Part shown: positions 1 to 64,000 of the stretch, one piece after another
Numbering within the stretch: position 1 is the stretch's first letter
How the letters are laid out: every line of letters starts with the position of its first letter
From: Larkinella terrae
GTDB taxonomy: Bacteria > Bacteroidota > Bacteroidia > Cytophagales > Spirosomataceae
Direction: 5' to 3'
Length of the DNA stretch: 64,000 bases
Assembly: GCF_009668025.1 (NCBI RefSeq)
Contig: NZ_WJXZ01000014.1
Location: 950,448 to 1,014,447 of the forward strand
Position numbers and translations under genes: made by a program
Notes under the pieces: model-generated
What the model saw: the letters and a program-made list of their open reading frames with translations, nothing else
Database searches by the model: none
Told to the model about the DNA's origin: nothing

Positions 1-1
1 C

Positions 2-571
2 GCGCAGGTCAAACCGGGTCGTTCGGTGGTGGTACTGGGAACCGGTGGCGTCGGGCTGAACGTCATTCAGGGCGCACGAATTGCCGGGGCCGCGATGATT
101 ATTGCGGTGGACATCAATGCCAACCGACTGGAAATGGCGAAGCAATACGGCGCAACTCACACCATTCAGCCTGAGCGCGACGATGTGGAACTGTTGCAGG
201 TGGCGCAGCAGGTGAAAGGGCTGACGGGTGGCCGGGGAGCGGATTATGCCTTTGAATGCACGGCCATTCCCGAACTCGGTGCGGCTCCGCTGGCGATGGT
301 CCGAAACGCCGGAATCGCCTGTCAGGTCAGCGGCATCGAGCAGAAAATCACCATCGACATGAACCTCTTCGAGTGGGATAAAATTTACATCAATCCGCTC
401 TACGGCAAATGCCGCCCGGAAATCGACATTCCCATTTTGCTGAAGCTCTACCAGAAAGGCGACCTGAAGCTCGACGAAATGGTAACGCGAACCTACACCC
501 TCGACGACCTGCAGCAAGCGTTTGACGACATGCGCAACGGTCTGAACGCGAAAGGCGTGGTGGTTTTTTAA
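2..571 (+). CDS. Zinc-type alcohol dehydrogenase, C-terminal part (5' truncated by window)
   Basis: The reading frame is open to the window edge, so this is the C-terminal part of a medium-chain (MDR) alcohol dehydrogenase; the true start lies outside. The Rossmann dinucleotide-binding motif GTGGVGLNV is at the beginning of the visible part, followed by AVDINANR, whose acidic residue at the end of the second beta strand suggests NAD(H) rather than NADP(H). The rest (AKQYGATHTIQP, GGRGADYAFECT, and a C-terminal NAKGVVVF) fits the class III/NDMA-dependent-like branch of zinc alcohol dehydrogenases. The catalytic zinc ligands would be in the missing N-terminal half. Substrate cannot be told. It is followed by a repeat-bearing intergenic region and a same-strand esterase. 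Confidence 0.88.
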   Translation, partial: AQVKPGRSVVVLGTGGVGLNVIQGARIAGAAMIIAVDINANRLEMAKQYGATHTIQPERDDVELLQVAQQVKGLTGGRGADYAFECTAIPELGAAPLAMVRNAGIACQVSGIEQKITIDMNLFEWDKIYINPLYGKCRPEIDIPILLKLYQKGDLKLDEMVTRTYTLDDLQQAFDDMRNGLNAKGVVVF

Positions 572-889
572 TTCAATTTGCTCTAAAGGGGATTTATTTT
601 AACGTGAACAAGGAGATGTTTGGCCCCATAGGGGTCTAATGTTTATAGAAAAACCAACTTTCCAAGCGTCCGACGCGTGCCATCGGTACGCCATTCAAGC
701 TTAGTTGCGTACCGATGGCACGCTGATGCAGTAAGATAACCGCAATTCCTACAAACATTACGTGCCGATGGCACTGAAATGGCTTACGCTCAAGGAAATA
801 ATACCATAGTTCGGGTTCATTTTAATAGTCAAATAGTATCCTAATCTCCCGTAGTCCGAGCCGACGTTTCGGGGTAAATTTCTTTCCAA
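572..889. other. Intergenic region with inverted repeats, no gene
   Basis: No credible gene in about 318 bases. It carries a perfect 16-bp inverted repeat (675-690 with 708-723, 17-base loop, core TGCCATCGGTACG). A partial further copy of the same core lies at 758-774, inside a CTACAAACAT-led repeat that resembles 28815-28842. Short frames here have no coding character. Confidence 0.6.
675..723. repeat. Perfect 16-bp inverted repeat
   Basis: Left arm GCGTGCCATCGGTACG at 675-690 and its exact complement at 708-723 can form a 16-bp stem with a 17-base loop. There is no following T-run, so it is not an obvious intrinsic terminator. The arm sequence recurs in part at 761-774, suggesting a dispersed intergenic repeat rather than a dedicated operator. 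Confidence 0.75.
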
Positions 890-1708
890 ATGCTTACTCT
901 TCCCTTCCGCACCATCGAGATTTCCGACCCCCGGTTTGAACACGAGGGCCTTCGTTACGTCACGGTTAAAACGCCCAATCTAAAAGGTCGTGGTGATTTA
1001 ACGGTCTGGTTACCAGATCCTGAGCTGTTGCAGCAAAAACTGGTACCGCTCGTGATCCTGCTACACGGTGTCTATGGCAGCCACTGGGCGTGGTCGCTGA
1101 AAGGTGGGGTTCACCGAACGGCGGACCGGCTGATTCGCGAAAACCGCATGCGCCCGATGATTCTCGCCATGCCGTCGGACGGATTGTGGGGCGATGGCAG
1201 CGGTTATTTACCCCACAACGGTTTTGACTTTGAGCGCTGGATTCTGGACGACGTGCCGAATGCCGTGGCCGCACTCGTTTCGCCGGAGTTGGCCGAAAAT
1301 TTCAAAAGCACGACCTGTATTGCCGGTTTGTCGATGGGCGGCTACGGCGCGCTGCGGCTGGCTGCCAGATACCCGGAGCGGTTTCGGGCGGTTTGCGGGC
1401 TGTCGTCCATTACGGAATCGGAACAACTGAGTCAGTTCGTGGAGGAACCGCTCCGCCATTACGTCCAAACCGATCCGGCAACGGAATCCGTTGCCCAGCT
1501 CATGCAACAAAACCGCGACCGGCTGCCCGCCATCCGGTTCGACTGCGGCACGGAAGATCAGTTGATCGAAGCCAACCGAACGCTCCACAAAACGCTGCTG
1601 GAGTGGCAGATTCCGCACCAGTACCAGGAAAATCCGGGCGGGCACGAATGGCCGTATTGGGAAAAGCACATCGCCGACGCGCTGCGGTTTTTCGATCAGC
1701 AGTTTTGA
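890..1708 (+). CDS. Alpha/beta-hydrolase, esterase D-like
   Basis: A 272-residue alpha/beta-hydrolase of the putative esterase family (PF00756-like, related to S-formylglutathione hydrolase and antigen 85). The oxyanion-loop region LLHGVYGSHWAW is around residues 58-68. The nucleophile elbow GLSMGGYGA places the catalytic Ser at 148; likely acid and base are Asp223 (GTEDQL) and His252 (GGHEW). No signal peptide is seen, so it is probably cytoplasmic. The ATG at 890 gives a compact family-length protein with the first beta strands intact. Substrate is unknown; a carboxyl ester is the family expectation. It is convergent with the lipoprotein gene at 1720. Confidence 0.85.
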   Translation: MLTLPFRTIEISDPRFEHEGLRYVTVKTPNLKGRGDLTVWLPDPELLQQKLVPLVILLHGVYGSHWAWSLKGGVHRTADRLIRENRMRPMILAMPSDGLWGDGSGYLPHNGFDFERWILDDVPNAVAALVSPELAENFKSTTCIAGLSMGGYGALRLAARYPERFRAVCGLSSITESEQLSQFVEEPLRHYVQTDPATESVAQLMQQNRDRLPAIRFDCGTEDQLIEANRTLHKTLLEWQIPHQYQENPGGHEWPYWEKHIADALRFFDQQF

Positions 1709-1719
1709 TTTTTTGTTGA

Positions 1720-2253
1720 TTACCAGGAAGTTGGAAGAAACGTACTCACATTGCTATCCGACTTCTGAAACCGCACAACGAAATTGGCTTTGCCGTTGCT
1801 GCCGGTTTTCAGCTCGTAATAATACGTTTGCTTTTTCAGTTCCGAGCGTTCCATTTTCCGGTTGATGTTCTGCTTGGGATAGCAGGAGTAAAAGCCCCGG
1901 TAACGGCCCTCCGTGGGCGTCGTCGTGAACGATCCGTCGGTTTCGTCGAAGTCGACGCGGCCTTTTTCGTAGCTGAAGGTTTCGGTTTTGCAGCCCGAGT
2001 AGTCGCGGGTGGTGGCTACGAAATATTTCTCGTAGGTTCCGGCGGCTTTAAAATCGAAGATGACGGCCAGTTCAAACGGATTGCCCTGGTACGAGCCGTC
2101 GTACGCCCAGAATTCGCTCATGGCAAACGAGCCATACATCCATTTTCCGGCGGCTTTCACGGGCACATGACCGCCCGGAATAACCCCATCGGTTTCTTTC
2201 TTGCAACTGCCCAGCAACACCAGCGCCAGTAGCAGGATTACGCTTGTTTTCAT
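1720..2253 (-). CDS. Hypothetical lipoprotein
   Basis: A 177-residue protein starting with a lipoprotein signal peptide (hydrophobic LLLALVLLGSC, lipid-accepting Cys17 followed by KK). The mature part is rich in aromatic and polar residues (FAMSEFWAYDGSY, FDFKAAGTYEKYF) and has two central cysteines (SGCKTETFSY and FYSCYP). This is typical of small beta-sandwich lipoproteins of Bacteroidota, but I do not recognise a named family. It probably sits at the periplasmic face of a membrane. It is convergent with the esterase, only 11 bases from its stop. No function is proposed. Confidence 0.75.
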   Translation of the reverse strand: MKTSVILLLALVLLGSCKKETDGVIPGGHVPVKAAGKWMYGSFAMSEFWAYDGSYQGNPFELAVIFDFKAAGTYEKYFVATTRDYSGCKTETFSYEKGRVDFDETDGSFTTTPTEGRYRGFYSCYPKQNINRKMERSELKKQTYYYELKTGSNGKANFVVRFQKSDSNVSTFLPTSW

Positions 2254-2451
2254 TGATTCTTAAAAAGTTGTGTTTACTGTTTCGGGATCAAAATTGGCGC
2301 AGAACACCGCCTAGTCCAGTGGCCGATTCGGTGAAACGGAAAAAGTCGCCCCTGAAACCGCTATTGGCTTTACTCCTCCGCCTTGTCGGAAAGTAAATCC
2401 GGGGCGGTTTTCGCTTTTTAATCAGAAATCAAGATCAGTTCCTTCACCCTT

Positions 2452-3771
2452 ATGGAAAAAGAATCGTTTACCGCCTTGTCCCGTCGCAAATTCATCGGAC
2501 AAGCTTCGGCAGCCGTATCGGCTTTTATGATTGTTCCCCGGTTTGTACTGGGCGGTTCGGGCTTCCGGGCGCCGAGTGACATCATTCACCTGGGTTTTAT
2601 CGGAACCGGAAAGCAAAGCCGGGGGCTGGCCCGGAATTTTTTAGCCACCGGCGAAACCCGGATTCTGGGAGCCAGTGAGGTCTACAAAGCCAAGCGGGAT
2701 CTGTTCATCGATAGCGCCAAAACATTTTATGCCAGCGAAGAAGGCAAGAAAGCCAAAGGCACGATCACAGACATTCAGGCGTATCCGGATTTTCGGCAAA
2801 TGCTCGACCGCAAAGAAATCGACGCCGTGGTGATTGCCTCGCCCGACCACTGGCATGCGGTTATGGCCGTGAAAGCCGCCGAAGCGGGTAAAGATGTGTA
2901 CGGCGAAAAACCGCTGTCGCTGACCGTGAAGGAAGGGCGGGCGATGGTAAACGCGATCCGTAAACACAACCGGGTTTTTCAGACGGGCAGCATGCAGCGT
3001 TCGTGGCCCGAGTTCCGGCAAACCGCCGAGCTGATCAGGAACGGCTATATCGGTGAAATAAAGGGCATTAAGGTGAACGTGGGTCCGCCACCCAAACCGT
3101 ACGATTTGCCCGCCGAACCGATTCCCGACGGATTAGACTGGAATTTGTGGCTGGGACCCAACCAACCCGTTCCCTTTAATTCGGAACTGGCCCCTCCGCT
3201 GTCCAAAGACGTGTTTCCCAACTGGCGGAACTACAAGGAGTTTGGCGGGGGCATGGTGACCGACTGGGGTGCGCACATGTTCGACATTGTGCAATGGTCG
3301 CTCGACATGGACGGTAGTGGCCCCGTTGAGGTGATTCCGCCGGACGGAAAAGACCACAAATTCCTGACCTATCGGTACGAGAACGGCATTACGATGACGC
3401 ACGAACCCTGGGAATGGAACAACGCGATTCAGTTTATTGGCTCGGAAGGTACCCTGAATATTCAGCGGAAAAAGCTGGAAACCAACCCCATTGCGCTGGC
3501 TACGAAGGTGATCGGAGCGGACGAGAAGCACGTTTACCACAGCGAAAACCACTACAAGGATTTTCTGGATGCGATGCGGAAACGCAGCAAACCGATCTGC
3601 GACGTCGAAATCGGGCACCGGACGGCCACGGTCTGCAACATTGGCAACATTGCTTATGCCCTGAAACGTCCGCTGAGCTGGGACCCCAAAAAGGAATCGT
3701 TCAAAAAAGACAAAGAAGCCAACGCGCTGCTGGAACGCCCGCTGAAGAGCGAATGGGCGATTAAATTGTAA
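2452..3771 (+). CDS. Gfo/Idh/MocA family oxidoreductase, exported
   Basis: A 439-residue NAD(P)-dependent oxidoreductase. An N-terminal twin-arginine-like signal (SRRKFIGQASAAVSAFMIV, Arg11-Arg12) is followed by a Rossmann start (HLGFIGTGKQSRGL), the family signature YGEKPLSLTVKEGR, and a C-terminal beta-sheet domain with GGGMVTDWGAHMFDI. Tat-exported members of this family are common in Bacteroidota and Planctomycetota, where the cofactor can be carried pre-bound across the membrane; some act in oxidation-assisted glycoside cleavage. It precedes the large ThuA/sugar dehydrogenase lipoprotein on the same strand, suggesting extracytoplasmic sugar oxidation. Specific substrate unknown. Confidence 0.88.
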   Translation: MEKESFTALSRRKFIGQASAAVSAFMIVPRFVLGGSGFRAPSDIIHLGFIGTGKQSRGLARNFLATGETRILGASEVYKAKRDLFIDSAKTFYASEEGKKAKGTITDIQAYPDFRQMLDRKEIDAVVIASPDHWHAVMAVKAAEAGKDVYGEKPLSLTVKEGRAMVNAIRKHNRVFQTGSMQRSWPEFRQTAELIRNGYIGEIKGIKVNVGPPPKPYDLPAEPIPDGLDWNLWLGPNQPVPFNSELAPPLSKDVFPNWRNYKEFGGGMVTDWGAHMFDIVQWSLDMDGSGPVEVIPPDGKDHKFLTYRYENGITMTHEPWEWNNAIQFIGSEGTLNIQRKKLETNPIALATKVIGADEKHVYHSENHYKDFLDAMRKRSKPICDVEIGHRTATVCNIGNIAYALKRPLSWDPKKESFKKDKEANALLERPLKSEWAIKL

Positions 3772-3855
3772 TTGGGCAGAGGGCATCGGGCTCGGGGCAG
3801 AGGGTGTGTGGTAAAACCGTTAAAACGGTTGCCAAAAAACGTTACCATTTCTTTC

Positions 3856-3879
3856 AGCCCACGGTTTGAACCGTGGGCT
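3856..3879. repeat. Hairpin AGCCCACGG type
   Basis: Arms AGCCCACGGTT (3856-3866) and AACCGTGGGCT (3869-3879) form an 11-bp stem. A close relative at 52188-52212 serves as a terminator with a T-run. Neighbouring short dyads AACCGTTAAAACGGTT (near 3815) and AACGGTTTTAACCGTT (near 3906) make this 170-base gap strongly structured. It may end transcription of the preceding oxidoreductase, but there is no T-run on the plus strand. Confidence 0.55.
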
Positions 3880-3961
3880 ATTAAACAATTCGCCCATCTG
3901 TTTTCAACGGTTTTAACCGTTTTATTTCCCTTTTATTGAATTGACTTTTTTCCAAAACCAC

Positions 3962-6900
3962 ATGCTAATCTCTACAAAAACCAGTACGATTGGAACGGCA
4001 TTACTGCTCATGGCTTCTGTAGCCGGGAGCTTTTATGGCTGTAAATCGCCCAAAATGGCTACCAATCAGTCATCAACGTCATCGCAATCCGCAGCCGCAC
4101 CCGTTGCGGCTGCGCCAACCCCTCCGCCGAAAGTGCCGCGCATCCTGGTGTTTTCGCGCACCAAAGGCTATTACCACGAATCGATTCCGACCGGGATTGC
4201 CGCCATTCAGAAGCTGGGAAGAGAGAACGGTTTTCGCGTCGATACCACTAAAAACGCGGCTTATTTTGTGGAAGACAGCCTGAAACACTACACCGCAGTT
4301 GTGTTTCTGAGCACCACCGGCAACGTCCTGAATCCCGATCAGCAGGTAGCTTTTGAGCGCTATATTCAGGCGGGGGGCAATTTTATGGGCATTCACGCGT
4401 CGGCGGATACCGAGTACAACTGGCCGTGGTACAACAAACTTGCCGGGGCGTATTTCCTGCACCACCCCAAGCAGCAGAAGGTCGCCATCGACGTGATCGA
4501 CAAAAACCACCCCTCGACGAGCTTTCTGCCCGACCGTTGGGAGCGGTTTGATGAATTGTACAGCTATCGCAACATCAATCCCGATATCAAAGTGCTGGCG
4601 AAACTGGACGAAAGCACTTACGAAGGGGGCCGCAACGGCGACAATCACCCGTTTGTCTGGTACCACGAGTTCGACGGTGGCCGGGCATTTTATACGGGCG
4701 GTGGGCACACGAACGAGAGCTACAGCGAACCGCTGTTTCAGCAACATTTGCTCGGCGGGTTGAAATACGTGATCGGCGACAACAAGGATCTCGATTACTC
4801 AAAAGCCTACGCGGTGAAGACGCCGGACGAAACCCGGTTTGTCAAAACCGTCTTATCCAACGACCTGAACGAACCGATGGAACTGGCCGTAGCGCCGGAT
4901 GGCCGGGTGTTCATGGCCGAGCGGAAGGGCAAGTTTTATCTGTATGACCCCAAAACCAAAAGCACGAAGCTGGTTTATGATTTCCCGGTAAAAGCCGTTG
5001 AGAAGTACCTGAACGGTCTGCTGGGGATGACCATCGACCCGAATTTTGCCAAAAACCACTACCTCTATTTCTTCTATACGATTGAAGACGGCGGGCAGAC
5101 GAAGCAGCGGATCGGGCGGTTTGTGATGAACGACGACGGCAAGCTGGACCTCAAATCGGAGAAATCCATCATCGAATTCCCGATTGATCTGGAAGTGAGC
5201 GCCCATACCGGCGGGTCGATGGCCTGGGATAAACACGGCAACCTGTTCATTTCGACGGGCGACAATACCGTGCCGTTCGAGTCGAGCGGTTTTTCGCCGA
5301 CCGACTGGCAGGCCAACCGCCTGACGTTCGATGCGGCCCGTTCGGCGGGAAATACGAACGATTTGCGCGGCAAGATTCTGCGGATTCACCCCGAAGCCGA
5401 CGGTTCGTACACCATTCCCGACGGCAACCTGTTCCCGAAAGGTATGGCGCAAACCCGGCCCGAAATCTACGTCATGGGCTGCCGGAACCCGTACCGGATT
5501 TCGGTCGATCCCGAGACCTCGATTGTGTACTGGGGCGAAATCGGGCCGGATTCCGGCGTTGACGGGCCGCAGGGACCGCGCGGTTACGACGAGTTCAATC
5601 AGGCGAAAAAAGCCGGAAATTACGGCTGGCCGTTCTTCGTGGGCGACAGCAAACCGTACAAAGCGTACGATTTTGGGACGAAAGCCGTGGGTGAATATTT
5701 CGATCCGGCGGCTCCGGTCAACAACTCGCCGAACAACACCGGTTTGAAAAACCTGCCGCCGACCACCAAGGCGATGGTCTGGTATCCCTACAACAAATCG
5801 ACCGAATTTCCGGAATTGGGAACGGGCGGGCGTTGCGCGATGGGCGGACCGGTTTACCACTTCGACGCGAACCTGAAATCGGACGTTAAACTGCCGGAAT
5901 ACTACGACAAAGCTCTGTTTATGTACGACTGGATGCGGAACTGGGTGTATGCGGTTCGAATGGACGAGAATCAGAATTACAAACGAATGGAAGCGTTCAT
6001 GCCGGTTCGGGGCGATTTCCGTCGTCCGGTCGATATGGAAATTGGGCCGAAAGGCGAGATTTACATGCTGGAATACGGCTCGGTTTACGGCATTGACAAC
6101 GACGACGCGCGTCTGGTAAAAATCGAGTTCAACCCCGGAAACCGGGCACCGGTTGCCAAAGTGACGGCGCGCGATACAATCGGGCTAGCCCCGTTCAAAG
6201 TGGCCTTCAGCAGCCGCCAGAGCTACGATTTCGACGAGGACGACAAGCTGACCTACGAATGGAAGTTTGAAGGCAATCAGGTGGCTTCAACCGAAGCGAA
6301 TCCGACCTTTACGTTCCAGAAAAACGGTATTTACAACGCCATCCTGAAAGTAACCGACCCGGCGGGTCAGAGTTCGGTGGATACGCTGGAAATCAAGGTT
6401 GGGAACACGCTGCCGCAGGTTGCCATTGCCACGACCGACAACAGCACGTTCTTTTTTGCCGACCAGACGCCGTTTAAATACGCCGTCGAGGTGAAAGACA
6501 ATGAGGACAAGGTGATCGACAAAAAGAAGGTAAAAGTAGCGCTGAACTACATTCCGAAAGTGTCGGGTAACGAGCAGGTGGTGGGTCACCAGCAGATTAC
6601 GAGCACGTTCAACCTGGGCAAAAACCTGATGCAGGCCAGCGATTGCAAGGCTTGTCACCAGATCAACGGCAAGTCGGTCGGTCCGGCGTTCATCGAGGTG
6701 TCGAAAAAATACCGGGGTGACAAAGGCGCGGCTACGCGGCTGGCCAACAAGGTAATTACGGGCGGGGGCGGAGTCTGGGGCGAGCACGCGATGAATGCCC
6801 ACCCGCAATTGTCGAAGGAAGATGCCACGGAAATCGTGAAATACGTTTTGGCGCTGGCGAACGACCAGCCGGATGTGACGCTGCCGCAGCAGGGCAGCAC

Positions 6901-7390
6901 GGTTTTGAAGGAGCACGTGGGCAAGGAACAGACGGGGCGCTACATTCTGTCGGCGTCGTATACCGACAAAGGCGGAGCCATTACGCCCCTGACCACCAGC
7001 GAAAGCCTGATTCTGCGCCCCGCCAGGGTGCTGGCCGGTGACGCCGACGAGACCTACAACATGAACCGCCAGCGCGGTCGACTGGGTGCCACCAAAAACA
7101 AGGCGTATTTCGTGCTGAAAGGCGTGGATTTGAAAGGCATTCAGAAGCTGACGTACCAGGTGGCGTCGAAAGACCACGACGGCACGATTGAAGTGCATAC
7201 CGGCTCGGTGAAAGGCCCGGTGATCAGCACGGTGAATTACACAGCCACGGGTGCCTGGAACAAAACCGCCGAACTCACCGCCCCGATTCAGAATCCCGGC
7301 AGCAAACAGGATCTGTACTTCGTTTTCGTAAAGGATGATCCGAAAGCCGAAAATATCGGCGGGGTAAGCTGGGTTGAGTTTGGGAAGTAA
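3962..7390 (+). CDS. ThuA-PQQ-type sugar dehydrogenase-PKD-cytochrome c fusion lipoprotein
   Basis: A 1142-residue multidomain lipoprotein. Start: the ATG at 3962 is preferred to an in-frame TTG at 3941 because it gives a clean lipoprotein signal (LLLMASVAGSFYGC). Domains in order, roughly: ThuA-like (about 45-265, PRILVFSRTKGYYHE...GGHTNES); six-bladed glucose/sorbosone dehydrogenase propeller (about 285-710, MTIDPNF, GKILRIHP, VMGCRNPYRIS); PKD domain (about 720-815); a class I cytochrome c with CKACH haem site (Cys895, Cys898, His899) and a likely Met axial ligand in HAMNAHP; and a C-terminal beta-sandwich, possibly carbohydrate-binding. Inferred role: periplasmic sugar oxidation with electrons passed to the attached haem. 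PQQ dependence is inferred from the family. Confidence 0.9.
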   Translation: MLISTKTSTIGTALLLMASVAGSFYGCKSPKMATNQSSTSSQSAAAPVAAAPTPPPKVPRILVFSRTKGYYHESIPTGIAAIQKLGRENGFRVDTTKNAAYFVEDSLKHYTAVVFLSTTGNVLNPDQQVAFERYIQAGGNFMGIHASADTEYNWPWYNKLAGAYFLHHPKQQKVAIDVIDKNHPSTSFLPDRWERFDELYSYRNINPDIKVLAKLDESTYEGGRNGDNHPFVWYHEFDGGRAFYTGGGHTNESYSEPLFQQHLLGGLKYVIGDNKDLDYSKAYAVKTPDETRFVKTVLSNDLNEPMELAVAPDGRVFMAERKGKFYLYDPKTKSTKLVYDFPVKAVEKYLNGLLGMTIDPNFAKNHYLYFFYTIEDGGQTKQRIGRFVMNDDGKLDLKSEKSIIEFPIDLEVSAHTGGSMAWDKHGNLFISTGDNTVPFESSGFSPTDWQANRLTFDAARSAGNTNDLRGKILRIHPEADGSYTIPDGNLFPKGMAQTRPEIYVMGCRNPYRISVDPETSIVYWGEIGPDSGVDGPQGPRGYDEFNQAKKAGNYGWPFFVGDSKPYKAYDFGTKAVGEYFDPAAPVNNSPNNTGLKNLPPTTKAMVWYPYNKSTEFPELGTGGRCAMGGPVYHFDANLKSDVKLPEYYDKALFMYDWMRNWVYAVRMDENQNYKRMEAFMPVRGDFRRPVDMEIGPKGEIYMLEYGSVYGIDNDDARLVKIEFNPGNRAPVAKVTARDTIGLAPFKVAFSSRQSYDFDEDDKLTYEWKFEGNQVASTEANPTFTFQKNGIYNAILKVTDPAGQSSVDTLEIKVGNTLPQVAIATTDNSTFFFADQTPFKYAVEVKDNEDKVIDKKKVKVALNYIPKVSGNEQVVGHQQITSTFNLGKNLMQASDCKACHQINGKSVGPAFIEVSKKYRGDKGAATRLANKVITGGGGVWGEHAMNAHPQLSKEDATEIVKYVLALANDQPDVTLPQQGSTVLKEHVGKEQTGRYILSASYTDKGGAITPLTTSESLILRPARVLAGDADETYNMNRQRGRLGATKNKAYFVLKGVDLKGIQKLTYQVASKDHDGTIEVHTGSVKGPVISTVNYTATGAWNKTAELTAPIQNPGSKQDLYFVFVKDDPKAENIGGVSWVEFGK

Positions 7391-7404
7391 TATTCCATTT
7401 TAGT

Positions 7405-7444
7405 GAGAAAGCCACCGCGGTTTTGGGACTGCGGTGGCTTTCTC
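7405..7444. terminator. Strong hairpin terminator
   Basis: Arms GAGAAAGCCACCGC (7405-7418) and GCGGTGGCTTTCTC (7431-7444) make a perfect 14-bp stem 14 bases after the stop of the ThuA fusion gene. It lacks a long T-run but is the likely transcript end. It marks the boundary to AT-rich DNA. Confidence 0.7.
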
Positions 7445-7533
7445 ATTGTAAAATATTGAAAGTGTAATAATTTATTATTTTAGTATTGGGTTTTGTTTTA
7501 TTTTTCTAAATATATTTTCCCTACATATAGAGT

Positions 7534-8667
7534 ATGAAAGAAGCATTAGAGTCAATAAGGAATATCCATCAAATAATTATTGTTGTATGCTCTGCTATGT
7601 TTGTATTTTCAATCGGAATAAAGTCAAAAAACACAAGTAAATACAGTGAGCTTAAAACAGAAGCTGAATTCTTGTATAAATCAATTGAAACAATCGACAG
7701 TCTTCCTGCCATTCAAGTTCATAGATTTTATAAAGATAACGGCGTCTATAAAATAATTAAAGATGAATTGGGTGATATCGATTCATCTTTTGTTGTTACT
7801 CCTATTGGGTTTACACGCATCGATTTATATAACTCATATAATTCGATTGAAGAGATAAATGATGACACCCACAGCATTAAGCATTATTACCATACTTTAG
7901 AAGAAATTTTAAGCGACAAGCAAGTTCAAGAAGTATATCAATTTGATCAAGATTCATTAAGGGTTAAATTACTTCTGAATAAAGAGAATATTAGAAAATT
8001 AAAGAAAATAAACACTGTTGCATTTTACATTAGGAACCTTGGAAACACTCCGTATTTATTTATAAATTTCAATTACGGTCTTGATAATACAGTAGAGTTT
8101 GAAATTTTACGAAATTTCAAAAGGGCTGCAAACAATACAAATAAAAAATACGTATCCTCAATTTTAATAAATAAGAAACTAATGGAAATAAAGGGACAGA
8201 GATATATCATATTTCCAAAGCTATCTACTTTAAAAGGACTAAGTATGTGGGATTATGGCCTAAAAAAAGCTATGTCTGAACTGGACGATCTAGCAGAAAA
8301 AGAAGAAAAAGAAAATACTACAGAAGGATTGGAAGTAGCAGGAATAAAAGTTGATTCAGCAATTGCGGGTTTGGTGGCTCCATCTATAGTTATTTTTTTG
8401 CTTTGGTATTTATTAATATTGATTATACATTTAAAATCATCATTTGATAAAACAGATAAAGAAGAATTAAAAAAGTTTCCTTGGATGGGGTTGTTTAATA
8501 ATAAATATAGCAAAATAACATTTATTACTTCTTTAATGATTCTTCCTTTGACTACGAGCATTTCTCTCGTAATAAAATCTGATATTACTTGCAAATGGCT
8601 GCTTGGGATATTTTATTTTTTTTATCCTTACTGGATTGTCTTATTTGATTATCAAAAATACTTCTGA
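7534..8667 (+). CDS. AT-rich orphan membrane protein
   Basis: A 377-residue protein of unrecognised family. It has one N-terminal membrane segment (about 13-30, IIIVVCSAMFVFSIGI), a long hydrophilic region of about 240 residues, one membrane segment around 278-300 (VAPSIVIFLLWYLLILIIHL), and two close to the C-terminus. The base composition is strikingly AT-rich compared with both flanks, and codons end mostly in A or T, so recent horizontal acquisition is likely. It follows a terminator and precedes degraded genes, so it may be a remnant cargo gene of a mobile or defence region. No catalytic motif was seen and no function is proposed. Confidence 0.75.
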   Translation: MKEALESIRNIHQIIIVVCSAMFVFSIGIKSKNTSKYSELKTEAEFLYKSIETIDSLPAIQVHRFYKDNGVYKIIKDELGDIDSSFVVTPIGFTRIDLYNSYNSIEEINDDTHSIKHYYHTLEEILSDKQVQEVYQFDQDSLRVKLLLNKENIRKLKKINTVAFYIRNLGNTPYLFINFNYGLDNTVEFEILRNFKRAANNTNKKYVSSILINKKLMEIKGQRYIIFPKLSTLKGLSMWDYGLKKAMSELDDLAEKEEKENTTEGLEVAGIKVDSAIAGLVAPSIVIFLLWYLLILIIHLKSSFDKTDKEELKKFPWMGLFNNKYSKITFITSLMILPLTTSISLVIKSDITCKWLLGIFYFFYPYWIVLFDYQKYF

Positions 8668-8704
8668 AATTCAAAAGGCAAATTTATAATCTTATTTCTC
8701 CTTT

Positions 8705-8727
8705 GTCGCTCGCGGCACGCGAGCGAC
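8705..8727. repeat. Perfect 10-bp-arm hairpin (CTCGCG type)
   Basis: GTCGCTCGCG (8705-8714) and CGCGAGCGAC (8718-8727) with a 3-base loop, followed by GGGCCTCTGGCCC-like and GTGCCAGAGG segments to about 8805. The same vocabulary (CTCGCG...CGCGAG arms, GGCC...GG core) appears in the 130-base structured element at 56278-56408, suggesting related intergenic repeats. Notably both are next to the two AT-rich regions. Confidence 0.6.
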
Positions 8728-8955
8728 TGCTATCCATAGGGCCTCTGGCCCGTCCTCGTAGTCTTCTAAGATTTACTTTAAATATCGGCTTCGTGCCAGA
8801 GGAACTTCTACTATTCTTCACATGTAGAATACACGCAGAATAGAACCTGCTCCCAGCTACGCAAAATCAACGTCCATTTTTATGTTTACTAACTAAACAA
8901 AACGCATTTTTATCTTGCAAGCCACCCGAACATAAACCGCAGAGAGTTAAGCAAA

Positions 8956-9117
8956 ATGATCGAATTTCACGAAAGTCGTTTGGCTCATATTCTGCATCTT
9001 TTAAGTCATTATTACTACCAGATTGAAGAAGGTACTGAGAGGGAATAGATTAGCCGCCTGACGAGGGAAAAGAAAATTCTGGCGTGGTTGCAGGAGCAAA
9101 AAGCTGATGATGAGTAG
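8956..9117 (+). pseudogene. Small ORF interrupted by an in-frame amber stop
   Basis: From ATG 8956 the frame encodes 30 residues (MIEFHESRLAHILHLL...), then a TAG at 9046-9048. The same frame continues with convincing helical protein (ISRLTREKKILAWLQEQ) to a second TAG at 9115. Without the first stop it would be a 53-residue amphipathic protein just upstream of the HTH gene at 9154. The simplest reading is a small decayed gene; two separate fragments or readthrough are alternatives. Family not recognised. Confidence 0.35.
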
Positions 9118-9153
9118 CACCGGGACTAAATCGCCCCTTTATGATAAACTGAG

Positions 9154-9417
9154 ATGGAAAAAACGAAAATTGATCTCACTGCAGAATTGGAAGAAATCAA
9201 GCGGGGTCAACAACAAACGCTAGATTTTCTGAAATCGCACGGTCACGAACTGAATCTGGGCGAATGGCTGTCGGTGCGGGATTATGCCAAAAAATACGGT
9301 ATCTCGATTCAGGTTGTGGTCAACTGGATCAACCGGGGAATTATTCCCGCTGACTGCGTGGAAGACCTGCCCATGTTCAACAACATTCGCATGGTTCGGG
9401 ACAAAGTGTATAAATGA
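9154..9417 (+). CDS. Small helix-turn-helix DNA-binding protein
   Basis: An 87-residue protein. An N-terminal helix with coiled-coil character (residues 1-30, AELEEIKRGQQQTLDFL) precedes a winged-helix/excisionase-like DNA-binding segment: LSVRDYAKKYGISIQVVVNWINRGIIP, around residues 39-65. A putative wing follows, containing FNNIRMV. This resembles small MerR/excisionase-like regulators common next to mobile or toxin-antitoxin genes in Bacteroidota. It lies between an interrupted ORF and an antitoxin pseudogene, so it may be a leftover of a lost element. Target unknown. Confidence 0.65.
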   Translation: MEKTKIDLTAELEEIKRGQQQTLDFLKSHGHELNLGEWLSVRDYAKKYGISIQVVVNWINRGIIPADCVEDLPMFNNIRMVRDKVYK

Positions 9418-9433
9418 AAAGCGGCCTGTGAAA

Positions 9434-9618
9434 ATGAAAAAACAATTTCACCACGCCGGAACAGTTCAAGGATAAACAGTACGGCAAACCGGGTGTCCCA
9501 AAACGGGATGCACTGGAAAAAGGATATGAAAACTTTAAAAGAATTGCGCCTTTCAACCCTGCAAAAAATCGTTGAACGCGGTTTGGACGGCCATTTGGCG
9601 CTTTCGATCCAATTGTAA
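9434..9618 (+). pseudogene. XRE-family (HigA-like) antitoxin pseudogene, internally deleted
   Basis: Two pieces of what looks like one XRE/HigA-like regulator survive. The N-terminal piece reads FTTPEQFKDKQYGKPGVP...ALEKGYENFK (about 9447-9536), the typical leader of Bacteroidota antitoxin-type HTH proteins, but it is out of frame with ATG 9434 by one base at an A-run. The C-terminal piece ELRLSTLQKIVERGLDGHL... runs to TAA 9616-9618 in another frame. The central helix-turn-helix core, roughly 45 residues in intact relatives, is missing. The assignment is from memory of family patterns. No partner toxin is seen beside it. Confidence 0.6.
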
Positions 9619-9745
9619 AACCGCTTCCTTTTTATAATTCCACCATTCCTTCGGCTTTACCCACCACTTGCCATTTCTTTTTTGATCCACCGATGGGCGG
9701 TTTTTACTTTTAGTCCCGTTAAGACCTCCTTTTTCAAATCAACTT

Positions 9746-10246
9746 ATGGGATTTCAGGAAATCAGGCCCTATGATCGGGACTTTATGCTGCGGCGCATTG
9801 AATTATCACAGGAATCCGTGGATCGCGGGGATGCGGCTTTTGGCAGTCTGGTGGCCCTCGACGACCGACTCATTGCCGAAGGGCGCAACGATTACAACAC
9901 CCGCATCACCGAACACGCCGAGATCGTCGCGCTGAACAAGGCGCATCAGGTGCTGGGTTCGGCCGATCTTTCGCGTTGCACCCTCTACACCAGTTGCGAG
10001 CCCTGCCCGATGTGTTCGTTCATGATCCGGGAGTTTAAGATCAAACGGGTCGTCTTTGCGCTTCCTTCGCTGTATGTCGGCGGTTTTTCCAGGTGGCCGA
10101 TTTTGCAGGACCAGGAGTTGAGCCGGTTGAAACCCATTTTTTCCGATCCTCCACAGGTGCTGGCCGGTTTTATGGAAGCGGAAGCCGCCGTAGTGATGGC
10201 CCAAACGCCGTTGTGGATGTTTGGAAGCGAGGCCCACATTGACTAA
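9746..10246 (+). CDS. Cytidine/deoxycytidylate deaminase-fold nucleoside deaminase
   Basis: A 166-residue zinc-dependent deaminase. The zinc and proton-shuttle motif HAEIVAL gives His57 and Glu59, and the second motif CEPCPMC gives Cys87 and Cys90 as zinc ligands. Length and the PCPMCSF motif fit the guanine deaminase/tRNA adenosine deaminase-like branch rather than cytidine deaminase. The C-terminal part (GGFSRWPIL..) is not a canonical TadA ending, so free nucleobase or nucleoside deamination is as likely as tRNA editing. Cytoplasmic; convergent with the metallo-beta-lactamase gene. Confidence 0.88.
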   Translation: MGFQEIRPYDRDFMLRRIELSQESVDRGDAAFGSLVALDDRLIAEGRNDYNTRITEHAEIVALNKAHQVLGSADLSRCTLYTSCEPCPMCSFMIREFKIKRVVFALPSLYVGGFSRWPILQDQELSRLKPIFSDPPQVLAGFMEAEAAVVMAQTPLWMFGSEAHID

Positions 10247-10252
10247 ATGGCC

Positions 10253-11002
10253 TTACCGTTGCGCAGCCGCGTGTTTCTCCAGCAACCGCAGCGTGTGATC
10301 CAGCGCCCGGGTGTCGCTCCATTCCTCGTGGCCCGGCACCACGGTTTTCGCGTTTCCAAACCGACTTTTTACCCGCCGAATGGAATTGGCCCACTCCTTC
10401 AGGTTAGCGTCGCCAAGGTAACCCATGCCGAAAGCCGCCACGCTTTTGACAAAGCAGCCGCCGTGCAGAATCCGCTGGTTGGGGAGCCAGACCACGATGT
10501 TGTCGCTCGTGTGGCCTTCGCCCGGGAAATAACACCGAATCGGCTCTTTCCCGATCGTGAACGTGGTATCGTTCGGGAGGATGGCTTCGGGAGCGTCGTA
10601 CCCCTGTTTGACTGAGTTCCGGGCCGTTAGCGGAGTGCTGACCACGCGGACCCCGGCTTTCCGCATTTCCCGGACACCTCCAACCCGGTCGCCGTGGGCG
10701 TGGGTGACAATGCAAAGGCGGACGGGCTGGCGCAGGTTTTCGGCCACCCACTGGAGCAATTGCCGGGTATTATCGGTATTGCCGTCGGTATCCCATCCCG
10801 TATCCACCAGCACAACGCCGTCGTCGGTTTTGATAATCAGGCCATTGGACGGAACGCTTTCGTTTTCATACATCCCGTACGTGATGTGGACCAAAACGCG
10901 GTCATTGAGGGGCGTTACTTCCAGTTTGGGCTTGGGTTTTGGTTGAGCCGGGGCAAAAACGGGGTGTAAAATCAGCAGAAAAAAAATGATCAGAAGGCGC
11001 AT
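10253..11002 (-). CDS. Subclass B1-type metallo-beta-lactamase
   Basis: A 249-residue exported protein (signal MRLLIIFFLLILHPVFAPAQ). The start at 11002 is chosen over a longer frame to 11125 because it begins exactly at the signal peptide and gives the usual B1 length. All six expected metal ligands are present: His101 and His103 with Asp105 (HAHGDRVGG), His164 (GEGHTSDN), Cys183 (HGGCFVKS) and His225 (VPGHEEW). The B1 substrate-binding Lys (Lys186) and Asn (Asn200, LGDAN) are also there. The family hydrolyses beta-lactams including carbapenems in the periplasm with two zinc ions. Activity is inferred, not shown; no mobile element flanks it, so it is probably a resident gene. It is divergent from the M28 peptidase. 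Confidence 0.9.
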   Translation of the reverse strand: MRLLIIFFLLILHPVFAPAQPKPKPKLEVTPLNDRVLVHITYGMYENESVPSNGLIIKTDDGVVLVDTGWDTDGNTDNTRQLLQWVAENLRQPVRLCIVTHAHGDRVGGVREMRKAGVRVVSTPLTARNSVKQGYDAPEAILPNDTTFTIGKEPIRCYFPGEGHTSDNIVVWLPNQRILHGGCFVKSVAAFGMGYLGDANLKEWANSIRRVKSRFGNAKTVVPGHEEWSDTRALDHTLRLLEKHAAAQR

Positions 11003-11123
11003 CGTTCGAAATGGCGTTGATGAAAACAGGGCAAAATTGCAAAAAAATACCGCATTTACCGGTAGAGACGCGATTAATCGCGACTCTACGTCGGAACCGC
11101 CAAAATAATCTAATTTTGCGGGC

Positions 11124-12056
11124 ATGAATCATCGCATTTTTGCCTTTCTCTTACTAATAACCATCCCGGTTTTTGCGCAGGAACCTTCGGCCGACCGCAT
11201 TCAGCAGCATATCTATAAGCTGGCTTCCGACAAAATGAAAGGCCGGGGAACGGGCAGCCCCGAAAACGCCAAAGCCGCAGCTTACATCGCCCGGCATTTT
11301 CGGAAGTACGGTTTGAAACCGCTGGGAGACAACGGTTTTTATCAGCCTTTTACCGCCAAAGTCCGGCGCGTGGTGGTGCCCGACAGCCTGCGAAAAGCCG
11401 CCAATGTTATCGGTTTTCTGGACAATGGGGCCGCCCAAACCATTGTCGTCGGCGCTCATTACGATCACCTGGGGCTGGGCAATCAGGGCAGTTCGCTGGC
11501 CGAAAATCCGCAGGGACAGATTCACAACGGGGCCGACGATAATGCCTCGGGCGTGGCCGGTTTGCTCGAACTGGCGAAGTATTACTCCAAAAACGGGACA
11601 AAAGAACCGTACAATTTTCTGTTTATGGCGTTCGGCGCGGAAGAATTGGGGTTGCAGGGCTCCCGCCATTTTCTGAATCACCCAACCCTGCCGCTCGACC
11701 AGCTTAATTTCATGATTTGTATGGACATGATTGGCCGCTACAATCCCGAACGCGGCATTGGCATTGGCGGCTACGGAACCGCCGATGCCTGGCCAGCGGT
11801 TTTCAGGGACGTAACCGCCGGGGTTAAATTCTTCACCGACCGGGCGGGCAACGGCGGCTCGGATAATGCGGCTTTTTACGCCAAGCAGATCCCGGTGCTG
11901 TTCTTCCACACCGGCGGACACCCGGATTACCACAAGCCGACGGACGATCCCGCGAAAATCGACGCCAAAGCAGAAGAGGAAATTCTGCGGCTGGAAATCA
12001 AACTGATCGACAATGCCTTGAAGCTGCCGAAAATGACGTTTACACCGGTTCGCTAA
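11124..12056 (+). CDS. M28 family exported aminopeptidase
   Basis: A 310-residue zinc peptidase with signal peptide MNHRIFAFLLLITIPVFAQ. The co-catalytic zinc site is complete: His112 (GAHYDH), Asp139 (GADDNASG), Glu173 (base) and Glu174 (GAEELG), Asp201 (MDMIGR) and His270 (DYHKPTD). The family removes N-terminal residues from peptides, or acts as a carboxypeptidase or glutaminyl cyclase in related branches. The location is periplasmic or secreted. Its stop codon overlaps the stop of the convergent pseudo-receiver gene. The upstream 121 bases form a divergent promoter region shared with the beta-lactamase. Confidence 0.9.
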   Translation: MNHRIFAFLLLITIPVFAQEPSADRIQQHIYKLASDKMKGRGTGSPENAKAAAYIARHFRKYGLKPLGDNGFYQPFTAKVRRVVVPDSLRKAANVIGFLDNGAAQTIVVGAHYDHLGLGNQGSSLAENPQGQIHNGADDNASGVAGLLELAKYYSKNGTKEPYNFLFMAFGAEELGLQGSRHFLNHPTLPLDQLNFMICMDMIGRYNPERGIGIGGYGTADAWPAVFRDVTAGVKFFTDRAGNGGSDNAAFYAKQIPVLFFHTGGHPDYHKPTDDPAKIDAKAEEEILRLEIKLIDNALKLPKMTFTPVR

Positions 12057-12688
12057 GTCCGTCCAGGCAGGTTGGCCAGTTCCACCTTTGGGGTTTCGAT
12101 TTGGGTGATGGCGGTTAGCTCGTTAAGGAGACGCAGGAGCTGTCGGGCATTCCGTCGAACGGCAATCAGCGGTTGCGTTAAGGGTAAATCGGCGGTTTCG
12201 CACAACTGGTCGACAGTAGCCGCCAACTGCGACAGCGGGGATCGCAACTCGTGGGTGATCGTACTGAAAACCTGCGTTTTCTGGCCATCGCGGCTCATCA
12301 GCTCCTGCGTTTCCCGCAACTGATGTACGTATTGGCGGGCCGAATCGATGGTCGCTTTGAGGTCCTGAATATTGATCGGTCGGGTAATGGTGGCAAACGC
12401 GCCCCGGTTCATGGCCTGGCGAATGGTCGTTAGATCACCGCTCGGCGTGAGAACGATGGTCCGTGCGACCGAATTGATCCGTCGGAGTTCATCCAGCAGA
12501 TCCAGACCGGTTACACTGATCAGGACGACATCAATGCTGGCCTGTTCTTCCAACATTCGAAGGGCTTGCTGCCCGTTCCCGGCAAAGGCAAACTCATAGG
12601 TGCCATCCTGAACGGCGTGGCGAAAATGTTGCCGGAAGAGCGCTTCCAGATTGGATTCAGGGCCTACCAGGAGTATATTGGTTTTCAT
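12053..12688 (-). CDS. Degenerate receiver fused to HisKA domain, no ATPase domain
   Basis: A 211-residue protein (start at 12688, MKTNILLVGPES; a longer frame to 12754 adds non-conserved sequence). Residues 1-120 have the receiver fold, but the phospho-acceptor Asp position is Ser58 (DVVLIS) and the conserved Lys is Arg103 (TRPI), so it cannot be a normal phosphorylation switch. Residues about 125-205 form a HisKA dimerisation and histidine-phosphotransfer helix pair with H-box THELRSPL (His146). No HATPase_c domain follows. It could be a phosphotransfer or dimer-partner protein for a kinase encoded elsewhere, or a truncated hybrid kinase. Stop codons overlap with the M28 peptidase. Confidence 0.75.
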   Translation of the reverse strand: MKTNILLVGPESNLEALFRQHFRHAVQDGTYEFAFAGNGQQALRMLEEQASIDVVLISVTGLDLLDELRRINSVARTIVLTPSGDLTTIRQAMNRGAFATITRPINIQDLKATIDSARQYVHQLRETQELMSRDGQKTQVFSTITHELRSPLSQLAATVDQLCETADLPLTQPLIAVRRNARQLLRLLNELTAITQIETPKVELANLPGRT

Positions 12689-12779
12689 CGATAAAGGATC
12701 AGGGACTGGCTTAAAAATGGCGGCTGGCCTGATTGGGGTCAGTCGCCGTATCATTTGTTTTCAGGATCGCCAACCGTCT

Positions 12780-13181
12780 TCAGTTGACCGCGATTGTTCG
12801 GTTGGTCGCATGGGCTGGCGGAGTTGCGATGGTCAGCTCATTGACGGTTGTGTCGAAGCCATTGGAAATCAATACCTGATAGTTTCCGTCGGTCAGCGAA
12901 CTAACATCCAGCCGCAGCCGGGCCGCCTGCTGGTGTTTGCCAATTTTCTGGAAGAACACTTCATGGCCCGACTGATCGACCAGCCGAACCGTGACGGGGC
13001 CACCGGTTTGTTTGTTGAGCGCAATCTGGAGCTTGCCTTCGGAGGTCGCATAGATGCCTCGCTGAAAGGTAGCCGCATTTTTGGGTCGGCCAATGGGTTT
13101 GTGGATGTCGGCGCTGGAAGCTGAGAGGGTGGTCAGGGCCAGCGAAAAAGCGACGAGCAGGGGTTTGACGAGCGTTTTCAT
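12780..13181 (-). CDS. Small secreted beta-sandwich protein, paralogue A
   Basis: A 133-residue protein with signal peptide (MKTLVKPLLVAFSLALTTLSASSA). The mature part (LQIALNKQTGGPVTVRLVDQ, LRLDVSSLTDGNYQVLISNG) matches the small immunoglobulin-like fold seen in DUF3244-like proteins and T9SS sorting tails of Bacteroidota, although a clear sorting signal is lacking. It is a tandem paralogue of the protein at 13456-13851; both have KQTGG..VRLV, and the DGNYQV motif is shared. Paired TGTCAC repeats 71-97 bases upstream match those of the paralogue, implying common control. Function unknown. Confidence 0.75.
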   Translation of the reverse strand: MKTLVKPLLVAFSLALTTLSASSADIHKPIGRPKNAATFQRGIYATSEGKLQIALNKQTGGPVTVRLVDQSGHEVFFQKIGKHQQAARLRLDVSSLTDGNYQVLISNGFDTTVNELTIATPPAHATNRTIAVN

Positions 13182-13251
13182 GATCTACCGAGTTTGGTGT
13201 TGTTTAGCTGATTTGGATAGATCAAAGGTCGACTTCTGACCCAAAATAGGC

Positions 13252-13278
13252 TGTCACAAATGGGTCGATCGCTGTCAC
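13252..13278 (-). promoter_or_regulatory. Paired direct repeat upstream of paralogue A
   Basis: TGTCAC occurs at 13252-13257 and 13273-13278, spaced exactly 21 bases, that is two helical turns. The whole block, including the spacer TGGGTCGATCGC, is nearly identical to 13920-13946 upstream of the paralogous gene and lies at the same distance from the start codon. Tandem direct repeats at this spacing are the style of sites bound by LytTR-type regulators, of which this window encodes two; that link is inference. Confidence 0.6.
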
Positions 13279-13392
13279 TTTTGGGACACCGGGCCGGATT
13301 GTTTTTGGCATAAAACCGGCTAAAACACGCAGTCAACGAGCCGAACCTTCATCCGCTCGGCATAGATTTTCCACCTGAAAATGCCTGCTGCA

Positions 13393-13424
13393 AAAAAGAC
13401 CGGCCCAAACCGGACCGGCCTTTT
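13393..13424 (-). terminator. Rho-independent terminator after paralogue B
   Basis: On the minus strand AAAAGGCCGGTCC pairs, with two G-U pairs, with GGGCCGGTCTTTT, followed by a T-run. It lies 32 bases past the stop of the gene at 13456-13851. Confidence 0.75.
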
Positions 13425-13455
13425 GACGTACAACTTAACCTAAACTAAAGACCTT

Positions 13456-13851
13456 TCACTTGACCGCGATCATTCGACCCGTGAAGCTGGGTTGCTGCGT
13501 GCTGATTGTCAGGTTATTGATCAAGCTGGCGGCACCATTCGAAACCGCTACCTGATAATTTCCGTCGGGTAACTCGCTCACATCCAGCTTCATCCGGGCT
13601 TTTTGCTGTTGCTTGCCAATCCGCTCGACGAAAAATTCCTTTCCTTCGCTGTTGACCAGCCGAACCTCCACCGTACCACCGGTTTGTTTATCGATGGCAA
13701 TTCGCAGGTTGCCTTTGGCATCGGTATACAGGCTGGTTTCGTAAGCAACGGCTTTTAAACCAGTGATGGGCCGGTTGGTGGCGTGGGAAACCGAGAAGCT
13801 GACCAGGGTCAGCGCAAAAGCGACGAAGAGGGATTTACCAAGCGTTTTCAT
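13456..13851 (-). CDS. Small secreted beta-sandwich protein, paralogue B
   Basis: A 131-residue protein with signal peptide MKTLGKSLFVAFALTLVSFSVSHA. It is a paralogue of the preceding minus-strand product with the same length and strand order (LRIAIDKQTGGTVEVRLVN, MKLDVSELPDGNYQVAVSNG). It most likely adopts a small Ig-like fold; secreted or periplasmic. It has its own terminator (13393-13424) and its own copy of the 21-base-spaced TGTCAC repeats, so the two genes are separate, similarly regulated transcription units produced by a duplication that included the promoter. Function unknown. Confidence 0.75.
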   Translation of the reverse strand: MKTLGKSLFVAFALTLVSFSVSHATNRPITGLKAVAYETSLYTDAKGNLRIAIDKQTGGTVEVRLVNSEGKEFFVERIGKQQQKARMKLDVSELPDGNYQVAVSNGAASLINNLTISTQQPSFTGRMIAVK

Positions 13852-13919
13852 GCTATCTGAAGGTTATTTTTTGATTCCGTTTGAATGAATCAAAGGTCGG
13901 CTTCAGCGCGGCATAACCC

Positions 13920-13946
13920 TGTCACAAATGAGTCGATCCCTGTCAC
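13920..13946 (-). promoter_or_regulatory. Paired direct repeat upstream of paralogue B
   Basis: TGTCAC at 13920-13925 and 13941-13946, spacing 21 bases, 69-95 bases before the start codon. The block ATCAAAGGTCG...CTGTCACAAATG.GTCGATC.CTGTCACTTTTGGGA is conserved with the copy upstream of 13181, while the surrounding sequence has drifted, which supports a selected regulatory site. Confidence 0.6.
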
Positions 13947-13998
13947 TTTTGGGAAAAGGGCAGGAAACGATGCGGTAACAAAGAGAGGAGGGAATCAA

Positions 13999-14388
13999 TT
14001 ACAGGTTGTCGGTACTTTTTAGGGCCCAGTAGATCAGCACCGGCTGGAAAAACAGTCGGAGGAAGCGCTTCCGGTCGGTATCCAGCCCGAAGGCGCTTCG
14101 GTGGTTGTAATATTGCGACAGGTTTCCCGGAAATACGGCAGTGAAAAAGGAAGCCGCGACCTTCCCGACGGCCTGCTGGTGCTGCTGATCGGTCAGGACC
14201 AGCGTACTGCCCAGTGCGATTTCTGCAATGCCGGAATACACGACCGTATCATCTTTCGGCAACGGCACCCAATCCGGTACTTGCGCCCGGAACGCTTTTC
14301 GGGCAAACGTCAAATGGCTGATTCCGGCAAAGATCAGATTGGCACCCAGCGCAATTCGGGCTACCTGGTTTACGGTTTTTTGGTTCAT
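13999..14388 (-). CDS. DoxX-like integral membrane protein
   Basis: A 129-residue protein with about four hydrophobic segments. The N-terminal ARIALGANLIFAGISHLTF and the motif RAQVPDWVPLPKD are characteristic of the DoxX/MauE-like small quinone-type membrane proteins often annotated as DoxX family. A role in membrane redox or thiol homeostasis is the family suggestion, but no biochemical function is established for this branch. It is divergent from the SDR gene at 14639. Confidence 0.8.
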   Translation of the reverse strand: MNQKTVNQVARIALGANLIFAGISHLTFARKAFRAQVPDWVPLPKDDTVVYSGIAEIALGSTLVLTDQQHQQAVGKVAASFFTAVFPGNLSQYYNHRSAFGLDTDRKRFLRLFFQPVLIYWALKSTDNL

Positions 14389-14638
14389 GATGTTGGCTTG
14401 TTTATTTCAGATAAATCAATTCCAGCGGATTTTGTTGCCGGAAACCCACTGTTTCTGTTCATTCCCGAAACCTGCGCTTCGAGACCACCGACCGGTTTGT
14501 GGCAGGGGATGATTCCCTTCCCCGAAAAACCGGTTGCGTCGATACGGGATCTGTATCAGCTTTCCCGGATTTTGTATACGTGATTCGAAAACCGGCCCGC
14601 TAGTTTTGCCCCCGTATTCACAAGAACATTTTTTAATC

Positions 14639-15457
14639 ATGGCAAAGACAATTTTTATTACGGGCGCTTCCCGGGGATTCGGGAAAATCTGGGCCGAAGC
14701 CTTTCTCAAACGCGGTGACCGCGTGGTAGCGACGGCCCGCAACCTGACTACCTTGGATGAGTTGAAAAATCAATACGGCGATCTTTTGCTGCCGATTCAA
14801 CTGGATGTAACCGACCGGGCGGCTGCCTTCGACGCCATCCGGCAGGCCAAAGAATCGTTCGGACAAATCGATGTTCTGATCAATAACGCCGGGTATGGCC
14901 TGTTTGGCGCCATCGAAGAAGCAACCGAGCAGGAAGCCCGCGACCAGTTTGAAGCCAATGTCTTCGGTTTGCTCTGGGTGACGCAGGCGGTTTTGCCGGT
15001 GATGCGGGAGCAGGGACACGGTCATATCATTCAGTTATCCAGCTTATTGGGTGTATTGACACTGCCGACGCTGGGGCTGTACAATGCCTCCAAATTTGCG
15101 GTCGAAGGCTTGAGCGAAACCCTGGCGACCGAGGTAAAGGAGTTTGGTATCAAGGTGACACTGGTCGAGCCGAACGGTTTTTCGACCGATTGGGGAGGGG
15201 CGTCAGCAACGCATTCAAAACCAATATCGGCGTATGATGGGGTAAAAGCCGCTTTTCGCGCCGGTTTTACGGAAGACACCATCGGAATTCCGGAAGCCAC
15301 AACGGACGCTATTTTAAAACTGGTCGACAGCACCAATCCGCCCCTGCGGTTGTTTCTCGGTAAGGTGCCGTTGCCGTTGGCCAAACAGGTGTACGCTGAC
15401 CGGCTGGCCACCTGGGAAGAATGGAATGAGGTGGCGGTTCAGGCGCACGGCAAATAA
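14639..15457 (+). CDS. Short-chain dehydrogenase/reductase
   Basis: A 272-residue classical SDR. The start at 14639 is chosen because MAKTIFITGASRGFG begins the first Rossmann strand; an upstream in-frame extension has no family counterpart. Cofactor motif TGASRGFG (8-15), NNAG (82-85), catalytic Ser134/135, Tyr148 and Lys152 (YNASK). Arg34 in ATARN after the second strand suggests NADP(H). Substrate unknown. It is followed 47 bases later by an AraC regulator whose paralogue follows another oxidoreductase, suggesting repeated oxidoreductase/regulator modules. Confidence 0.9.
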   Translation: MAKTIFITGASRGFGKIWAEAFLKRGDRVVATARNLTTLDELKNQYGDLLLPIQLDVTDRAAAFDAIRQAKESFGQIDVLINNAGYGLFGAIEEATEQEARDQFEANVFGLLWVTQAVLPVMREQGHGHIIQLSSLLGVLTLPTLGLYNASKFAVEGLSETLATEVKEFGIKVTLVEPNGFSTDWGGASATHSKPISAYDGVKAAFRAGFTEDTIGIPEATTDAILKLVDSTNPPLRLFLGKVPLPLAKQVYADRLATWEEWNEVAVQAHGK

Positions 15458-15504
15458 CCCGCGACGGCCCGCGAACTACCGGCACAAAGTAAATCCGAAA
15501 AGGT

Positions 15505-16395
15505 ATGAAGCATTTTAAAACCCTGAGCGAACTGCACCAGTTTAACGGCTACCCACCACCGGAACATCCGATGGTCAGCCTGTTGCGGTGTACCCAGAAG
15601 TGTTCGTTCGGTAGCAGCGAGTTTACCGGTGATTTTTACATGATCGGACTCAAGAAAATGAAGGCTGGTTTCATCCGCTACGGCCGGACGAAATACGACG
15701 GCGACAGCGGTTCAATGTATTTCATCAAGCCCCGGCAGGTGGCCGAAATGCGCAATCTGGAACTGGAAGAAGACGGTTTTGCCATTTACATTCACGAAGA
15801 TTACCTGAGCGGGCATCCGCTACATTCGGAGATCAGGAAGTACCCGTATTTCGAATACGAAGCCAATGAAGCCCTGCATTTGTCGCCAAAAGAGGAGCAG
15901 ATCATTTGGGCGCTGTATCGCTCCATTGAAACCGAGTACAACAACAATCCGGATGAATACAGCAAGGAAATCATTCTGGGACATGTCGAAGGAATTCTGC
16001 GCTATTCGCAGCGGTTTTACAAGCGGCAATTCGTGAACCGTTCCGGGCTGTCGGGCCGGATTATTTCCCGGTTTACCGAAAGCCTGACGAAGTATGTTGA
16101 AAACGGGCAACTGGCGAAAACCGGTTTGCCGACCGTGAAGTTTATGGCGGCTGAACTGAACCTGTCGGCCAGCTACCTGAGCGATCTGTTGAAGCAGGAA
16201 ACCGGTAAAACCGCCCTAGAACACATTCATATTTTTTTGATTTCCGAAGCCAAACACTTGCTGAACGGCCCGGATACCACCGTGGCCGAAATCGCCTATT
16301 CGCTGGGCTTCGACAATCCGCCGTATTTCTCCCGTCTGTTCAAGAAAGAAGTCGGCGTCAGTCCGAACCAGTACAAAAAGTTTAGTTTGAATTGA
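15505..16395 (+). CDS. AraC-family transcriptional regulator (copy 1)
   Basis: A 296-residue protein. The N-terminal sensor region (about 1-180) starts with SELHQFNGYPPPEHPMVSL, a signature of a Bacteroidota AraC subgroup. The C-terminal double HTH (about 195-295) is typical: LNLSASYLSDLLKQETGKTA and VAEIAYSLGFDNPPYFSRLFKKEVGVSPNQYK. It probably activates the adjacent SDR and/or the aldo/keto reductase. It is a paralogue of the regulator at 17748 (shared SELH....P.PEHP motif). Ligand unknown. Confidence 0.9.
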   Translation: MKHFKTLSELHQFNGYPPPEHPMVSLLRCTQKCSFGSSEFTGDFYMIGLKKMKAGFIRYGRTKYDGDSGSMYFIKPRQVAEMRNLELEEDGFAIYIHEDYLSGHPLHSEIRKYPYFEYEANEALHLSPKEEQIIWALYRSIETEYNNNPDEYSKEIILGHVEGILRYSQRFYKRQFVNRSGLSGRIISRFTESLTKYVENGQLAKTGLPTVKFMAAELNLSASYLSDLLKQETGKTALEHIHIFLISEAKHLLNGPDTTVAEIAYSLGFDNPPYFSRLFKKEVGVSPNQYKKFSLN

Positions 16396-16440
16396 ATTCT
16401 GGCTTTCAACCAAGCCAGCAAATCGACCCAATCCAACCCA

Positions 16441-16471
16441 AACCTGTAAGGTCTTCAAGACCTTACAGGTT
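16441..16471. repeat. Dispersed palindrome, 15-bp arms (possible terminator)
   Basis: AACCTGTAAGGTCTT (16441-16455), one central base, and its exact complement (16457-16471). It is 45 bases after the AraC stop and may act as a terminator. A second copy lies at 37695-37725 and a half copy at 37885-37900, so it is a dispersed element rather than gene-specific. Confidence 0.7.
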
Positions 16472-16664
16472 TAAGAATTTTAACGGCCTGAATGCGCTTC
16501 CGTGCCCAGCCGCGGTAGAAATGAGGAAATGGTATTCCGGACTTGCGGATAATTAAAACCGGGTGGTGAATGTCTCCGTGTTTTGGATACAACGACCGGT
16601 GATTTGGCTACTTTTTTTCGTTCCGGTCGGTGGACCTTTGTTGGGTCAAATCAAAAAACAAATC

Positions 16665-17675
16665 ATGAACGAAATTCAAAAAACAGAATTGGGCCGGGAA
16701 GGACTGGTTGTGCCGGTGATCGGTCTGGGGTGTATGGGTATGACCACCATTGCGGGTGCCGATATTTACGGAAAAGCCGACGAAACCGAGGCCATTGCGA
16801 CCATTCACCGTTCGCTCGAACTGGGCGGCAATTTTCTGGATACCGCCGACCTCTACGGCCCGCTGCTCAACGAGCGGCTGGTTGCCAAAGCCATTAAAGG
16901 AAACCGGAATCGGTACCTCATCGCCACCAAATTCGGGTTCGAAATCGACGACAACGAGCAGTTGACCTGGCGCATCAACGGCGAACCGGGCTACGTCAAA
17001 AAAGCACTGGAACGTTCGCTGAATAATCTGGGTACCGATTACATCGACCTGTATTACCTCCACCGCGTGGACCCGAACACGCCCATTGAGGAAACCGTTG
17101 GCGCAATGGCCGACCTGGTGAAAGAAGGAAAGGTACGCTACATTGGGCTGTCGGAGGTGGGTTCGGAAACCATCCGGCGGGCGCACGGTGTTCATCCAAT
17201 AACCGCCGTGCAAACCGAATATTCGTTTTTCGAGCGAAGCGTTGAAGAAACCGGTATTCTGGATACCATTCAGGAGTTGGGAATTGGGTTTGTGGCTTAC
17301 TCGCCGGTTGGCCGGGGATTTTTGTCGGGAGCCATTCAAAGCCCGGACGATTTTCCGGCGGATGATTTCCGGCGGACGATCCCCCGGTTTCAGGGCGATC
17401 AGTTCCACAAAAACATCGAGCTGGTCGATGAAATCAAAAAGATGGCGACCGACAAAGGAATTACGCCCGCGCAACTGGCCATTGCCTGGGTGATTTCCAA
17501 AGGCTTCGTGCCCATTCCGGGGACAAAGCATGTGGCATTTGTTGAACAGAACATTGCCGCCACGCGCGTTCAGCTGACGCCGGACGAACTGGCAAAACTT
17601 GAAGCCATTGTGCCGCTCGGCACGTCAACCGGCGACCGCTACGACGCTACGGGCATGGCGATGGTAAATTTATAA
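16665..17675 (+). CDS. Aldo/keto reductase
   Basis: A 336-residue NADPH-dependent reductase with a TIM barrel. The start at 16665 gives the usual N-terminus (QKTELGREGLVVPVIGLGCMGM); an in-frame extension to 16563 carries a hydrophobic stretch not seen in the family. Catalytic tetrad: Asp59 (NFLDTADLYG), Tyr64, Lys89 (IATKFGF), His123 (YYLHRVDP). C-terminal FVPIPGTKH is the cofactor phosphate-binding region. It is close to the YhdN/AKR13-like group acting on aldehydes and ketones; the substrate is not predictable. It is followed by a hairpin and the second AraC gene. Confidence 0.92.
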   Translation: MNEIQKTELGREGLVVPVIGLGCMGMTTIAGADIYGKADETEAIATIHRSLELGGNFLDTADLYGPLLNERLVAKAIKGNRNRYLIATKFGFEIDDNEQLTWRINGEPGYVKKALERSLNNLGTDYIDLYYLHRVDPNTPIEETVGAMADLVKEGKVRYIGLSEVGSETIRRAHGVHPITAVQTEYSFFERSVEETGILDTIQELGIGFVAYSPVGRGFLSGAIQSPDDFPADDFRRTIPRFQGDQFHKNIELVDEIKKMATDKGITPAQLAIAWVISKGFVPIPGTKHVAFVEQNIAATRVQLTPDELAKLEAIVPLGTSTGDRYDATGMAMVNL

Positions 17676-17684
17676 TGGATGAAC

Positions 17685-17730
17685 AAACCGCACCGGAAAA
17701 CCGCACCGCGCGACGTTTTCCGGTGCGGTT
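17685..17730. terminator. 15-bp-stem hairpin between AKR and AraC genes
   Basis: AACCGCACCGGAAAA (17686-17700) pairs exactly with TTTTCCGGTGCGGTT (17716-17730). It begins about 10 bases after the AKR stop, so it probably ends that transcript, and it argues against the longer start (17679) for the following regulator. Confidence 0.7.
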
Positions 17731-17747
17731 GTAAACAAAATACACGC

Positions 17748-18668
17748 GTGAAAAAATCGTCGACTCCGCCGTACCTGATTCAGTCTGTCTCGGAACTGCA
17801 CCGTTTGCTGGGTTTGCCCAAACCGGAACATCCGCTGGTGAGCGTCATTAAGCTGGCTGATACCCAGTGTTTTCCGACGGATGTGTTGAGGAGTTTTATT
17901 TACAACTTCTATTCGATTTGCATCAAGAAGGACTTCAAGGGGAAGATGAAGTACGGACAGAGTTACTACGATTTTGACGATGGTGTCATGACTTTTTTCT
18001 CCCCCGGACAGGTGATTTCCACGCTTACGGAGGAGGATTACGTCTGCTCGGGCTGGTGGCTGGTATTTCACCCGGATTTTGTCCGCAATTATCAGTTGGC
18101 TCGCAACATCCGGAATTACGGTTTTTTCTCGTACGCCGTTCACGAAGCCCTGCACCTGTCCGAAAAAGAGGAGACGCTCATTGCCGCCATCATGCAGAAC
18201 ATCGCGCAGGAATACCAGTCGGCCATCGACGGTTTTAGTCAGGATGTAATCGTTTCGCACATCGACCTGCTGTTAACGTATTGTAACCGGTTTTACAATC
18301 GGCAGTTTATTACCCGAAAAAGTGCCAATACGGATTTGCTGATCCGGCTGGAAACGCTGCTTGCGGATTATTTCGACAGCGGAAAAGTGGAAGAACGCGG
18401 GCTGCCGACGGTGCAGTACCTGGCGGAGGAACTGGCGATTTCGCCCAATTACCTGAGTGATATGCTGCGCAATCTCACCGGCCAGACTGCGCAGCAACAC
18501 ATTCATAACAAGCTGATTGAACGCGCGCAGGAGATATTAACCACCACTTCGCTGTCGGTCAGCGAAATCGCGTACCAACTCGGTTTTGAATATCCGCAAT
18601 CGTTCAGCAAGTTGTTCAAGAGCAAAATGAACGTTTCTCCACTGGAATTCCGGCATTCGTTTAACTGA
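17748..18668 (+). CDS. AraC-family transcriptional regulator (copy 2)
   Basis: A 306-residue regulator using GTG 17748; the upstream ATG at 17679 would run the coding sequence through a perfect terminator-like hairpin and adds residues absent from its paralogue. The sensor region contains SELHRLLGLPKPEHPLVSV. The C-terminal double HTH is LAISPNYLSDMLRNLTGQTA and VSEIAYQLGFEYPQSFSKLFKSKM. A paralogue of the 15505 gene. It likely controls the preceding aldo/keto reductase or a nearby oxidoreductase gene; ligand unknown. Confidence 0.88.
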   Translation: MKKSSTPPYLIQSVSELHRLLGLPKPEHPLVSVIKLADTQCFPTDVLRSFIYNFYSICIKKDFKGKMKYGQSYYDFDDGVMTFFSPGQVISTLTEEDYVCSGWWLVFHPDFVRNYQLARNIRNYGFFSYAVHEALHLSEKEETLIAAIMQNIAQEYQSAIDGFSQDVIVSHIDLLLTYCNRFYNRQFITRKSANTDLLIRLETLLADYFDSGKVEERGLPTVQYLAEELAISPNYLSDMLRNLTGQTAQQHIHNKLIERAQEILTTTSLSVSEIAYQLGFEYPQSFSKLFKSKMNVSPLEFRHSFN

Positions 18669-18677
18669 GAAATAATG

Positions 18678-18707
18678 TTAATTCCGTCAGTACGTTGACG
18701 GAATTAA
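18678..18707. terminator. Convergent terminator hairpin
   Basis: TTAATTCCGTCA (18678-18689) and TGACGGAATTAA (18696-18707), perfect 12-bp arms with a 6-base loop, between the plus-strand AraC gene and the minus-strand DeoR gene. Confidence 0.7.
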
Positions 18708-18736
18708 GGTAAATCATGATTTTGCTTGTCATCTAA

Positions 18737-19504
18737 TCACCCCGCGATCACCACTTTCACCCCGCGCTCTTCCAACTGCCGCACGGTTTCGGCCGAAACC
18801 CCGGCATCCGTAATCAGGTAATGAATCTGGTCGAGCGTGCCGATGCGCCCAATGCCCCGCTTTCCGAATTTGGAGCTGTCGGCCAGCACCACCACGGTTT
18901 GAGCGGCATCGATCATTTTCTGGTTCAGGCTGGTTTCGGTCAGGTTGCTGATCGACAGGCCAAACTCAAAATCAATCCCGTCGACTCCTACGAATAACAT
19001 GCCGCACGACAGATTTTCCAGCATGCTTTCGGCGTAGGCGCCCACCACCGACGACGAATTCGGGCGAAGCAATCCGCCCAACTGTAGCACTTCCACGTTG
19101 GTCCGGTTGCTGAGTTCGGCGGCCACTTTCACGGCTGGGGTAATAACCGTCAGTCGTTGGGTCGGATTCAGGCAGCGGGCCAGTTCAAAAACCGTCGTGC
19201 CAGAACTGATTAGAATGGAATCCGTCTGCCCGATCAGCGTCAGGGCGGCTTTGGCAATCTTCTGTTTTTCTTCGGCCCGGATCAGCGCTTTCTCGTCGAT
19301 CGGTTTTTCGAACGCGTACGGATTGGTCATCGATCCACCGCCCCGGGTGCGGAACAGCAGACTTTTATCTTCCAGCAACTTCAAATCCTTGCGAATCGTC
19401 ACGCCCGAAACCTCCATCCAGTCGCTGAGTTCCTGAATCGTCACGCTGCCGCTTTCCTTGAGTTTCTGTAAAATAAACTGGTGTCTTTCGGTAATCGTCT
19501 TCAT
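18737..19504 (-). CDS. DeoR/GlpR-family transcriptional regulator
   Basis: A 255-residue regulator. The N-terminal winged HTH (about 5-57, RHQFILQKLKESGSVTIQELSDWMEVSGVTIRKDL) is the DeoR signature. The C-terminal sugar-phosphate isomerase-like sensor domain contains ILISSGTTVFELAR and LADSSKFGKRG. The family usually represses sugar or polyol catabolic genes and is released by a phosphorylated intermediate. It is divergent from the MFS/dehydrogenase/kinase cluster (19994-26889), which is the obvious target; the inducer would be a product of one of the two kinases. Confidence 0.92.
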   Translation of the reverse strand: MKTITERHQFILQKLKESGSVTIQELSDWMEVSGVTIRKDLKLLEDKSLLFRTRGGGSMTNPYAFEKPIDEKALIRAEEKQKIAKAALTLIGQTDSILISSGTTVFELARCLNPTQRLTVITPAVKVAAELSNRTNVEVLQLGGLLRPNSSSVVGAYAESMLENLSCGMLFVGVDGIDFEFGLSISNLTETSLNQKMIDAAQTVVVLADSSKFGKRGIGRIGTLDQIHYLITDAGVSAETVRQLEERGVKVVIAG

Positions 19505-19608
19505 GGGGCCTGCAACTTTCGGGTCAAGGTTAACCAGAATTCGGCAGAATGCAAATCAGCGACTGCTAAGAGACTATCTCCGTTTCTGAAATTCTCCTTA
19601 TTGGTTCT

Positions 19609-19675
19609 GCCCCCAACCCCCTGAAGGGGGCTTGAATATCCGGATTTGAAAGCCCCCTTTAGGGGGTTGGGGGGC
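19609..19675. repeat. REPIN-like element, copy 1
   Basis: Two inverted copies of GCCCCCAACCCCCTGAAGGGGGC flank a short variable spacer. Related elements are at 37742-37886, 54777-54852 and 63678-63744, all intergenic. Each half is itself a small hairpin (CCCCTGAAGGGG), so the whole folds as a cloverleaf-like cruciform. Confidence 0.8.
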
Positions 19676-19730
19676 AAAAAGGACCCGTAAATTGTCACTT
19701 TTATGATAACCACTCGAGCAGTTAACAGCC

Positions 19731-19786
19731 CTGCCCTGAAAAGGGCTTAAGCAAGCGGTTATAAGCCCCTTCAGGGGGTTGGGGCA
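19731..19786. repeat. Degenerate REPIN-like element
   Basis: The right half AAGCCCCTTCAGGGGGTTGGGGC (about 19764-19786) is well kept; the left half is recognisable only as CCCTGCCCTGAAAAGGGC. Confidence 0.5.
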
Positions 19787-19993
19787 GAGAAAATATGGAA
19801 AATATAAAATTTAGAATGTCTCCGCACCTTCTTGCATATCCCGCCGATTTATTTTCTTATGCTTTCCATCTGGTTTCATAAAGTTAAATTATATTTCAAT
19901 TTGTTTAATTAGATTTTCTTTGTTTGTTTGTGTGCAAGTTATTCTGGCTTAAATACAAGTCGTCTGAGCGATTCCTAAACCGTCGATCTGAGC

Positions 19994-21244
19994 ATGCATT
20001 CACCGTCACTCTTCGAAAAAGCCGGGCTGCCGAAGCCGCTGGCCTGGGGTTATCTGGGCATTATTATCTTCATGATGGGCGACGGCGTCGAGCAGGGCTG
20101 GCTGAGCCCGTACCTGCTGGAACACGGTATGAGCATCCAGCAATCGGCTTCGCTGTTTACGGTTTACGGCGTCACGATTGCGGTTTCCTCCTGGTTTTCG
20201 GGCGTCCTCGCCGAAGGCTACGGTCCGCGGAAAGCGATGCTGGCGGGGCTGTTGCTCTACATTCTCGGCACCGTCGGATTTGTTGGTTACGGCATGGCCC
20301 GACTCGATTTTCCGGCGATGCTCGTGACCTACGCCATTCGCGGTTTTGGTTATCCGCTGTTTGCGTATTCGTTTCTGGTCTGGATCACCTACCGAACTCC
20401 GCAGCACCAGTTGGGGCGGGCCGTCGGCTGGTTCTGGTTCGTATTTACGGGCGGACTGAACGTCTTTGGAGCCTATTATTCAAGCTGGGCCATCGAGCGG
20501 ATTGGTTACCAGAACACCCTCTGGACGTCCATCTTCTGGGTCGCCCTGGGCGGTTTTTTTGCGCTGGTCCTGAACCGCGACCGGTTTGTGCCGCTGGCCG
20601 CCAGCGCCGGAACCAAAACCAGGGAACTCCTCAACGGCCTGACCATCGTCCAGAAAGAACCCAAAGTGCTGATCGGCGGCATTGTCCGCATCATCAATAC
20701 CACCGCGCAGTTTGCCTTCCCGGTTTTCTTGCCGATTTATCTGGCCAAATTCGGCTTCAGTACGGTGCAGTGGCTGCAAATCTGGGGGACGATTTTTACC
20801 AGTAACATCATCTTTAATCTGCTGTTCGGCTTCATTGGCGACCGGCTGGGCTGGCGCAACACCATTATGTGGTTCGGGGGCGTCGGCTGCGCAATTTCAA
20901 CGTTATTGTTTTATTACTCACCGGTTTGGTTCAGCGGCAACTATGGAATGGTTCTGTTGTCGGGCGTGCTCTGGGGCGGTTTGCTGGCGGGCTACGTCCC
21001 CTTGTCGGCCCTGGTGCCATCGCTGGTAAAAGAGGACAAAGGCGCAGCTATGGCGATTCTGAATCTGGGGGCGGGCTTACCGGTTTTTGTCGGCCCCGCC
21101 ATCGTCGGCCTGACCATCGGCACCATTGGCAGCGAAGGCGTCGTCTGGATTCTGGCCGGTTTGTACTTTCTGAGCGCGGTGTTAACGCAATTCATTACGT
21201 TGCCGAAAGAAACCGCTTCGGTTCCGCAAGCTATCAAGGTTTGA
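19994..21244 (+). CDS. MFS transporter, polyol permease (RbtT/DalT/CsbX-like) family
   Basis: A 416-residue inner-membrane transporter with about 12 membrane segments. Segments such as MGDGVEQGWLSPYLLEHG, RGFGYPLFAYSFLVWITYRTP and GWFWFVFTGGLNVFGAYYSSW match the polyol permease branch that includes ribitol and D-arabitol permeases. Start ATG 19994 precedes the first helix. It heads a same-strand series of dehydrogenase, two kinases, phosphatase and phosphodiesterase, and is divergent from a DeoR regulator. Import of a polyol or related C4-C6 compound is inferred; the actual substrate is unknown. Confidence 0.88.
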   Translation: MHSPSLFEKAGLPKPLAWGYLGIIIFMMGDGVEQGWLSPYLLEHGMSIQQSASLFTVYGVTIAVSSWFSGVLAEGYGPRKAMLAGLLLYILGTVGFVGYGMARLDFPAMLVTYAIRGFGYPLFAYSFLVWITYRTPQHQLGRAVGWFWFVFTGGLNVFGAYYSSWAIERIGYQNTLWTSIFWVALGGFFALVLNRDRFVPLAASAGTKTRELLNGLTIVQKEPKVLIGGIVRIINTTAQFAFPVFLPIYLAKFGFSTVQWLQIWGTIFTSNIIFNLLFGFIGDRLGWRNTIMWFGGVGCAISTLLFYYSPVWFSGNYGMVLLSGVLWGGLLAGYVPLSALVPSLVKEDKGAAMAILNLGAGLPVFVGPAIVGLTIGTIGSEGVVWILAGLYFLSAVLTQFITLPKETASVPQAIKV

Positions 21245-21294
21245 ACTGTCAATAAGTCGGAATTTGGTTTATCGTTATCAATGAGTAAGGTATT

Positions 21295-21361
21295 AGTGAC
21301 TGTCTAAAAATGAAATTACTCGACTCGAAGGAGAGGAAATTATAAAATTTAGACAGTCACT
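21295..21361. repeat. Short MITE-like element (outer ends only)
   Basis: AGTGACTGTCTAAA (21295-21308) and its exact complement (21348-21361) flank a 39-base centre containing AAATTATAAAATTTAGACAGT. The same outer-end wording flanks the REPIN core at 37742-37886, so this looks like a core-less member of the same family. It sits between the MFS gene and the dehydrogenase gene. Confidence 0.65.
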
Positions 21362-21415
21362 TAGTGATCAGGTTTTTACTTTCGTAAACCGTAAACCGGT
21401 TACAACTTTTTAAGA

Positions 21416-22432
21416 ATGAGAATTTTAATTACCGCGCCGTATCATCAACAAGCGCAGGACGAACTGGCGAATTGGTTTGGCGAGATCATCTACCGGCCCT
21501 GGAAATTGCAGGAACGGGCTTATTCCCCAACGGAACTCATTGATCTGTTGAAGGTTACCCAGGCCGATGCGCTCATTACCGAACACGATGAAGTGACGGC
21601 GGCCGTGATCGAAGCCTATCCGGCCTTGCGGTTTATCGGCGTTTGCCGGGGAACACCTTCCAATGTGGCGGTTTCGACGGCGACCGAAAAAGGCATCCCG
21701 GTTTTCAACACCCCCGCCCGGAATGCGCAGGCGGTGGCCGAGCTCTTCATTGCCAATCTTATCACACTGATGCGCAATACGTTAGCCGCGATTCACTGGC
21801 TGGAAGGGGAGAACTGGGCCGCCGGGGCGCATACTTCGTATCTCCAGTTCAAGGGGAATGAAATTGCCGGAAAAACCATCGGTATGGTCGGTTTCGGAGC
21901 GGTTGGGCAAACCATCGCTAACCTCGTCCGGCATTTTCCAACGCGGATTCAGTACTACGATCCGTTCTACACATCTGACGATCCGGATTATAAGAAAACC
22001 GATCTGGAAACCCTGTTTAAAAGCAGCGATGTCGTATCCATCCACCTGCCGGTCAATGAACAGACTAAAGGGTTGATTGGCAAACCGTTGCTGACCCTGA
22101 TGAAACCGGATGCGATTTTTGTCAATACCGCCCGGGCCGTGGTCGTCAACCGCGAAGATTTGCTGGAAGTGCTCGAAAACCGGAAAATCCGGGGCGCCAT
22201 TCTGGATGTGTTCGATCACGAACCGCCGGATGAGCTGGATTATAAGCTCATTCACCGCGAGGATGTCCTGGCGACTCCGCACATCGCCGGAGCGACGTTC
22301 GAGGTCGAAGATCACCACGCGGATATCTTGAACAAGGCCCTGCACAACTTCTTCGTCGCGGAAAAAACCGACATCCGGCAGTTCGTAAATCCGGCGGTTC
22401 TGAACAAAAAAGACCTGACCATTAATCCCTGA
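21416..22432 (+). CDS. D-isomer-specific 2-hydroxyacid dehydrogenase
   Basis: A 338-residue NAD-dependent enzyme related to phosphoglycerate and hydroxypyruvate dehydrogenases. The Rossmann motif is GMVGFGAVGQ (G159-G164). Catalytic residues: Arg240 (FVNTARAVV), Glu269 (DVFDHEPPD) and His289 (LATPHIAGAT). The family interconverts 2-hydroxy acids and 2-keto acids. Its place between a polyol permease and two sugar kinases suggests oxidation of, or reduction to, a sugar-acid intermediate. The next gene begins 6 bases after its stop. Confidence 0.9.
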   Translation: MRILITAPYHQQAQDELANWFGEIIYRPWKLQERAYSPTELIDLLKVTQADALITEHDEVTAAVIEAYPALRFIGVCRGTPSNVAVSTATEKGIPVFNTPARNAQAVAELFIANLITLMRNTLAAIHWLEGENWAAGAHTSYLQFKGNEIAGKTIGMVGFGAVGQTIANLVRHFPTRIQYYDPFYTSDDPDYKKTDLETLFKSSDVVSIHLPVNEQTKGLIGKPLLTLMKPDAIFVNTARAVVVNREDLLEVLENRKIRGAILDVFDHEPPDELDYKLIHREDVLATPHIAGATFEVEDHHADILNKALHNFFVAEKTDIRQFVNPAVLNKKDLTINP

Positions 22433-22438
22433 CTATCT

Positions 22439-23878
22439 GTGGACTACGGTTATTTAATCATCGATGTGGGAACCGGAAACGTTCGGGTTGCCATCGCCGA
22501 AACCAGCGGAGCCATTCGACAGGTAGCGGGTGAAGACATGCGGTACGAATGGGACAATCACTACCCGGAATCCATCTATTTCGACCCGGACCACCTTTGG
22601 GCGCAAATCGTCCGGCTGGCAAAAACCGCTCTGGCAAACGCCGGGCCGGTCACGATCCGGGCCGTCACTGCGACCAGTCAGCGGGAGGGCATTGTGGCCA
22701 TTGGTAAAACGGGCCAGTCGCTGATCGGAATGCCGAACATCGACCACCGCGGCCGGGAGTGGGAGGATTCGATTGCCGATAAAAACCGGGTCTATCAACT
22801 GACCGGCCGCTTCCCGACTTCGCTTTTTTCCGCGCTGAAACTCGTGGGCGTTCGGGAACGGCGGCCCGACCTCTGGAACGAAATTTCAGCCTTTCTGAGC
22901 ATCAGCGACTGGGTGCAGTTCCGGCTGAGCGGGATTGCCCGGTACGAACATTCGCAGGCGTCGGAAACCCTGCTGTACGACGTGGCTGCCAAACAGTGGT
23001 CGTCGGAATTAAGTGCGGTTTTTGGTCTGAACGCCAGTCTGTTACCGCCTTTGCAGTCGGCTGGATCAATCCTGGGACCGGTTTTGGCTTCTAGTGCCGA
23101 TCAACTGGGCATTTCGCCCGAAACGGCGGTGGTCGTGGGCGGGGCCGATACGCAATTGGCCGTTCGGAGCACGCAGCCCTCGTTCGACGATGTCGTGATC
23201 GTATCGGGTACCACGACGCCCGTCATCAAACTGGTCGATCAGTACCTCACCGACGATCAGCAACGCACCTGGACCAATCGTCACATCGACGAAACCGGTT
23301 TTATTCTGGAAACCAACGCGGGCGTAACGGGCCTGAATTACCAGCGACTGAAAGCAATTTTTTATCCCAACGAAAGCTACGAAGTCATCGAAAAAGAAGT
23401 TGCCGAAAGTACCGACTCCCGCTGTGTAGCGGCTTTGGGCTCCTTACTGGCCGACGAAAAGAAACCGCTGATTCGGGGCGGTTTTCTGTTCAATACGCCG
23501 GTTTCGCACCAGCTGACGCGGGGCGATTTCGTCCGCGCTACACTCTGGGATATCGCTTGCAGTATCTTCGAAAATTACAAAAGTCTGTGCGCCGTCACGA
23601 CCCATTCCAAACCGTATATCTGGGCCTGCGGGGGCGGCATGCAAAGCCGGGTCCTGCGCCAGTTTATCGCCAACCTGACCCGAAAAACCGTCCGCATTCG
23701 AAACACCTACCGCCAATCGTCGGTAGTCGGGGGCGTTTTCGTGTGCAACGATGCACTCGGAGTAGAAGGAGCGGACCTGACAACGCTGGATGAGGTCGTT
23801 CCTGAACAAGCCGAATCGTTTATGGAACTGTATGAAGAATGGAAAACGACGCGAACGGCCTTTAAATCAATGCAATAA
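22439..23878 (+). CDS. FGGY-family carbohydrate kinase 1 (LsrK-like)
   Basis: A 479-residue sugar kinase beginning at GTG 22439, 6 bases after the dehydrogenase stop. The N-terminal phosphate-binding motif is IIDVGTGNVRV, an internal SQREGIVAI...NIDHRGREW recalls autoinducer-2 kinase (LsrK)-like members, and the C-terminal adenosine motif is WACGGGMQSRVLRQFIANLT. The family phosphorylates sugars and polyols with ATP in the cytoplasm. Its stop overlaps the start of kinase 2 (TAATG), so they are translationally coupled. Substrate not determinable; an AI-2-like linear sugar is one option. Confidence 0.88.
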   Translation: MDYGYLIIDVGTGNVRVAIAETSGAIRQVAGEDMRYEWDNHYPESIYFDPDHLWAQIVRLAKTALANAGPVTIRAVTATSQREGIVAIGKTGQSLIGMPNIDHRGREWEDSIADKNRVYQLTGRFPTSLFSALKLVGVRERRPDLWNEISAFLSISDWVQFRLSGIARYEHSQASETLLYDVAAKQWSSELSAVFGLNASLLPPLQSAGSILGPVLASSADQLGISPETAVVVGGADTQLAVRSTQPSFDDVVIVSGTTTPVIKLVDQYLTDDQQRTWTNRHIDETGFILETNAGVTGLNYQRLKAIFYPNESYEVIEKEVAESTDSRCVAALGSLLADEKKPLIRGGFLFNTPVSHQLTRGDFVRATLWDIACSIFENYKSLCAVTTHSKPYIWACGGGMQSRVLRQFIANLTRKTVRIRNTYRQSSVVGGVFVCNDALGVEGADLTTLDEVVPEQAESFMELYEEWKTTRTAFKSMQ

Positions 23879-25314
23879 TGCCGGTTTATTTTATCGGAAT
23901 TGACGTTGGAACGCAGGGCGTTCGGGTGGTATTGACGGATGAAACCGGTCAGGTGCGGGCCAGTGCGGAAGCAGGTTTTTCATTAACCGAACAGTCGCGC
24001 GAAGAGCAATCGCCCCTGGAATGGTGGAATGCCGGTTGGCGCTGTTTGAAGTCGGTACTGGAAATTGCGAAAACCACCCTTGATTTGCGGTCGGTCAAAT
24101 CCATTGCGGTGACGTCGACTTCGGGTACGGTTATTCCTCTTGACGGACAGAACGAACCGCTGCATAATGCTTTGATGTACAGCGATAACCGCTCGGCGCT
24201 CGAGGGGAAATACTGCAAAACCGTTGCTGAAAAGTTTCATCCGGAGGGCTACACCGGTTTCAACGCGTCGAGCGGGCTGTCGAAAATGGTCTGGTTTGTC
24301 ACGCATTTCCCGGAAAAAACCGCCCGGTTGCGCACCTGGATTCATGCCGCCGATTACATCACCGGCAAACTGTCGGGCCATTTTCGGGCGACGGATTATA
24401 CCAATGCGTTAAAGTCGGGCTATGATGTCAACAACGACTGCTGGCCTGCGTACCTCTTCGAACAACTCCCGTTGAAAAAAGAGTGGATGCAGCAGGTGGT
24501 TCCGTCCGGAAAACCGGTTGGTAAACTGCTTCCCGAGCTGGCGAATGAACTGGGTTTAATGCAAATTACGGTGGTGGCCGGAATGACCGACGGCTGTGCC
24601 TCGCAGGTCGCGTCGGGAGCCGTCCGACCGGGCGACTGGAATACGACCATCGGAACGACACTGGTGGTCAAGGGGGTGACTTTGCAGGAATTGAAAGACC
24701 CGGAAGGGCGTTTATACAGTCACCGGCATCCCGAAGGGTACTGGATGCCGGGCGGGGCCAGCAACACCGGCGCCGACTGGGTGACGGCCGGTTTCAGTGA
24801 CCGGCTCGCGGAGCTGACGCAGGCCGCTGCCAACCTGATTCCGACGCCATATGTAGCTTATCCGCTGCGCCAGCAGGGGGAACGTTTCCCGTTTATTGCG
24901 GCCCAGGCCCGGGGTTTTGCGCCGGAAGGGCTTTCGGATGCGGAGCTTTTTACGGCCAATATGGAAGGCGTTGCCTACCTGGAGCGCTATGCGTACGAAC
25001 TGATCGAAAGCCTGTCGGGCGAAACCGTTCGGGCGGTTTTTACGGCAGGGGGCGCGAGCAACAGCGACGTCTGGCTGACCATCCGCAGCAACGTTTTGAA
25101 TCGTCCGGTTTACAAATGTGCGCAGGTGAGCGGGGCGGTCGGAGCCGCGATTCTGGCGGCTTCCCAAACGCATTTCAGCACCCTGACCGAAGCGGCTCAG
25201 GCGATGACGCATATGGAAAAAGAAGTGAAACCTTCTGCCGAACTGATGCGGACTTACGACTCCTGTTATCGTAAATTTGTCGGCCTGTTGCGGGAAAAAG
25301 GATTTATCAATTGA
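23878..25314 (+). CDS. FGGY-family carbohydrate kinase 2 (ribulokinase/xylulokinase-like)
   Basis: A 478-residue kinase with N-terminal FIGIDVGTQGVRVVL, the second phosphate motif TIGTTLVVKGV, the segment MPGGASNTGADW reminiscent of D-ribulokinases, and the adenosine motif FTAGGASNSDVWLTIRSNVL. It differs clearly from kinase 1, so the two are not a recent duplication and probably phosphorylate different compounds. Start overlaps kinase 1 by one base. With a polyol permease-family transporter upstream, D-ribulose or another ketose is a reasonable guess only. Confidence 0.88.
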   Translation: MPVYFIGIDVGTQGVRVVLTDETGQVRASAEAGFSLTEQSREEQSPLEWWNAGWRCLKSVLEIAKTTLDLRSVKSIAVTSTSGTVIPLDGQNEPLHNALMYSDNRSALEGKYCKTVAEKFHPEGYTGFNASSGLSKMVWFVTHFPEKTARLRTWIHAADYITGKLSGHFRATDYTNALKSGYDVNNDCWPAYLFEQLPLKKEWMQQVVPSGKPVGKLLPELANELGLMQITVVAGMTDGCASQVASGAVRPGDWNTTIGTTLVVKGVTLQELKDPEGRLYSHRHPEGYWMPGGASNTGADWVTAGFSDRLAELTQAAANLIPTPYVAYPLRQQGERFPFIAAQARGFAPEGLSDAELFTANMEGVAYLERYAYELIESLSGETVRAVFTAGGASNSDVWLTIRSNVLNRPVYKCAQVSGAVGAAILAASQTHFSTLTEAAQAMTHMEKEVKPSAELMRTYDSCYRKFVGLLREKGFIN

Positions 25315-25324
25315 GACAAAATCG

Positions 25325-25924
25325 ATGCTAACGGTTTATTTGCTTCGTCACGGAGAAACGTTCTGGAATGCGGATGGAAACCGGTATTGCGGGGCCACCG
25401 ATATTGGATTAACAGACAAAGGGATTCAGCAGGCCCACGGTGCAGCCCGGCTTTTGAAGGATATTTCGTTCGATGCCATTTATTCCTCGCCCTTGCAGCG
25501 GGCGTTTCGGACGGCGCAGATTGCGTCGGGAAAACCGGAAAGCGTGGTAATCGATGAGCGGTTGATCGAAGCCGGTTTTGGCGATTGGGAAGGCAAAACC
25601 CGGGACGAATTTATTGCCGAAAAACCCGAGCTTTGGGATAACTGGTGTCTGGCTCCCGACCATAACCGGGCCGGGGGAACCGGCGAAACCGCGCTGGAAA
25701 TCGTAACCCGCGTTGACGATTTTTTTCGGGAAATCCGGCAAAAACACGTTTCCGGGACCATTCTGGTGGTTGCGCACAACGCCGTAAACCGGTTTTACAT
25801 GAGTTGGAAGCTGGGCATGCCGCTGAAAAATTACCGGAAACTGGTGCAGGATAATTCGACCATTACGTTGTTTACGCTGGATAACGAAGATGAATTTAGT
25901 CTCTTGAAATTGAATTGCCGCTGA
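25325..25924 (+). CDS. Histidine phosphatase (phosphoglycerate mutase-like)
   Basis: A 199-residue member of the histidine phosphatase superfamily. Start ATG 25325 places the RHG motif (YLLRHGET, nucleophile His9) at the usual position, 10 bases after the kinase 2 stop. The second catalytic histidine is in VVAHNAVNRF, and the acid is in the EAGFGDWEGK region. Typical substrates are small phosphate monoesters such as sugar phosphates or cobalamin precursors. Its operon position after two kinases suggests trimming or detoxifying of a phosphosugar made by them. Confidence 0.88.
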   Translation: MLTVYLLRHGETFWNADGNRYCGATDIGLTDKGIQQAHGAARLLKDISFDAIYSSPLQRAFRTAQIASGKPESVVIDERLIEAGFGDWEGKTRDEFIAEKPELWDNWCLAPDHNRAGGTGETALEIVTRVDDFFREIRQKHVSGTILVVAHNAVNRFYMSWKLGMPLKNYRKLVQDNSTITLFTLDNEDEFSLLKLNCR

Positions 25925-25944
25925 CCTTTCTACCCCAAACTACC

Positions 25945-26889
25945 ATGTTAAGACGAATCAGTTTACCGGTTTTTTTGCTGCTGACCTTCACGCTGAAACT
26001 ACAGGCGCAGCAACCCCTGCAGGTGTTGGCGATCAAAACGCCCAAAGAACTGCACAGCTTTTTCCGGTGGACAGGCAAGGATATTCCGATCATTAGCGGA
26101 CACCGGGGTGGCATGGTGAAAGGCTTTCCGGAAAACTCGATGGCGACTTTTGAGAACACGCTGAAGCACACCCCGGCCTTTTTCGAGATTGATCCGCGGC
26201 TGACGAAAGACAGTGTGATTGTAATCCTGCACGACGCAACGCTGGAACGAACCACGACCGGAACCGGAAACCTGTCGGATTATACCTGGGCCGAACTGAA
26301 AAAACTGCGGCTGAAAGATGCCGAAGGAAATGTTACCGAACACCGGATTCCGACGCTGGCCGAAGCCATCGAGTGGGCGCGGGGCAAAACGATTCTGAAT
26401 CTGGACAAAAAAGACGTGCCGTTTCCGATGATTGCCGCGATCATCCGCGAACACAAAGCCGACGCGTTTGTAATGCTGACGGTACATACCGCCGAGGAAG
26501 CGCTTTACTATTACAAAGGGAATAAAAACCAGATGTTTTCGGCCTTCGTCAAAACGCCACAAGCCATGAAGGAATACGAAAAAGCCGGGATTCCGTGGAC
26601 CCAGCTGATTGCCTACATCGGGCCGGACATCAAACCCGAAAACCAGGAAATGTATAAATTGCTGAATGCCAAAGGCGTGATGTGCATGATTTCGGCCGCG
26701 CCGACGTTCGACAAACTAAAAACCGCCGAAGAACGCGCTGCGGCCTATCGGGCGGTTTTTAAAGACGGTGCCAGCATTCTGGAATCGGACCTGCCCATCG
26801 AAACTGCCGAAGCCATCCAGTCGTTGATTCCCGCCAAAAGTACAAAATCAATTTACTTCAGAAAAACAGTGGTCAGCGAGCGGTTTTGA
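25945..26889 (+). CDS. Exported glycerophosphodiester phosphodiesterase family protein
   Basis: A 314-residue GDPD-fold enzyme with signal peptide MLRRISLPVFLLLTFTLKLQAQ (start 25945; a TTG frame start at 25915 is less likely). The active site is visible: His53-Arg54 (SGHRGG), Glu63 (PENSMATFE), Glu81 and Asp83 (FEIDPRLTKD), His96-Asp97 (ILHDATLERTTTG). It hydrolyses glycerophosphodiesters to sn-glycerol 3-phosphate and an alcohol in classical members. It acts in the periplasm. It begins 20 bases after the phosphatase gene and is the last gene of the cluster. Confidence 0.9.
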   Translation: MLRRISLPVFLLLTFTLKLQAQQPLQVLAIKTPKELHSFFRWTGKDIPIISGHRGGMVKGFPENSMATFENTLKHTPAFFEIDPRLTKDSVIVILHDATLERTTTGTGNLSDYTWAELKKLRLKDAEGNVTEHRIPTLAEAIEWARGKTILNLDKKDVPFPMIAAIIREHKADAFVMLTVHTAEEALYYYKGNKNQMFSAFVKTPQAMKEYEKAGIPWTQLIAYIGPDIKPENQEMYKLLNAKGVMCMISAAPTFDKLKTAEERAAAYRAVFKDGASILESDLPIETAEAIQSLIPAKSTKSIYFRKTVVSERF

Positions 26890-26949
26890 AGTGATTTTTT
26901 CAACATCAACGTTCAGTAAATCACTCCTGATTTAATCGTAGTCGTTGAT

Positions 26950-27525
26950 TTACAGCCACAGGTCTTTCAGCCCTTCGCGCTTGCCAAGCAACGGATCGGT
27001 TTCGGGCAGTAATACGGCAGCAATGTTTTGATCGGCCTTGGGGCGGTCGCCGGGTTCAGCCCGCAGGATGTCGTAATCCCGGCCGTCGGGATACGCGCCA
27101 ACCACGCCAAAATCGGCCGAAGCTTCCAGCTTTTTGTGACCTACACCCGCCGGAATGACGATGATGTCGCCAGCCGCTACCCGGACTTTCTGCCCTTTTT
27201 CACCGCCGAGATGCAGCAAGGCCGAACCGCTGTAAACACCCAGAACCTCGTGCGAAATGCTGTGGTAATGGTGGTACGGAAATACGCCGTTTCGCCAGGA
27301 GTTGGTCCAGTTGTTGGCCGAAAATCGTTGTTCGAGCCAGGAAGCCCCGGCCGACCCGGTTTCTGAAAAAGCCTTCCGGTAAAGCAATAAGGGATATTTG
27401 CTGTTTGGAATTGAACCGTCGTCCTTGAATGCGAAGGTTTCGGGCTGTGGTGCTGGCTGAGTCATGGCAGTTAAGGTTAGCAAAATCGCTGAGCCTGCGC
27501 GGGCGAGAAAATCGGTTCGGTTCAT
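26950..27525 (-). CDS. Cupin-domain protein
   Basis: A 191-residue protein; start 27525 (MNRTDFLARAGSAILLTLT) gives an N-terminal export-like segment and is preferred over a 36-residue upstream extension. One cupin core (about 95-150) has HHYHSISHEVLGVYSGSALLHLG (metal-binding His and Glu) and RVAAGDIIVIPAGVGHKKL. The function of such small cupins ranges from metal-dependent enzymes to binding proteins; no specific role can be given. It is downstream of the DoxX gene after a hairpin. Confidence 0.8.
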   Translation of the reverse strand: MNRTDFLARAGSAILLTLTAMTQPAPQPETFAFKDDGSIPNSKYPLLLYRKAFSETGSAGASWLEQRFSANNWTNSWRNGVFPYHHYHSISHEVLGVYSGSALLHLGGEKGQKVRVAAGDIIVIPAGVGHKKLEASADFGVVGAYPDGRDYDILRAEPGDRPKADQNIAAVLLPETDPLLGKREGLKDLWL

Positions 27526-27588
27526 GCAATTTGGTTCATTACAATCCTTAAAACTACCGGTTCGGGTGTTCGGTTTTCGCAAATGAAC

Positions 27589-27643
27589 AACGCCAATTGT
27601 AAAAGAGAGCGACGCGCGCTTCGTCCCTTCCACAATTGGCGTT
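27589..27643. terminator. Hairpin downstream of DoxX gene
   Basis: AACGCCAATTGT (27589-27600) and ACAATTGGCGTT (27632-27643), 12-bp perfect arms, between the DoxX and cupin genes on the minus strand. No T-run; probably an attenuating or 3'-end hairpin. Confidence 0.5.
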
Positions 27644-27669
27644 ATTTCGTTCAGAACGGAACCTCTTGC

Positions 27670-28152
27670 TCAGGCAGTTTGCAGACGACTGACCGATGCG
27701 GTTTTGCCGATTTTTCCAGACAACAACCGGTCAACGGAAAACCGCCCGCTCCCCACGATCAGCAGCGCCAGGCTCATGCCGAAAATCAACAGGTCCATTT
27801 CGTAACCTTCGCCTTTCTGATTGCCGAACCAGTTCATGGAAAAACCGTAGGGAAGGTGCGTTGTCAGCATGGCGCCCAGCATGACGGCGAACGTTGCCAG
27901 TGCATTGAGCCGCCCCAGAAAACCGAACAGCAGCCCGACTGCGCCCAGTGTTTCGATGACGATGGTGAGAAAGCCAACAATCCAGGGAATCTGAACCGTT
28001 TCGGTAAAGAATTGCATGGTGCTGGTAAAACCGTATCCGCCGAAAAGGCCAGCCGCTTTTTGCAGGCCGTGGTACAGCATAACCGTGCCAAGAGGGAGAC
28101 GTAGAAACAGGCCTGTCAGGCTGTTGCTGGTGGTGATGAATTTGTGGAACAT
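27670..28152 (-). CDS. DoxX family membrane protein
   Basis: A 160-residue integral membrane protein with four hydrophobic helices. The typical DoxX signature is present: LFLRLPLGTVMLYHGLQKAAGLFGGYG near the start, then IETLGAVGLLFGFLGRL and MLGAMLTTHLPYGF. The family is linked to thiol/redox or quinone-related membrane functions without a settled activity. It lies 29 bases after the SnoaL-like gene, with which it probably forms an operon, behind a Crp/Fnr-type regulator. Confidence 0.88.
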   Translation of the reverse strand: MFHKFITTSNSLTGLFLRLPLGTVMLYHGLQKAAGLFGGYGFTSTMQFFTETVQIPWIVGFLTIVIETLGAVGLLFGFLGRLNALATFAVMLGAMLTTHLPYGFSMNWFGNQKGEGYEMDLLIFGMSLALLIVGSGRFSVDRLLSGKIGKTASVSRLQTA

Positions 28153-28181
28153 AGTCGTGTTGTTTACTGATTTCGAGATGC

Positions 28182-28559
28182 TTACGCGATTAATTCCGGC
28201 GTTGCTACGGAGTCGTAGAAAAACTGTTCGCGGACAATTTTGTCGTCGCGCCAGTGTTGCACCGACACCTGGGTGTAGTTTTTCTCACCCCATTCCTTGT
28301 GGGTGTACTCATAATGCCAGACCACCATCGTGACGCCTTCGCCCGCCGTGACGTCCAGCACCTGCAGGGCGCGCAGTGCCGTGACATTGCCGTAAAAATC
28401 GAGTTCGCGCTGGCGGTTGGCGGTTTTGCCGACGGTCGGCGGCAGGGCATTTTCCTGCATCACGATCTCCTCGTCGTAAAACCGCTCGAAAGCGTCCATC
28501 GACCGGCCCTGGAGTACGAGTTGGTTCAATTGATTGATGTTGTTCAGAAGCTTTTCCAT
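28182..28559 (-). CDS. SnoaL-like/NTF2-fold protein
   Basis: A 125-residue protein (start 28559, MEKLLNNINQ; a 12-residue upstream extension to 28595 is possible). The NTF2-like fold is suggested by DAFERFYDEEIVMQENALPP at the N-terminus and TVLDV/TMVVWHYEYTH/VSVQHWRDDKIVREQFFYD further on. Such proteins bind small ligands or act as polyketide-cyclase-like or isomerase enzymes; no specific activity is predicted. It is cotranscribed with DoxX by spacing. Confidence 0.8.
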   Translation of the reverse strand: MEKLLNNINQLNQLVLQGRSMDAFERFYDEEIVMQENALPPTVGKTANRQRELDFYGNVTALRALQVLDVTAGEGVTMVVWHYEYTHKEWGEKNYTQVSVQHWRDDKIVREQFFYDSVATPELIA

Positions 28560-28905
28560 TTCTTCGTTTTGTCGGTTGTTTGATTGAATTGACAATACAA
28601 AGGTAGAGCAGCCCCGGGCCGGAGTTCCTTGATGTAGTTTAGGAAATACCCTTGATCTGGTTTAAGATGAATGGTGGCTCACTACGTCTCGTAGAGACGA
28701 AATGTTTCCGGGTCGCCGGTTCGATAGATTAATAGGTTGATTTTCAGCCGCCTGCCGTAGGTAGGCAACGGTTGCCTACCTACGGCAGGCGGCTGGGCGA
28801 ATACGAAATCACAGCTACAAACATCAGATGCCTAACGGCATCCTATGGTTTGGGCTTTCTCCAAAATGCTCGTTAGTTTAAGATGTTAGAGTCAAAACCG
28901 CTCCA
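28560..28905. other. Intergenic region with a 51-bp palindrome and a dispersed repeat
   Basis: About 346 bases between the Crp/Fnr gene and the SnoaL-like gene. It holds the near-zero-loop palindrome at 28745-28795 and the CTACAAACAT...GATGCC.AACGGCATC repeat at 28815-28842. No gene seen. Confidence 0.6.
28745..28795. repeat. Perfect 51-bp palindrome (25-bp arms, one central base)
   Basis: The left arm 28745-28769 starts CAGCCGCCTGCCGTAGG and ends TAGGCAAC; after the single base 28770 the exact complement runs 28771-28795. It is GC-rich, has no T-run, and can extrude as a cruciform. It is 110 bases downstream of the Crp/Fnr stop codon. Confidence 0.85.
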
Positions 28906-29490
28906 TTATTTCCGGCGTGATGCCTGCTGTTTGCGGATGCGGCTGAGAAATTCGGGGGTGAAGCCCAGGTAGGAGGCAATCAGGTGTTGCGGAACGCGCT
29001 GATCGAGGCCGGGGTAGCGCTCAATGAAGTTCAGATACCGTTCCTCGGCGGTCTGACTAATGGTCGCGATCACGCGTTTTTCGGCGGAAACGAAGGCCCG
29101 CTGGCTGATGATGCGGAAAAACCGCTCGAATTTCGGCACCCGCCGGTAGAGTTCGTCGAGCGAAGCCTGATCGATCTGGAGCAGTTCCGAATCTTCGAGG
29201 GCGTCGGTGTTGTAGGCGGCTGACGACTGGGTCAGAAAACTGTAGAGGTCGCCCGTCCACCAGTTCTCGACGGCAAACTGCACGACGTGTTCACTGCCGC
29301 GATCGTCCACGAAATACGTCCGCAGGCAGCCCTTGACCACGAACGAATCGAACTTGCAGACGTCACCCGCCTGCACCAGATACTGACGCTTGCGGAGCAG
29401 TTTAAACCGGAGTAGCGACGTAAAATAGTCGATTTCGGCGGGTTCCAGATCGATAAACTGGCCAACGTGAGCAAGAATGGAATCGTACAT
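28906..29490 (-). CDS. Crp/Fnr-family transcriptional regulator
   Basis: A 194-residue regulator of the Bacteroidota Crp/Fnr type. The N-terminal cNMP-binding fold spans about 10-120 (KRQYLVQAGDVCKFDSFVVKG, then WWTGDLYSF). The C-terminal helix-turn-helix is IASYLGFTPEFLSRIRKQ. No iron-sulfur cysteine cluster typical of true FNR is seen, and the cyclic-nucleotide phosphate-binding Arg motif is not canonical, so the effector is unknown. It probably controls the downstream SnoaL-like/DoxX/cupin genes. Confidence 0.9.
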   Translation of the reverse strand: MYDSILAHVGQFIDLEPAEIDYFTSLLRFKLLRKRQYLVQAGDVCKFDSFVVKGCLRTYFVDDRGSEHVVQFAVENWWTGDLYSFLTQSSAAYNTDALEDSELLQIDQASLDELYRRVPKFERFFRIISQRAFVSAEKRVIATISQTAEERYLNFIERYPGLDQRVPQHLIASYLGFTPEFLSRIRKQQASRRK

Positions 29491-29539
29491 GCGGGAAAAG
29501 TAATCAATCTGTAAATGTACAGATTAACGAAAATAACCG

Positions 29540-30337
29540 CTACGAAACCGAGTACGTCTGCTCCACTTTTTCAATGTTGGTGGCGTAAAGCTGCACCTCG
29601 TGGACGCGTCCGTTCATGGCCAGCATGCAGCGCGGCCGGGCGCCTTTCTGAATAAACCGGATGGCGAATTTGTTGAGAATATGGCTTTTTCCGACCCGAA
29701 TAAACCGGTCGGCGGGCAGCATTTTTTCCAGCGCATCGAGGGTAATATTCGGAATATTCAGGTGGTCGTATTGCGAACAATAGACGTTGATCTGCCGGTT
29801 GGCCGAATCGCAGTAAATAATGTCGTCGGGATCGATGCAGTGAAAAACCTGCGAATTCTGAAAAACCAGCAGCGGTTTTTTCTCCTCATCCGGGCGTTCT
29901 GTCATGCTTTCCAGGCGGCCCATCAGGTCGGCTTCCTGCTCCCGAACGGTTTTCCATTTCTGGTAAAAAAGCTCGATTTTTTCCTGGAGCAGAAACGGGT
30001 CGATGGGCTTCACCACAAAATCGGAATGGAAATAAGGGGCAGCTTTCTGAACGGCCATCAGGGCTTCGTCGGGGTAGCCTGATACAAAAATGATTCCGTA
30101 GGATTGCTGGGATTTACTTAATTCGTCGAGCAGGTCAAAACCGCTCAGAACGGGCATTTTAATGTCCAGCAAAATCAGGTCGGGTTCCCGATCGGCAATC
30201 AGGGCCAAACCGGAGCGGACGTCTTCTGCTTCGCCCACCACTTCCAGATTGGGCATCATTTCGAGCATGCTCCGGAGCGTTTCCCGAACAAAAAATTCGT
30301 CGTCGATGAGTACTACTTTTATGCTGTGATTTTTCAT
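29540..30337 (-). CDS. LytTR response regulator (pair 1)
   Basis: A 265-residue response regulator. Receiver residues 1-125 with phospho-acceptor Asp58 (DLILLDIKMP), acidic pocket (IDDE, 11-14) and Lys in FVVKPIDP. The C-terminal LytTR DNA-binding domain (about 165-262) has IIYCDSANRQINVY and FIRVGKSHILN. LytTR proteins bind paired direct repeats. It begins 21 bases after the stop of its propeller kinase and is surely the partner. Confidence 0.92.
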   Translation of the reverse strand: MKNHSIKVVLIDDEFFVRETLRSMLEMMPNLEVVGEAEDVRSGLALIADREPDLILLDIKMPVLSGFDLLDELSKSQQSYGIIFVSGYPDEALMAVQKAAPYFHSDFVVKPIDPFLLQEKIELFYQKWKTVREQEADLMGRLESMTERPDEEKKPLLVFQNSQVFHCIDPDDIIYCDSANRQINVYCSQYDHLNIPNITLDALEKMLPADRFIRVGKSHILNKFAIRFIQKGARPRCMLAMNGRVHEVQLYATNIEKVEQTYSVS

Positions 30338-30358
30338 GTTTCCAGAGAAAAATAGAAG

Positions 30359-33300
30359 TTACGCCTTGGCCTCGGCCACCACCTCTTCGGGGGGCAAAAC
30401 CGGGTAGAGTGGGAGATAGGCTTCGACCCGCAAACCGCCGGAGCCGTTTTCGTTCAGATCAGTATGAAACTGGCGGCTTTTCATGGCGTTGTACTGGTTC
30501 AACTGATCGAACAGCGCCTGGTTGATGACCAGCCCGCGACCCGTTGAGCGACGCCGGTATTGCCGGGCTTTTTCCAGACCCACGCCATCGTCTTCCACGG
30601 TAACGTGCAAAAAATCGTCCTGAACTTCGAGGGTCAGCCAGACCGTGCCGCCCTGCGGTTTGTTTTCCAGGCCGTGTTTGATCGCGTTCGAGACGTAGCC
30701 CTGAATCAGCATTTTCGGAATGGTGGTGTCGAGCGGAACGCCCGGTTTTACGTCAATCACCGATTGAACCCGCTGCCGAAACCGCACTTTTTCCAGATCG
30801 AGGTACGTACTGACAAAGTCCAGCTCTTCGCCCAGCGACCAGAAAACCTGGCTGCGACTGAGGAGTTTATGCCGGAAAATGCTTCCGAATTTGGCGAGGT
30901 ACCGGACCACCATTTCCGATTCCTGCCGGTACAACATCGACTGCACGGCGGTCAGAAAGTTGGAGACAAAATGCGGATCGATCTGATTGGTGATTGCCCG
31001 AACTTCCAGCAACGCGCGTTCGCGGCTGGCTTCGGCCAACTCACGACTCATCTGCACTTCGATATTCTGGCGGTTGGCGGCTTCCAGTTCGAGCTCCGTC
31101 ACCCGCTGTTTGGCCCGCAGAATTTCCTGCTGCCGCTGCGCCTGCGTCCGCACCTGCCGCAGGACGAAGAAAAAACCGCAGCCGAAAACCGCCAGCAACG
31201 CCAGCATCCGGAACCAGCCCGTCGACCACCAGGGGGGCGCAATCTGAAATTCCTGAACAACCGGGCTCGTATTCCATAAACCGTTGGCCCGCAACACCCG
31301 CAACGCCAGCCGATACCGGCCGTCCGAGAGGTTTTTCAGGAATATGGTGCTGCTATGAACCGGTTCCGACCATTCGGTATCGGGCTGCGGGTCGTCCAGT
31401 CGCTCCAGGCGGTAGCTGTACACGGAGTTGGCGAACAGATTGTGATTCTGGGGTTCCTGCAACTGGATTTCCAGGTCGTTCTGATCGGGATTGAACCGCA
31501 TTTTGCCCGATAAATTTGTGTAGCGCTTGCCCGTTCGCAGGTCGCGAATCGAGCGGAGACCGGTGGGGACGGTTTTCAGTAAGCCCAGCAATTCTTTTTC
31601 GGGAATCATCATCATCCGGTCGTGCGTCGGCATCCACCAGCGGTGCTGGCTGTCCCGAAAGCAGCCGTGCGAAATGCCCTGTCCGCCAAAACCGTTCCGC
31701 TGATCGAACCACGCGAGCCATTCCTGCCCGTTTTCGTAAAACCGGTCCACATCCAGCACGTACAGCCCTTCGATGGCGCCGACCATCAGATAAGACGTGC
31801 CCAAAGGCTGACAAAAATGCAGTACCCGTTTCAATTGCATCGGCACAATCTGCCGAAACCGCTTGTAGTCGTAGAACCAGAGTCCCTGATCGGTGGCCAG
31901 CCAGAGGTTCCCGCGTTTGTCGCGGTATATGTCAAAGATCATCCAGACGGGCAGCGTCTCGGGCGAGTACGTCAGGGTTTTGACCTGCTCCGATTTGCCG
32001 TCCCAGATGGCCGAACTGCCCTGCCCACCCAGCCAAAACCGGCCCATTTTGTCTTTTTCAATGTCGTAATACCCCGTGGTCGGCAGGGGCATCACTTTTT
32101 CCAGTTCCAGGGTCCGGCGGTTATAAATCAGGAGTTTTTTACTGGTGGCAAACAGGTAGCGGTTTTGGGTCACATCGTCGTAAAACCCCCGAACGTTGGT
32201 TCCCTGATCGCTGCCGGGAAGTTTCCGGTAGTGCTGGCCATCAAACCAGAGCAAGCCTTTTCCGCCCACGGTCGAGAAAATCAGGTTCCCGTCGGTGTCC
32301 CGGTTCGTGGCTGCGATGAAATCGTTGGATGGAAGCGTGCGGAAATACGTGTCGTCCCGAACAATCCGATCCTCTGAAAGCCGGCTTAAACCCGTTCCAC
32401 GCGACGCGAACCAGATGGTGCCCCTGCGGTCTTCGGTCGCCGAAACGGTTTCGTCCGACCAGCCGCCGGACGCGTCGAAATACCGCCAGCCGGTTCGCAG
32501 CACCCAACTGATGCCGTCGGTGCTGCCCACCCAAAGGTCGCCCTGGCGGTCGAAAAGCAGACTCCGAACCGGGGCCGTCGAAACGCCGGAATCCACCAGC
32601 CGCCGACCGTCAAACCAGCAAATGTGGCGGTTTGCCGACGCAAAAGCGACTTCTTCGCGGCTGCTGATGGCAAACACTTCGGCAGTTTGCATCATGGCCG
32701 GAATCTGGAACACGCGCTCGGCCGCACCGGTTTTCAGGCGGTATAAGGCCACATCGGTCAGGGCGTAGAACAAACCGGTTGGTCCCTGCAAAATCCGCCG
32801 GATTTTGCCTTCCAGGGAAATCCGGCTCAGGGTTTCGTCGCGCCATTGCCACAGATTTCCGTCTTTGGTAGCGATCAGCACCCGCCGATTGGCCCAATCA
32901 GCGCGGAGATCCAGAATTGAGGGCGCCTGTTTCGGAAAAACCCGGGCGGTAACGTTCTTAACGCGGCCGTTTTGCAGGATGCTCAGGCCCTTGTCTGTGA
33001 AGGGCTGATCGGGCAGTCCGGCAAACCACACCCGGTTTTGGTGATCGACCGTCAGAAAGGAGGTGCCGATGCGATTAAAATGGGGGGCGTAGCCAACCAC
33101 GGTCGTGTCGATCCGGAGTTTCAGACCAGCCGAAAGCCGAAGCCGGTAGAGTTTCGTCCCGGCCACCCACACCGAGCTGTCGGGCCCGATGGCCAGGTCA
33201 TTGATCAGTCCCTGAGGGAGTTGGGGCAGTTTCCGGGAGTTGATGAGCTGGTGTTCACGATCGAAAAAATCCAGCCCCCAGTCGGTCGCAACCCAGATTC

Positions 33301-33463
33301 GACCCGCCGGATCGGCTTGCAGAAAATACACCCGGACGTTGTCCAGTCCTTCGGCAATGCTGTAGCGCTGTTCGGCATACCGCTGTGCGTATACGTGTGC
33401 CGGTAGACTGGAAACCCAGCTTAGCAGAAACGTACAGCAAAGCAAAAAAGGGCGACAACGCAT
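30359..33463 (-). CDS. Beta-propeller sensor histidine kinase, LytS type (pair 1)
   Basis: A 1034-residue membrane sensor. Signal peptide, then two seven-bladed regulator propellers (about 30-660; repeats like GRIWVATDWGLDFF, GDLWVGSTDG, GNLWLATDQGLWFY), a Y_Y_Y-type Ig domain (about 670-745), one membrane helix (about 755-772, MLALLAVFGCGFFFVL), a coiled coil, and a His_kinase/LytS module with His831 in DPHFVSN and N-box VSNAIKHGLENK, followed by DDGVGL. This architecture is like Bacteroidota hybrid sensors for glycans but without an attached receiver; the signal is passed to the LytTR regulator downstream. Confidence 0.92.
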   Translation of the reverse strand: MRCRPFLLCCTFLLSWVSSLPAHVYAQRYAEQRYSIAEGLDNVRVYFLQADPAGRIWVATDWGLDFFDREHQLINSRKLPQLPQGLINDLAIGPDSSVWVAGTKLYRLRLSAGLKLRIDTTVVGYAPHFNRIGTSFLTVDHQNRVWFAGLPDQPFTDKGLSILQNGRVKNVTARVFPKQAPSILDLRADWANRRVLIATKDGNLWQWRDETLSRISLEGKIRRILQGPTGLFYALTDVALYRLKTGAAERVFQIPAMMQTAEVFAISSREEVAFASANRHICWFDGRRLVDSGVSTAPVRSLLFDRQGDLWVGSTDGISWVLRTGWRYFDASGGWSDETVSATEDRRGTIWFASRGTGLSRLSEDRIVRDDTYFRTLPSNDFIAATNRDTDGNLIFSTVGGKGLLWFDGQHYRKLPGSDQGTNVRGFYDDVTQNRYLFATSKKLLIYNRRTLELEKVMPLPTTGYYDIEKDKMGRFWLGGQGSSAIWDGKSEQVKTLTYSPETLPVWMIFDIYRDKRGNLWLATDQGLWFYDYKRFRQIVPMQLKRVLHFCQPLGTSYLMVGAIEGLYVLDVDRFYENGQEWLAWFDQRNGFGGQGISHGCFRDSQHRWWMPTHDRMMMIPEKELLGLLKTVPTGLRSIRDLRTGKRYTNLSGKMRFNPDQNDLEIQLQEPQNHNLFANSVYSYRLERLDDPQPDTEWSEPVHSSTIFLKNLSDGRYRLALRVLRANGLWNTSPVVQEFQIAPPWWSTGWFRMLALLAVFGCGFFFVLRQVRTQAQRQQEILRAKQRVTELELEAANRQNIEVQMSRELAEASRERALLEVRAITNQIDPHFVSNFLTAVQSMLYRQESEMVVRYLAKFGSIFRHKLLSRSQVFWSLGEELDFVSTYLDLEKVRFRQRVQSVIDVKPGVPLDTTIPKMLIQGYVSNAIKHGLENKPQGGTVWLTLEVQDDFLHVTVEDDGVGLEKARQYRRRSTGRGLVINQALFDQLNQYNAMKSRQFHTDLNENGSGGLRVEAYLPLYPVLPPEEVVAEAKA

Positions 33464-33884
33464 GGTTTGATTGAATGAAGCGGATGTAAATTACTAAAAA
33501 AAAGAGTCGCTGTTCCGGCGTAGCGGTTTCACGGTATGAAAGCCCGTTCTGGCGGTGTCAAGTTGAGATTTGACCGACTGAAAAAAACGCTCTCCGTTTC
33601 GGTTTGGCCGTTGGCAGGGTTTTATCTTTTCTCCTGAAATAATAGAAAGTGAATGCAGAAGTTCCACTGGTATTCAGAATAATCCGACCGAAAACCGCCC
33701 CGTCCGGTTTGGATTTCTCCGGGAAATTTGGACCGCCATTTTCAAACTTGATACACTGATTGAGGCATTTTGTACCACCGGGCTTTTGGACCTTATTTAT
33801 CTATTCATCTATCGTCTACTTTTGATCGTCAACCGACACAATCCACACCATCTTTTAATCTGTACAACAACGATACTATCGAAT
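33464..33884. other. Intergenic region with a possible promoter
   Basis: 421 bases between the divergent kinase and orphan lipoprotein genes. TACTTTTG at 33817-33824 matches the Bacteroidota -7 consensus TAnnTTTG, 60 bases before the lipoprotein start, but a well-spaced TTTG -33 box is not evident. Nothing else seen. Confidence 0.45.
33817..33824 (+). promoter_or_regulatory. Candidate -7 box (TAnnTTTG)
   Basis: TACTTTTG fits the -7 element used by the Bacteroidota primary sigma factor. The nearest TTTG upstream (33785-33788) is too far for an ideal -33 box, so this is a weak call. Confidence 0.25.
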
Positions 33885-34661
33885 ATGAGCACACTAACAG
33901 AATGGGTAATCCGACTGACCAGCCTCGCCCTGGTTTATGCATGCAGCTTCTGCAAGGAGGAATCGAAATTATCGGCAGCGAAACCCCATTTTATTGTCGT
34001 CAAAGGTAGTGGAGATATAACGCCTGAACTGACGATGTTTCGGGAGATCCTCGGCGCTCATCTGAACACCACGCCCGGGCAGAAAGCCGGTCGGCGGGAA
34101 ATCAACTGGGATGTGGTTCCGGCCAGTCAATTAAATGTCAATTCGTTCCGGGGGGATTTCTTCAACAAGGTTAGCGGCAGCGAAACCAGCGGCTTTCCCT
34201 ACGGAGCCGTTTTTACGACTGTTGGCACCGGTTTGCGGGTGAGCGACAACGGGTTTGGCGATCTGATCGCGACTTGTAAAAACCGCTATAACGCCCTGCG
34301 GTCGGGCCGGACCTTTTCGCCCATCGGTAGTACTATTCTGGACGTAACGTTCTATTTGCCAGGCCAGACCATTCCCGCGAGTGTCAGGGGATTCGGGGTC
34401 ATCTTTTACGGAGTAGACCAGGCGGGTTCGACGACGCTTGAGTTTTTCGACGGCGAAACCAGCCTCGGAACGTTTCAGGCACCGGTCCGAACCGACCCGG
34501 ACGGTCTTTCCTTTCTTGGCGTCAAATTCCCCGACCATCAGGTGTCCCGCGTTCGGATTACGGCGGGCGATGCAGCAGTTTCGAAAACCCACGCGGATGA
34601 GTCCAAATACGATCTGGTGGTGCTGGACGACCTGTTGTACGACGAACCGCAGGTGCTGTAA
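33885..34661 (+). CDS. Orphan secreted protein, possible lipoprotein
   Basis: A 258-residue protein starting at 33885 (MSTLTEWVIRLTSLALVYACSFC), a hydrophobic leader ending in a lipobox-like VYAC. An upstream in-frame extension to 33786 has no signal character. The mature part has beta-sandwich features: FPYGAVFTTVGTGLRVSDNG, LDVTFYLPGQTIPASVRGFGVIFYGVD, FFDGETSLGTF and SFLGVKFPDHQVSRVRITAG. This pattern, an early motif then a domain with VxGFGVIF...TTLEFFDG, is like exported proteins of unknown function in environmental bacteria. Location extracytoplasmic; no function is proposed. Confidence 0.75.
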   Translation: MSTLTEWVIRLTSLALVYACSFCKEESKLSAAKPHFIVVKGSGDITPELTMFREILGAHLNTTPGQKAGRREINWDVVPASQLNVNSFRGDFFNKVSGSETSGFPYGAVFTTVGTGLRVSDNGFGDLIATCKNRYNALRSGRTFSPIGSTILDVTFYLPGQTIPASVRGFGVIFYGVDQAGSTTLEFFDGETSLGTFQAPVRTDPDGLSFLGVKFPDHQVSRVRITAGDAAVSKTHADESKYDLVVLDDLLYDEPQVL

Positions 34662-34675
34662 TCCGGTTTTTTAGA

Positions 34676-36070
34676 TTATTGAGCCATCTCTTTTAAGACG
34701 CGGTAGCGACTTCGGAGCTGGTTCAGTTGTTGGGCGTATGTCGGATCGCTGGCCAGGTTTTTTGTTTCGTGCGGGTCCGATTTCACGCTGTACAGCTCTT
34801 CGTACCCGTGTTCGATAAACTTCATGTATTTAAAATCCTGCGTCACGACGCCTTCCACTTTCGGCAGCCGCGGGCTTCCCATGAACGTGTGTTCGTAAAA
34901 GAAATCGGAGCGGTCGGCAGTTTTCATCAAATCCGTTCCCTGCATCGTTTTCGGCGCATCAACCCCGGCAAAAGCCAGCAGGGTGGGAGCGATGTCGATG
35001 TTCAGCGCCATCCGGTTTGATCGGGTGCCCCGCTTACTGGCGGGCAGCGACGGATTGTAAATGATCAGCGGCACCCGAATCGACTCTTCGTGCCCGAACC
35101 ACTTGCCTTCCATGCCGTGTTCGCCGAGGTAAAAACCGTTGTCGCCCGAAAACACAATGATCGTGTTTTTGTCCAGCTTCAGTTGCTTGAGCTGATCAAC
35201 CAGTTTCCCGACAACTTCATCCACCCCCGTCACCAGGCGGTAATAATCCTTGACGGTTTCCTGGTGCAGCTCCGGTGTGGAGAATAGCGGTTTCCAGCGT
35301 TCGCGGCCAATGTTTTTGTCGGTCCGGAAGAAATCCGGGAAGCTGTTCCAGTACTTCGGATCGGCGGTTTCCGGCGTCGGTACGGTCACGTTTTTATACA
35401 AATTCGCAAACCGCTCCTGCACCGGGTAGGTCGGCGGGTTGCCGTCCAGTTCGTGCGGAGCCTTGAAACTCACCGACAGGCAAAACGGTCCTTTTCCGGC
35501 AAACTCTTTCAGGCACAACTGCATCGAATGCGCCACGCTGTCGGTGTGGTGAATTTTCTGGCCGCTCTGGTTGGTGTATTCGTAGGGCGGCTGACCTTTG
35601 CGGTTGCAGGCCCAGTAGTCGAACCGATTGTCCGGCGGGTTTTCGCCCACGCCGTATTTTCCGACAAATCCAATGTTGTAACCGGCTTTTTTGAGCAGCA
35701 TCGGATACGTATTAGCGAGGGCTTCCGGCGTAAAATCCGTGACAAAATCGTTGATTTTGTGCCGCGATTCGTACTGGCCGCTCAGGATGCTGGCCCGGCT
35801 GACGCAACAGATCGCCGTCGTCACGTACATGTTCGGGTACAGAATCCCCTTTTTTGCCAGGGCGTCCAGGTTCGGCGTTTGAATGATCCGGTTGCCCATT
35901 GCCCCCAGCGCATCCCAGCGGTGGTCATCCGTGAGCAGAAAAATGATGTTGGGCTTTTCCGGTGCGTTTTCCGGTGCATTCACCGGTGGTTCGGCAATAA
36001 ATGAAGGACCGAAAACCGCCAGCAAAACCGTGCTGAGTACGCCCGCTACGCATGAAACCGCTTTGTTCAT
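34676..36070 (-). CDS. Sulfatase 1 (exported, S1 family)
   Basis: A 464-residue sulfatase with an N-terminal hydrophobic export segment (start 36070, MNKAVSCVAGVLSTVLLAVFG; a 20-residue upstream frame is unlikely). Metal site LLTDDHRWDA (Asp48-Asp49). Active-site motif around Cys88: CCVSRASILSG, where Cys88 would be converted to formylglycine; the usual Pro of C-x-P-x-R is Val, as in a common Bacteroidota/Planctomycetota subgroup. IIVFSGDNGFYLGEHG holds the second metal ligands. It removes sulfate esters from glycans in the periplasm. Downstream of the SusC/SusD and sulfatase 2 genes. Confidence 0.92.
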   Translation of the reverse strand: MNKAVSCVAGVLSTVLLAVFGPSFIAEPPVNAPENAPEKPNIIFLLTDDHRWDALGAMGNRIIQTPNLDALAKKGILYPNMYVTTAICCVSRASILSGQYESRHKINDFVTDFTPEALANTYPMLLKKAGYNIGFVGKYGVGENPPDNRFDYWACNRKGQPPYEYTNQSGQKIHHTDSVAHSMQLCLKEFAGKGPFCLSVSFKAPHELDGNPPTYPVQERFANLYKNVTVPTPETADPKYWNSFPDFFRTDKNIGRERWKPLFSTPELHQETVKDYYRLVTGVDEVVGKLVDQLKQLKLDKNTIIVFSGDNGFYLGEHGMEGKWFGHEESIRVPLIIYNPSLPASKRGTRSNRMALNIDIAPTLLAFAGVDAPKTMQGTDLMKTADRSDFFYEHTFMGSPRLPKVEGVVTQDFKYMKFIEHGYEELYSVKSDPHETKNLASDPTYAQQLNQLRSRYRVLKEMAQ

Positions 36071-36168
36071 AGAGGTAATTTTTTCAGGATTATGAAGGGG
36101 GACAGGAACACGGATCGGACGGATTTTCACGGAGAACTAATTTGTTTCCATCCGGCCGATCCGTGTTA

Positions 36169-37641
36169 CTATTTCGGCCGGATTTCCGCGTAATACGATT
36201 GCGGTCGCAGACTGTCTTTGTTATCATAGGTGTAATTATACCGCTTCATATACTCATCTGCGGGCAAAAAGGTATCGTTGGTTTCCTTCAGCTTCTGGTT
36301 CAGCACGTCGTTCAGTTGCTTTTGCAGGGCGGCATGCTCCGGTTTGTTCACGAGATTGTTCAACTGGTAGGGGTCGGTCTGGTTGTCGTACAGCAGCCAC
36401 GGCCCCGACAACCGCCGGGCGTAGGTGTAGCGTTCCGTCCGCACGGCCCGGTATTCGCGCCCGCCGTTCTGGAAATTGTATTCGTGGAACGGCACCGGCA
36501 ACATCACCAGTGCGGCATCGATCGGATATTCCGCCGGTTTCAGAATGCCGTTCGAAACGTCTTTTCCGTCAATGGTGGCCGGAATTTTCAAACCGCACAG
36601 GCCCAGCAGCGTTGGCAGGATGTCGGGGGTATTGATCGGTTTGTTCACCTCGATGCTTTTCCGTCCGAATTTGGCTGGATACCGCAGCAACAGCGGCACC
36701 CGAATCGATTCATCCCAGGGGCGTTGTTTTCGCAACATGCCCTGCGTCAGCAACATATCGCCGTGGTCGGAGGTCCAGACCAGAATCGTGTTGTCGGCCA
36801 GGCCCTGTTCGTCCAGCGTTTTCAGGATTTTTCCCAGCGCATCGTCGAGTGCGGTGCAGTGGGCGTAGTAATCGGCGTAAATCTGGCGGGCGCTGTCGAC
36901 CATTTCCTTCGGTACGTTCGGGCGGATTTTCAGCGTTTTCGGGTCGTACATTTTGCGGTATTTTTCCGGAGCCGTGTGGTACGGATTGTGCGGAGGCCCC
37001 CACGATAAGACCAGCAAAAAAGGATTGTCTTTCGATTTTTTGATGAACCCGACGGCGCTGTCGGTCTGCGGAAAGGCATCGTAGCCCGGCCAGAGGTGTT
37101 TCTGATCGTTCTCGTCGAAGTAAAACGAGTCGTTGTAATCGTGCGACACTTCCCGCACTTTCCAGTAATCGAAGCCCTGCCGCCGGTCGCGGGTGATGGG
37201 TTTGTCGCGGGCACTGAACGGGTGCTCGCCGTTCCGGTGGCCGTTGATGTGCCATTTGCCGATGTACCCGGTTTGGTACCCGTTGTCCCTGAAAATCTCG
37301 CCCATCGTCAGGGCTTCGTTTGGCAGCGGTTTGTCGTTGTAAAACACCCCGTGTTTGAGCGGATACTGCCCTGTGAGCAAGGTGGCCCGGTACGGCGTAC
37401 AAACCGGCATCGTCGCCACGGCGGTTTTGAAGTTGACGCTTTCCTTCGCCAGCTGGTCGGCAAAAGGCGTTTTTACATCCGGATTTCCGGCGTATCCGAC
37501 GGCATCGGCGCGCCATTGGTCGGAGAAAATATAGATCACATTGGGCTTTCTGCTTTTGGTCGCCGTGGTCGGTCGGGTGGTGCAATACAACAGCACGACC
37601 GCGCTGGTTAAAAACAGAAGAAGTTGAAAGGCTTTTTTCAT
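36169..37641 (-). CDS. Sulfatase 2 (lipoprotein, S1 family)
   Basis: A 490-residue sulfatase with lipoprotein signal (MKKAFQLLLFLTSAVVLLYC, Cys20); start 37641. Metal site IFSDQWRADAVG, formylglycine motif CTPYRATLLTG (Cys81, canonical C-x-P-x-R), and VWTSDHGDMLLTQG. Sequence features differ from sulfatase 1, so they probably attack different sulfate positions. An anaerobic or aerobic formylglycine-generating enzyme is needed and is not encoded in this window. Part of the sulfated-glycan locus. Confidence 0.92.
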   Translation of the reverse strand: MKKAFQLLLFLTSAVVLLYCTTRPTTATKSRKPNVIYIFSDQWRADAVGYAGNPDVKTPFADQLAKESVNFKTAVATMPVCTPYRATLLTGQYPLKHGVFYNDKPLPNEALTMGEIFRDNGYQTGYIGKWHINGHRNGEHPFSARDKPITRDRRQGFDYWKVREVSHDYNDSFYFDENDQKHLWPGYDAFPQTDSAVGFIKKSKDNPFLLVLSWGPPHNPYHTAPEKYRKMYDPKTLKIRPNVPKEMVDSARQIYADYYAHCTALDDALGKILKTLDEQGLADNTILVWTSDHGDMLLTQGMLRKQRPWDESIRVPLLLRYPAKFGRKSIEVNKPINTPDILPTLLGLCGLKIPATIDGKDVSNGILKPAEYPIDAALVMLPVPFHEYNFQNGGREYRAVRTERYTYARRLSGPWLLYDNQTDPYQLNNLVNKPEHAALQKQLNDVLNQKLKETNDTFLPADEYMKRYNYTYDNKDSLRPQSYYAEIRPK

Positions 37642-37694
37642 AACAAATCGGATAAATTTCTGACAATCAAGTTGATTAAATCGGCGACCATCCA

Positions 37695-37725
37695 AACCTG
37701 TAAGGTCTTAAAGACCTTGCAGGTT
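37695..37725. repeat. Dispersed palindrome, second copy
   Basis: AACCTGTAAGGTCTT (37695-37709), one base, AAGACCTTGCAGGTT (37711-37725), one mismatch from the perfect copy at 16441. A further half copy (GAGACCTTACAGGTTT) is at 37885-37900, directly after the REPIN-like element. Confidence 0.7.
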
Positions 37726-37741
37726 TAATGTCGGTATTCAA

Positions 37742-37886
37742 GGGACTTTCTAAAATTCAGATTTTCCCTTGCTTTGGTTTACCCCCAACCCCCTGAAGGG
37801 GGCTTTGAGACGCCGATGAAAGCCCCCTTCAGGGGGTTGGGGGCAAACCAAAGTAAGAAAAATTATAAAATTCAGACAGTTTCTGA
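37742..37886. repeat. REPIN/MITE-like element, longest copy
   Basis: About 145 bases with imperfect terminal inverted repeats of roughly 60 bases: outer ends GGGACTTTCTAAAATTCAG and, reversed, AGAAACTGTCTGAATTTTA; inner parts CTTTGGTTTACCCCCAACCCCC and its partner. The core pair is the C5-A2-C5-TGAAGGGGG motif seen in three other copies. It lies between sulfatase 2 and SusD and appears to separate two parts of an older palindrome repeat. No transposase is present. Confidence 0.8.
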
Positions 37887-37912
37887 GACCTTACAGGTTT
37901 TTCTAATATCCG

Positions 37913-39391
37913 TTAATACCCCGGATTCTGGGCGATCTTATTGACCAGAATCTGCTCTTCCGGAATCGGTGCGAGGAGTTTCGTGGGCGTCACTTCGTAC
38001 GATGTGTTGTACAGAAACGACTTCTTCGCTCGTTCGCGCTGACCGTGGGCCGTCATCACTTCCACGGCTTTACCCGTCCGTTTGAGATCATACCAGCGCT
38101 GGTTTTCAAAGCAGAACTCTACCTGCCGTTCTTTCGCAATCAGGGTTTCCAGGGCGGTTTTGCTGGTTCCGGCCAGCGACTGCGTCAGTCCCGCCCGGTT
38201 GCGAACCTGCTGCACGTACGGAATCGCTTCGGTGGTATTGCCCTGCTGGTTCAAGGCTTCGGCGTACATCAGCAACACGTCCGAATACCGCAAAACCGGC
38301 AGGTTATCACCGCTGCGATCGACCGGCGAGGTCACCGGCGCTTTGTACTTGGCGCAATACGGAATCGGCCGCACCACACCGTCCCAATCGGCTCCGGTCC
38401 AGAATTTGATCGAGACGTCTTTTCGTTTGTCACCGGCTTCGAACGCGTTGATCAGATCTTCGGTCGGCTGATTCCAGCCACCACCCACCAGGCTGATGCT
38501 GGGTCGCCCGGTGATGGCCCCGGCGGAGGTCCAGGGCGCAAACCAGAAAATAAACCGGTTCGACAAAGCCGCGCTGTTTTCGGAATACTGGATGGCAAAA
38601 ATCGTCTCCTTAAAATCCTTGCTCGTCGGATTGAACAGATCGGCGTAATTTGGCAGCAGAATGTATTTGCCCGATTCGATGACGGTTTTCAGGGACGCAG
38701 CCGCTTCGGCGTACTTCTTCTGCGTCAGGTACACTTTGCCCAGTAGCGCCAGAGCGGCTGCTTCGTTGGCGCGACCATTTTCCTTGACGTCGGTGGCTCC
38801 GTTGAAATTCTCGACGGCGGCTTTCAGATCGGTGATGATGCTTTCGTAGACCTGCTCCTCCGTGGAACGTTTGATGCCCACCGCTTCCTGCGATTCGATC
38901 GGTTTCAGCACCAGCGGAACCCCGCCAAATTGCCGCAGCAGGTTGAAGTAATACAACGCCCGCAGAAACTGCGCTTCGCCCGCGCACCGTTTTTTGAACG
39001 ACTCCTTCGACCAGGTAACGCCGGGCCGGTCAATCTCCGCCAGCAGTTTGTTGCAGCGCGTGATGCCATTGTACGACAAGTTCCAGAAGTTGGCGTAGGC
39101 GACGTTGTTGGACGCCAGAATAAACTGATCGATGATGCCCTTGGATGCCTCCCCCGTCACGGTGCTGTACTGAAAGCTGGCGTTGTCGGAGATCAGCTCG
39201 GCCATAACCCAGTGCTCCACTTTTTCGTAACTCTGCATCGGCACGTAACAGCCGTTGGCCAGCAGAATGTATTCGGTTTCGGACTTGTAAAACGTCCCTT
39301 CGCTCAGGGCAGTTTCGGGGTAAATTTCCAGAAAATCCCTGGAGCAGCCCGACAACAGCAACATCCCCGCTATATAAAGTATCTTTTTCAT
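37913..39391 (-). CDS. RagB/SusD-family outer-membrane glycan-binding lipoprotein
   Basis: A 492-residue SusD homologue with lipoprotein signal MKKILYIAGMLLLSGC (Cys16). Helical TPR-like segments dominate (FLRALYYFNLLRQFGGVPLVLKP, AALALLGKVYLTQKKYAEAA), and the C-terminal SusD signature LRYSDVLLMYAEALNQQG and WYDLKRTGK is present. It caps the TonB-dependent channel (SusC) and captures oligosaccharide at the cell surface. It follows SusC after 115 bases. Sulfatases downstream imply a sulfated glycan ligand. Confidence 0.95.
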   Translation of the reverse strand: MKKILYIAGMLLLSGCSRDFLEIYPETALSEGTFYKSETEYILLANGCYVPMQSYEKVEHWVMAELISDNASFQYSTVTGEASKGIIDQFILASNNVAYANFWNLSYNGITRCNKLLAEIDRPGVTWSKESFKKRCAGEAQFLRALYYFNLLRQFGGVPLVLKPIESQEAVGIKRSTEEQVYESIITDLKAAVENFNGATDVKENGRANEAAALALLGKVYLTQKKYAEAAASLKTVIESGKYILLPNYADLFNPTSKDFKETIFAIQYSENSAALSNRFIFWFAPWTSAGAITGRPSISLVGGGWNQPTEDLINAFEAGDKRKDVSIKFWTGADWDGVVRPIPYCAKYKAPVTSPVDRSGDNLPVLRYSDVLLMYAEALNQQGNTTEAIPYVQQVRNRAGLTQSLAGTSKTALETLIAKERQVEFCFENQRWYDLKRTGKAVEVMTAHGQRERAKKSFLYNTSYEVTPTKLLAPIPEEQILVNKIAQNPGY

Positions 39392-39506
39392 GCGAATTTG
39401 TAGGTTTGAGATTTGCGGTTTACGGTTTTCAGTATTCGGTTTATGGTAGCTGCCGCCTATGTACCCACGGACCGCCCACCGAAAACCGTATCCCGTAAAC
39501 TGATTT

Positions 39507-42500
39507 CTAAAATGTCAGATTCACGCCCAGCGACGTCGTCCGTGCCAGCGGGTACGGCGACATGTCGAAACCGGGTGCCAGCGTGTTGTTGACCGTCACC
39601 GACTGAGCCTCGGGGTTCGCTCCTTTGTATTTCGTAAATATGGCTAGGTTTTGGGTCGTCAGGTAAAACCGGCAGTTGTTGACAAACCCGGTTTTCTTCA
39701 CCCAGTTGTCCGGCAGCGAATACCCCAGCGTCAGGTTCGAAATGCGGAGGAAACTGGCATCTTCGACCCAGAGATTGGACACCCGGTGGCCCAGGCTCGG
39801 AGTCAGAATCGGAATGCCGTAATGCCGTCCGTCGCCCGGATTGTCGGCGTTGCGCCAGCGCGCATTCCACTCCTTGCTCACGTTGAAAAAGCCCTGGAGG
39901 TTATCGACGGTTTGCCGCAGGCCGTTCATGACCTGCCCGCCGTACTGCCCGTTGACGATCACATTCAGGTCGAAGCGATTGTACGTGAAACGGTTCGTCA
40001 ACCCGTAAATGAATTTGGGGTGTGGACTGCCGATGATCGTGTAATCGAGCAAATCCGTAATCACGCCGTCGCCGTTGACATCCTTGTATTTGACGTTTCC
40101 TTCGTAGACCTGAGCGGTTTTGACGATGTTCGGATTGGCAATGTCGGCGGCCGTATACAAGCCATCAAAAATGTACCCGAAGAACTGGCTGATCGGCTTG
40201 CCCACCACCGAAACGTGCGTGGGATTGTTGTCGTTGTTACCGGCCAGAATCCGGTCGCCGTTGTCGTTCAGCGACAGCACTTTGTTGCGGTTAAATGCAA
40301 CGTTCAGGTTCACGTCCCAATTAAAAGAACCTCTGGAAACCGGCGTCCCGCCCAGTGCAATCTCGACCCCGGTATTCCGGATATTTCCCTTGTTGACCGT
40401 CTGCGAATTGTAGCCCGTAATGGCCGGAATCACGTCGTTGAGCAACATATTGGTGCTTTTCCGGTAATAGTAATCCAGCGAGAGCGACAGGCGGTTCCGG
40501 AACAGTTCGACATCCGTTCCAACGTCCACCTGGTCCGACACTTCCCAGCTCAGGTACGGATTGGAAAGCCCGACGCTCGAGGCCGTTACCTGCGTTGTTC
40601 CAAAGACGTACGATTCGGCGTTGATCGACGCCAGGTGTGAATAATTCCCGATGTTGTTGTTCCCGCTACGTCCGTAGCTCGCCCGCAGTTTCAGGTCGTT
40701 GATATACCGGTTTCCTTTCAGAAAATCCTCTTCCGAAACCCGCCAGGCCGCTGCGAACGACGGAAACAGCGCGTACCGCTTCCGGCTCCCGAACCGCGAC
40801 GAACCGTCGGAGCGGAAGGTGGCCGTCAGCAGATACCGGTCCCGGAAAGCGTAATTGATCCGTCCGAGGTACGAAATCATGGCCCATTCGTTGACGGTTT
40901 CGCCCCAGGCGCTGATGGTCTGGGCGGCATTGATGGTCTGAATCAGGTCGTTGGTGAAGGGCGAGGCTGTGAGGTTGATGCCGGTGGAGCGACTTTTCTG
41001 CGTCGTATACCCCAGCAAAGCATCAAACCGGTGGTTGCCAATGGTTTTGTCGTAGGTCAGGGTGTTCTCGATCAGCCAGTCGAACCTCTCGCTGCGGGTG
41101 TTGTTCGACCGACCGATTCCGGCCGTCGGCGGGGTGTTCGACGCCCCGACCGTGGCCGGAATGTACTGCGAATATTTTGCGGTAGACCAGATCGTGTTCA
41201 GCGACGTTTTGGCCTTCAGGCCCGGAATGATTTCCCATTCCAGAAAAGCCGAGCCGAGGTTCTGAAAATCCCGCTCGGTCTGGACGGATTCCCGGAGATT
41301 GAACAGCGGATTGGCAAAACTCCAGGCCGAATGGTATTTGCTCTGGGGCGAAACGATGTACGGAATCAGGTTGCCGTTGGCGTCGTAGGGCGACCGCAGC
41401 GGGTTGGCCCACAAACTTACACCCAGAATATCCTCCCGGCTGGCATTGGTATTGGTTCGTTTCTGCGTAATAAACGTCGGTTGCAGGATCGCGCTGACTT
41501 TCACGTGTTTACCCAGGTTCGATTCCATACCCAGCTTGGCGCTGTACCGTTCTACGCCCGTGTATTTCAGTACCCCATCCTGCCGAAAATACCCCAGACT
41601 CGCGCTCATCCGGCTTTCCTTGGTGCCTTTCTGAATGCTGATGTTATGGTCTTCAATAGCCGCCGGACGAAGCAGTAAACCGTACCAGTCGGTGCCTTTT
41701 CCGGTTAGTTTGGTCAAATCGCGGTATTCTTCCGGGTAATCGTCCACCGTAGCTGCCCGCTTTTCCCGCTGCTGAACCACAATGCCGATTTTGTCGCGTT
41801 GCAGTTCCGCAAATTCGCGTTCGTTCAGCATTTCGGGGCGGCCTTTCTGCGGCACCTGCTGCACCCCGCGCATCGACGAAACGCTGATTTCCGTCCGGTC
41901 GAATTTCCCTTTTTTGGTGGTAATCATGATGACTCCGTTGGCACCGCGCGAACCGTAAATCGCAGTGGATGAGGCATCTTTCAAAATACTGACCGATTCA
42001 ATATCGTTCGGATTGATGAACAGCAAGGGATTCAGCGTCTGGTTCATGCCCGCCGAATACGGCATCCCGTCCACGACGTACAAGGGTTCGTTGCCCGCCC
42101 CAAGCGACCCGCTGCCCCGGATTTTGATGGAGGTTCCGCCCCCCGGTGCGCCCGACGGTTGCTGAATCTGCACCCCGGCCACCTGCCCGATCATCTTCTG
42201 ATCGATGGTTGAAACCGGCAGGCTCCGGATGGATTTCTGATCCACTACCGCCACCGATCCGGTCAGATCCTGCGACCGCTGCGCCCCGTAGCCCACCACC
42301 ACCACTTCTTCCAGCGATTTGGTATCCGGTTGGAGCGTAATGACGAAGCTGGTCTGCTGACCAAGTGTAACTTCCTGACTCAGAAAACCAATCGACGAAA
42401 TCACCAGCGAACCCCGCGCTTCCGGCACGTTCAGGGTAAATTGCCCTTCGGCATTTGTGGAGGTGCCGAGGTTCGGATTTTCCTTGTAAATCACCGTCGC

Positions 42501-43064
42501 TCCCGGCACGGCTTCGTTGTTCTGATCCACCACCCGCCCGGAGATGGGCAGGTACGAAACCGTCACTTTCGGATTGATCGAGGAAATCGCGCCCATCGAA
42601 ACGGCCCGCGACGCGTCTTCCGCACCATTTCCGGTAGGCGACTGGGAAGGAATGGCAGGCACCACCGTGGCGGGTTTATCCTTTTTTTCGGTGGACAGGG
42701 GCGAAATCAGGTAAAAGTTTTCGTTGACCTTCTCATACCGCAACGGCTGTCCTTCCAGCGCCTTTTTCAAGGCTTTTTCCGGGTTCGAAAAGGTGGCGGT
42801 TTTCAGCTCGACGGTGCGGTCTTCCAGCAAATCGGACCGGTAAGCAATCGAGATTCGGAAGCGGTTTTCGATTTCTTTCAGAACCGTACTCAGCGGTCGG
42901 CGCTGCGACTGGGTGGAGTGCCGGGCCGGAACGTCCTGGGTGTAGTTCCACGCCAGCGCCTGCCCGCTGGCCGACTGCTGAATAAACATTCCAAAGGCCA
43001 GCAAACTAAATAGAGTAGTTCTATCCATAAAATAGAGTTTACTGTTAATGAGGAGCTTTTTCAT
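39507..43064 (-). CDS. SusC/RagA-family TonB-dependent transporter with STN domain
   Basis: An 1185-residue outer-membrane receptor (start 43064; ATG 43028 is an alternative that begins closer to the signal sequence, and a longer frame to 43124 overlaps the FecR gene). Domains: signal peptide, STN signalling domain (about 55-115, LSTVLKEIENRFRISIAYRSDLLED), carboxypeptidase-like domain (about 175-255, ISGRVVDQNNEAVPGATVIY), TonB box and plug (EEVVVVGYGAQRSQDLTGSV, IKIRGSGSLGAGNEPLYVVDGMPY) and a 22-strand barrel. The STN domain is used to signal to FecR, encoded just upstream. It imports the glycan with SusD. Confidence 0.95.
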   Translation of the reverse strand: MKKLLINSKLYFMDRTTLFSLLAFGMFIQQSASGQALAWNYTQDVPARHSTQSQRRPLSTVLKEIENRFRISIAYRSDLLEDRTVELKTATFSNPEKALKKALEGQPLRYEKVNENFYLISPLSTEKKDKPATVVPAIPSQSPTGNGAEDASRAVSMGAISSINPKVTVSYLPISGRVVDQNNEAVPGATVIYKENPNLGTSTNAEGQFTLNVPEARGSLVISSIGFLSQEVTLGQQTSFVITLQPDTKSLEEVVVVGYGAQRSQDLTGSVAVVDQKSIRSLPVSTIDQKMIGQVAGVQIQQPSGAPGGGTSIKIRGSGSLGAGNEPLYVVDGMPYSAGMNQTLNPLLFINPNDIESVSILKDASSTAIYGSRGANGVIMITTKKGKFDRTEISVSSMRGVQQVPQKGRPEMLNEREFAELQRDKIGIVVQQREKRAATVDDYPEEYRDLTKLTGKGTDWYGLLLRPAAIEDHNISIQKGTKESRMSASLGYFRQDGVLKYTGVERYSAKLGMESNLGKHVKVSAILQPTFITQKRTNTNASREDILGVSLWANPLRSPYDANGNLIPYIVSPQSKYHSAWSFANPLFNLRESVQTERDFQNLGSAFLEWEIIPGLKAKTSLNTIWSTAKYSQYIPATVGASNTPPTAGIGRSNNTRSERFDWLIENTLTYDKTIGNHRFDALLGYTTQKSRSTGINLTASPFTNDLIQTINAAQTISAWGETVNEWAMISYLGRINYAFRDRYLLTATFRSDGSSRFGSRKRYALFPSFAAAWRVSEEDFLKGNRYINDLKLRASYGRSGNNNIGNYSHLASINAESYVFGTTQVTASSVGLSNPYLSWEVSDQVDVGTDVELFRNRLSLSLDYYYRKSTNMLLNDVIPAITGYNSQTVNKGNIRNTGVEIALGGTPVSRGSFNWDVNLNVAFNRNKVLSLNDNGDRILAGNNDNNPTHVSVVGKPISQFFGYIFDGLYTAADIANPNIVKTAQVYEGNVKYKDVNGDGVITDLLDYTIIGSPHPKFIYGLTNRFTYNRFDLNVIVNGQYGGQVMNGLRQTVDNLQGFFNVSKEWNARWRNADNPGDGRHYGIPILTPSLGHRVSNLWVEDASFLRISNLTLGYSLPDNWVKKTGFVNNCRFYLTTQNLAIFTKYKGANPEAQSVTVNNTLAPGFDMSPYPLARTTSLGVNLTF

Positions 43065-43080
43065 GCATTTGGGGTTAGGA

Positions 43081-44067
43081 TTACAATTTTTTAAGGCGGA
43101 TGTGGTTGCCCGACCGGCTGACATCCAGTGCGAAAAGGCGCCCTATCTGGATCAGCAGATCGTCGGCATTGGCAAGAGGCATCGACCCGGACGCTTGAAG
43201 CCGCAGCAGTTCTTCCGGCTGCACCTCCACCGTTAGCCCGTAATTATCCCGTAAAATTTCGATCAGATCGGCCAGGGTCGTCTGGTTCAGGATCAGGCGG
43301 TTTTCCTTCCAGGCCGAATAGAATTCCGGTTTGATGGACTTCAGCGAGGGCGCCCCATTTGCCCGGACCTCAAAGAGCTGACCGGGTTGCATCACAATGG
43401 CGGCCCGTTGGGTCTGGGCGGGCTGGCTCAGGCGAACCCGCCCCGATTCCAACATGACCTTAACCGCTTTGGGCCGGGTAAACACATTGAACGCCGTTCC
43501 CAGCACCTGAACGTCGAGCTGCCGGGCGTGAACAATGAATCGCTGGTGATTTTGCCGGTGCGTGACGGAGAAAAAAGCTTCCCCTTCCAGCCAGACTTCG
43601 CGGGCGGCATCCGGTTTCCACTGGCGGGCCAACCGGATGCGGGAATTGGCGTTCAGCGTCACCGAACTGCCGTCATGCAGCGTTACTTTCCGAGTTTCGC
43701 CAAAGGCGGTTTCATAGGTTTCGGGGCTGTTCTGGTAAGCCCAATACCCAACTCCGGCCAATAGAATGGCGGCCACCGAAGCCGCCATCGCCAGCCACCT
43801 CCGCGCCAGCAAAGGCCGAACGACCGGAGTTTGGAGCCGGTTCTGAACGGTTTCCCACGATCGATTTAGTTGTTCGCCGGAAATTTCGGACGGGTGCTGG
43901 CTGTACAGAATCAGAATCCGGGCCGAGGCAATGGCTTCGCGCTGCGCCGGGTGGGCTGCAATGTACAGCTGCCAAAACCGGTCTTCCGATTCCGCCGGGT
44001 TCAAAACCCAGTTGCGGAACCGGGTGTCGAAAACCCAGTCGTCCGGCGTAAACGATTCGTATTCCAT
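43081..44067 (-). CDS. FecR-family anti-sigma factor
   Basis: A 328-residue single-pass membrane protein. The cytoplasmic N-terminal region (about 1-85) binds the sigma factor; the membrane helix is about 91-110 (WLAMAASVAAILLAGVGYWA). The periplasmic FecR domain has FGETRKVTLHDGSSVTLNANSRI and VWLEGEAFFSVTH...FIVHARQLDVQVLGTAFNV, and a C-terminal STN-contact domain (DUF4974-like) ends TLADLIEILRDNYG...RLFALDVSRSG. It relays occupancy of the SusC STN domain to the ECF sigma factor. It sits 16 bases before SusC and 56 bases after the sigma gene. Confidence 0.95.
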   Translation of the reverse strand: MEYESFTPDDWVFDTRFRNWVLNPAESEDRFWQLYIAAHPAQREAIASARILILYSQHPSEISGEQLNRSWETVQNRLQTPVVRPLLARRWLAMAASVAAILLAGVGYWAYQNSPETYETAFGETRKVTLHDGSSVTLNANSRIRLARQWKPDAAREVWLEGEAFFSVTHRQNHQRFIVHARQLDVQVLGTAFNVFTRPKAVKVMLESGRVRLSQPAQTQRAAIVMQPGQLFEVRANGAPSLKSIKPEFYSAWKENRLILNQTTLADLIEILRDNYGLTVEVQPEELLRLQASGSMPLANADDLLIQIGRLFALDVSRSGNHIRLKKL

Positions 44068-44123
44068 GCGCAGCTTTTACCGCTTTTTTGGAATACAGTC
44101 CGCTGCGTCGAAATAGTACCCTC

Positions 44124-44750
44124 TTATCGGGTGATTTTTTTGAAAAAAAACGGAAATCCCGGAATGAGGCAGCTATAAAGAATTTTTGTGATGCGGAGGG
44201 GAGAGCCAATGTGTTGCCGAAGGGTGTGTAAGCCCTTCTGAATGAAGTTCTTGGCTGACTGATGATTAACGCCCATTACCTGGGCGATCTGCTCGAACGT
44301 CAGGCCGGAATAAAATTTCAGGGTGATCGCTTCCCGCTGCCGCTGCGGTAATTGTTCCAGCGCCCGATTCAGCTGCTGCACCTGTTGTTCCGAAAGCTGT
44401 CGGGTAATCAGGGCCTCTTCAACCGACAATTCCAGCGACGATTCCAGTTCCGTAGCCGGGTAGCTGTCCCGCATCCGTTGCAGCAAACTCATTTGCCGGA
44501 ACATCGTGTTGCGGAGCGAACCCAGCAGGTAAAAAGCCACCCCGTCGGAAACCGGTTTCAGGTTGTAATGGTAGCGATGCAGGTTCAGAAATAAATCCTG
44601 AATACAATCTTCCACCAGGTCATCGTCGTGCGTAAATGTCCGGCCATACCGAAACAGGACCGCGTAAAACCGCCGATACAATTGTTCGAAGGCTTCCGGA
44701 CTACCCTTTCGAAAAGACTCCCAGAGTTCAGCGTCGGAAAGGTGCATCAT
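44124..44750 (-). CDS. ECF sigma-70 factor
   Basis: A 208-residue RNA polymerase sigma factor of the ECF type found with FecR. Region 2: FEQLYRRFYAVLFRYGRTFTHD and VEDCIQDLFLNLHRY. Region 4: LEQLPQRQREAITLKFYSGLTFEQIAQVMGVNHQSAKNFIQKGLHTL, a helix-turn-helix for the -35 element. It is the first gene of the sulfated-glycan locus and probably drives SusC/SusD and the sulfatases when released by FecR; such systems usually autoregulate. Confidence 0.95.
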   Translation of the reverse strand: MMHLSDAELWESFRKGSPEAFEQLYRRFYAVLFRYGRTFTHDDDLVEDCIQDLFLNLHRYHYNLKPVSDGVAFYLLGSLRNTMFRQMSLLQRMRDSYPATELESSLELSVEEALITRQLSEQQVQQLNRALEQLPQRQREAITLKFYSGLTFEQIAQVMGVNHQSAKNFIQKGLHTLRQHIGSPLRITKILYSCLIPGFPFFFKKITR

Positions 44751-45054
44751 TCAATGAACTTATCTTAATGCAAATTAAACTTAAAATACAAATATTAAAT
44801 TTTAATCCCGGCTTTTTATGAGATGCCGTTTTTCTGAGTCTGCAATGTATAAATATATTTCTTAGTCTATGGTTTATATAGATAAAATTTTGAATAAAAT
44901 TGGCGTTCCTTCCTTTGTCTTGTCGGGTCATGTTTTTATCTCTTGCCGAAATGCGGCCCATTCCACTTTATATCAAAAGTTTTAGTAAATTTCCTTCGTT
45001 AACCTTTTCATTCTTAATCTTTTAACCGCCCGGGCGATCCAGCCTGCTACCCGT
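44751..45054. other. AT-rich divergent intergenic region
   Basis: 304 bases between the sigma gene (minus) and a MacB-like permease (plus). The AT-rich part 44770-44930 must contain the sigma-gene promoter; no convincing boxes, repeats or genes are seen. Confidence 0.5.
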
Positions 45055-47520
45055 ATGTTAGAAAACTACCTGAAAATCGCCCGGCGGAACCTCTGGAGAA
45101 ACAGGACGTTCTCGGCCATCAACATCTTTGGGCTGGCCATTGGCCTGGTGGCCTGCTTCTTCGTGTTCCAGTACGTTTATTTCGAGTCGACCTACGACCG
45201 GTTTAATAAACAGGCGGATAACCTGTACCGGGTAACGATTTCGTACTCCGGCAGTTTTGCCAATGTCGCACCCACCGCTGCGAACCACCCGGCGGTTGGG
45301 CCCGCCATGAAGGCAGATTTTCCGGAAGTGGTGGATTACGCGCGGTTTGTCAGCACGGCCCTGTTTTTTAATGCGGCCACCCTGTCGTACGACGATGGCG
45401 TGGCGGTTAAGACGTTCAATGAAGGAAATATCTTCCTGGCCGATGCGTCGTTTTTTACGGTTTTTTCTTACCCGCTCGTTTCCGGCGACCCCAAAACCTG
45501 TTTGAAAGAGGCCAATTCCGTCGTGATTTCGGCCAGCGCGGCCCGAAAATATTTCGGCACCAAAAATCCGATCGGCCAGACGGTGAAATTCAGCGGCCGG
45601 ATGCCGATGAAAGTGACGGCGGTTTTTGCCGACGTTCCCGAAAATTCGCACATCAAATTTGACATACTCGTTTCCTGGGCCACGGCGGGGCCGAATTTTG
45701 GCAACGATATGTGGACCTGGCCCGAATACTATAATTATGTGGTGCTGGCGCCGGGGACCGACGTGGCCAGGCTGGAAGCCAAATTCCCGGCCTTCATCGA
45801 AAAATACCTGGGCAAGACCATGAGGGAGCTGAATTTTCGCTCGGCGTTTCATTTACAGCCCGTTACGAGCATTCACCTGAACTCCAATCTGCTGAAAGAA
45901 GCCGAACCGAATGGCAGCCAGAAGGAGATTTATTTTCTGGCCATCATCGGGGTTTTTATTCTGTTTATCGCCTGGATCAATTACATCAATTTATCGACCG
46001 CCCGGTCGATGGAGCGCGCCAAGGAAGTGGGTTTGCGGAAAGTGGTCGGGGCGGAAAAACAACAGCTCATCACGCAGTTTTTGCTGGAGTCGTTTATCAT
46101 CAACCTGCTGGCGCTCTTACTCGCGATCGTTATCATTCTCGGCCTGATTCAGCCGTTTAATTCGTTCATCGGGAAGGACATCAGCCGGGGCTTTTTTACG
46201 ACCGGTTTGGGCCACGAACCGTTCTTCTGGCTGTCGGTTGTCCTGGTTTTTGGCGTGGGATCGCTGCTGGTGGGTTCGTACCCGGCTTTCGTGTTGTCGT
46301 CTTTCCTGCCCGCCAAAGTGCTCAAGGGGCTGGTAATCAAGTCCAATACCGGTATTTCGCTGCGACGCGTGCTGGTTTCGTTTCAATTCGTGCTGTCGAT
46401 TATCCTGATCGCGGCAACCTTCGTGGTTTTCAAGCAATTCAGCTTTATGCGTAACGGCAATCTGGGGTATAAAAAGGATCAGGTTCTGATCGTGAAAGCA
46501 CCTGCCATTGTGGATTCGACGATTGGCAACAAGTACGGTTTTTTCAAATCCGAACTCGCGAACACGTCCTCAGTGCTGGGTGCCACGGCCACATCCGACA
46601 TTCCCGGTAACATGATCCGTTACCGAAACAGCGTGCGGAAGGCTGAGCAGGACAAGCAGCACAATTTTACTTCGTACCTGATGGAAATTGACGAGAAGTT
46701 CCTTCCAACGTATCAAATTGAATTGCTGGCGGGGAAAAATTTCGAAGCCACCGACAGCTCTTCCCTGCGGCCCAATGCCTACACGAAAATACTGATCAAT
46801 GAGGAAGTTACGAAAGCGCTGGGCTTCCGGTCGCCCGAAGAAGCGGTGGGCAAGGAGGTGAAATTTGAACTGGGACAGAATACGCCCTTGTGTAAAGTAT
46901 GGGGCGTCGTCAAAAACTTTCACCAGCGGTCGATGAAGGAAAAATACGACCCCATTTTATTTTACTACCCGTCCTGGAGTGACTGGAAATACGTTTCTAT
47001 TAACATCAAGGCGTCGGATGCCGACCGGAGTATTGCCGACGTGGAAACGCTTTACAAAAATGCTTTCCCCGGCAATCCTTTCGAATACTTCTTCCTAGAC
47101 GAGTATTTCAATCGCCAATACCAGGCCGACCGCCGGTTGGGGAACGTGTTCGGCCTGTTCGCCGTCCTCGCCATTGTCGTGGCCTGTATGGGCTTACTGG
47201 GACTTTCCAGCTTCGTAATCAAGCTGAGAACCAAGGAGATCGGCATTCGGAAAGTGCTAGGGGCTTCCGTAAGCGGTTTGCTGGTGTTGATTTCCCGGGA
47301 TTTCATAAAACTGGTCGGTATTGCCTCGATCCTTGCCGTTCCGGTGATCTATTACATCGCGAAAATCTGGCTTGACAATTACGCCTTTCACATCGATTTG
47401 GGCTGGATGATCTTCGTGATTCCGCCGGTTTTGTTGCTGACCATCACCCTGATAACCATTTGCGCCCAAAGCATGAAAACCGCCCTGAAAAATCCGGTGA
47501 AATCGCTCCGCAGCGAATGA
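45055..47520 (+). CDS. MacB/FtsX-like ABC transporter permease (no ATPase partner here)
   Basis: An 821-residue permease of the Bacteroidota type with two FtsX units. Start YLKIARRNLWRNRTFSAINIFGLAIGLVACFFVF gives the first membrane helix; a periplasmic MacB_PCD domain follows (about 60-280), then three helices (about 300-440, with TARSMERAKEVGLRKVVGA), a second periplasmic domain (about 480-690), and three final helices with LRTKEIGIRKVLGASVSGLLVL. No nucleotide-binding domain is encoded nearby; such permeases pair with separate ATPases. The typical role is mechanotransmission for export or efflux of peptides or lipoproteins. Paralogue at 60334. Confidence 0.9.
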   Translation: MLENYLKIARRNLWRNRTFSAINIFGLAIGLVACFFVFQYVYFESTYDRFNKQADNLYRVTISYSGSFANVAPTAANHPAVGPAMKADFPEVVDYARFVSTALFFNAATLSYDDGVAVKTFNEGNIFLADASFFTVFSYPLVSGDPKTCLKEANSVVISASAARKYFGTKNPIGQTVKFSGRMPMKVTAVFADVPENSHIKFDILVSWATAGPNFGNDMWTWPEYYNYVVLAPGTDVARLEAKFPAFIEKYLGKTMRELNFRSAFHLQPVTSIHLNSNLLKEAEPNGSQKEIYFLAIIGVFILFIAWINYINLSTARSMERAKEVGLRKVVGAEKQQLITQFLLESFIINLLALLLAIVIILGLIQPFNSFIGKDISRGFFTTGLGHEPFFWLSVVLVFGVGSLLVGSYPAFVLSSFLPAKVLKGLVIKSNTGISLRRVLVSFQFVLSIILIAATFVVFKQFSFMRNGNLGYKKDQVLIVKAPAIVDSTIGNKYGFFKSELANTSSVLGATATSDIPGNMIRYRNSVRKAEQDKQHNFTSYLMEIDEKFLPTYQIELLAGKNFEATDSSSLRPNAYTKILINEEVTKALGFRSPEEAVGKEVKFELGQNTPLCKVWGVVKNFHQRSMKEKYDPILFYYPSWSDWKYVSINIKASDADRSIADVETLYKNAFPGNPFEYFFLDEYFNRQYQADRRLGNVFGLFAVLAIVVACMGLLGLSSFVIKLRTKEIGIRKVLGASVSGLLVLISRDFIKLVGIASILAVPVIYYIAKIWLDNYAFHIDLGWMIFVIPPVLLLTITLITICAQSMKTALKNPVKSLRSE

Positions 47521-47537
47521 GAAGCTAACCGTGAACC

Positions 47538-50500
47538 TTAGATCATGGGCACTTTCACGATGAAATGGGTTTCCGTTTCCGTGATCACCAGCGGCAGGTT
47601 GCTTAAATACCGGTAGAGGGTTTTGAGGTTTTCCAGCCCCTGCTGATTGGAGGTTTCGACGAAGCGTTTGCGTTGCAGGTTGTTCTCCACACACAGGTAC
47701 TCGCCCTCGCTGAACACCCGGATTTTGAGCGGATCGTCGTCGTCGATGGTGTTGTGCTTGATGGCATTTTCGAACAGGTTCTGTAGCGTAACCGGCACGA
47801 TCTGCCGCGTCAGATTTTCTTCGGGAACGTCGATGGTGATCTGTAAACCGTCCTCAAACCGCGATTTTTGCAGGATGATGTAATGCTGCACGAAATTGAT
47901 TTCGTTCTCCAGGCTGACGGTTTCCCGATCCCGGTTTTGTAAAATATAGCGGTACAGGGCCGACAGTTTCTGCAAAAACCGGGAGGCCTGTTTGGGGTCC
48001 GTGATGATCAGGCTGTTGAGCGATGTCAGGCTGTTGAACAGAAAATGCGGATTCAGGTGGTTGATCAGGTTCTGGTATTGAATTTCGGTTTTGTCGCGTT
48101 CGAGCCGGGTGGCCTGAATTTTGAGGTGATGCAGCCGCGACGTTTGCCGAATCCGGTAGCGGTAACCGCCGTAGATCAAACCGCCCAGCAGCAGCAGCAT
48201 GCCAATCCGAAACCAGATGGTGTTGTAAAATGCCGTATCGACCTGAATCGCCAGCGTGGTTTCTTTGGTTTCCTGGCGGCCCACCAGCGCTTTCACCCGA
48301 AAAACATACTTGCCGCCCGGAATTTTCGTGTAGTTAGCCACCGACCGCGCCCCCGCCCGAACCCAGTGGTCGTCGTAATTGTCCAGTTTGTAGAAATACG
48401 TATACGACTGTTGCGGTAAACTGAGCGCGGAGTAGTTGATACTGAAGTTGTTATTGTTGACACCCAGCCGAAGCGAGGTCGTTTGGGGCTGAATGACAAT
48501 GGTGGTATCCGGCTGCGTTACCGTGCTGATCAGGACGTTCGTCGGCACGAGCTGGCTGTTCACGCGGTGGGGCATGAACTCAATCACGTAGCCTTTCAGC
48601 ATCCCCAGAATGTTCCGGTTCCGCAGGTTATACAGGTAGTTGATGTAATTGATTGTGGCGTCGTTCACCGGCAGAACAAAGTTCTGAAACGAGGAGCGCG
48701 CCGGGTTGAAAATGGACAGCTTATTGAAGGATGAGGCCCAAATATGCCCGTACGCGTCGGTACAAACCGCCCGGACGTCGTTGGAACACAAACCGTCCTG
48801 TTCCGTCCACGTCCGAAATGTGTTCTTCTGACTGTTGAGTTCGACCAGGCCGTACCCCGAAACCGGTGACCACAAGCGGTTTTGCTCATCCACCTGAAAC
48901 GCAAAATGGTCGGTAAATTCCGTGCTGCGCGGCTGGGCCGGATAGTTCGTAAATTGTTGAAGATCAGTCGAAAGGCGGACGATTCCCCGGTTGAGGACGT
49001 CGGCCCACAAAACGCCCTTGCGGTCAAAACCGGCAGCCCGGGTTCGCACGCGGTTGCCGGTTCCGAACGGCATCGGAACGGTTCGCCATTGTTTGGTGGG
49101 TAAATAACACTGAAAAACCACATCGCTCGTGGCAAAGAGCCAGAGCCAGTTTCCCTGGCGGAGCAGCAGGGTGTTCAGGGCGTTGGAACGCTCGGCCACC
49201 ATCTTTGGCAGCGGAAAAGGTTTCAGCTTCCGGGTTCGCTTGTTGAAGGTGTAAATGGCGCGCAGCGTGCAGATGAAAAACTCGTTCGGGTCGGGCGACG
49301 CGATCACGAGCGGCAGGTTAAACCGGAAGACATTGTCCTTCGGAACCGGAATCGGAATGATTTTCGCCCGCCGTATAACCGGGTCATAATGAATCAGTTT
49401 ATGACCCACCGACGTCAGCCACCAGCTGCCGTCCGGGTCTTCCAGGAACGACGAAAGCCCTTCGTCCTGATTGAGTTCCGGCAGAAACTGCGCCAGGTTA
49501 TGAATCCGGTAAAACGCCTTTTCCGGATTGGCGTACGAAATACCGTTCACGGTTCCGAGCCAGATCGTGCCATCGGACTGCTGCCAGCCCGCCCAGAAAA
49601 AATCCCCGGCGATGGACGTTTTGCCGGCTACGTCGTGGAAGAATTCGGTTGGCTGATACGTTTTCCCTTCCACAAAAAACATGTGGTACGTCCACGAACT
49701 GGTCCAGAGGTTGTGGTTGCGGTCGACAAAAATCGTGGCCATCGGAAAAGCGGTTTGCCCGCTCCGGGTTTTGAGCGGAATGCTTTTGACGACGGTTTTG
49801 GTATCGAGGTTATAAACGATGATCCGTTCGGCGGCATTGTCGGCAAAAATCAGAAGCGAATTGCCGTCCAGCGTAACACCCGAAGTACCATGTGGCTGAA
49901 AAAGAGGAGATTTCTCGGGATTATTCCGGTAGTTGTAACACTGGCCGGAAACCGCATCCACGAAATTTAATCCGTTTTCGTCCTCCATCGTTACCCACAA
50001 ACCGGGCCGTTTCGGGTCTTCGACAAGGCCGTTTTTACTGACCAGATTACTTGATAACGAAGCGGGATCTTCGGGCCGGTGGACGTAATGGCAAAATATA
50101 TTTTTCCGGGGATCGAACTGAAACAGACCGTTCTGGTGACTGGAAAACCAGATGCGGCCTTCGCGGTCGCAGATGATGTTCAAACACTGGCCGAGGTTAA
50201 TGCCTTCGGCGGTCCGGATGTTGAAAAATTGACCGGTTTTGCGGTCGTACCGGGTGATGCCGTTGTTGGTAGCCGCCCAGATATTCCCGTTATTGTCCTG
50301 ACACAGGTCGTGTACGATGTTGTTAACCAGCGTTTTATCGGGATTTTGCCGGTCGGCTTTAAAGGTAGTAAAATGACTCCCGTCGAAGCGGTCCAGCCCG
50401 CCGTAGGTTCCGACCCAGAGCTGCCCGTCGCGGTCCTGCAGAAACGTATTGACCACGTTATAGGACAAGCCCTGCTGCTCCCGAATGTGGTGAAACTCCA

Positions 50501-50591
50501 GGGGAAGCTGGCTGGGCTGGGCCAGCAAACCGGTTTTTACGCTGAACAGCAGCAGCCAGCCAAACCCCCATGTCAGGATTTTATTCGCCAT
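47538..50591 (-). CDS. Beta-propeller sensor histidine kinase, LytS type (pair 2)
   Basis: A 1017-residue sensor. Signal peptide, two propellers (about 35-690; GQLWVGTYGGLDRFDG, GNIWAATNNGITRYD, GRIWFSSHQNGLFQFD), Y_Y_Y domain (about 700-775), a membrane helix (about 785-802), then a LytS-like kinase with His849 in NPHFLFNSL and N-box FENAIKHN. The glycine-rich G1 box is not canonical: VENNLQRK replaces DxGxG, as in many Bacteroidota LytS-like kinases. Its regulator is encoded 12 bases upstream. Input ligand unknown. Confidence 0.92.
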   Translation of the reverse strand: MANKILTWGFGWLLLFSVKTGLLAQPSQLPLEFHHIREQQGLSYNVVNTFLQDRDGQLWVGTYGGLDRFDGSHFTTFKADRQNPDKTLVNNIVHDLCQDNNGNIWAATNNGITRYDRKTGQFFNIRTAEGINLGQCLNIICDREGRIWFSSHQNGLFQFDPRKNIFCHYVHRPEDPASLSSNLVSKNGLVEDPKRPGLWVTMEDENGLNFVDAVSGQCYNYRNNPEKSPLFQPHGTSGVTLDGNSLLIFADNAAERIIVYNLDTKTVVKSIPLKTRSGQTAFPMATIFVDRNHNLWTSSWTYHMFFVEGKTYQPTEFFHDVAGKTSIAGDFFWAGWQQSDGTIWLGTVNGISYANPEKAFYRIHNLAQFLPELNQDEGLSSFLEDPDGSWWLTSVGHKLIHYDPVIRRAKIIPIPVPKDNVFRFNLPLVIASPDPNEFFICTLRAIYTFNKRTRKLKPFPLPKMVAERSNALNTLLLRQGNWLWLFATSDVVFQCYLPTKQWRTVPMPFGTGNRVRTRAAGFDRKGVLWADVLNRGIVRLSTDLQQFTNYPAQPRSTEFTDHFAFQVDEQNRLWSPVSGYGLVELNSQKNTFRTWTEQDGLCSNDVRAVCTDAYGHIWASSFNKLSIFNPARSSFQNFVLPVNDATINYINYLYNLRNRNILGMLKGYVIEFMPHRVNSQLVPTNVLISTVTQPDTTIVIQPQTTSLRLGVNNNNFSINYSALSLPQQSYTYFYKLDNYDDHWVRAGARSVANYTKIPGGKYVFRVKALVGRQETKETTLAIQVDTAFYNTIWFRIGMLLLLGGLIYGGYRYRIRQTSRLHHLKIQATRLERDKTEIQYQNLINHLNPHFLFNSLTSLNSLIITDPKQASRFLQKLSALYRYILQNRDRETVSLENEINFVQHYIILQKSRFEDGLQITIDVPEENLTRQIVPVTLQNLFENAIKHNTIDDDDPLKIRVFSEGEYLCVENNLQRKRFVETSNQQGLENLKTLYRYLSNLPLVITETETHFIVKVPMI

Positions 50592-50603
50592 AAGTCGGGG
50601 CTT

Positions 50604-51377
50604 TTACCGGTCGAGCCAGCGTTTAAAAACCGGTGCTTTCTGGCGACTGATGTCGATGGCCACCGCGTGGTGCGGAGCACTGAGTTTCAGAATTAACTTG
50701 GAATTGTGCAGACTGACCACGCTATGAATGGCGTCGGCATTGACGATAAACTGGCGGTTGGCGCGGTAAAACCGGTTCGGGTCGAGCAGTTCCTCCACCT
50801 GTTCGAGCGTTTCGTAATCCAGCGGATACCGCTCACTGGTTTTGGTGACCAGAAAAATCACCGAATCGTACTGGAAAAAAGCGATGTCGGCCACTTTGAC
50901 CGGCACCCAGCCCGTGCGGGCGTTTCCCAGAAACGTTTCTTTATACATTGGCTGCAGGGTGCCGGGCTGCTGCAGGGCGTCCATCAGTTTCTGCAGATTG
51001 ATGGGCAAACCGGCTTTCTGGCGGCTGAACTGGCGGGCTTTGGTTACGGCTTTGGCCAGATCGTCGGGTTCGACGGGCTTGAGCAGGTAATCGATGCCGT
51101 TCACCTTGAAAGCCTGAATGGCGTATTCATTGTATGAGGTAATAAAGATGATTGGGCAGGAAAGCTGAAAGGTTTCGAAAATCTGGAAACTCACGCCGTC
51201 GGCCAGCTGAATGTCGGCAAACACCACGTCGGGCTCGGCGTTTTCGCTGAACCAGCGGAGGGCGGTTTTGACGCTGGGCAGCGTTTCGATGATCCGGACA
51301 TCGGGGGCCACTTCGGCCAGTTTGAACGCAAACTCACGCGCTACGAGTTTTTCGTCTTCGATGACAACCGCATTCAT
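50604..51377 (-). CDS. LytTR response regulator (pair 2)
   Basis: A 257-residue response regulator: receiver with Asp55 (PDVVFADIQLADG), acidic pair in VIEDEK and Lys in YLLKPVEPDD; a linker of about 30 residues; then LytTR domain (about 150-255) with VPVKVADIAFFQYD and RFYRANRQFIVN. It is first in a two-gene operon with the propeller kinase, the reverse gene order of pair 1. Targets unknown; LytTR sites are tandem direct repeats. Confidence 0.92.
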   Translation of the reverse strand: MNAVVIEDEKLVAREFAFKLAEVAPDVRIIETLPSVKTALRWFSENAEPDVVFADIQLADGVSFQIFETFQLSCPIIFITSYNEYAIQAFKVNGIDYLLKPVEPDDLAKAVTKARQFSRQKAGLPINLQKLMDALQQPGTLQPMYKETFLGNARTGWVPVKVADIAFFQYDSVIFLVTKTSERYPLDYETLEQVEELLDPNRFYRANRQFIVNADAIHSVVSLHNSKLILKLSAPHHAVAIDISRQKAPVFKRWLDR

Positions 51378-51751
51378 ATCGTCAATGGAAAAGGAGTAAA
51401 ATTGTTTCTGGTCAAAACTTCCGAAAACAAAGCGATACTACGAAAAAAACGTCGTCGACTGGTCGTTAAACCGGATCAAAGCGTCAGCAATCCGGGTTAA
51501 ATGGTTTTCTGAGTAGGTACCCAAAAATAGTATAAAATACGGTTTTCAGGCGAAGAAGTTCGTGGCCAAAAAAGACGTTTGAACCGGGCGGTTTTGGCTA
51601 TACGTCGAGATCGTCGTCAGGAGGCCCGTTTCGTTAATCGAAATCCGGCTACTATTCAACCCCTGGATGAGCAGGTTGGAGGACAAATAGTTGCGTACGC
51701 AACTTACTATTGCCAATTTTGAACCCGAAATAATACAGTTTACGTGTAGTA
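51378..51751. other. Intergenic region upstream of globin with a palindrome
   Basis: 374 bases between the divergent LytTR regulator and globin genes. Apart from the 16-bp palindrome at 51689-51704 nothing distinctive is seen. Confidence 0.5.
51689..51704. promoter_or_regulatory. 16-bp perfect palindrome, candidate operator
   Basis: AGTTGCGTACGCAACT, 47 bases before the globin start codon. The size, symmetry and TTGC-N4-GCAA wording are like MarR-family operators, but no such regulator gene is in the window, so the assignment is inference. Confidence 0.4.
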
Positions 51752-52159
51752 ATGAAAGAAGAAGAAATCCGATTGGTAAAAAGAAGTTGGCAAATCCTGC
51801 GCAAAATAGATCCGATTCTGCTGGGCGATGTGTTTTATTCCCGGCTTTTTATAGATGCTCCCGGTTTACGACCGATGTTCGCTGCCCGAATGGATGGACA
51901 ATACCGCAAGCTGGTCGATATGCTCGATGCAATGGTGGCCAATCTGGACAAAACGGAAGTGCTGGTTGCCGAGTTGGGGGAATTGGGCCGCCGTCACATT
52001 GGCTACGGCGTGAAATCCCAGCACTACGATCTGGTGGGCAAAGCGCTCCTCTGGACGCTGGAAGTGGCTCTGGGCAACGACTGGAATTCGACACTCAAAA
52101 CTGCCTGGAAACAATGCTACCAGGAAATCAGTAAAGCCATGCAGCAGCCATCCCGCTGA
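51752..52159 (+). CDS. Single-domain globin (flavohaemoglobin-like haem domain)
   Basis: A 135-residue globin resembling the haem domain of flavohaemoglobins. Helix A/B LVKRSWQILRKIDPILLGDVFYSRLF carries the distal B10-type Tyr29; the proximal His is His82 in RRHIGYGVKSQHYDLVGKALLWTL. No FAD or NAD domain follows, so electrons must come from another reductase. Roles in the family are NO dioxygenation, oxygen binding or sensing. A dyad lies just upstream and a strong terminator just downstream, so it is a single-gene unit. Confidence 0.88.
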   Translation: MKEEEIRLVKRSWQILRKIDPILLGDVFYSRLFIDAPGLRPMFAARMDGQYRKLVDMLDAMVANLDKTEVLVAELGELGRRHIGYGVKSQHYDLVGKALLWTLEVALGNDWNSTLKTAWKQCYQEISKAMQQPSR

Positions 52160-52550
52160 AAACGAAAAAAATATCCACTTCATCAGCAGCCCACGGCCCA
52201 AAACCGTGGGCTTTTTTGCCCTGACAGCGCCGGGCCGTCGCTACGGTGAAACCCTGTCAGCGGCCCAAGTGTAGACTGCAACTGATCGGGCAGCTAACAG
52301 CGGCCCAAATCGGACGTTGAAACTGCCTGAATAAAAGGCTTATATCCAAAGACCGCTCCCCAACCGCATAGTTTTGTTACCCCAATCGGAAACGATTTCT
52401 GAAAACCATTCGAGTTCCGTTCGCGACATTCCAACGGCTTATTTCGACCAGTAGACTTCCTTTATTTTTCTACTTGTTACCCATCCGCCAAATTTGAATC
52501 GTCAATGTAGACAACAGAGTCAAACAAGTAGAATTGATCTCACTATCCTA
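52160..52550. other. Intergenic region: terminator, short repeats, possible promoter
   Basis: Holds the globin terminator (52188-52217), two similar AACAGCGGCCCAA/GTCAGCGGCCCAA blocks about 50 bases apart (near 52256 and 52306), and TAGTTTTG at 52369-52376, a match to the -7 consensus TAnnTTTG for the Rieske gene cluster. No gene seen. Confidence 0.45.
52188..52217 (+). terminator. Rho-independent terminator of globin gene
   Basis: AGCCCACGG (52188-52196) pairs with CCGTGGGCT (52204-52212), directly followed by a T-run. The stem sequence is the same repeat type as 3856-3879. Confidence 0.85.
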
Positions 52551-53015
52551 ATGAAAACAACACACCAAACGCTCGATCGTCGAACGTTCTTTTCACTGGT
52601 GGGAACCAGCATCGGAGCCATTGTGCTATCGAACTGCCTCAGCAGTTGTTCGGCCCCGGCCGAAGCCGTTTCGCCCGGCCCATCGACCGGCGGGACCACC
52701 GGTGGCAGCACGGGCCTGACGCTGAACCTGAACGATGCGGCCAATGCCAAGCTGAAACAGAACGGCGGTTTTCTCTACAAAAACGGCATGATCATCGCCC
52801 GCACCAAAGACGGTAGTTTCATCGCCGTGTCGCAGGTTTGCACCCACGCCGGAGTGACCGTCGAATTTGATGCCGCCGGAAACCGCATCCACTGCCCCGG
52901 CCACGGTTCCAATTTCAAGAACGACGGCAGCATCATCAACGGCCCGGCCGGTTCGCCCCTGAAAGCGTTTAAAACCACCTTCGATTCGACCTCCAACACC
53001 CTGAAGATCGGCTAA
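52551..53015 (+). CDS. Rieske [2Fe-2S] protein, exported
   Basis: A 154-residue Rieske protein; start 52551 (MKTTHQTLDRRTFFSLVG) gives a Tat-like twin-arginine leader (Arg10-Arg11) ending in LSSC, a possible lipid site. A Ser/Gly/Thr-rich linker follows, then the cluster ligands: Cys97 and His99 (VCTHAG), Cys115 and His118 (CPGHGS). It is small and unattached to a cytochrome b gene, so it is probably a periplasmic electron carrier or an arsenite-oxidase/dioxygenase-type accessory. First gene of a run of five extracytoplasmic or membrane proteins. Confidence 0.92.
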   Translation: MKTTHQTLDRRTFFSLVGTSIGAIVLSNCLSSCSAPAEAVSPGPSTGGTTGGSTGLTLNLNDAANAKLKQNGGFLYKNGMIIARTKDGSFIAVSQVCTHAGVTVEFDAAGNRIHCPGHGSNFKNDGSIINGPAGSPLKAFKTTFDSTSNTLKIG

Positions 53016-53047
53016 AACCGGCCACTTCTCCCAACTGCTACCTCCGT

Positions 53048-53935
53048 ATGAAACGACTGTTTATTCTGGCCTTTCTGGCTGGCGGGCCGGTTTTTGCCCA
53101 AACTGATCTGCTGTCCAACCTGGACGCCGAGCCCACAACGCGACCCGTTACGGCCACGTTCAAATCTACCCGGCTCCTGAATGGCCACACGGTAGAAACC
53201 ATCAAAGCCAAACACCTGGACTTCCGCATTTCGCACCGGTTCGACCGGATCAACAAAGGGGTCGACGAGTTTTTTGGCCTGGATTACGCCACCGTTCGGC
53301 TGGGGCTGGAATACGGCATCAACGACAACCTGACGTTTGGCATCGGCCGCAGCACCATCGAGAAAAATCTGGATAGCTACCTGAAAGCCAGGCTGATCCG
53401 CCAGACGAAAGGCAGCCGGTCGTTTCCGGTAACGATCTCGGCCCTGGGAACGCTGGCCCTGGACCCCCGCAAACCGGCGCAGGGAGGTGAGTTCAAAGTT
53501 TACTCAGAGCGGCTGGTCGGCAGCGGTCATTTGCTAATTGCCCGGAAGGTCAGCGAATCGTTTTCGCTGCAACTGATGCCGACGGCGATTTTCCGCCCCA
53601 GCCCGGTCAAACCGGGTCAGACGCAGGTTATTCCGTCGGTCGGAATCGGCGGTCGGCTGAAATTCAACAAACGCATGTCGATCAACGCCGAATACTATTG
53701 GGTCGATCAGAACCGGCTCAAAACCGGTCAGCCTTTCGCGACGTATAATCCGATAGCGTTAGGACTCGATATCGAAACCGGCGGCCACGTTTTCCAGCTC
53801 ATTTTCACCAATTCGTTCGGGATGATCGAGAAGCAGTTCCTGACGCAAACCGGCGGTGCTTTTGGCGGGCAGTTTGAAAAAGGCGACATCCATTTCGGTT
53901 TCAGCGTGTCGCGCACGTTCAGCTTCGACCATTAA
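53048..53935 (+). CDS. DUF5777-family beta-barrel protein
   Basis: A 295-residue protein with signal peptide MKRLFILAFLAGGPVFAQ. The body alternates polar and hydrophobic residues as in an outer-membrane barrel: LDFRISHRFDRINKGVDEFFGLDYATVRLGLEYGINDNLTFGIGRS, repeated basic/aromatic strands, and C-terminal VSRTFSF. This matches the DUF5777 family of Bacteroidota, always seen with Rieske/YceI/cytochrome-like genes. It begins 32 bases after the Rieske gene, so the two are cotranscribed. Function unknown. Confidence 0.82.
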   Translation: MKRLFILAFLAGGPVFAQTDLLSNLDAEPTTRPVTATFKSTRLLNGHTVETIKAKHLDFRISHRFDRINKGVDEFFGLDYATVRLGLEYGINDNLTFGIGRSTIEKNLDSYLKARLIRQTKGSRSFPVTISALGTLALDPRKPAQGGEFKVYSERLVGSGHLLIARKVSESFSLQLMPTAIFRPSPVKPGQTQVIPSVGIGGRLKFNKRMSINAEYYWVDQNRLKTGQPFATYNPIALGLDIETGGHVFQLIFTNSFGMIEKQFLTQTGGAFGGQFEKGDIHFGFSVSRTFSFDH

Positions 53936-53992
53936 TTTTTAGTCAATTCGTTTTATCCATTCCATTTTTCACACATTCCATTTTAAACAACA

Positions 53993-54544
53993 ATGAACCT
54001 ACGTACTCTCTTACTCGTAGCCGTGCCAGCACTGGCCATGAACATCACTGCCTCCGCTCAGGTCCTGTCGGCCAGCAAAGGCGAAAGCAAGTTTTTCTCC
54101 GAAACGCCCCTGGAAAACATCGCAGCCGCCAACAGCAAGGTAAAAGCCGCCCTGAATCCGGCGACGAACCAACTGGCCGTCAAAATGGCGATGACCGACT
54201 TCGAATTCCCGAACAAACTGATGCAGGAACACTTCAACGAAAACTACATCGAGTCGGAAAAATACCCCAATGCCAGCTTTGAAGGCACGATTAACGAAAA
54301 AATCGACTGGAAAAAACCGGGTACGTACCCCGTGACGGCCAAAGGAATGTTCGAAATCCACGGAGTCAAACAGCCCCGCACGCTGACCGGTAAACTGACG
54401 ATCGAGCCTGGTAAAATTACGCTGGTTTCGGATTTCATCGTGGCTTTGGAAGCGCACAAAATCGAAGTGCCGAAGCTGGTAATGATGAAAATTGCCGAGC
54501 AGATCAAGGTTCAGAATAAAGTGGAGTTCGCCAATAAAGGCTGA
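53993..54544 (+). CDS. YceI-family periplasmic lipocalin-like protein
   Basis: A 183-residue protein with signal peptide (MNLRTLLLVAVPALAMNITASA). The YceI fold is indicated by KGESKFFSETPLENIAAANSK, NKLMQEHFNENYIESEKYPNASFEG and VTAKGMFEIHGVKQPRTLTGKLTIE. Family members bind polyisoprenoids or similar lipids, and often accompany cytochrome or quinone-handling genes. It sits 57 bases after the DUF5777 gene in the redox cluster. Confidence 0.92.
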   Translation: MNLRTLLLVAVPALAMNITASAQVLSASKGESKFFSETPLENIAAANSKVKAALNPATNQLAVKMAMTDFEFPNKLMQEHFNENYIESEKYPNASFEGTINEKIDWKKPGTYPVTAKGMFEIHGVKQPRTLTGKLTIEPGKITLVSDFIVALEAHKIEVPKLVMMKIAEQIKVQNKVEFANKG

Positions 54545-54580
54545 TTCCGAGCGATCTCCACCCTCTAAATACCACCGTCC

Positions 54581-54766
54581 ATGTTGCTGTTTCTTGGATT
54601 ATCCTCCGCCGATCTGATCTTCTACACGTTCCTGCTGCTGTTGCTTGGAGTTGTCTTTCTCTACGTCAAGGTGAAACGGATTTTCGGGCCGGGAACCGAT
54701 TACGACAGCGACTATTCGGACATGGACTGGGACACCTCCGATTACGACGGAGATGGGGAAGATTAA
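54581..54766 (+). CDS. Small membrane protein with acidic tail
   Basis: A 61-residue protein: one membrane helix (about 9-29, ADLIFYTFLLLLLGVVFLYVK), a short basic stretch (KVKRIFG), then a tail of Asp/Ser/Tyr repeats (DYDSDYSDMDWD..., about 12 acidic residues). It starts 36 bases after the YceI gene. No family recognised; the tail could bind metal or protons, which is only a suggestion. Confidence 0.6.
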   Translation: MLLFLGLSSADLIFYTFLLLLLGVVFLYVKVKRIFGPGTDYDSDYSDMDWDTSDYDGDGED

Positions 54767-54776
54767 GCAAAATAAA

Positions 54777-54852
54777 ACTCCTGAATCCCCTGAAGGGGAC
54801 TTGGACTCGGCTAATCCGGATTTGAGAGTTCCCTTCAGGGGATTTAGGAGTA
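54777..54852. repeat. REPIN-like element, diverged copy
   Basis: ACTCCTGAATCCCCTGAAGGGG (from 54777) and its inverted partner CCCTTCAGGGGATTTAGGAGT (to 54852) flank a short spacer. Same architecture as the C5-A2-C5 copies but with a diverged flank (GAATCCCC for CAACCCCC). Confidence 0.75.
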
Positions 54853-54925
54853 ACTCGCCGTAACTTTTTGATTTCCAATTAAGTAGTCCAGTTTTTTCAA
54901 TTTATCCACCATTTATTAAAAAACA

Positions 54926-55699
54926 ATGAATACGTTTTTGAACAACTCTTTTAAATCACTTGCATTAGCCGCCATCGTCGGTTTCGCGATTCTCCAGGCC
55001 TGTCAGACCAGCTCCGATTCGCCCGCGCCCGCCGGACCGGCCGCCAACATCGACGTTCGGCAGGATGGTAAATTTGGTCAGGTGCTGACCGACGGTTCGG
55101 GCAATACGCTTTATCTGTTTGCCAAGGATGTCGACGGCAAGAGCAATTGTTCCGGCGGTTGCACGGATGTCTGGCCCGTGTTCTACGAAAAAAACCGGGT
55201 TTTCAATTCCAGCCTGGATTCGACGCAGTTCGGCGTCATTACCCGCGCCGATGGCAGCAAACAAAACACCTTCAAAGGCTGGCCGTTGTACCGCTTTGCG
55301 CAGGATACCAAAGCCGGTGACGTCAACGGCGAAGGCAAGAATAGCTTCTACGTGGCAAAACCGGATTATACCGTGATGGTGGCCGACAAAGGCGCCGGGA
55401 AATACCTAGTCGGAATTGGTGGCCGGACGCTCTACACCTTCACCGGTGATACCGACGATGTGAGCAACTGCAAGGATGGCTGTCTGACCGTCTGGCCGCA
55501 GTTTCTGGCCCAGCCGTCGGCCATTGCGCCTTCGACACTGAACGGCGTGTTCTTCGGTTCGATCAGCCGCGCCGATGGCACCAAACAAACCACGGCCAAC
55601 AAAAAACCGCTGTACTATTTCCAGAATGACGTCGTGCGCGGTGACGTAAAAGGCACGGCGGCCAACCCCAAATTCGTCATGGTGGCTCCCGCACAGTAA
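54926..55699 (+). CDS. COG4315-type repeat lipoprotein
   Basis: A 257-residue lipoprotein (signal SLALAAIVGFAILQAC). The mature protein carries four copies of the family's Yx(F/W/Y)xxD signature: YLFAKD, YRFAQD, YTFTGD and YYFQND, arranged as two double units each containing a Cys pair (NCSGGCTDVWP and NCKDGCLTVWP). Function of the family is unknown, but it is repeatedly linked to extracytoplasmic redox proteins. It closes the Rieske/DUF5777/YceI run and is followed by a strong terminator. Confidence 0.88.
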   Translation: MNTFLNNSFKSLALAAIVGFAILQACQTSSDSPAPAGPAANIDVRQDGKFGQVLTDGSGNTLYLFAKDVDGKSNCSGGCTDVWPVFYEKNRVFNSSLDSTQFGVITRADGSKQNTFKGWPLYRFAQDTKAGDVNGEGKNSFYVAKPDYTVMVADKGAGKYLVGIGGRTLYTFTGDTDDVSNCKDGCLTVWPQFLAQPSAIAPSTLNGVFFGSISRADGTKQTTANKKPLYYFQNDVVRGDVKGTAANPKFVMVAPAQ

Positions 55700-55712
55700 G
55701 CAACCGATTTCG

Positions 55713-55742
55713 CCGGACGGTTTCGAAACCGTCCGGTTTTTT
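55713..55742 (+). terminator. Rho-independent terminator
   Basis: CCGGACGGTTTC (55713-55724) and GAAACCGTCCGG (55725-55736) followed by a T-run, 14 bases after the COG4315-type gene. Confidence 0.85.
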
Positions 55743-55764
55743 CCACTCTTCACCTCACGCAATC

Positions 55765-56190
55765 ATGTCAGTCATTGAAAAAAATAAAGAACTCGCCCAA
55801 TTGTGGCTTCAGCTCGTCAGCGAAGGGAAAATCGAGGAACTCTGCGCGCTGACGCACCCGGAATGGAAAATGTACGGCGGTCCGCCGGTGATGCCTTCCG
55901 GCCCCGACGGAATCCGCTTTCTGTTCGGCACTTTCGATCACGTCGATCAGCTTTGGGAGGTGAACCTGATGCTGGCCGAAGGCGATCTGGTGGCGGTGCG
56001 GGCTACTAACACCTGCCTGCAGAACAGCTTTTTCGGTATTCCGGCGCAGGGCAAACAACAGGTTTTTACGTCGACTTTCATCTTTCACATCGTCGATGGC
56101 CTGATGATCCAAACCTGGCGAAACGCCGACGACCTGGGCCGCGTCCTGCAGCTCGGCGCCAAACTGGTTCCTGCCACTGCCGAAGTTTAA
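55765..56190 (+). CDS. SnoaL-like/NTF2-fold protein
   Basis: A 141-residue protein of the SnoaL-like polyketide cyclase/NTF2 superfamily: ELAQLWLQLVSEGKIEELCALTHPEWKMYGG at the start, GDLVAVRATNTCLQNSFFGIPAQGKQ in the centre and FHIVDGLMIQTWRNADDLGRVLQLG at the end. The fold binds small hydrophobic ligands; activity not predictable. It begins 23 bases after a terminator, so it needs its own promoter or readthrough. It is unrelated in close detail to the SnoaL-like protein at 28182. Confidence 0.82.
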   Translation: MSVIEKNKELAQLWLQLVSEGKIEELCALTHPEWKMYGGPPVMPSGPDGIRFLFGTFDHVDQLWEVNLMLAEGDLVAVRATNTCLQNSFFGIPAQGKQQVFTSTFIFHIVDGLMIQTWRNADDLGRVLQLGAKLVPATAEV

Positions 56191-56560
56191 GTACCGGTTT
56201 TCAACCTTCGTTATTCGGTGTTCGTTATTCGATATTCCTTGCTTTTTGCCCCAGTTCCAATGGGAAAAATCGGTTTTCGCTCGCGTGTCGCGAGTGAGGA
56301 TTATCTATCAATAGAGACCCTGGTCCGATCATAGCCACTAACAGGTGATCGAAGACAAAGTTCGGGCCGGAGGTCCTTAAAATAGACCTCACTCGCGACA
56401 CGCGAGCGAGAACGGAGGAAATTGCCCCGAAATCGTGAAAGTTTTTCATTATTTAGTTTGGTAGCTTAAAAAAAATACATTTATTGATTGTTTAACCACT
56501 TGCTTGTCACAGTACCAAAGGATTCTTATTATAAATGATATTTAATGAATTATACTAAAA
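56191..56560. other. Boundary region: structured repeat then AT-rich DNA
   Basis: Contains the 130-base inverted-repeat element (56278-56408); from about 56430 the sequence turns AT-rich, marking the left edge of the island with the P-loop and radical SAM genes. No gene seen. Confidence 0.6.
56278..56408. repeat. Structured element with 22-bp perfect arms
   Basis: CGCTCGCGTGTCGCGAGTGAGG (two parts: 56278-56290 and on to 56299) is exactly complementary to 56387-56408. Each arm has its own CTCGCG/CGCGAG dyad, and the 87-base centre has a GGACCTCCGGCCC-like segment. The hairpin near 8705 shares the same wording. Confidence 0.75.
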
Positions 56561-57088
56561 ATGAAAATAGTAATTACTGGTACTTATTGTTCGGGGAAAA
56601 CGACACTTTGCTATGATTTAATTCAGGCGATCCCCAACTGTAAGCTATTGCTGGAGGAAGCAAGGGAAATTTCAGACCTGATTCCTCCAGATGGCTGGTC
56701 ACTGCCAGCTATTCGGGAGTATTTACTTGTCAGGCAAATCCTTAATGAAAAAAGAAATGAAAAAGATGATAAATTATTAATTTGTGATAATGGCGTACAT
56801 GGGAATTTAGCGCATGATTCTCTACTGACAAAAGAGGTAAATAATATTCTGTTATTGGATCAACTTGACCATATTAACTATGATCTCGTTTTCTTCTGTG
56901 ATCATCATGAAGTCGCCATTGAGCAGGATGGAGTCCGGCTTGTAGACCCCTTTTTGCGGGAAAGAGCTGCCGAAGAGATCCTGAAGTTCATTGAGCTGTT
57001 AGGCTCTAAACCAATCATATTATTCGGAGATCGTGAGCAGAGAGTTAGAGCTGTTCTTCGGCACTTACCGTTTAATATGACGAATTAA
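56561..57088 (+). CDS. Small P-loop NTPase, kinase-like (AAA_28/NadR-like)
   Basis: A 175-residue protein with Walker A GTYCSGKTT (residues 7-15) and the fold pattern of NadR-type ribosylnicotinamide kinases: an early LLEEAREISD segment, LLICDNG as a Walker B-like strand, YDLVFFCDHHEVAIEQDGVRLVD and LFGDREQRVRAVL at the end. It probably phosphorylates a nucleoside-like or other small substrate; the exact one is unknown. AT-rich like its neighbours. Its 3' end overlaps the convergent membrane-protein gene by 17 bases. Confidence 0.8.
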   Translation: MKIVITGTYCSGKTTLCYDLIQAIPNCKLLLEEAREISDLIPPDGWSLPAIREYLLVRQILNEKRNEKDDKLLICDNGVHGNLAHDSLLTKEVNNILLLDQLDHINYDLVFFCDHHEVAIEQDGVRLVDPFLRERAAEEILKFIELLGSKPIILFGDREQRVRAVLRHLPFNMTN

Positions 57089-58127
57089 TGTTGCTTTTCC
57101 GAGCGCTTTTGGCATACTGTATTAATACGGCTTCAATTCCTTTAATAACGGAATAAATACTTAAATAAAAAACTTCTTCTTCTTCTTCTCCCAAAGGGAT
57201 TACTGTTTTATCAGGAGAACTAATCGATACGACAGCGACACAACTACCAGGGAATTCCTCTTTATATACATCTTTCTTTATCGAAACGAAAAAATGAGCT
57301 TTAGAACTTTCATAGCTCTGCGTAGGCCGTCCACTAAAATATCCTGGCTCTCCATCTTTTGGTCGGTAATATTTCTTATTCCGGTTATTTTCGATATCTA
57401 GATTAATTGCCTTTTCGTAATAGGAAGAAGTGCCATTTATTTTCCATTTTGTGTATTTTTCTAAATACTGTCTGCGATCTTCGGAAATACGTTTAACTGC
57501 CAAAATTTTGATCGTACCGTTAAAACCAGGTACTACAATCGAAATACGGACTTCTTTCTCACGCATTTTTAAAGGGAATCGCTTTTCTAGCTCTTCTAAA
57601 AGTCGATTAAGGAGGTTTTGTACATCTGGCCAGTCGAAAGGTTTACTTAAATAGAAGACCCGGTTAATTTTGATTAATTGTTGCCATAGATCCCGTTCTT
57701 GCTGAAGAGTTATGTTGAGTTTTATATTGGTATTAATTAATTCTAGCTGCGTTTTTTTAGCAAACGCATCAGCTTCTTCCATTTTTATTTTAATGCTTGC
57801 CATGTCGATCTTTGCTCTCTCTTCGACGGTTTGCAAATCTGTTTTTGATTTTTCTGTTACTATTATTAATTCTTTTTTTAATTCATCTTCAGTCAATCTT
57901 AGCGCATTGTTTTCTTTGTAAAGATGGTAAAACAAATAGGCAAACAGGAATAGAATACAACTTAAAGCTATGATTGTTATTTTTGGGTCAAAAAAATTTA
58001 ATACTGTATTTAAGTTTTCCGAAGTATCTTTTAGGCCATTAAAAGTTGAAATAATAGAAATAAAAGCGTATAAGCTACCAATGACGTATATAGTAATCTG
58101 GAGCGCTTTTCTGACGTTTACCTTCAT
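57072..58127 (-). CDS. Two-helix membrane protein with coiled coil and GAF-like domain
   Basis: A 351-residue protein of unrecognised family. Two membrane helices (about 8-28 and 50-70) bracket a short loop, then a coiled coil of about 80 residues (ENNALRLTEDELKKELIIVTEKSK...), then a mixed alpha/beta domain (about 160-350) with VRISIVVPGF, IKILAVKRIS, KAHFFVSIKKD and GSCVAVVSISSPDK, which looks like a GAF-type sensor fold facing the cytoplasm. AT-rich. It starts 3 bases after the radical SAM gene's stop, so the two are cotranscribed. A signal-sensing role is inferred. Confidence 0.7.
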   Translation of the reverse strand: MKVNVRKALQITIYVIGSLYAFISIISTFNGLKDTSENLNTVLNFFDPKITIIALSCILFLFAYLFYHLYKENNALRLTEDELKKELIIVTEKSKTDLQTVEERAKIDMASIKIKMEEADAFAKKTQLELINTNIKLNITLQQERDLWQQLIKINRVFYLSKPFDWPDVQNLLNRLLEELEKRFPLKMREKEVRISIVVPGFNGTIKILAVKRISEDRRQYLEKYTKWKINGTSSYYEKAINLDIENNRNKKYYRPKDGEPGYFSGRPTQSYESSKAHFFVSIKKDVYKEEFPGSCVAVVSISSPDKTVIPLGEEEEEVFYLSIYSVIKGIEAVLIQYAKSARKSNINSSY

Positions 58128-58130
58128 TGG

Positions 58131-59480
58131 TTACGGGAGGGCTTTTAATAGGGAAATTACCTGATCACTAAAGAAAAACTCGGCAATCAAATCTCTATAT
58201 TTAATTCCATCTTCTGTTAAATTTATGGAATCCGGAAATATATTTATTAATTCTCTATTTCGAAGAAATAGAAGTTCTTCACCAAAATCATTGATGACAT
58301 CATTGCCAAAGATCTCCTTATACCAAGCCCGATTAAGCGAATGCAAACCAAGTATAACTGCCTTTCGCTTTCTTTCCTCCCAGTTTAGTACAAAACCATC
58401 AGCGATCGGGTTAATTCCCATTTCAACATGCTGTATGTATTCATGCAGTACATTCTTTCTGGCGACTAAATTGTAACCGTTTCTTGTATCGCAATTCCAC
58501 AGATAACTCCTTGCCCCTGCCCCAAACCCCAAAATATTTTCTAGCCTCCAGTGATTTTCTTTTTGTTTATATCCCCCTCCATCCTTAATATACCGAACGT
58601 TTGTTTCACGACGATAGCCACTACCAATTAAAAGATCGTTAGCCAATACAAACTTTTCATATTGGCTGAATCCATCCACAGACGTATATCCTTTCGCACT
58701 GAAGCCCGTATTTGGCCTTAAAGTAAGTGGATAGATACAAATTGTTTCGGGATTAAATTGGATAACTGTTTGTAAAGATGTAAGCCAGTTTTGGGTACTT
58801 TGATTTGGGAAACCATATATCAAATCAATACAGGTATTGGGTATGTTAACTTTTTTAATAATATCAAAAGCCTTGTGAAGCTGATAATTACCGTGTTTGC
58901 GATTAATTTCTTTAAGTTCTGTATCTTCAGTTGTCTGAAAACCCAGATTTACCCGATTAAGCCCGAGCTCTTTCAAATGGGTAAACTTAATTTCCTCAAC
59001 CGTATCAGGTGCAACCTCTAATGCAATCTCTGCTGACTTTTCTATTGAAAGCGAAGTTATTTTAACAAATAACCTTTCAAAATTGGATAGAGAAAGTAAA
59101 GATGGAGTGCCACCGCCAATATAGATAGTCCTGATTCTTTTCTCATTAATTAAAGGCAATAAATTATCAAATTCTTTAAGTAAGGTGGTGACGTAATTTG
59201 TATGCATTTCCTCATTTTCTGATTTCATGGCATATAAATTACAGAACGAACAGATTTGTCTACAGAAAGGAATATGGAAATACAAATTCAATACATTAAA
59301 TTGATGAACTGAATCAATTGCTAATGCAGGTAATTCTGGATGCTCCGAACTATAGGTTTGTCTTGGAGGATATGAATAAATATAGTCACCCTTAATATTT
59401 TTGGCTATTGCTGCTTCTAAGTCACGCTCTCGATCCTTAAGAATAAATAGTTTCATAATAAAATTTTTGAGCCTTTTCAA
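58131..59480 (-). CDS. Radical SAM enzyme, HemN/HemW-like
   Basis: A 449-residue radical SAM protein. The cluster motif is C73-x3-C77-x2-C80 in HIPFCRQICSFC, followed by GGGTPSLLS (SAM-binding) and LNRVNLGFQTTED, the hallmarks of the coproporphyrinogen oxidase/HemW group. A C-terminal HemN_C-like part has GFGAGARSYL. It has a 65-residue N-terminal extension beyond HemW, is AT-rich, and is cotranscribed with a membrane sensor-like gene, so it is probably not the housekeeping heme chaperone. ATG 59456 is an alternative start. Substrate unknown. Confidence 0.85.
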   Translation of the reverse strand: MKRLKNFIMKLFILKDRERDLEAAIAKNIKGDYIYSYPPRQTYSSEHPELPALAIDSVHQFNVLNLYFHIPFCRQICSFCNLYAMKSENEEMHTNYVTTLLKEFDNLLPLINEKRIRTIYIGGGTPSLLSLSNFERLFVKITSLSIEKSAEIALEVAPDTVEEIKFTHLKELGLNRVNLGFQTTEDTELKEINRKHGNYQLHKAFDIIKKVNIPNTCIDLIYGFPNQSTQNWLTSLQTVIQFNPETICIYPLTLRPNTGFSAKGYTSVDGFSQYEKFVLANDLLIGSGYRRETNVRYIKDGGGYKQKENHWRLENILGFGAGARSYLWNCDTRNGYNLVARKNVLHEYIQHVEMGINPIADGFVLNWEERKRKAVILGLHSLNRAWYKEIFGNDVINDFGEELLFLRNRELINIFPDSINLTEDGIKYRDLIAEFFFSDQVISLLKALP

Positions 59481-59653
59481 GAATGCTAAAAATAAGCTTT
59501 TTTGGTAAGGTGTCAGTATTAAATTTGGAATTTTTTCGTAAACTTACCTTATTTTCCCCGATCGCGACGGTTTCAGCCGGACTTGGAAGAATAAAACCAT
59601 AAACCGCTACCTTTTGCGGCTTTTTATTAAAATTGCTAATATTTTGACCCAAC

Positions 59654-60178
59654 ATGGACAACCGCAGATACCCCATCGGTCTCTTCCAGTACAAGGAATC
59701 GTACTCGCCGGAAGAAATAAAGCAGTTCATTTCCATTATCGAAACGATTCCCGCCAGCTACCGGCTGCTGGTTGAGGACCTGGCGCCGGAAGATCTGGGC
59801 CGAACCTACCGGGAGGGAAGCTGGACGATTCAGCAACTGATTCACCACGTCAGCGACATTCAGCTGGTTCACTTCTTTCGGATGAAAAAAGCGCTGACTG
59901 AGCCTGATTATGAGGTCGTAACGCTCATCAACATGGACAAATGGGTGGAAACGCCCGACGGAAAAACCGCCCCGATCGAGGATTCGCTGGTGTCGTTTGA
60001 CAGCATCACGCGTCGCTACGTTTACCTGATGAAATCGCTGACGGACGAGCAGTTGGCGATCAAATACTACCACCCGGTTCGGAAAATCTGGTTCGATCAG
60101 GCGCAGGCCATTGCGATCTCGGCCTGGCACACGCAGCACCACCTGGCGCACATCAAACTGGCGTTGTCGGACGAGTAG
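59654..60178 (+). CDS. DinB-superfamily protein, YfiT/bacillithiol transferase-like
   Basis: A 174-residue four-helix-bundle metalloprotein. Family wording is clear: MDNRRYPIGLFQYKESYSPEEI at the start, EGSWTIQQLIHHVSDIQ with His metal ligand, and ISAWHTQHHLAHIKLAL with the C-terminal His pair. The YfiT/BstA group are metal-dependent thiol transferases or hydrolases. GC-richer than the island to its left, so it is the right edge of resident DNA. It is divergent from the radical SAM gene across a 173-base gap. Confidence 0.9.
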   Translation: MDNRRYPIGLFQYKESYSPEEIKQFISIIETIPASYRLLVEDLAPEDLGRTYREGSWTIQQLIHHVSDIQLVHFFRMKKALTEPDYEVVTLINMDKWVETPDGKTAPIEDSLVSFDSITRRYVYLMKSLTDEQLAIKYYHPVRKIWFDQAQAIAISAWHTQHHLAHIKLALSDE

Positions 60179-60333
60179 GAGGGACTGAAAAACCGCCCGC
60201 CAAAACCGGACATCGCTTGTCCGAAACCGTACAGGAGATTTTTTGAAATCGGCCTCCAGCGCTTGATAGGCCGGTTTTTGGGCCGTGGTACGATAGTTGA
60301 GCGTTTGATTGCGCGTCCGCAAACTTCCCGACT

Positions 60334-62724
60334 ATGCTGCAGAATTACTTCAAAATTGCCTGGCGAAACCTGATTCGAAACAAGACGTACAGCCTCCTGA
60401 CGCTGCTGGGCTTAGCTACCGGCATGACCTGCGTCCTCCTGCTCGGTCTGTACGTCCGGGATGAGCTGAGTTACGACCGGTATCATAAAAAAGCCGCTCA
60501 TATTTACCGGGTCAATCTGGACATTCGCTGGGCGGATAATGAATACAAACTCGGCATTGCTTCGGCACCCATGGGGCCAGCCCTGCAACATGAGTACCCG
60601 GAAATCGGGAATGTGCTGCGGGTAAAAACCGGGAATGAAAACCTGTTCCGGGCGGGCGAAAAAGCGCTGTACGTCAAGCACCTGATCTATGCCGACTCGA
60701 CGCTGTTTTCGTTCTTTGATTACACTTTCATCGCAGGCAGCCCCAAAACCGCCCTGATGCATCCGAACAGCGTGGTGCTGACCCGAAAACTGGCGATGAA
60801 TCTGTTTGGAAAAACGGACGGTTTGTTGGGAAAAACCGTTCTCTTCAAAGAAAATCAGCCTTTTACGGTAGCCGGAGTCATCAGCGATGTGCCGGGCAAT
60901 CATCACCTGAAATTCGACGCCATTCTGCCATACACCAACCCAAAAGCCAGCGGCATCCGGCTCGAAAAATGGGACAGTTTCAATTCGGCAGTTTACGTTT
61001 TACTGAATCAGGAAAGCGATCGGTCCCGGCTGGAACGTAAAATGCCAGCCTTCTATAAAAAATATATTGCCAATGCCATCGGCGATGACAGTCGTTCTAA
61101 AGTAAAATTCAACATCACGTTCCAGCCGCTGACGGACATGCACCTGCGGTCGACCCACCTGATGGGCGAAGAAAACGGGAGTACGATGGCCTACGTGTAC
61201 ACCTTCTCGGCCATCGGTTTGTTCATTTTACTCATCGCAATCGTCAATTACGTCAATCTGGCAACCGCCCGCTCGGCCGGACGCGCGAAGGAAATCGGTG
61301 TCCGAAAGGCCATTGGGTCGCTGAAAATTCACCTCGTGGCGCAGTTTCTGACGGAATCCCTCTTGCTGTCGTTTTTAGCCACCTTCGTCAGCCTGACGCT
61401 GCTATATACGCTCCTGCCTTTTTTCAATCTGATTGCCGACAAATCACTCTCGCTGGACTTCCGGGACTGGGAAACTGCCGGATTCCTGACGGTTTTTACG
61501 ATCTTGGTCGGTTTGGTCAGCGGACTTTACCCCGCATTTATTCTGTCCCGATTCAAACCGGTTTCGGTGCTGAAAGGAGGTTTCACCGGCAGCGGAAAGG
61601 GGGCATTGCTGCGGAAATCGCTGGTGGTGCTGCAATTCGCCATTTCGATGGTGATGATCGTGGGCACGATCGTCGTGTACCGGCAGTTGCAATACATGCG
61701 AACGACGCAGCTGGGCTTCAATCAGGAACAGGTCATTTCGCTGGCTCTCAAATCGCCTTCGGTGCAGGAGTCGGCCACGATTTTGAAAACCAGGTTGTTA
61801 CAGAATGGTTTGATTGCAGGTGCGAGCCTGACGAACGGGTCGGTTGGGGGGGAGATCAACGACAAAACGACCTACAGTTTTTACGTCGACGGAAAAGAGC
61901 AACCCGTCAGCACGGAACATTTCGCCGTGGATGCCGACTTCCTGAATGTATTGAAAATCAAGGTGAAAGAAGGACGGAATTTCTCGCCGGATCTGAGCAG
62001 TGATTCCACGGGGGCGGTTCTGGTCAACGAAGCAATGCTCCGGCGGCTGGGCTGGAAAAACCGGACGACCGGCTTGATTGAAGTAAACGAAAAGAAAGTA
62101 GCGATTGCCGGGGTCATCCATGATTTTCACCTGCGCTCGCTCCACAACCAGATCGAACCGCTGCTGCTGGAGATGAGCCGGGAAAAAGGCGATCATCTGC
62201 TCATCCGGGTGGCTCCGAAAAACATTCCGGCGGCTCTGGCGTACGTGCAGAAGATGTTTGAAGCGGTGAATCCAAATCAGCCGTTTGAATACGCCTTTCT
62301 GGATCAGACGTTTGCCGAACAATACCGCTCCGACGAACGGAAAGGCGGTTTATTCCTGGCCTTTTCGGGAATTGCCATTTTCATTGCGTGCCTCGGCCTG
62401 TTTGGTCTGGCGGCTTTCACGGCCGAGCAACGCAAGAAAGAAATCGGCGTTCGGAAGGTTTTGGGCGCATCGGTGTCCAGCGTCGTCGCGCTGTTGTCGC
62501 AGGATTTCCTGAAACTGGTGTTGATGGGCATTGTGCTGGCAATACCGGTTGGCTGGTACGTCATGCGGCAGTGGCTCACGGATTTCGCCTACAAGATCGA
62601 CCTTGACTGGTGGGTGTTCGCGCTGGCGGGCTCGCTGGCGTTGCTGATTGCGTTGCTCACGGTCATTTTCCAGAGTGTCAAAACCGCATTGATGAATCCC
62701 GTAAAGAGCTTGCGGGCCGAGTGA
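60334..62724 (+). CDS. MacB/FtsX-like ABC transporter permease
   Basis: A 796-residue permease, paralogue of the one at 45055. N-terminal helix (YFKIAWRNLIRNKTYSLLTLLGLATGMTCVLLLGLYV), MacB_PCD domain (about 55-270), FtsX helices with TARSAGRAKEIGVRKAIGS, a second periplasmic domain (about 470-670), and C-terminal FtsX helices with AEQRKKEIGVRKVLGASVSSVV. No ATPase gene nearby. Family role: energised extracytoplasmic movement for efflux or lipoprotein/peptide handling. The next gene starts 42 bases later. Confidence 0.9.
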   Translation: MLQNYFKIAWRNLIRNKTYSLLTLLGLATGMTCVLLLGLYVRDELSYDRYHKKAAHIYRVNLDIRWADNEYKLGIASAPMGPALQHEYPEIGNVLRVKTGNENLFRAGEKALYVKHLIYADSTLFSFFDYTFIAGSPKTALMHPNSVVLTRKLAMNLFGKTDGLLGKTVLFKENQPFTVAGVISDVPGNHHLKFDAILPYTNPKASGIRLEKWDSFNSAVYVLLNQESDRSRLERKMPAFYKKYIANAIGDDSRSKVKFNITFQPLTDMHLRSTHLMGEENGSTMAYVYTFSAIGLFILLIAIVNYVNLATARSAGRAKEIGVRKAIGSLKIHLVAQFLTESLLLSFLATFVSLTLLYTLLPFFNLIADKSLSLDFRDWETAGFLTVFTILVGLVSGLYPAFILSRFKPVSVLKGGFTGSGKGALLRKSLVVLQFAISMVMIVGTIVVYRQLQYMRTTQLGFNQEQVISLALKSPSVQESATILKTRLLQNGLIAGASLTNGSVGGEINDKTTYSFYVDGKEQPVSTEHFAVDADFLNVLKIKVKEGRNFSPDLSSDSTGAVLVNEAMLRRLGWKNRTTGLIEVNEKKVAIAGVIHDFHLRSLHNQIEPLLLEMSREKGDHLLIRVAPKNIPAALAYVQKMFEAVNPNQPFEYAFLDQTFAEQYRSDERKGGLFLAFSGIAIFIACLGLFGLAAFTAEQRKKEIGVRKVLGASVSSVVALLSQDFLKLVLMGIVLAIPVGWYVMRQWLTDFAYKIDLDWWVFALAGSLALLIALLTVIFQSVKTALMNPVKSLRAE

Positions 62725-62766
62725 AAAAACTGCCTGAATCTTCCTTTTCATAACCTATCCCCAACC

Positions 62767-63675
62767 ATGAAGTTGCTTCAAGCTCTATCGGTTTGTTTAC
62801 TAATGACTTTTGAAACGATCGGCCAGCGGGCGATGCCGGTTTCGTCGATGTACCTGAATCAAAAACCGCCCGGTCGGGTTGCGGAAGTGTTTGCGCCGGG
62901 GACGGTTTCGGCGAAAGATACCTACGAATACGGCTCCGTTTTTTCGAAAGACGGCCGGGAGTTTTACTACGCCGTGATCATCAATAAAAAACCGCAAATC
63001 CGGCTGATTCGGTTTGAAAACAACCGCTGGACGGAACCGGCCATTGTCCTGGCCAGCGATCAGTACGAATACAATGACCCGTTTTTGTCACCCGACGGAT
63101 CGAAGCTGTTTTTCATTTCGGATCGCGTGGCCGACGGCAAAGGCCCCAAAAAGGATTTTGACATCTGGTACATCAACCGGACCAAAACCGGTTGGGATTC
63201 CTCCCGGATTATCAGCGCCGGAAAGTCCATCAATGCCGGAAAAAACGAATACTACATGTCGTTTACAACCAGCGGAACGATGTATTTCTCGTCGAACCGG
63301 GAAACCGGTCAGGCCAACGACAACAATTACGACGTGTATTCGTCCCGGTTTTCGAAGGGGGAATTTCAGCCCGCGCAGAAGCTCGACGCAGCAGTCAACA
63401 GCGATCATTACGAAGCCGACGTGTTTGTGGCACCCGACGAGTCGTACCTGATTTTTTGCGCCGAACGGCCCGATGGTTTGGGAAAAGGCGATCTGTTCAT
63501 CAGCTTTAAAGACGCGAACGGCGGGTGGCAGAAAGCCAAAAACATGGGCAGCGCCGTCAACACCGACCAATACGAGTTTTGCCCCTTCGTTTCCAGTGAC
63601 GGAAAATACCTGTTTTTCAGCCGAAGCGGGGATATTTTCTGGGTCAGCGCTGAGGTTATCCAGGCCCTTCGGTAA
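62767..63675 (+). CDS. Exported PD40/TolB-like beta-propeller protein
   Basis: A 302-residue protein with a short signal peptide (MKLLQALSVCLLMTFETIGQ). Repeated PD40 strands follow: EYGSVFSKDGREFYYAV, YEYNDPFLSPDGSKLFFISDR, KNEYYMSFTTSGTMYFSSNR, HYEADVFVAPDESYLIFCAERPDGLGKGDLFISF and YEFCPFVSSDGKYLFFSR, about six blades. Such proteins act as periplasmic binding or scaffold proteins. It follows the MacB-like permease by 42 bases and may serve it. Confidence 0.85.
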   Translation: MKLLQALSVCLLMTFETIGQRAMPVSSMYLNQKPPGRVAEVFAPGTVSAKDTYEYGSVFSKDGREFYYAVIINKKPQIRLIRFENNRWTEPAIVLASDQYEYNDPFLSPDGSKLFFISDRVADGKGPKKDFDIWYINRTKTGWDSSRIISAGKSINAGKNEYYMSFTTSGTMYFSSNRETGQANDNNYDVYSSRFSKGEFQPAQKLDAAVNSDHYEADVFVAPDESYLIFCAERPDGLGKGDLFISFKDANGGWQKAKNMGSAVNTDQYEFCPFVSSDGKYLFFSRSGDIFWVSAEVIQALR

Positions 63676-63677
63676 TA

Positions 63678-63744
63678 GGCCCCCAACCCCCTGAAGGGGG
63701 CTGCTAAATCAGGTTTCATAAAGCCCTTTTAGGGGGTTGGGGGC
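63678..63744. repeat. REPIN-like element, copy next to terminator
   Basis: GCCCCCAACCCCCTGAAGGGGGC (from 63678) and, after a short spacer, AAGCCCTTTTAGGGGGTTGGGGGC (to 63744). It begins 3 bases after the PD40 gene's stop. Confidence 0.8.
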
Positions 63745-63745
63745 A

Positions 63746-63781
63746 AAAAAGCCGCAAACGGAATCCGTTTGCGGCTTTTTT
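63746..63781. terminator. Bidirectional terminator
   Basis: AAAAAGCCGCAAACGGA (63746-63762) and its complement (63764-63780): a stem with A-run before and T-run after, between the convergent PD40 and oxidoreductase genes. Confidence 0.9.
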
Positions 63782-63790
63782 GATGATCCA

Positions 63791-64000
63791 CTACCGTCCG
63801 GCAATTCGCCAGCCGTCGCGGTAAATTCGGCTCAGATACCGCTCCGCGTCGGGATTATTCGGGAATTTCATTTTGGCTGAATCCCATTCCAGCAGCTTGC
63901 CCGGCACGCGAATGGCCACCGTTCCCAGTAGAATCGCTTCGGTCATGGGGCCGGATTGGGCAAAGTGCGACTCGGTTTTTTCACCACCCAGGCAGGCATC
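63791..64000 (-). CDS. Gfo/Idh/MocA family oxidoreductase, C-terminal part (5' truncated by window)
   Basis: Only the last 69 codons are inside the window. The reading (DACLGGEKTESHFAQSG, MTEAILLGTVAIR, KLLEWDSAKMKF, RIYRDGWRIAGR, then TAG) matches the C-terminal end of Bacteroidota Gfo/Idh/MocA oxidoreductases, whose ending PMTEAILLG.VA.R...LEWD is conserved. The catalytic and NAD-binding parts are off the edge. Related by family to the gene at 2452. Confidence 0.8.
   Translation of the reverse strand, partial: DACLGGEKTESHFAQSGPMTEAILLGTVAIRVPGKLLEWDSAKMKFPNNPDAERYLSRIYRDGWRIAGR

Follow-up and report, generated by a model that had tools for sequence, protein, structure and literature searches.

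A putative NadR-type kinase and a membrane protein encoded together in an AT-rich island of Larkinella terrae and on a Parabacteroides distasonis plasmid

A stretch of 64 kb of Larkinella terrae DNA (the window) contains an AT-rich island of about 3 kb with three genes, encoding a predicted NadR-type P-loop kinase, a membrane protein and a radical SAM enzyme. The kinase and the membrane protein are also neighbours on a plasmid of Parabacteroides distasonis, a distantly related gut bacterium, which suggests a portable gene pair. The anatomy of the island and the conserved pair, taken by themselves, are very probable.

Composition and borders of the island

The island has 35% GC against a window mean of 52%. 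In 500-base steps the GC content is 0.31–0.41 inside about 56400–59550 and 0.54–0.56 just outside, so that the sharp drop over three genes described in the initial annotation lies where it was placed. The lowest-GC 3-kb stretch of the 64 kb starts at 56501, with 0.350 (mean 0.520, sd 0.043, 100-base steps). The third codon positions display the same difference: GC3 is 0.37 for the kinase, 0.29 for the membrane protein and 0.30 for the radical SAM enzyme, whereas the SnoaL and DinB genes that flank the island have 0.68 and 0.75. The features are as follows.

56270..56416, no strand: inverted repeat bordering the island on the left (arms 56270–56304 and 56382–56416)
56430..59550, no strand: AT-rich island, from GC profile, GC3 and congener comparison; edges approximate
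56561..57088, plus strand: putative NadR-type P-loop kinase, AAA_28, open reading frame of 175 residues, from Pfam and comparison
56579..56605, plus strand: G-T-Y-C-S-G-K-T-T, read from the kinase sequence, which we take to be the Walker A motif
56909..56938, plus strand: E-V-A-I-x-x-D-G-x-R motif, common to the P. distasonis kinase
57072..58127, minus strand: membrane protein, 351 residues, with two predicted N-terminal membrane helices, a charged linker and a C-terminal domain
57924..58106, minus strand: the two predicted membrane helices (residues 8–26 and 50–68) and the intervening loop, from hydropathy only
57108..57560, minus strand: C-terminal domain (about residues 190–340), homologous to the P. 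distasonis protein
57222–57254, minus strand: [FY]-P-G-x-C-x-A-x-V-S-I motif within the C-terminal domain
58131..59480, minus strand: radical SAM enzyme, putative deep relative of the STM4012 family, 449 residues, TTG start, from Pfam, NCBIfam and tree
59241..59264, minus strand: C-x3-C-x2-C iron-sulphur motif (residues 73–80)

The kinase gene converges on the membrane protein gene with a 17-base overlap (57072–57088), and the membrane protein and radical SAM genes, both on the minus strand, are separated by 3 bases (58128–58130), as first described. An in-frame ATG for the radical SAM gene lies at 59456. At the right edge, about 59550, begins a sequence that by eye resembles the region upstream of DinB in a congener (G462). 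The inverted repeat at the left edge may be a host repeat element outside the module; a near-palindrome at 8707–8725 is related to it. There is no tRNA in 50000–64000 and no Rfam match in 56180–59700. Defence or mobile-element neighbours had been envisaged; the six flanking ORFs scanned (53993–63675) have no Pfam match to such families.

Horizontal gain of the island, proposed in the initial annotation, is supported by its composition, by a second congener (G449) that has the same site without the island, and by the kinase profile, which at 1e-5 is found in one of nine genus genomes, its own.

The three island proteins

The kinase matches Pfam AAA_28 with 65.3 bits (cut-off 27), in line with its first reading as NadR-like. 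The NCBIfam model of NadR, TIGR01526, does not list it at E ≤ 1, and gives 43.6 bits for the P. distasonis kinase against a cut-off of 341; a lone kinase cannot reach this cut-off because the model includes a further domain. In PHROG the window kinase is closest to a 'thymidylate kinase' family (3e-9) and next to a NadR one (1.8e-5), and the PDB has no match to it at 0.1. The protein can be aligned with the kinase domains of NadR-type ribosylnicotinamide kinases (AAA_28, often with PnuC), and its E-V-A-I-x-x-D-G-x-R motif aligns with the D-G-L-R part of the host's own NadR. Unlike the PnuC-linked kinases, however, it has no adjoining PnuC gene, the host keeping a separate PnuC-NadR-like pair, and it clusters apart from them with the P. 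distasonis protein (support 91/93, under the tool's mark of 95, with a long branch). Judged by sequence, it belongs with the NadR-type P-loop proteins, from which it has diverged.

The host genome has three AAA_28 matches: the NadR-like one, the window kinase, and a weaker one of 31.9 bits, which by eye looks like a deoxynucleoside kinase. The NadR-like gene rules out the window kinase as the genome's only NadR. The further relatives found for the kinase are this host gene and NadR-type kinases adjoining PnuC-like transporters. The hits in Persicobacter and Nostoc, obtained with the P. distasonis kinase, and those in three genomes (G858, G874 and G891) were rejected as members of the pair since PnuC-like genes adjoin them, annotated in Nostoc and recognized by eye in the other four.

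The radical SAM enzyme matches PF04055 with 75.1 bits (cut-off 29.5). It had been called HemN/HemW-like, which is right for the superfamily and for the C-x3-C-x2-C and GGGTP motifs that it shares with HemW and HemN. The identity with HemW did not stand: the enzyme scores 195.2 against the TIGR00539 cut-off of 205.4 for HemW, and 153.5 against the TIGR00538 cut-off of 325 for HemN. It also falls outside the four-row HemW clade, which includes the host's own protein. This orthodox HemW, which the initial annotation had suggested looking for, rules out the window enzyme as the genome's only HemW, and a HemN-like protein is also encoded elsewhere in the genome. The host thus has HemW-, HemN- and PnuC-NadR-like genes elsewhere, and therefore none of the three island genes is the housekeeping copy.

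The description narrows instead to STM4012-like. The STM4012 model NF006067 of NCBIfam aligns with residues 32–444 at 292.2 bits, below the curated cut-off of 380. The similarity to the family is full-length, with an N-terminal Y-[SG]-Y-P motif in common, and the best plasmid matches of the enzyme are named STM4012, with up to 31.9% identity. In a tree of 13 rows, the enzyme and six STM4012 rows form one clade with support 97/95, in which its placement is not firm because it is the deepest member, on a long branch. STM4011, STM4013, STM4014 and STM4015 were not found among the scanned neighbours in the window, whereas such genes lie at four of the six STM4012 loci read (one of the four by eye from unannotated ORFs). 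They are not strictly defining for STM4012, since the Rhizobium tropici and Cupriavidus members also lack them. From these comparisons the enzyme is probably best described as a deep, divergent relative of the STM4012 family, not HemW.

The whole membrane protein exceeds the cut-off of no Pfam family. The C-terminal domain alone, from the window or from P. distasonis, gives no Pfam family at E ≤ 10, GAF included, so the GAF-like character first assigned to the protein has no support from Pfam; the domain appears to belong to no known family. AlphaFold2 single-sequence models are poor (mean pLDDT 37 and 38) and give no assignable fold, GAF or other.

Recurrence of the kinase and membrane protein genes

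The window kinase finds one match by tblastn among 72,556 plasmid records (E ≤ 1e-3), on a P. distasonis plasmid (2e-27, 37.5% identity). The membrane protein, searched in the plasmid records at E ≤ 0.01, also finds one match, in the same record (6e-3), and the matching gene neighbours and overlaps the kinase gene. The two membrane proteins match pairwise at 2e-10, with a local score of 125, where 1000 shuffles gave no more than 58, and both have two N-terminal hydrophobic helices. The pair is on the same strand in P. distasonis and convergent in the window. On the plasmid it is followed, in a run on one strand, by genes for a (d)CMP-kinase-like protein (TIGR02173, over cut-off), a radical SAM/SPASM enzyme, a dehydrogenase and a hypoxanthine phosphoribosyltransferase (TIGR01203, over cut-off). 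At both loci (n = 2) a radical SAM gene is therefore no further than two genes from that of the membrane protein. The two radical SAM enzymes are of different families and have no similarity detectable by BLASTP.

Other searches found few relatives. The kinase profile is confined to its own genome among 395 phylum genomes (E ≤ 1e-12) and 180 family genomes (1e-8); it finds its own and three PnuC-linked kinases among 203 order genomes (1e-8), and none in the 234 genomes of the class of G026 (1e-8). These samples and that of the genus overlap. Among 395 phylum genomes the membrane protein is found in its own genome only, a match in G369 (4.6e-7, residues 80–212) being rejected as chance, with four internal stops. 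The radical SAM enzyme finds only its own genome among 200 family genomes at E ≤ 1e-60, 20 of 296 phylum genomes including its own at 1e-42 (best other 172 bits; one locus, G088, opened), and 243 plasmid records at 1e-20 (nine opened). In phages, neither the window kinase (E ≤ 1e-3) nor the P. distasonis kinase (E ≤ 0.01) has a match, and the radical SAM enzyme at 1e-10 matches 36 of 50,697 records, with 27.8% identity at best. Pattern scans yielded no relative in viral contigs and none confirmed in genome contigs; absence from the contig scans is weak evidence, because the automatic patterns were few and those for the membrane protein fell in parts of little conservation. Judged by HemW, no genome in the phylum sample is close to P. 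distasonis (9 of 61 match at 1e-100, best 46% identity).

The complete trio occurs at no other locus in the material searched, and the pair recurs; the conserved unit is therefore the kinase and membrane protein pair. The module of three proposed in the initial annotation is not supported as a conserved set; this link within it is. The radical SAM partner seems exchangeable, from two cases only.

Possible function of the pair

We propose, tentatively, that the island is a horizontally gained three-gene cassette for a nucleoside-like small molecule. The NadR-type kinase would phosphorylate a nucleoside or nucleoside-like compound, the radical SAM enzyme would make or alter the same compound, and the two-helix membrane protein would bind the product and couple it to the membrane as a receptor or effector, its C-terminal domain being presumably cytosolic. 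Kinase and membrane protein would constitute the portable pair, and the radical SAM enzyme an exchangeable chemistry module. As a whole, this mechanism is possible, somewhat short of an even chance. In its favour, the P-loop and iron-sulphur motifs are intact in open frames, and the pair recurs in a distant Bacteroidota lineage amid genes of nucleotide enzymes. Against it, the pair is at just two loci and its gene orientations differ between them. One of the radical SAM co-occurrences could be chance, because the two enzymes have no similarity detectable by BLASTP. The PHROG ranking of the kinase and the poor models of the C-terminal domain also count against it. A further-reaching version, quite improbable, takes the two proteins as an undescribed receptor/effector pair that plugs into unrelated radical SAM chemistries: a nucleoside made by the radical SAM enzyme would be phosphorylated by the kinase, and the product bound by the C-terminal domain, which would act on the membrane. 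Compared with second-messenger immunity, a signal made by radical SAM chemistry would replace the cyclic nucleotide.

The unit may instead comprise the kinase and membrane protein only, with the window radical SAM gene acquired separately and the P. distasonis one coming from its own nucleotide operon. The different families of the two enzymes agree with this, as does Rhizobium, where both loci opened have relatives of the P. distasonis radical SAM enzyme and dehydrogenase together without the pair. Rhizobium also speaks against the three-gene cassette, and so does Rhodococcus, where relatives of the (d)CMP-kinase-like protein have no radical SAM gene among the annotated neighbours (3/4 Rhodococcus records opened). 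However, the window membrane protein and radical SAM genes share strand, GC and GC3 across their 3-base gap, and the proximity of a radical SAM gene at both loci also speaks against a unit of two, which we consider rather doubtful. Another reading, an unlikely one, places the genes in a natural-product or salvage pathway for a cofactor or a nucleoside-like metabolite. The membrane protein would then be a scaffold or an accessory to a transporter, and neither defence nor signalling would be involved. This reading would suit the PnuC-like neighbours of the other kinase relatives, the phosphoribosyltransferase, dehydrogenase and radical SAM enzyme of the P. distasonis run, and the similarity of that radical SAM enzyme to cytosylglucuronate decarboxylase among its PDB matches (9.2e-11). 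Yet three genes seem too few for a pathway, and the membrane protein exceeds the cut-off of no transporter family (best NCBIfam match a nucleoside transporter, 16.3 bits against 297.5).

The modified nucleotide produced by viperins poisons the polymerases of phages. The prokaryotic viperins have a P-loop nucleotide kinase encoded close to the radical SAM enzyme, a general layout that is also reflected in the PADLOC model names and is found in the window. The radical SAM enzyme and kinase could serve anti-phage defence, by forming a nucleotide that acts on phage polymerases in this way or one that triggers the two-helix membrane protein as an effector. The sporadic, AT-rich and horizontally gained island would fit such a role. 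The (d)CMP-kinase-like protein of P. distasonis matches the PADLOC models pVip-kinase (1.2e-23), VakA (3.7e-13) and PDC-M51B (5e-4), and the radical SAM enzyme of the same run matches pVip (1.9e-18) and, in the PDB, viperin (1.8e-8) and a viperin-like enzyme (2.1e-8). For the window radical SAM enzyme there is a match to the PADLOC candidate PDC-M51A that covers part of its model (36.8 bits, 4.7e-10). These scores are at the level of the superfamily, however, the P. distasonis radical SAM enzyme scoring equally on MoaA (65.9 bits) and pVip (64.9). The window radical SAM enzyme and kinase match neither pVip nor VakA at E ≤ 1, PDC-M51B is likewise without a match to the window kinase at E ≤ 1 (PDC-M51 being compared by model names only), and the scanned flanking ORFs hold no defence gene. 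We consider a defence role improbable.

A limited search of openly licensed full texts found no account of the kinase and membrane protein pair. The anatomy of the pair is well supported, and its context leads us to infer a role as a nucleotide-handling cassette. Should the pair prove to be real and general, a dedicated kinase would link radical SAM nucleotide chemistry to a membrane protein.

The island and its site

The three genes lie at the positions assigned to them in the initial annotation, and both the convergent overlap of 17 bases and the gap of 3 bases are confirmed.

56270–56304 and 56382–56416, the two arms of the left-edge inverted repeat
56561–57088 (+), kinase
57072–58127 (−), membrane protein
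58131–59480 (−), radical SAM protein
near 59550, right edge of the island, judged by eye

The sharp drop in GC is likewise confirmed: the lowest 3-kb value of the window is 0.350 at 56501, against a mean of 0.520 (sd 0.043). At third positions, GC is 0.29–0.37 in the three island genes, whereas SnoaL and DinB, the genes on either side, have 0.68 and 0.75. A kinase profile run on nine genomes of the genus matched the window's own kinase alone. The DinB-family gene to the right was found in eight of the nine, the window's own genome included (E≤1e-40), and the 15–16 kb stretches around it in the seven others contain none of the island genes (tblastn 1e-10, all three queried). One congener, G449, retains the left SnoaL gene, with about 290 bases between SnoaL and DinB versus 3,463 in the window. 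Because these genes lie so close there and the island genes are not found, the G449 site is island-free. SnoaL was not seen in the examined stretch of the other six. The horizontal gain proposed earlier is thus supported by composition, by the kinase being matched in its own genome alone among the nine, and by the island-free site. Direct repeats at 56100–59700 fall into 12 listed families, none with copies at both edges, and no tRNA was found at 50000–64000.

The pattern of the left-edge repeat gives four matches with at most two mismatches (mean 0.02 and largest 2 in 100 shuffles), at two sites alone in the 64 kb, the left edge and a related near-palindrome at 8707–8725. The latter begins 39 bases beyond the stop of a second AT-rich gene:

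7534–8667 (+), GC 0.29, encoding 377 residues

Both AT-rich blocks adjoin the repeat element, since its only two sites in the window border them. By eye, the 377-residue protein has hydrophobic segments close to each end; no Pfam family matches it at E≤0.1. Comparison with the island membrane protein ruled it out as a relative.

The kinase and membrane protein pair

In tblastn searches of 72,556 plasmid records, each protein found a single record: the kinase at 2e-27, the membrane protein at 6e-3, the latter weak taken alone. The two are the same record, Parabacteroides distasonis DFI.5.23 plasmid NZ_CP143950.1, where the matches are adjacent overlapping genes. Aligned locally, the two membrane proteins reach a score of 125, where 1000 shuffles gave 58 at the highest; the P. 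distasonis protein matches itself alone in the collection (E≤0.01). From these sequences, we take the pair as real. Of the proposed three-gene set, the link between kinase and membrane protein is therefore supported; the three as one conserved set are not, the P. distasonis radical SAM enzyme having no significant BLASTP similarity to that of the window.

The membrane protein matches no family above a curated cut-off in Pfam or NCBIfam, nothing in PADLOC at E≤1 and nothing in PHROGs below 0.03. Pfam does not support its earlier description as GAF-like (no match at E≤10), though a GAF domain may be present. Hydropathy predicts two N-terminal membrane helices in each homologue (residues 8–26 and 50–68 in the window protein, 11–29 and 49–67 in P. 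distasonis). The similarity scored by BLASTP is that of the C-terminal domain, with the common motif [FY]-P-G-x-C-x-A-x-V-S-I.

The window kinase exceeds the Pfam cut-off for AAA_28 and is 38% identical to that of P. distasonis. The two cluster apart from NadR-type kinases with support of 91/93, below the tool's mark of 95, the window kinase on a long branch. The other relatives found (Persicobacter, Nostoc, G858, G874 and G891) adjoin PnuC-like genes, annotated in Nostoc alone and judged by eye in the rest; the host has its own PnuC–NadR-like pair. Further evidence on the kinase is mixed. In PHROGs, a thymidylate kinase family is best (3e-9), with a NadR family behind (1.8e-5). The window kinase has no PDB match at 0.1; a two-row kinase profile weakly matches nicotinamide riboside kinase 1 and nicotinamide-nucleotide adenylyltransferase (0.0045–0.022).

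Two different radical SAM proteins

In the window protein both C-x3-C-x2-C and GGGTP are intact. The label HemN/HemW-like holds for these superfamily motifs but not for HemW: the best NCBIfam model is STM4012 (292 bits, cut-off 380), and HemW comes second at 195.2, below its cut-off of 205.4. A tree of 13 rows joins the protein to six STM4012 rows (97/95) as the deepest, long branch, a placement that the tool warns is unsure for long rows, and separates it from four HemW rows. Nor is it the only HemW of the genome, since a HemW-clade protein is encoded elsewhere; another host protein (L047) we take from its motif to be HemN-like. The window protein is best read as STM4012-like rather than HemW-like.

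Four of the six STM4012 loci read have STM4011–4015 neighbours (three annotated, L045 by eye), and two have a methyltransferase in their place; unlike these, the window gene has neither neighbour. The two without STM4011–4015, which pair the radical SAM gene with a class I methyltransferase, are on plasmids of Rhizobium tropici (L052:4980–7297) and Cupriavidus (L053:4971–7306). At a seventh locus, in Rhizobium gallicum, the protein falls outside the STM4012 clade.

The P. distasonis same-strand run begins with sugar and capsule-type genes and a small cupin gene, followed by the kinase, membrane protein, (d)CMP-kinase-like protein, radical SAM/SPASM protein, dehydrogenase and hypoxanthine phosphoribosyltransferase. 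Spacing and overlaps suggest that these last six form one operon. The radical SAM protein shares 39% identity with one encoded on a Rhizobium plasmid. The neighbourhood of the latter (2 of 35 Rhizobium records examined) has a related dehydrogenase (33%), adenine phosphoribosyltransferase and PRPP synthetase and lacks the pair. Records matched by this radical SAM type number 36, with Rhizobium accounting for 35. The cluster on the Rhizobium plasmids, at L049:7319–13270 and L050, comprises phosphoribosyltransferase, radical SAM, two small proteins, nucleotidyltransferase, PRPP synthetase and dehydrogenase. The (d)CMP-kinase-like protein has kin in four Rhodococcus records and one Natronorubrum record; in the three Rhodococcus records examined, no radical SAM gene is among the annotated neighbours. 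Since such kin occur without the pair or without radical SAM, the run is, judged by its homologues, a mosaic with the pair as one module. The (d)CMP-kinase-like protein (L006:6471–7388) is extended at its C-terminus, and the extension includes the residues G-H-K-R-C-S-A-A, which we take to resemble a ParB-type motif; Pfam ParBc_2 reaches E 0.16, no better.

Possible roles

A role in anti-phage defence is possible, though not supported. P. distasonis proteins match pVip-kinase, VakA and pVip in PADLOC, and viperins are among the 14 PDB matches of its radical SAM protein, but this protein scores equally high against MoaA, so the matches are at superfamily level. In the window, PADLOC matches the radical SAM protein to PDC-M51A and gives the kinase weak P-loop matches alone (0.012 and worse). 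Defence or mobile neighbours had been suggested as a check; none is present among the six flanking ORFs scanned.

Both loci carry a radical SAM gene at most two genes from the membrane gene, which suggests that the pair is linked to such genes (n=2). In the mechanism proposed, which starts from the observed gene content, motifs and conserved pair, the radical SAM protein would make or alter a nucleoside-like compound, the kinase would phosphorylate it, and the membrane protein would bind the phosphorylated product; we infer the substrate, the order of steps, and the membrane protein's role and orientation.
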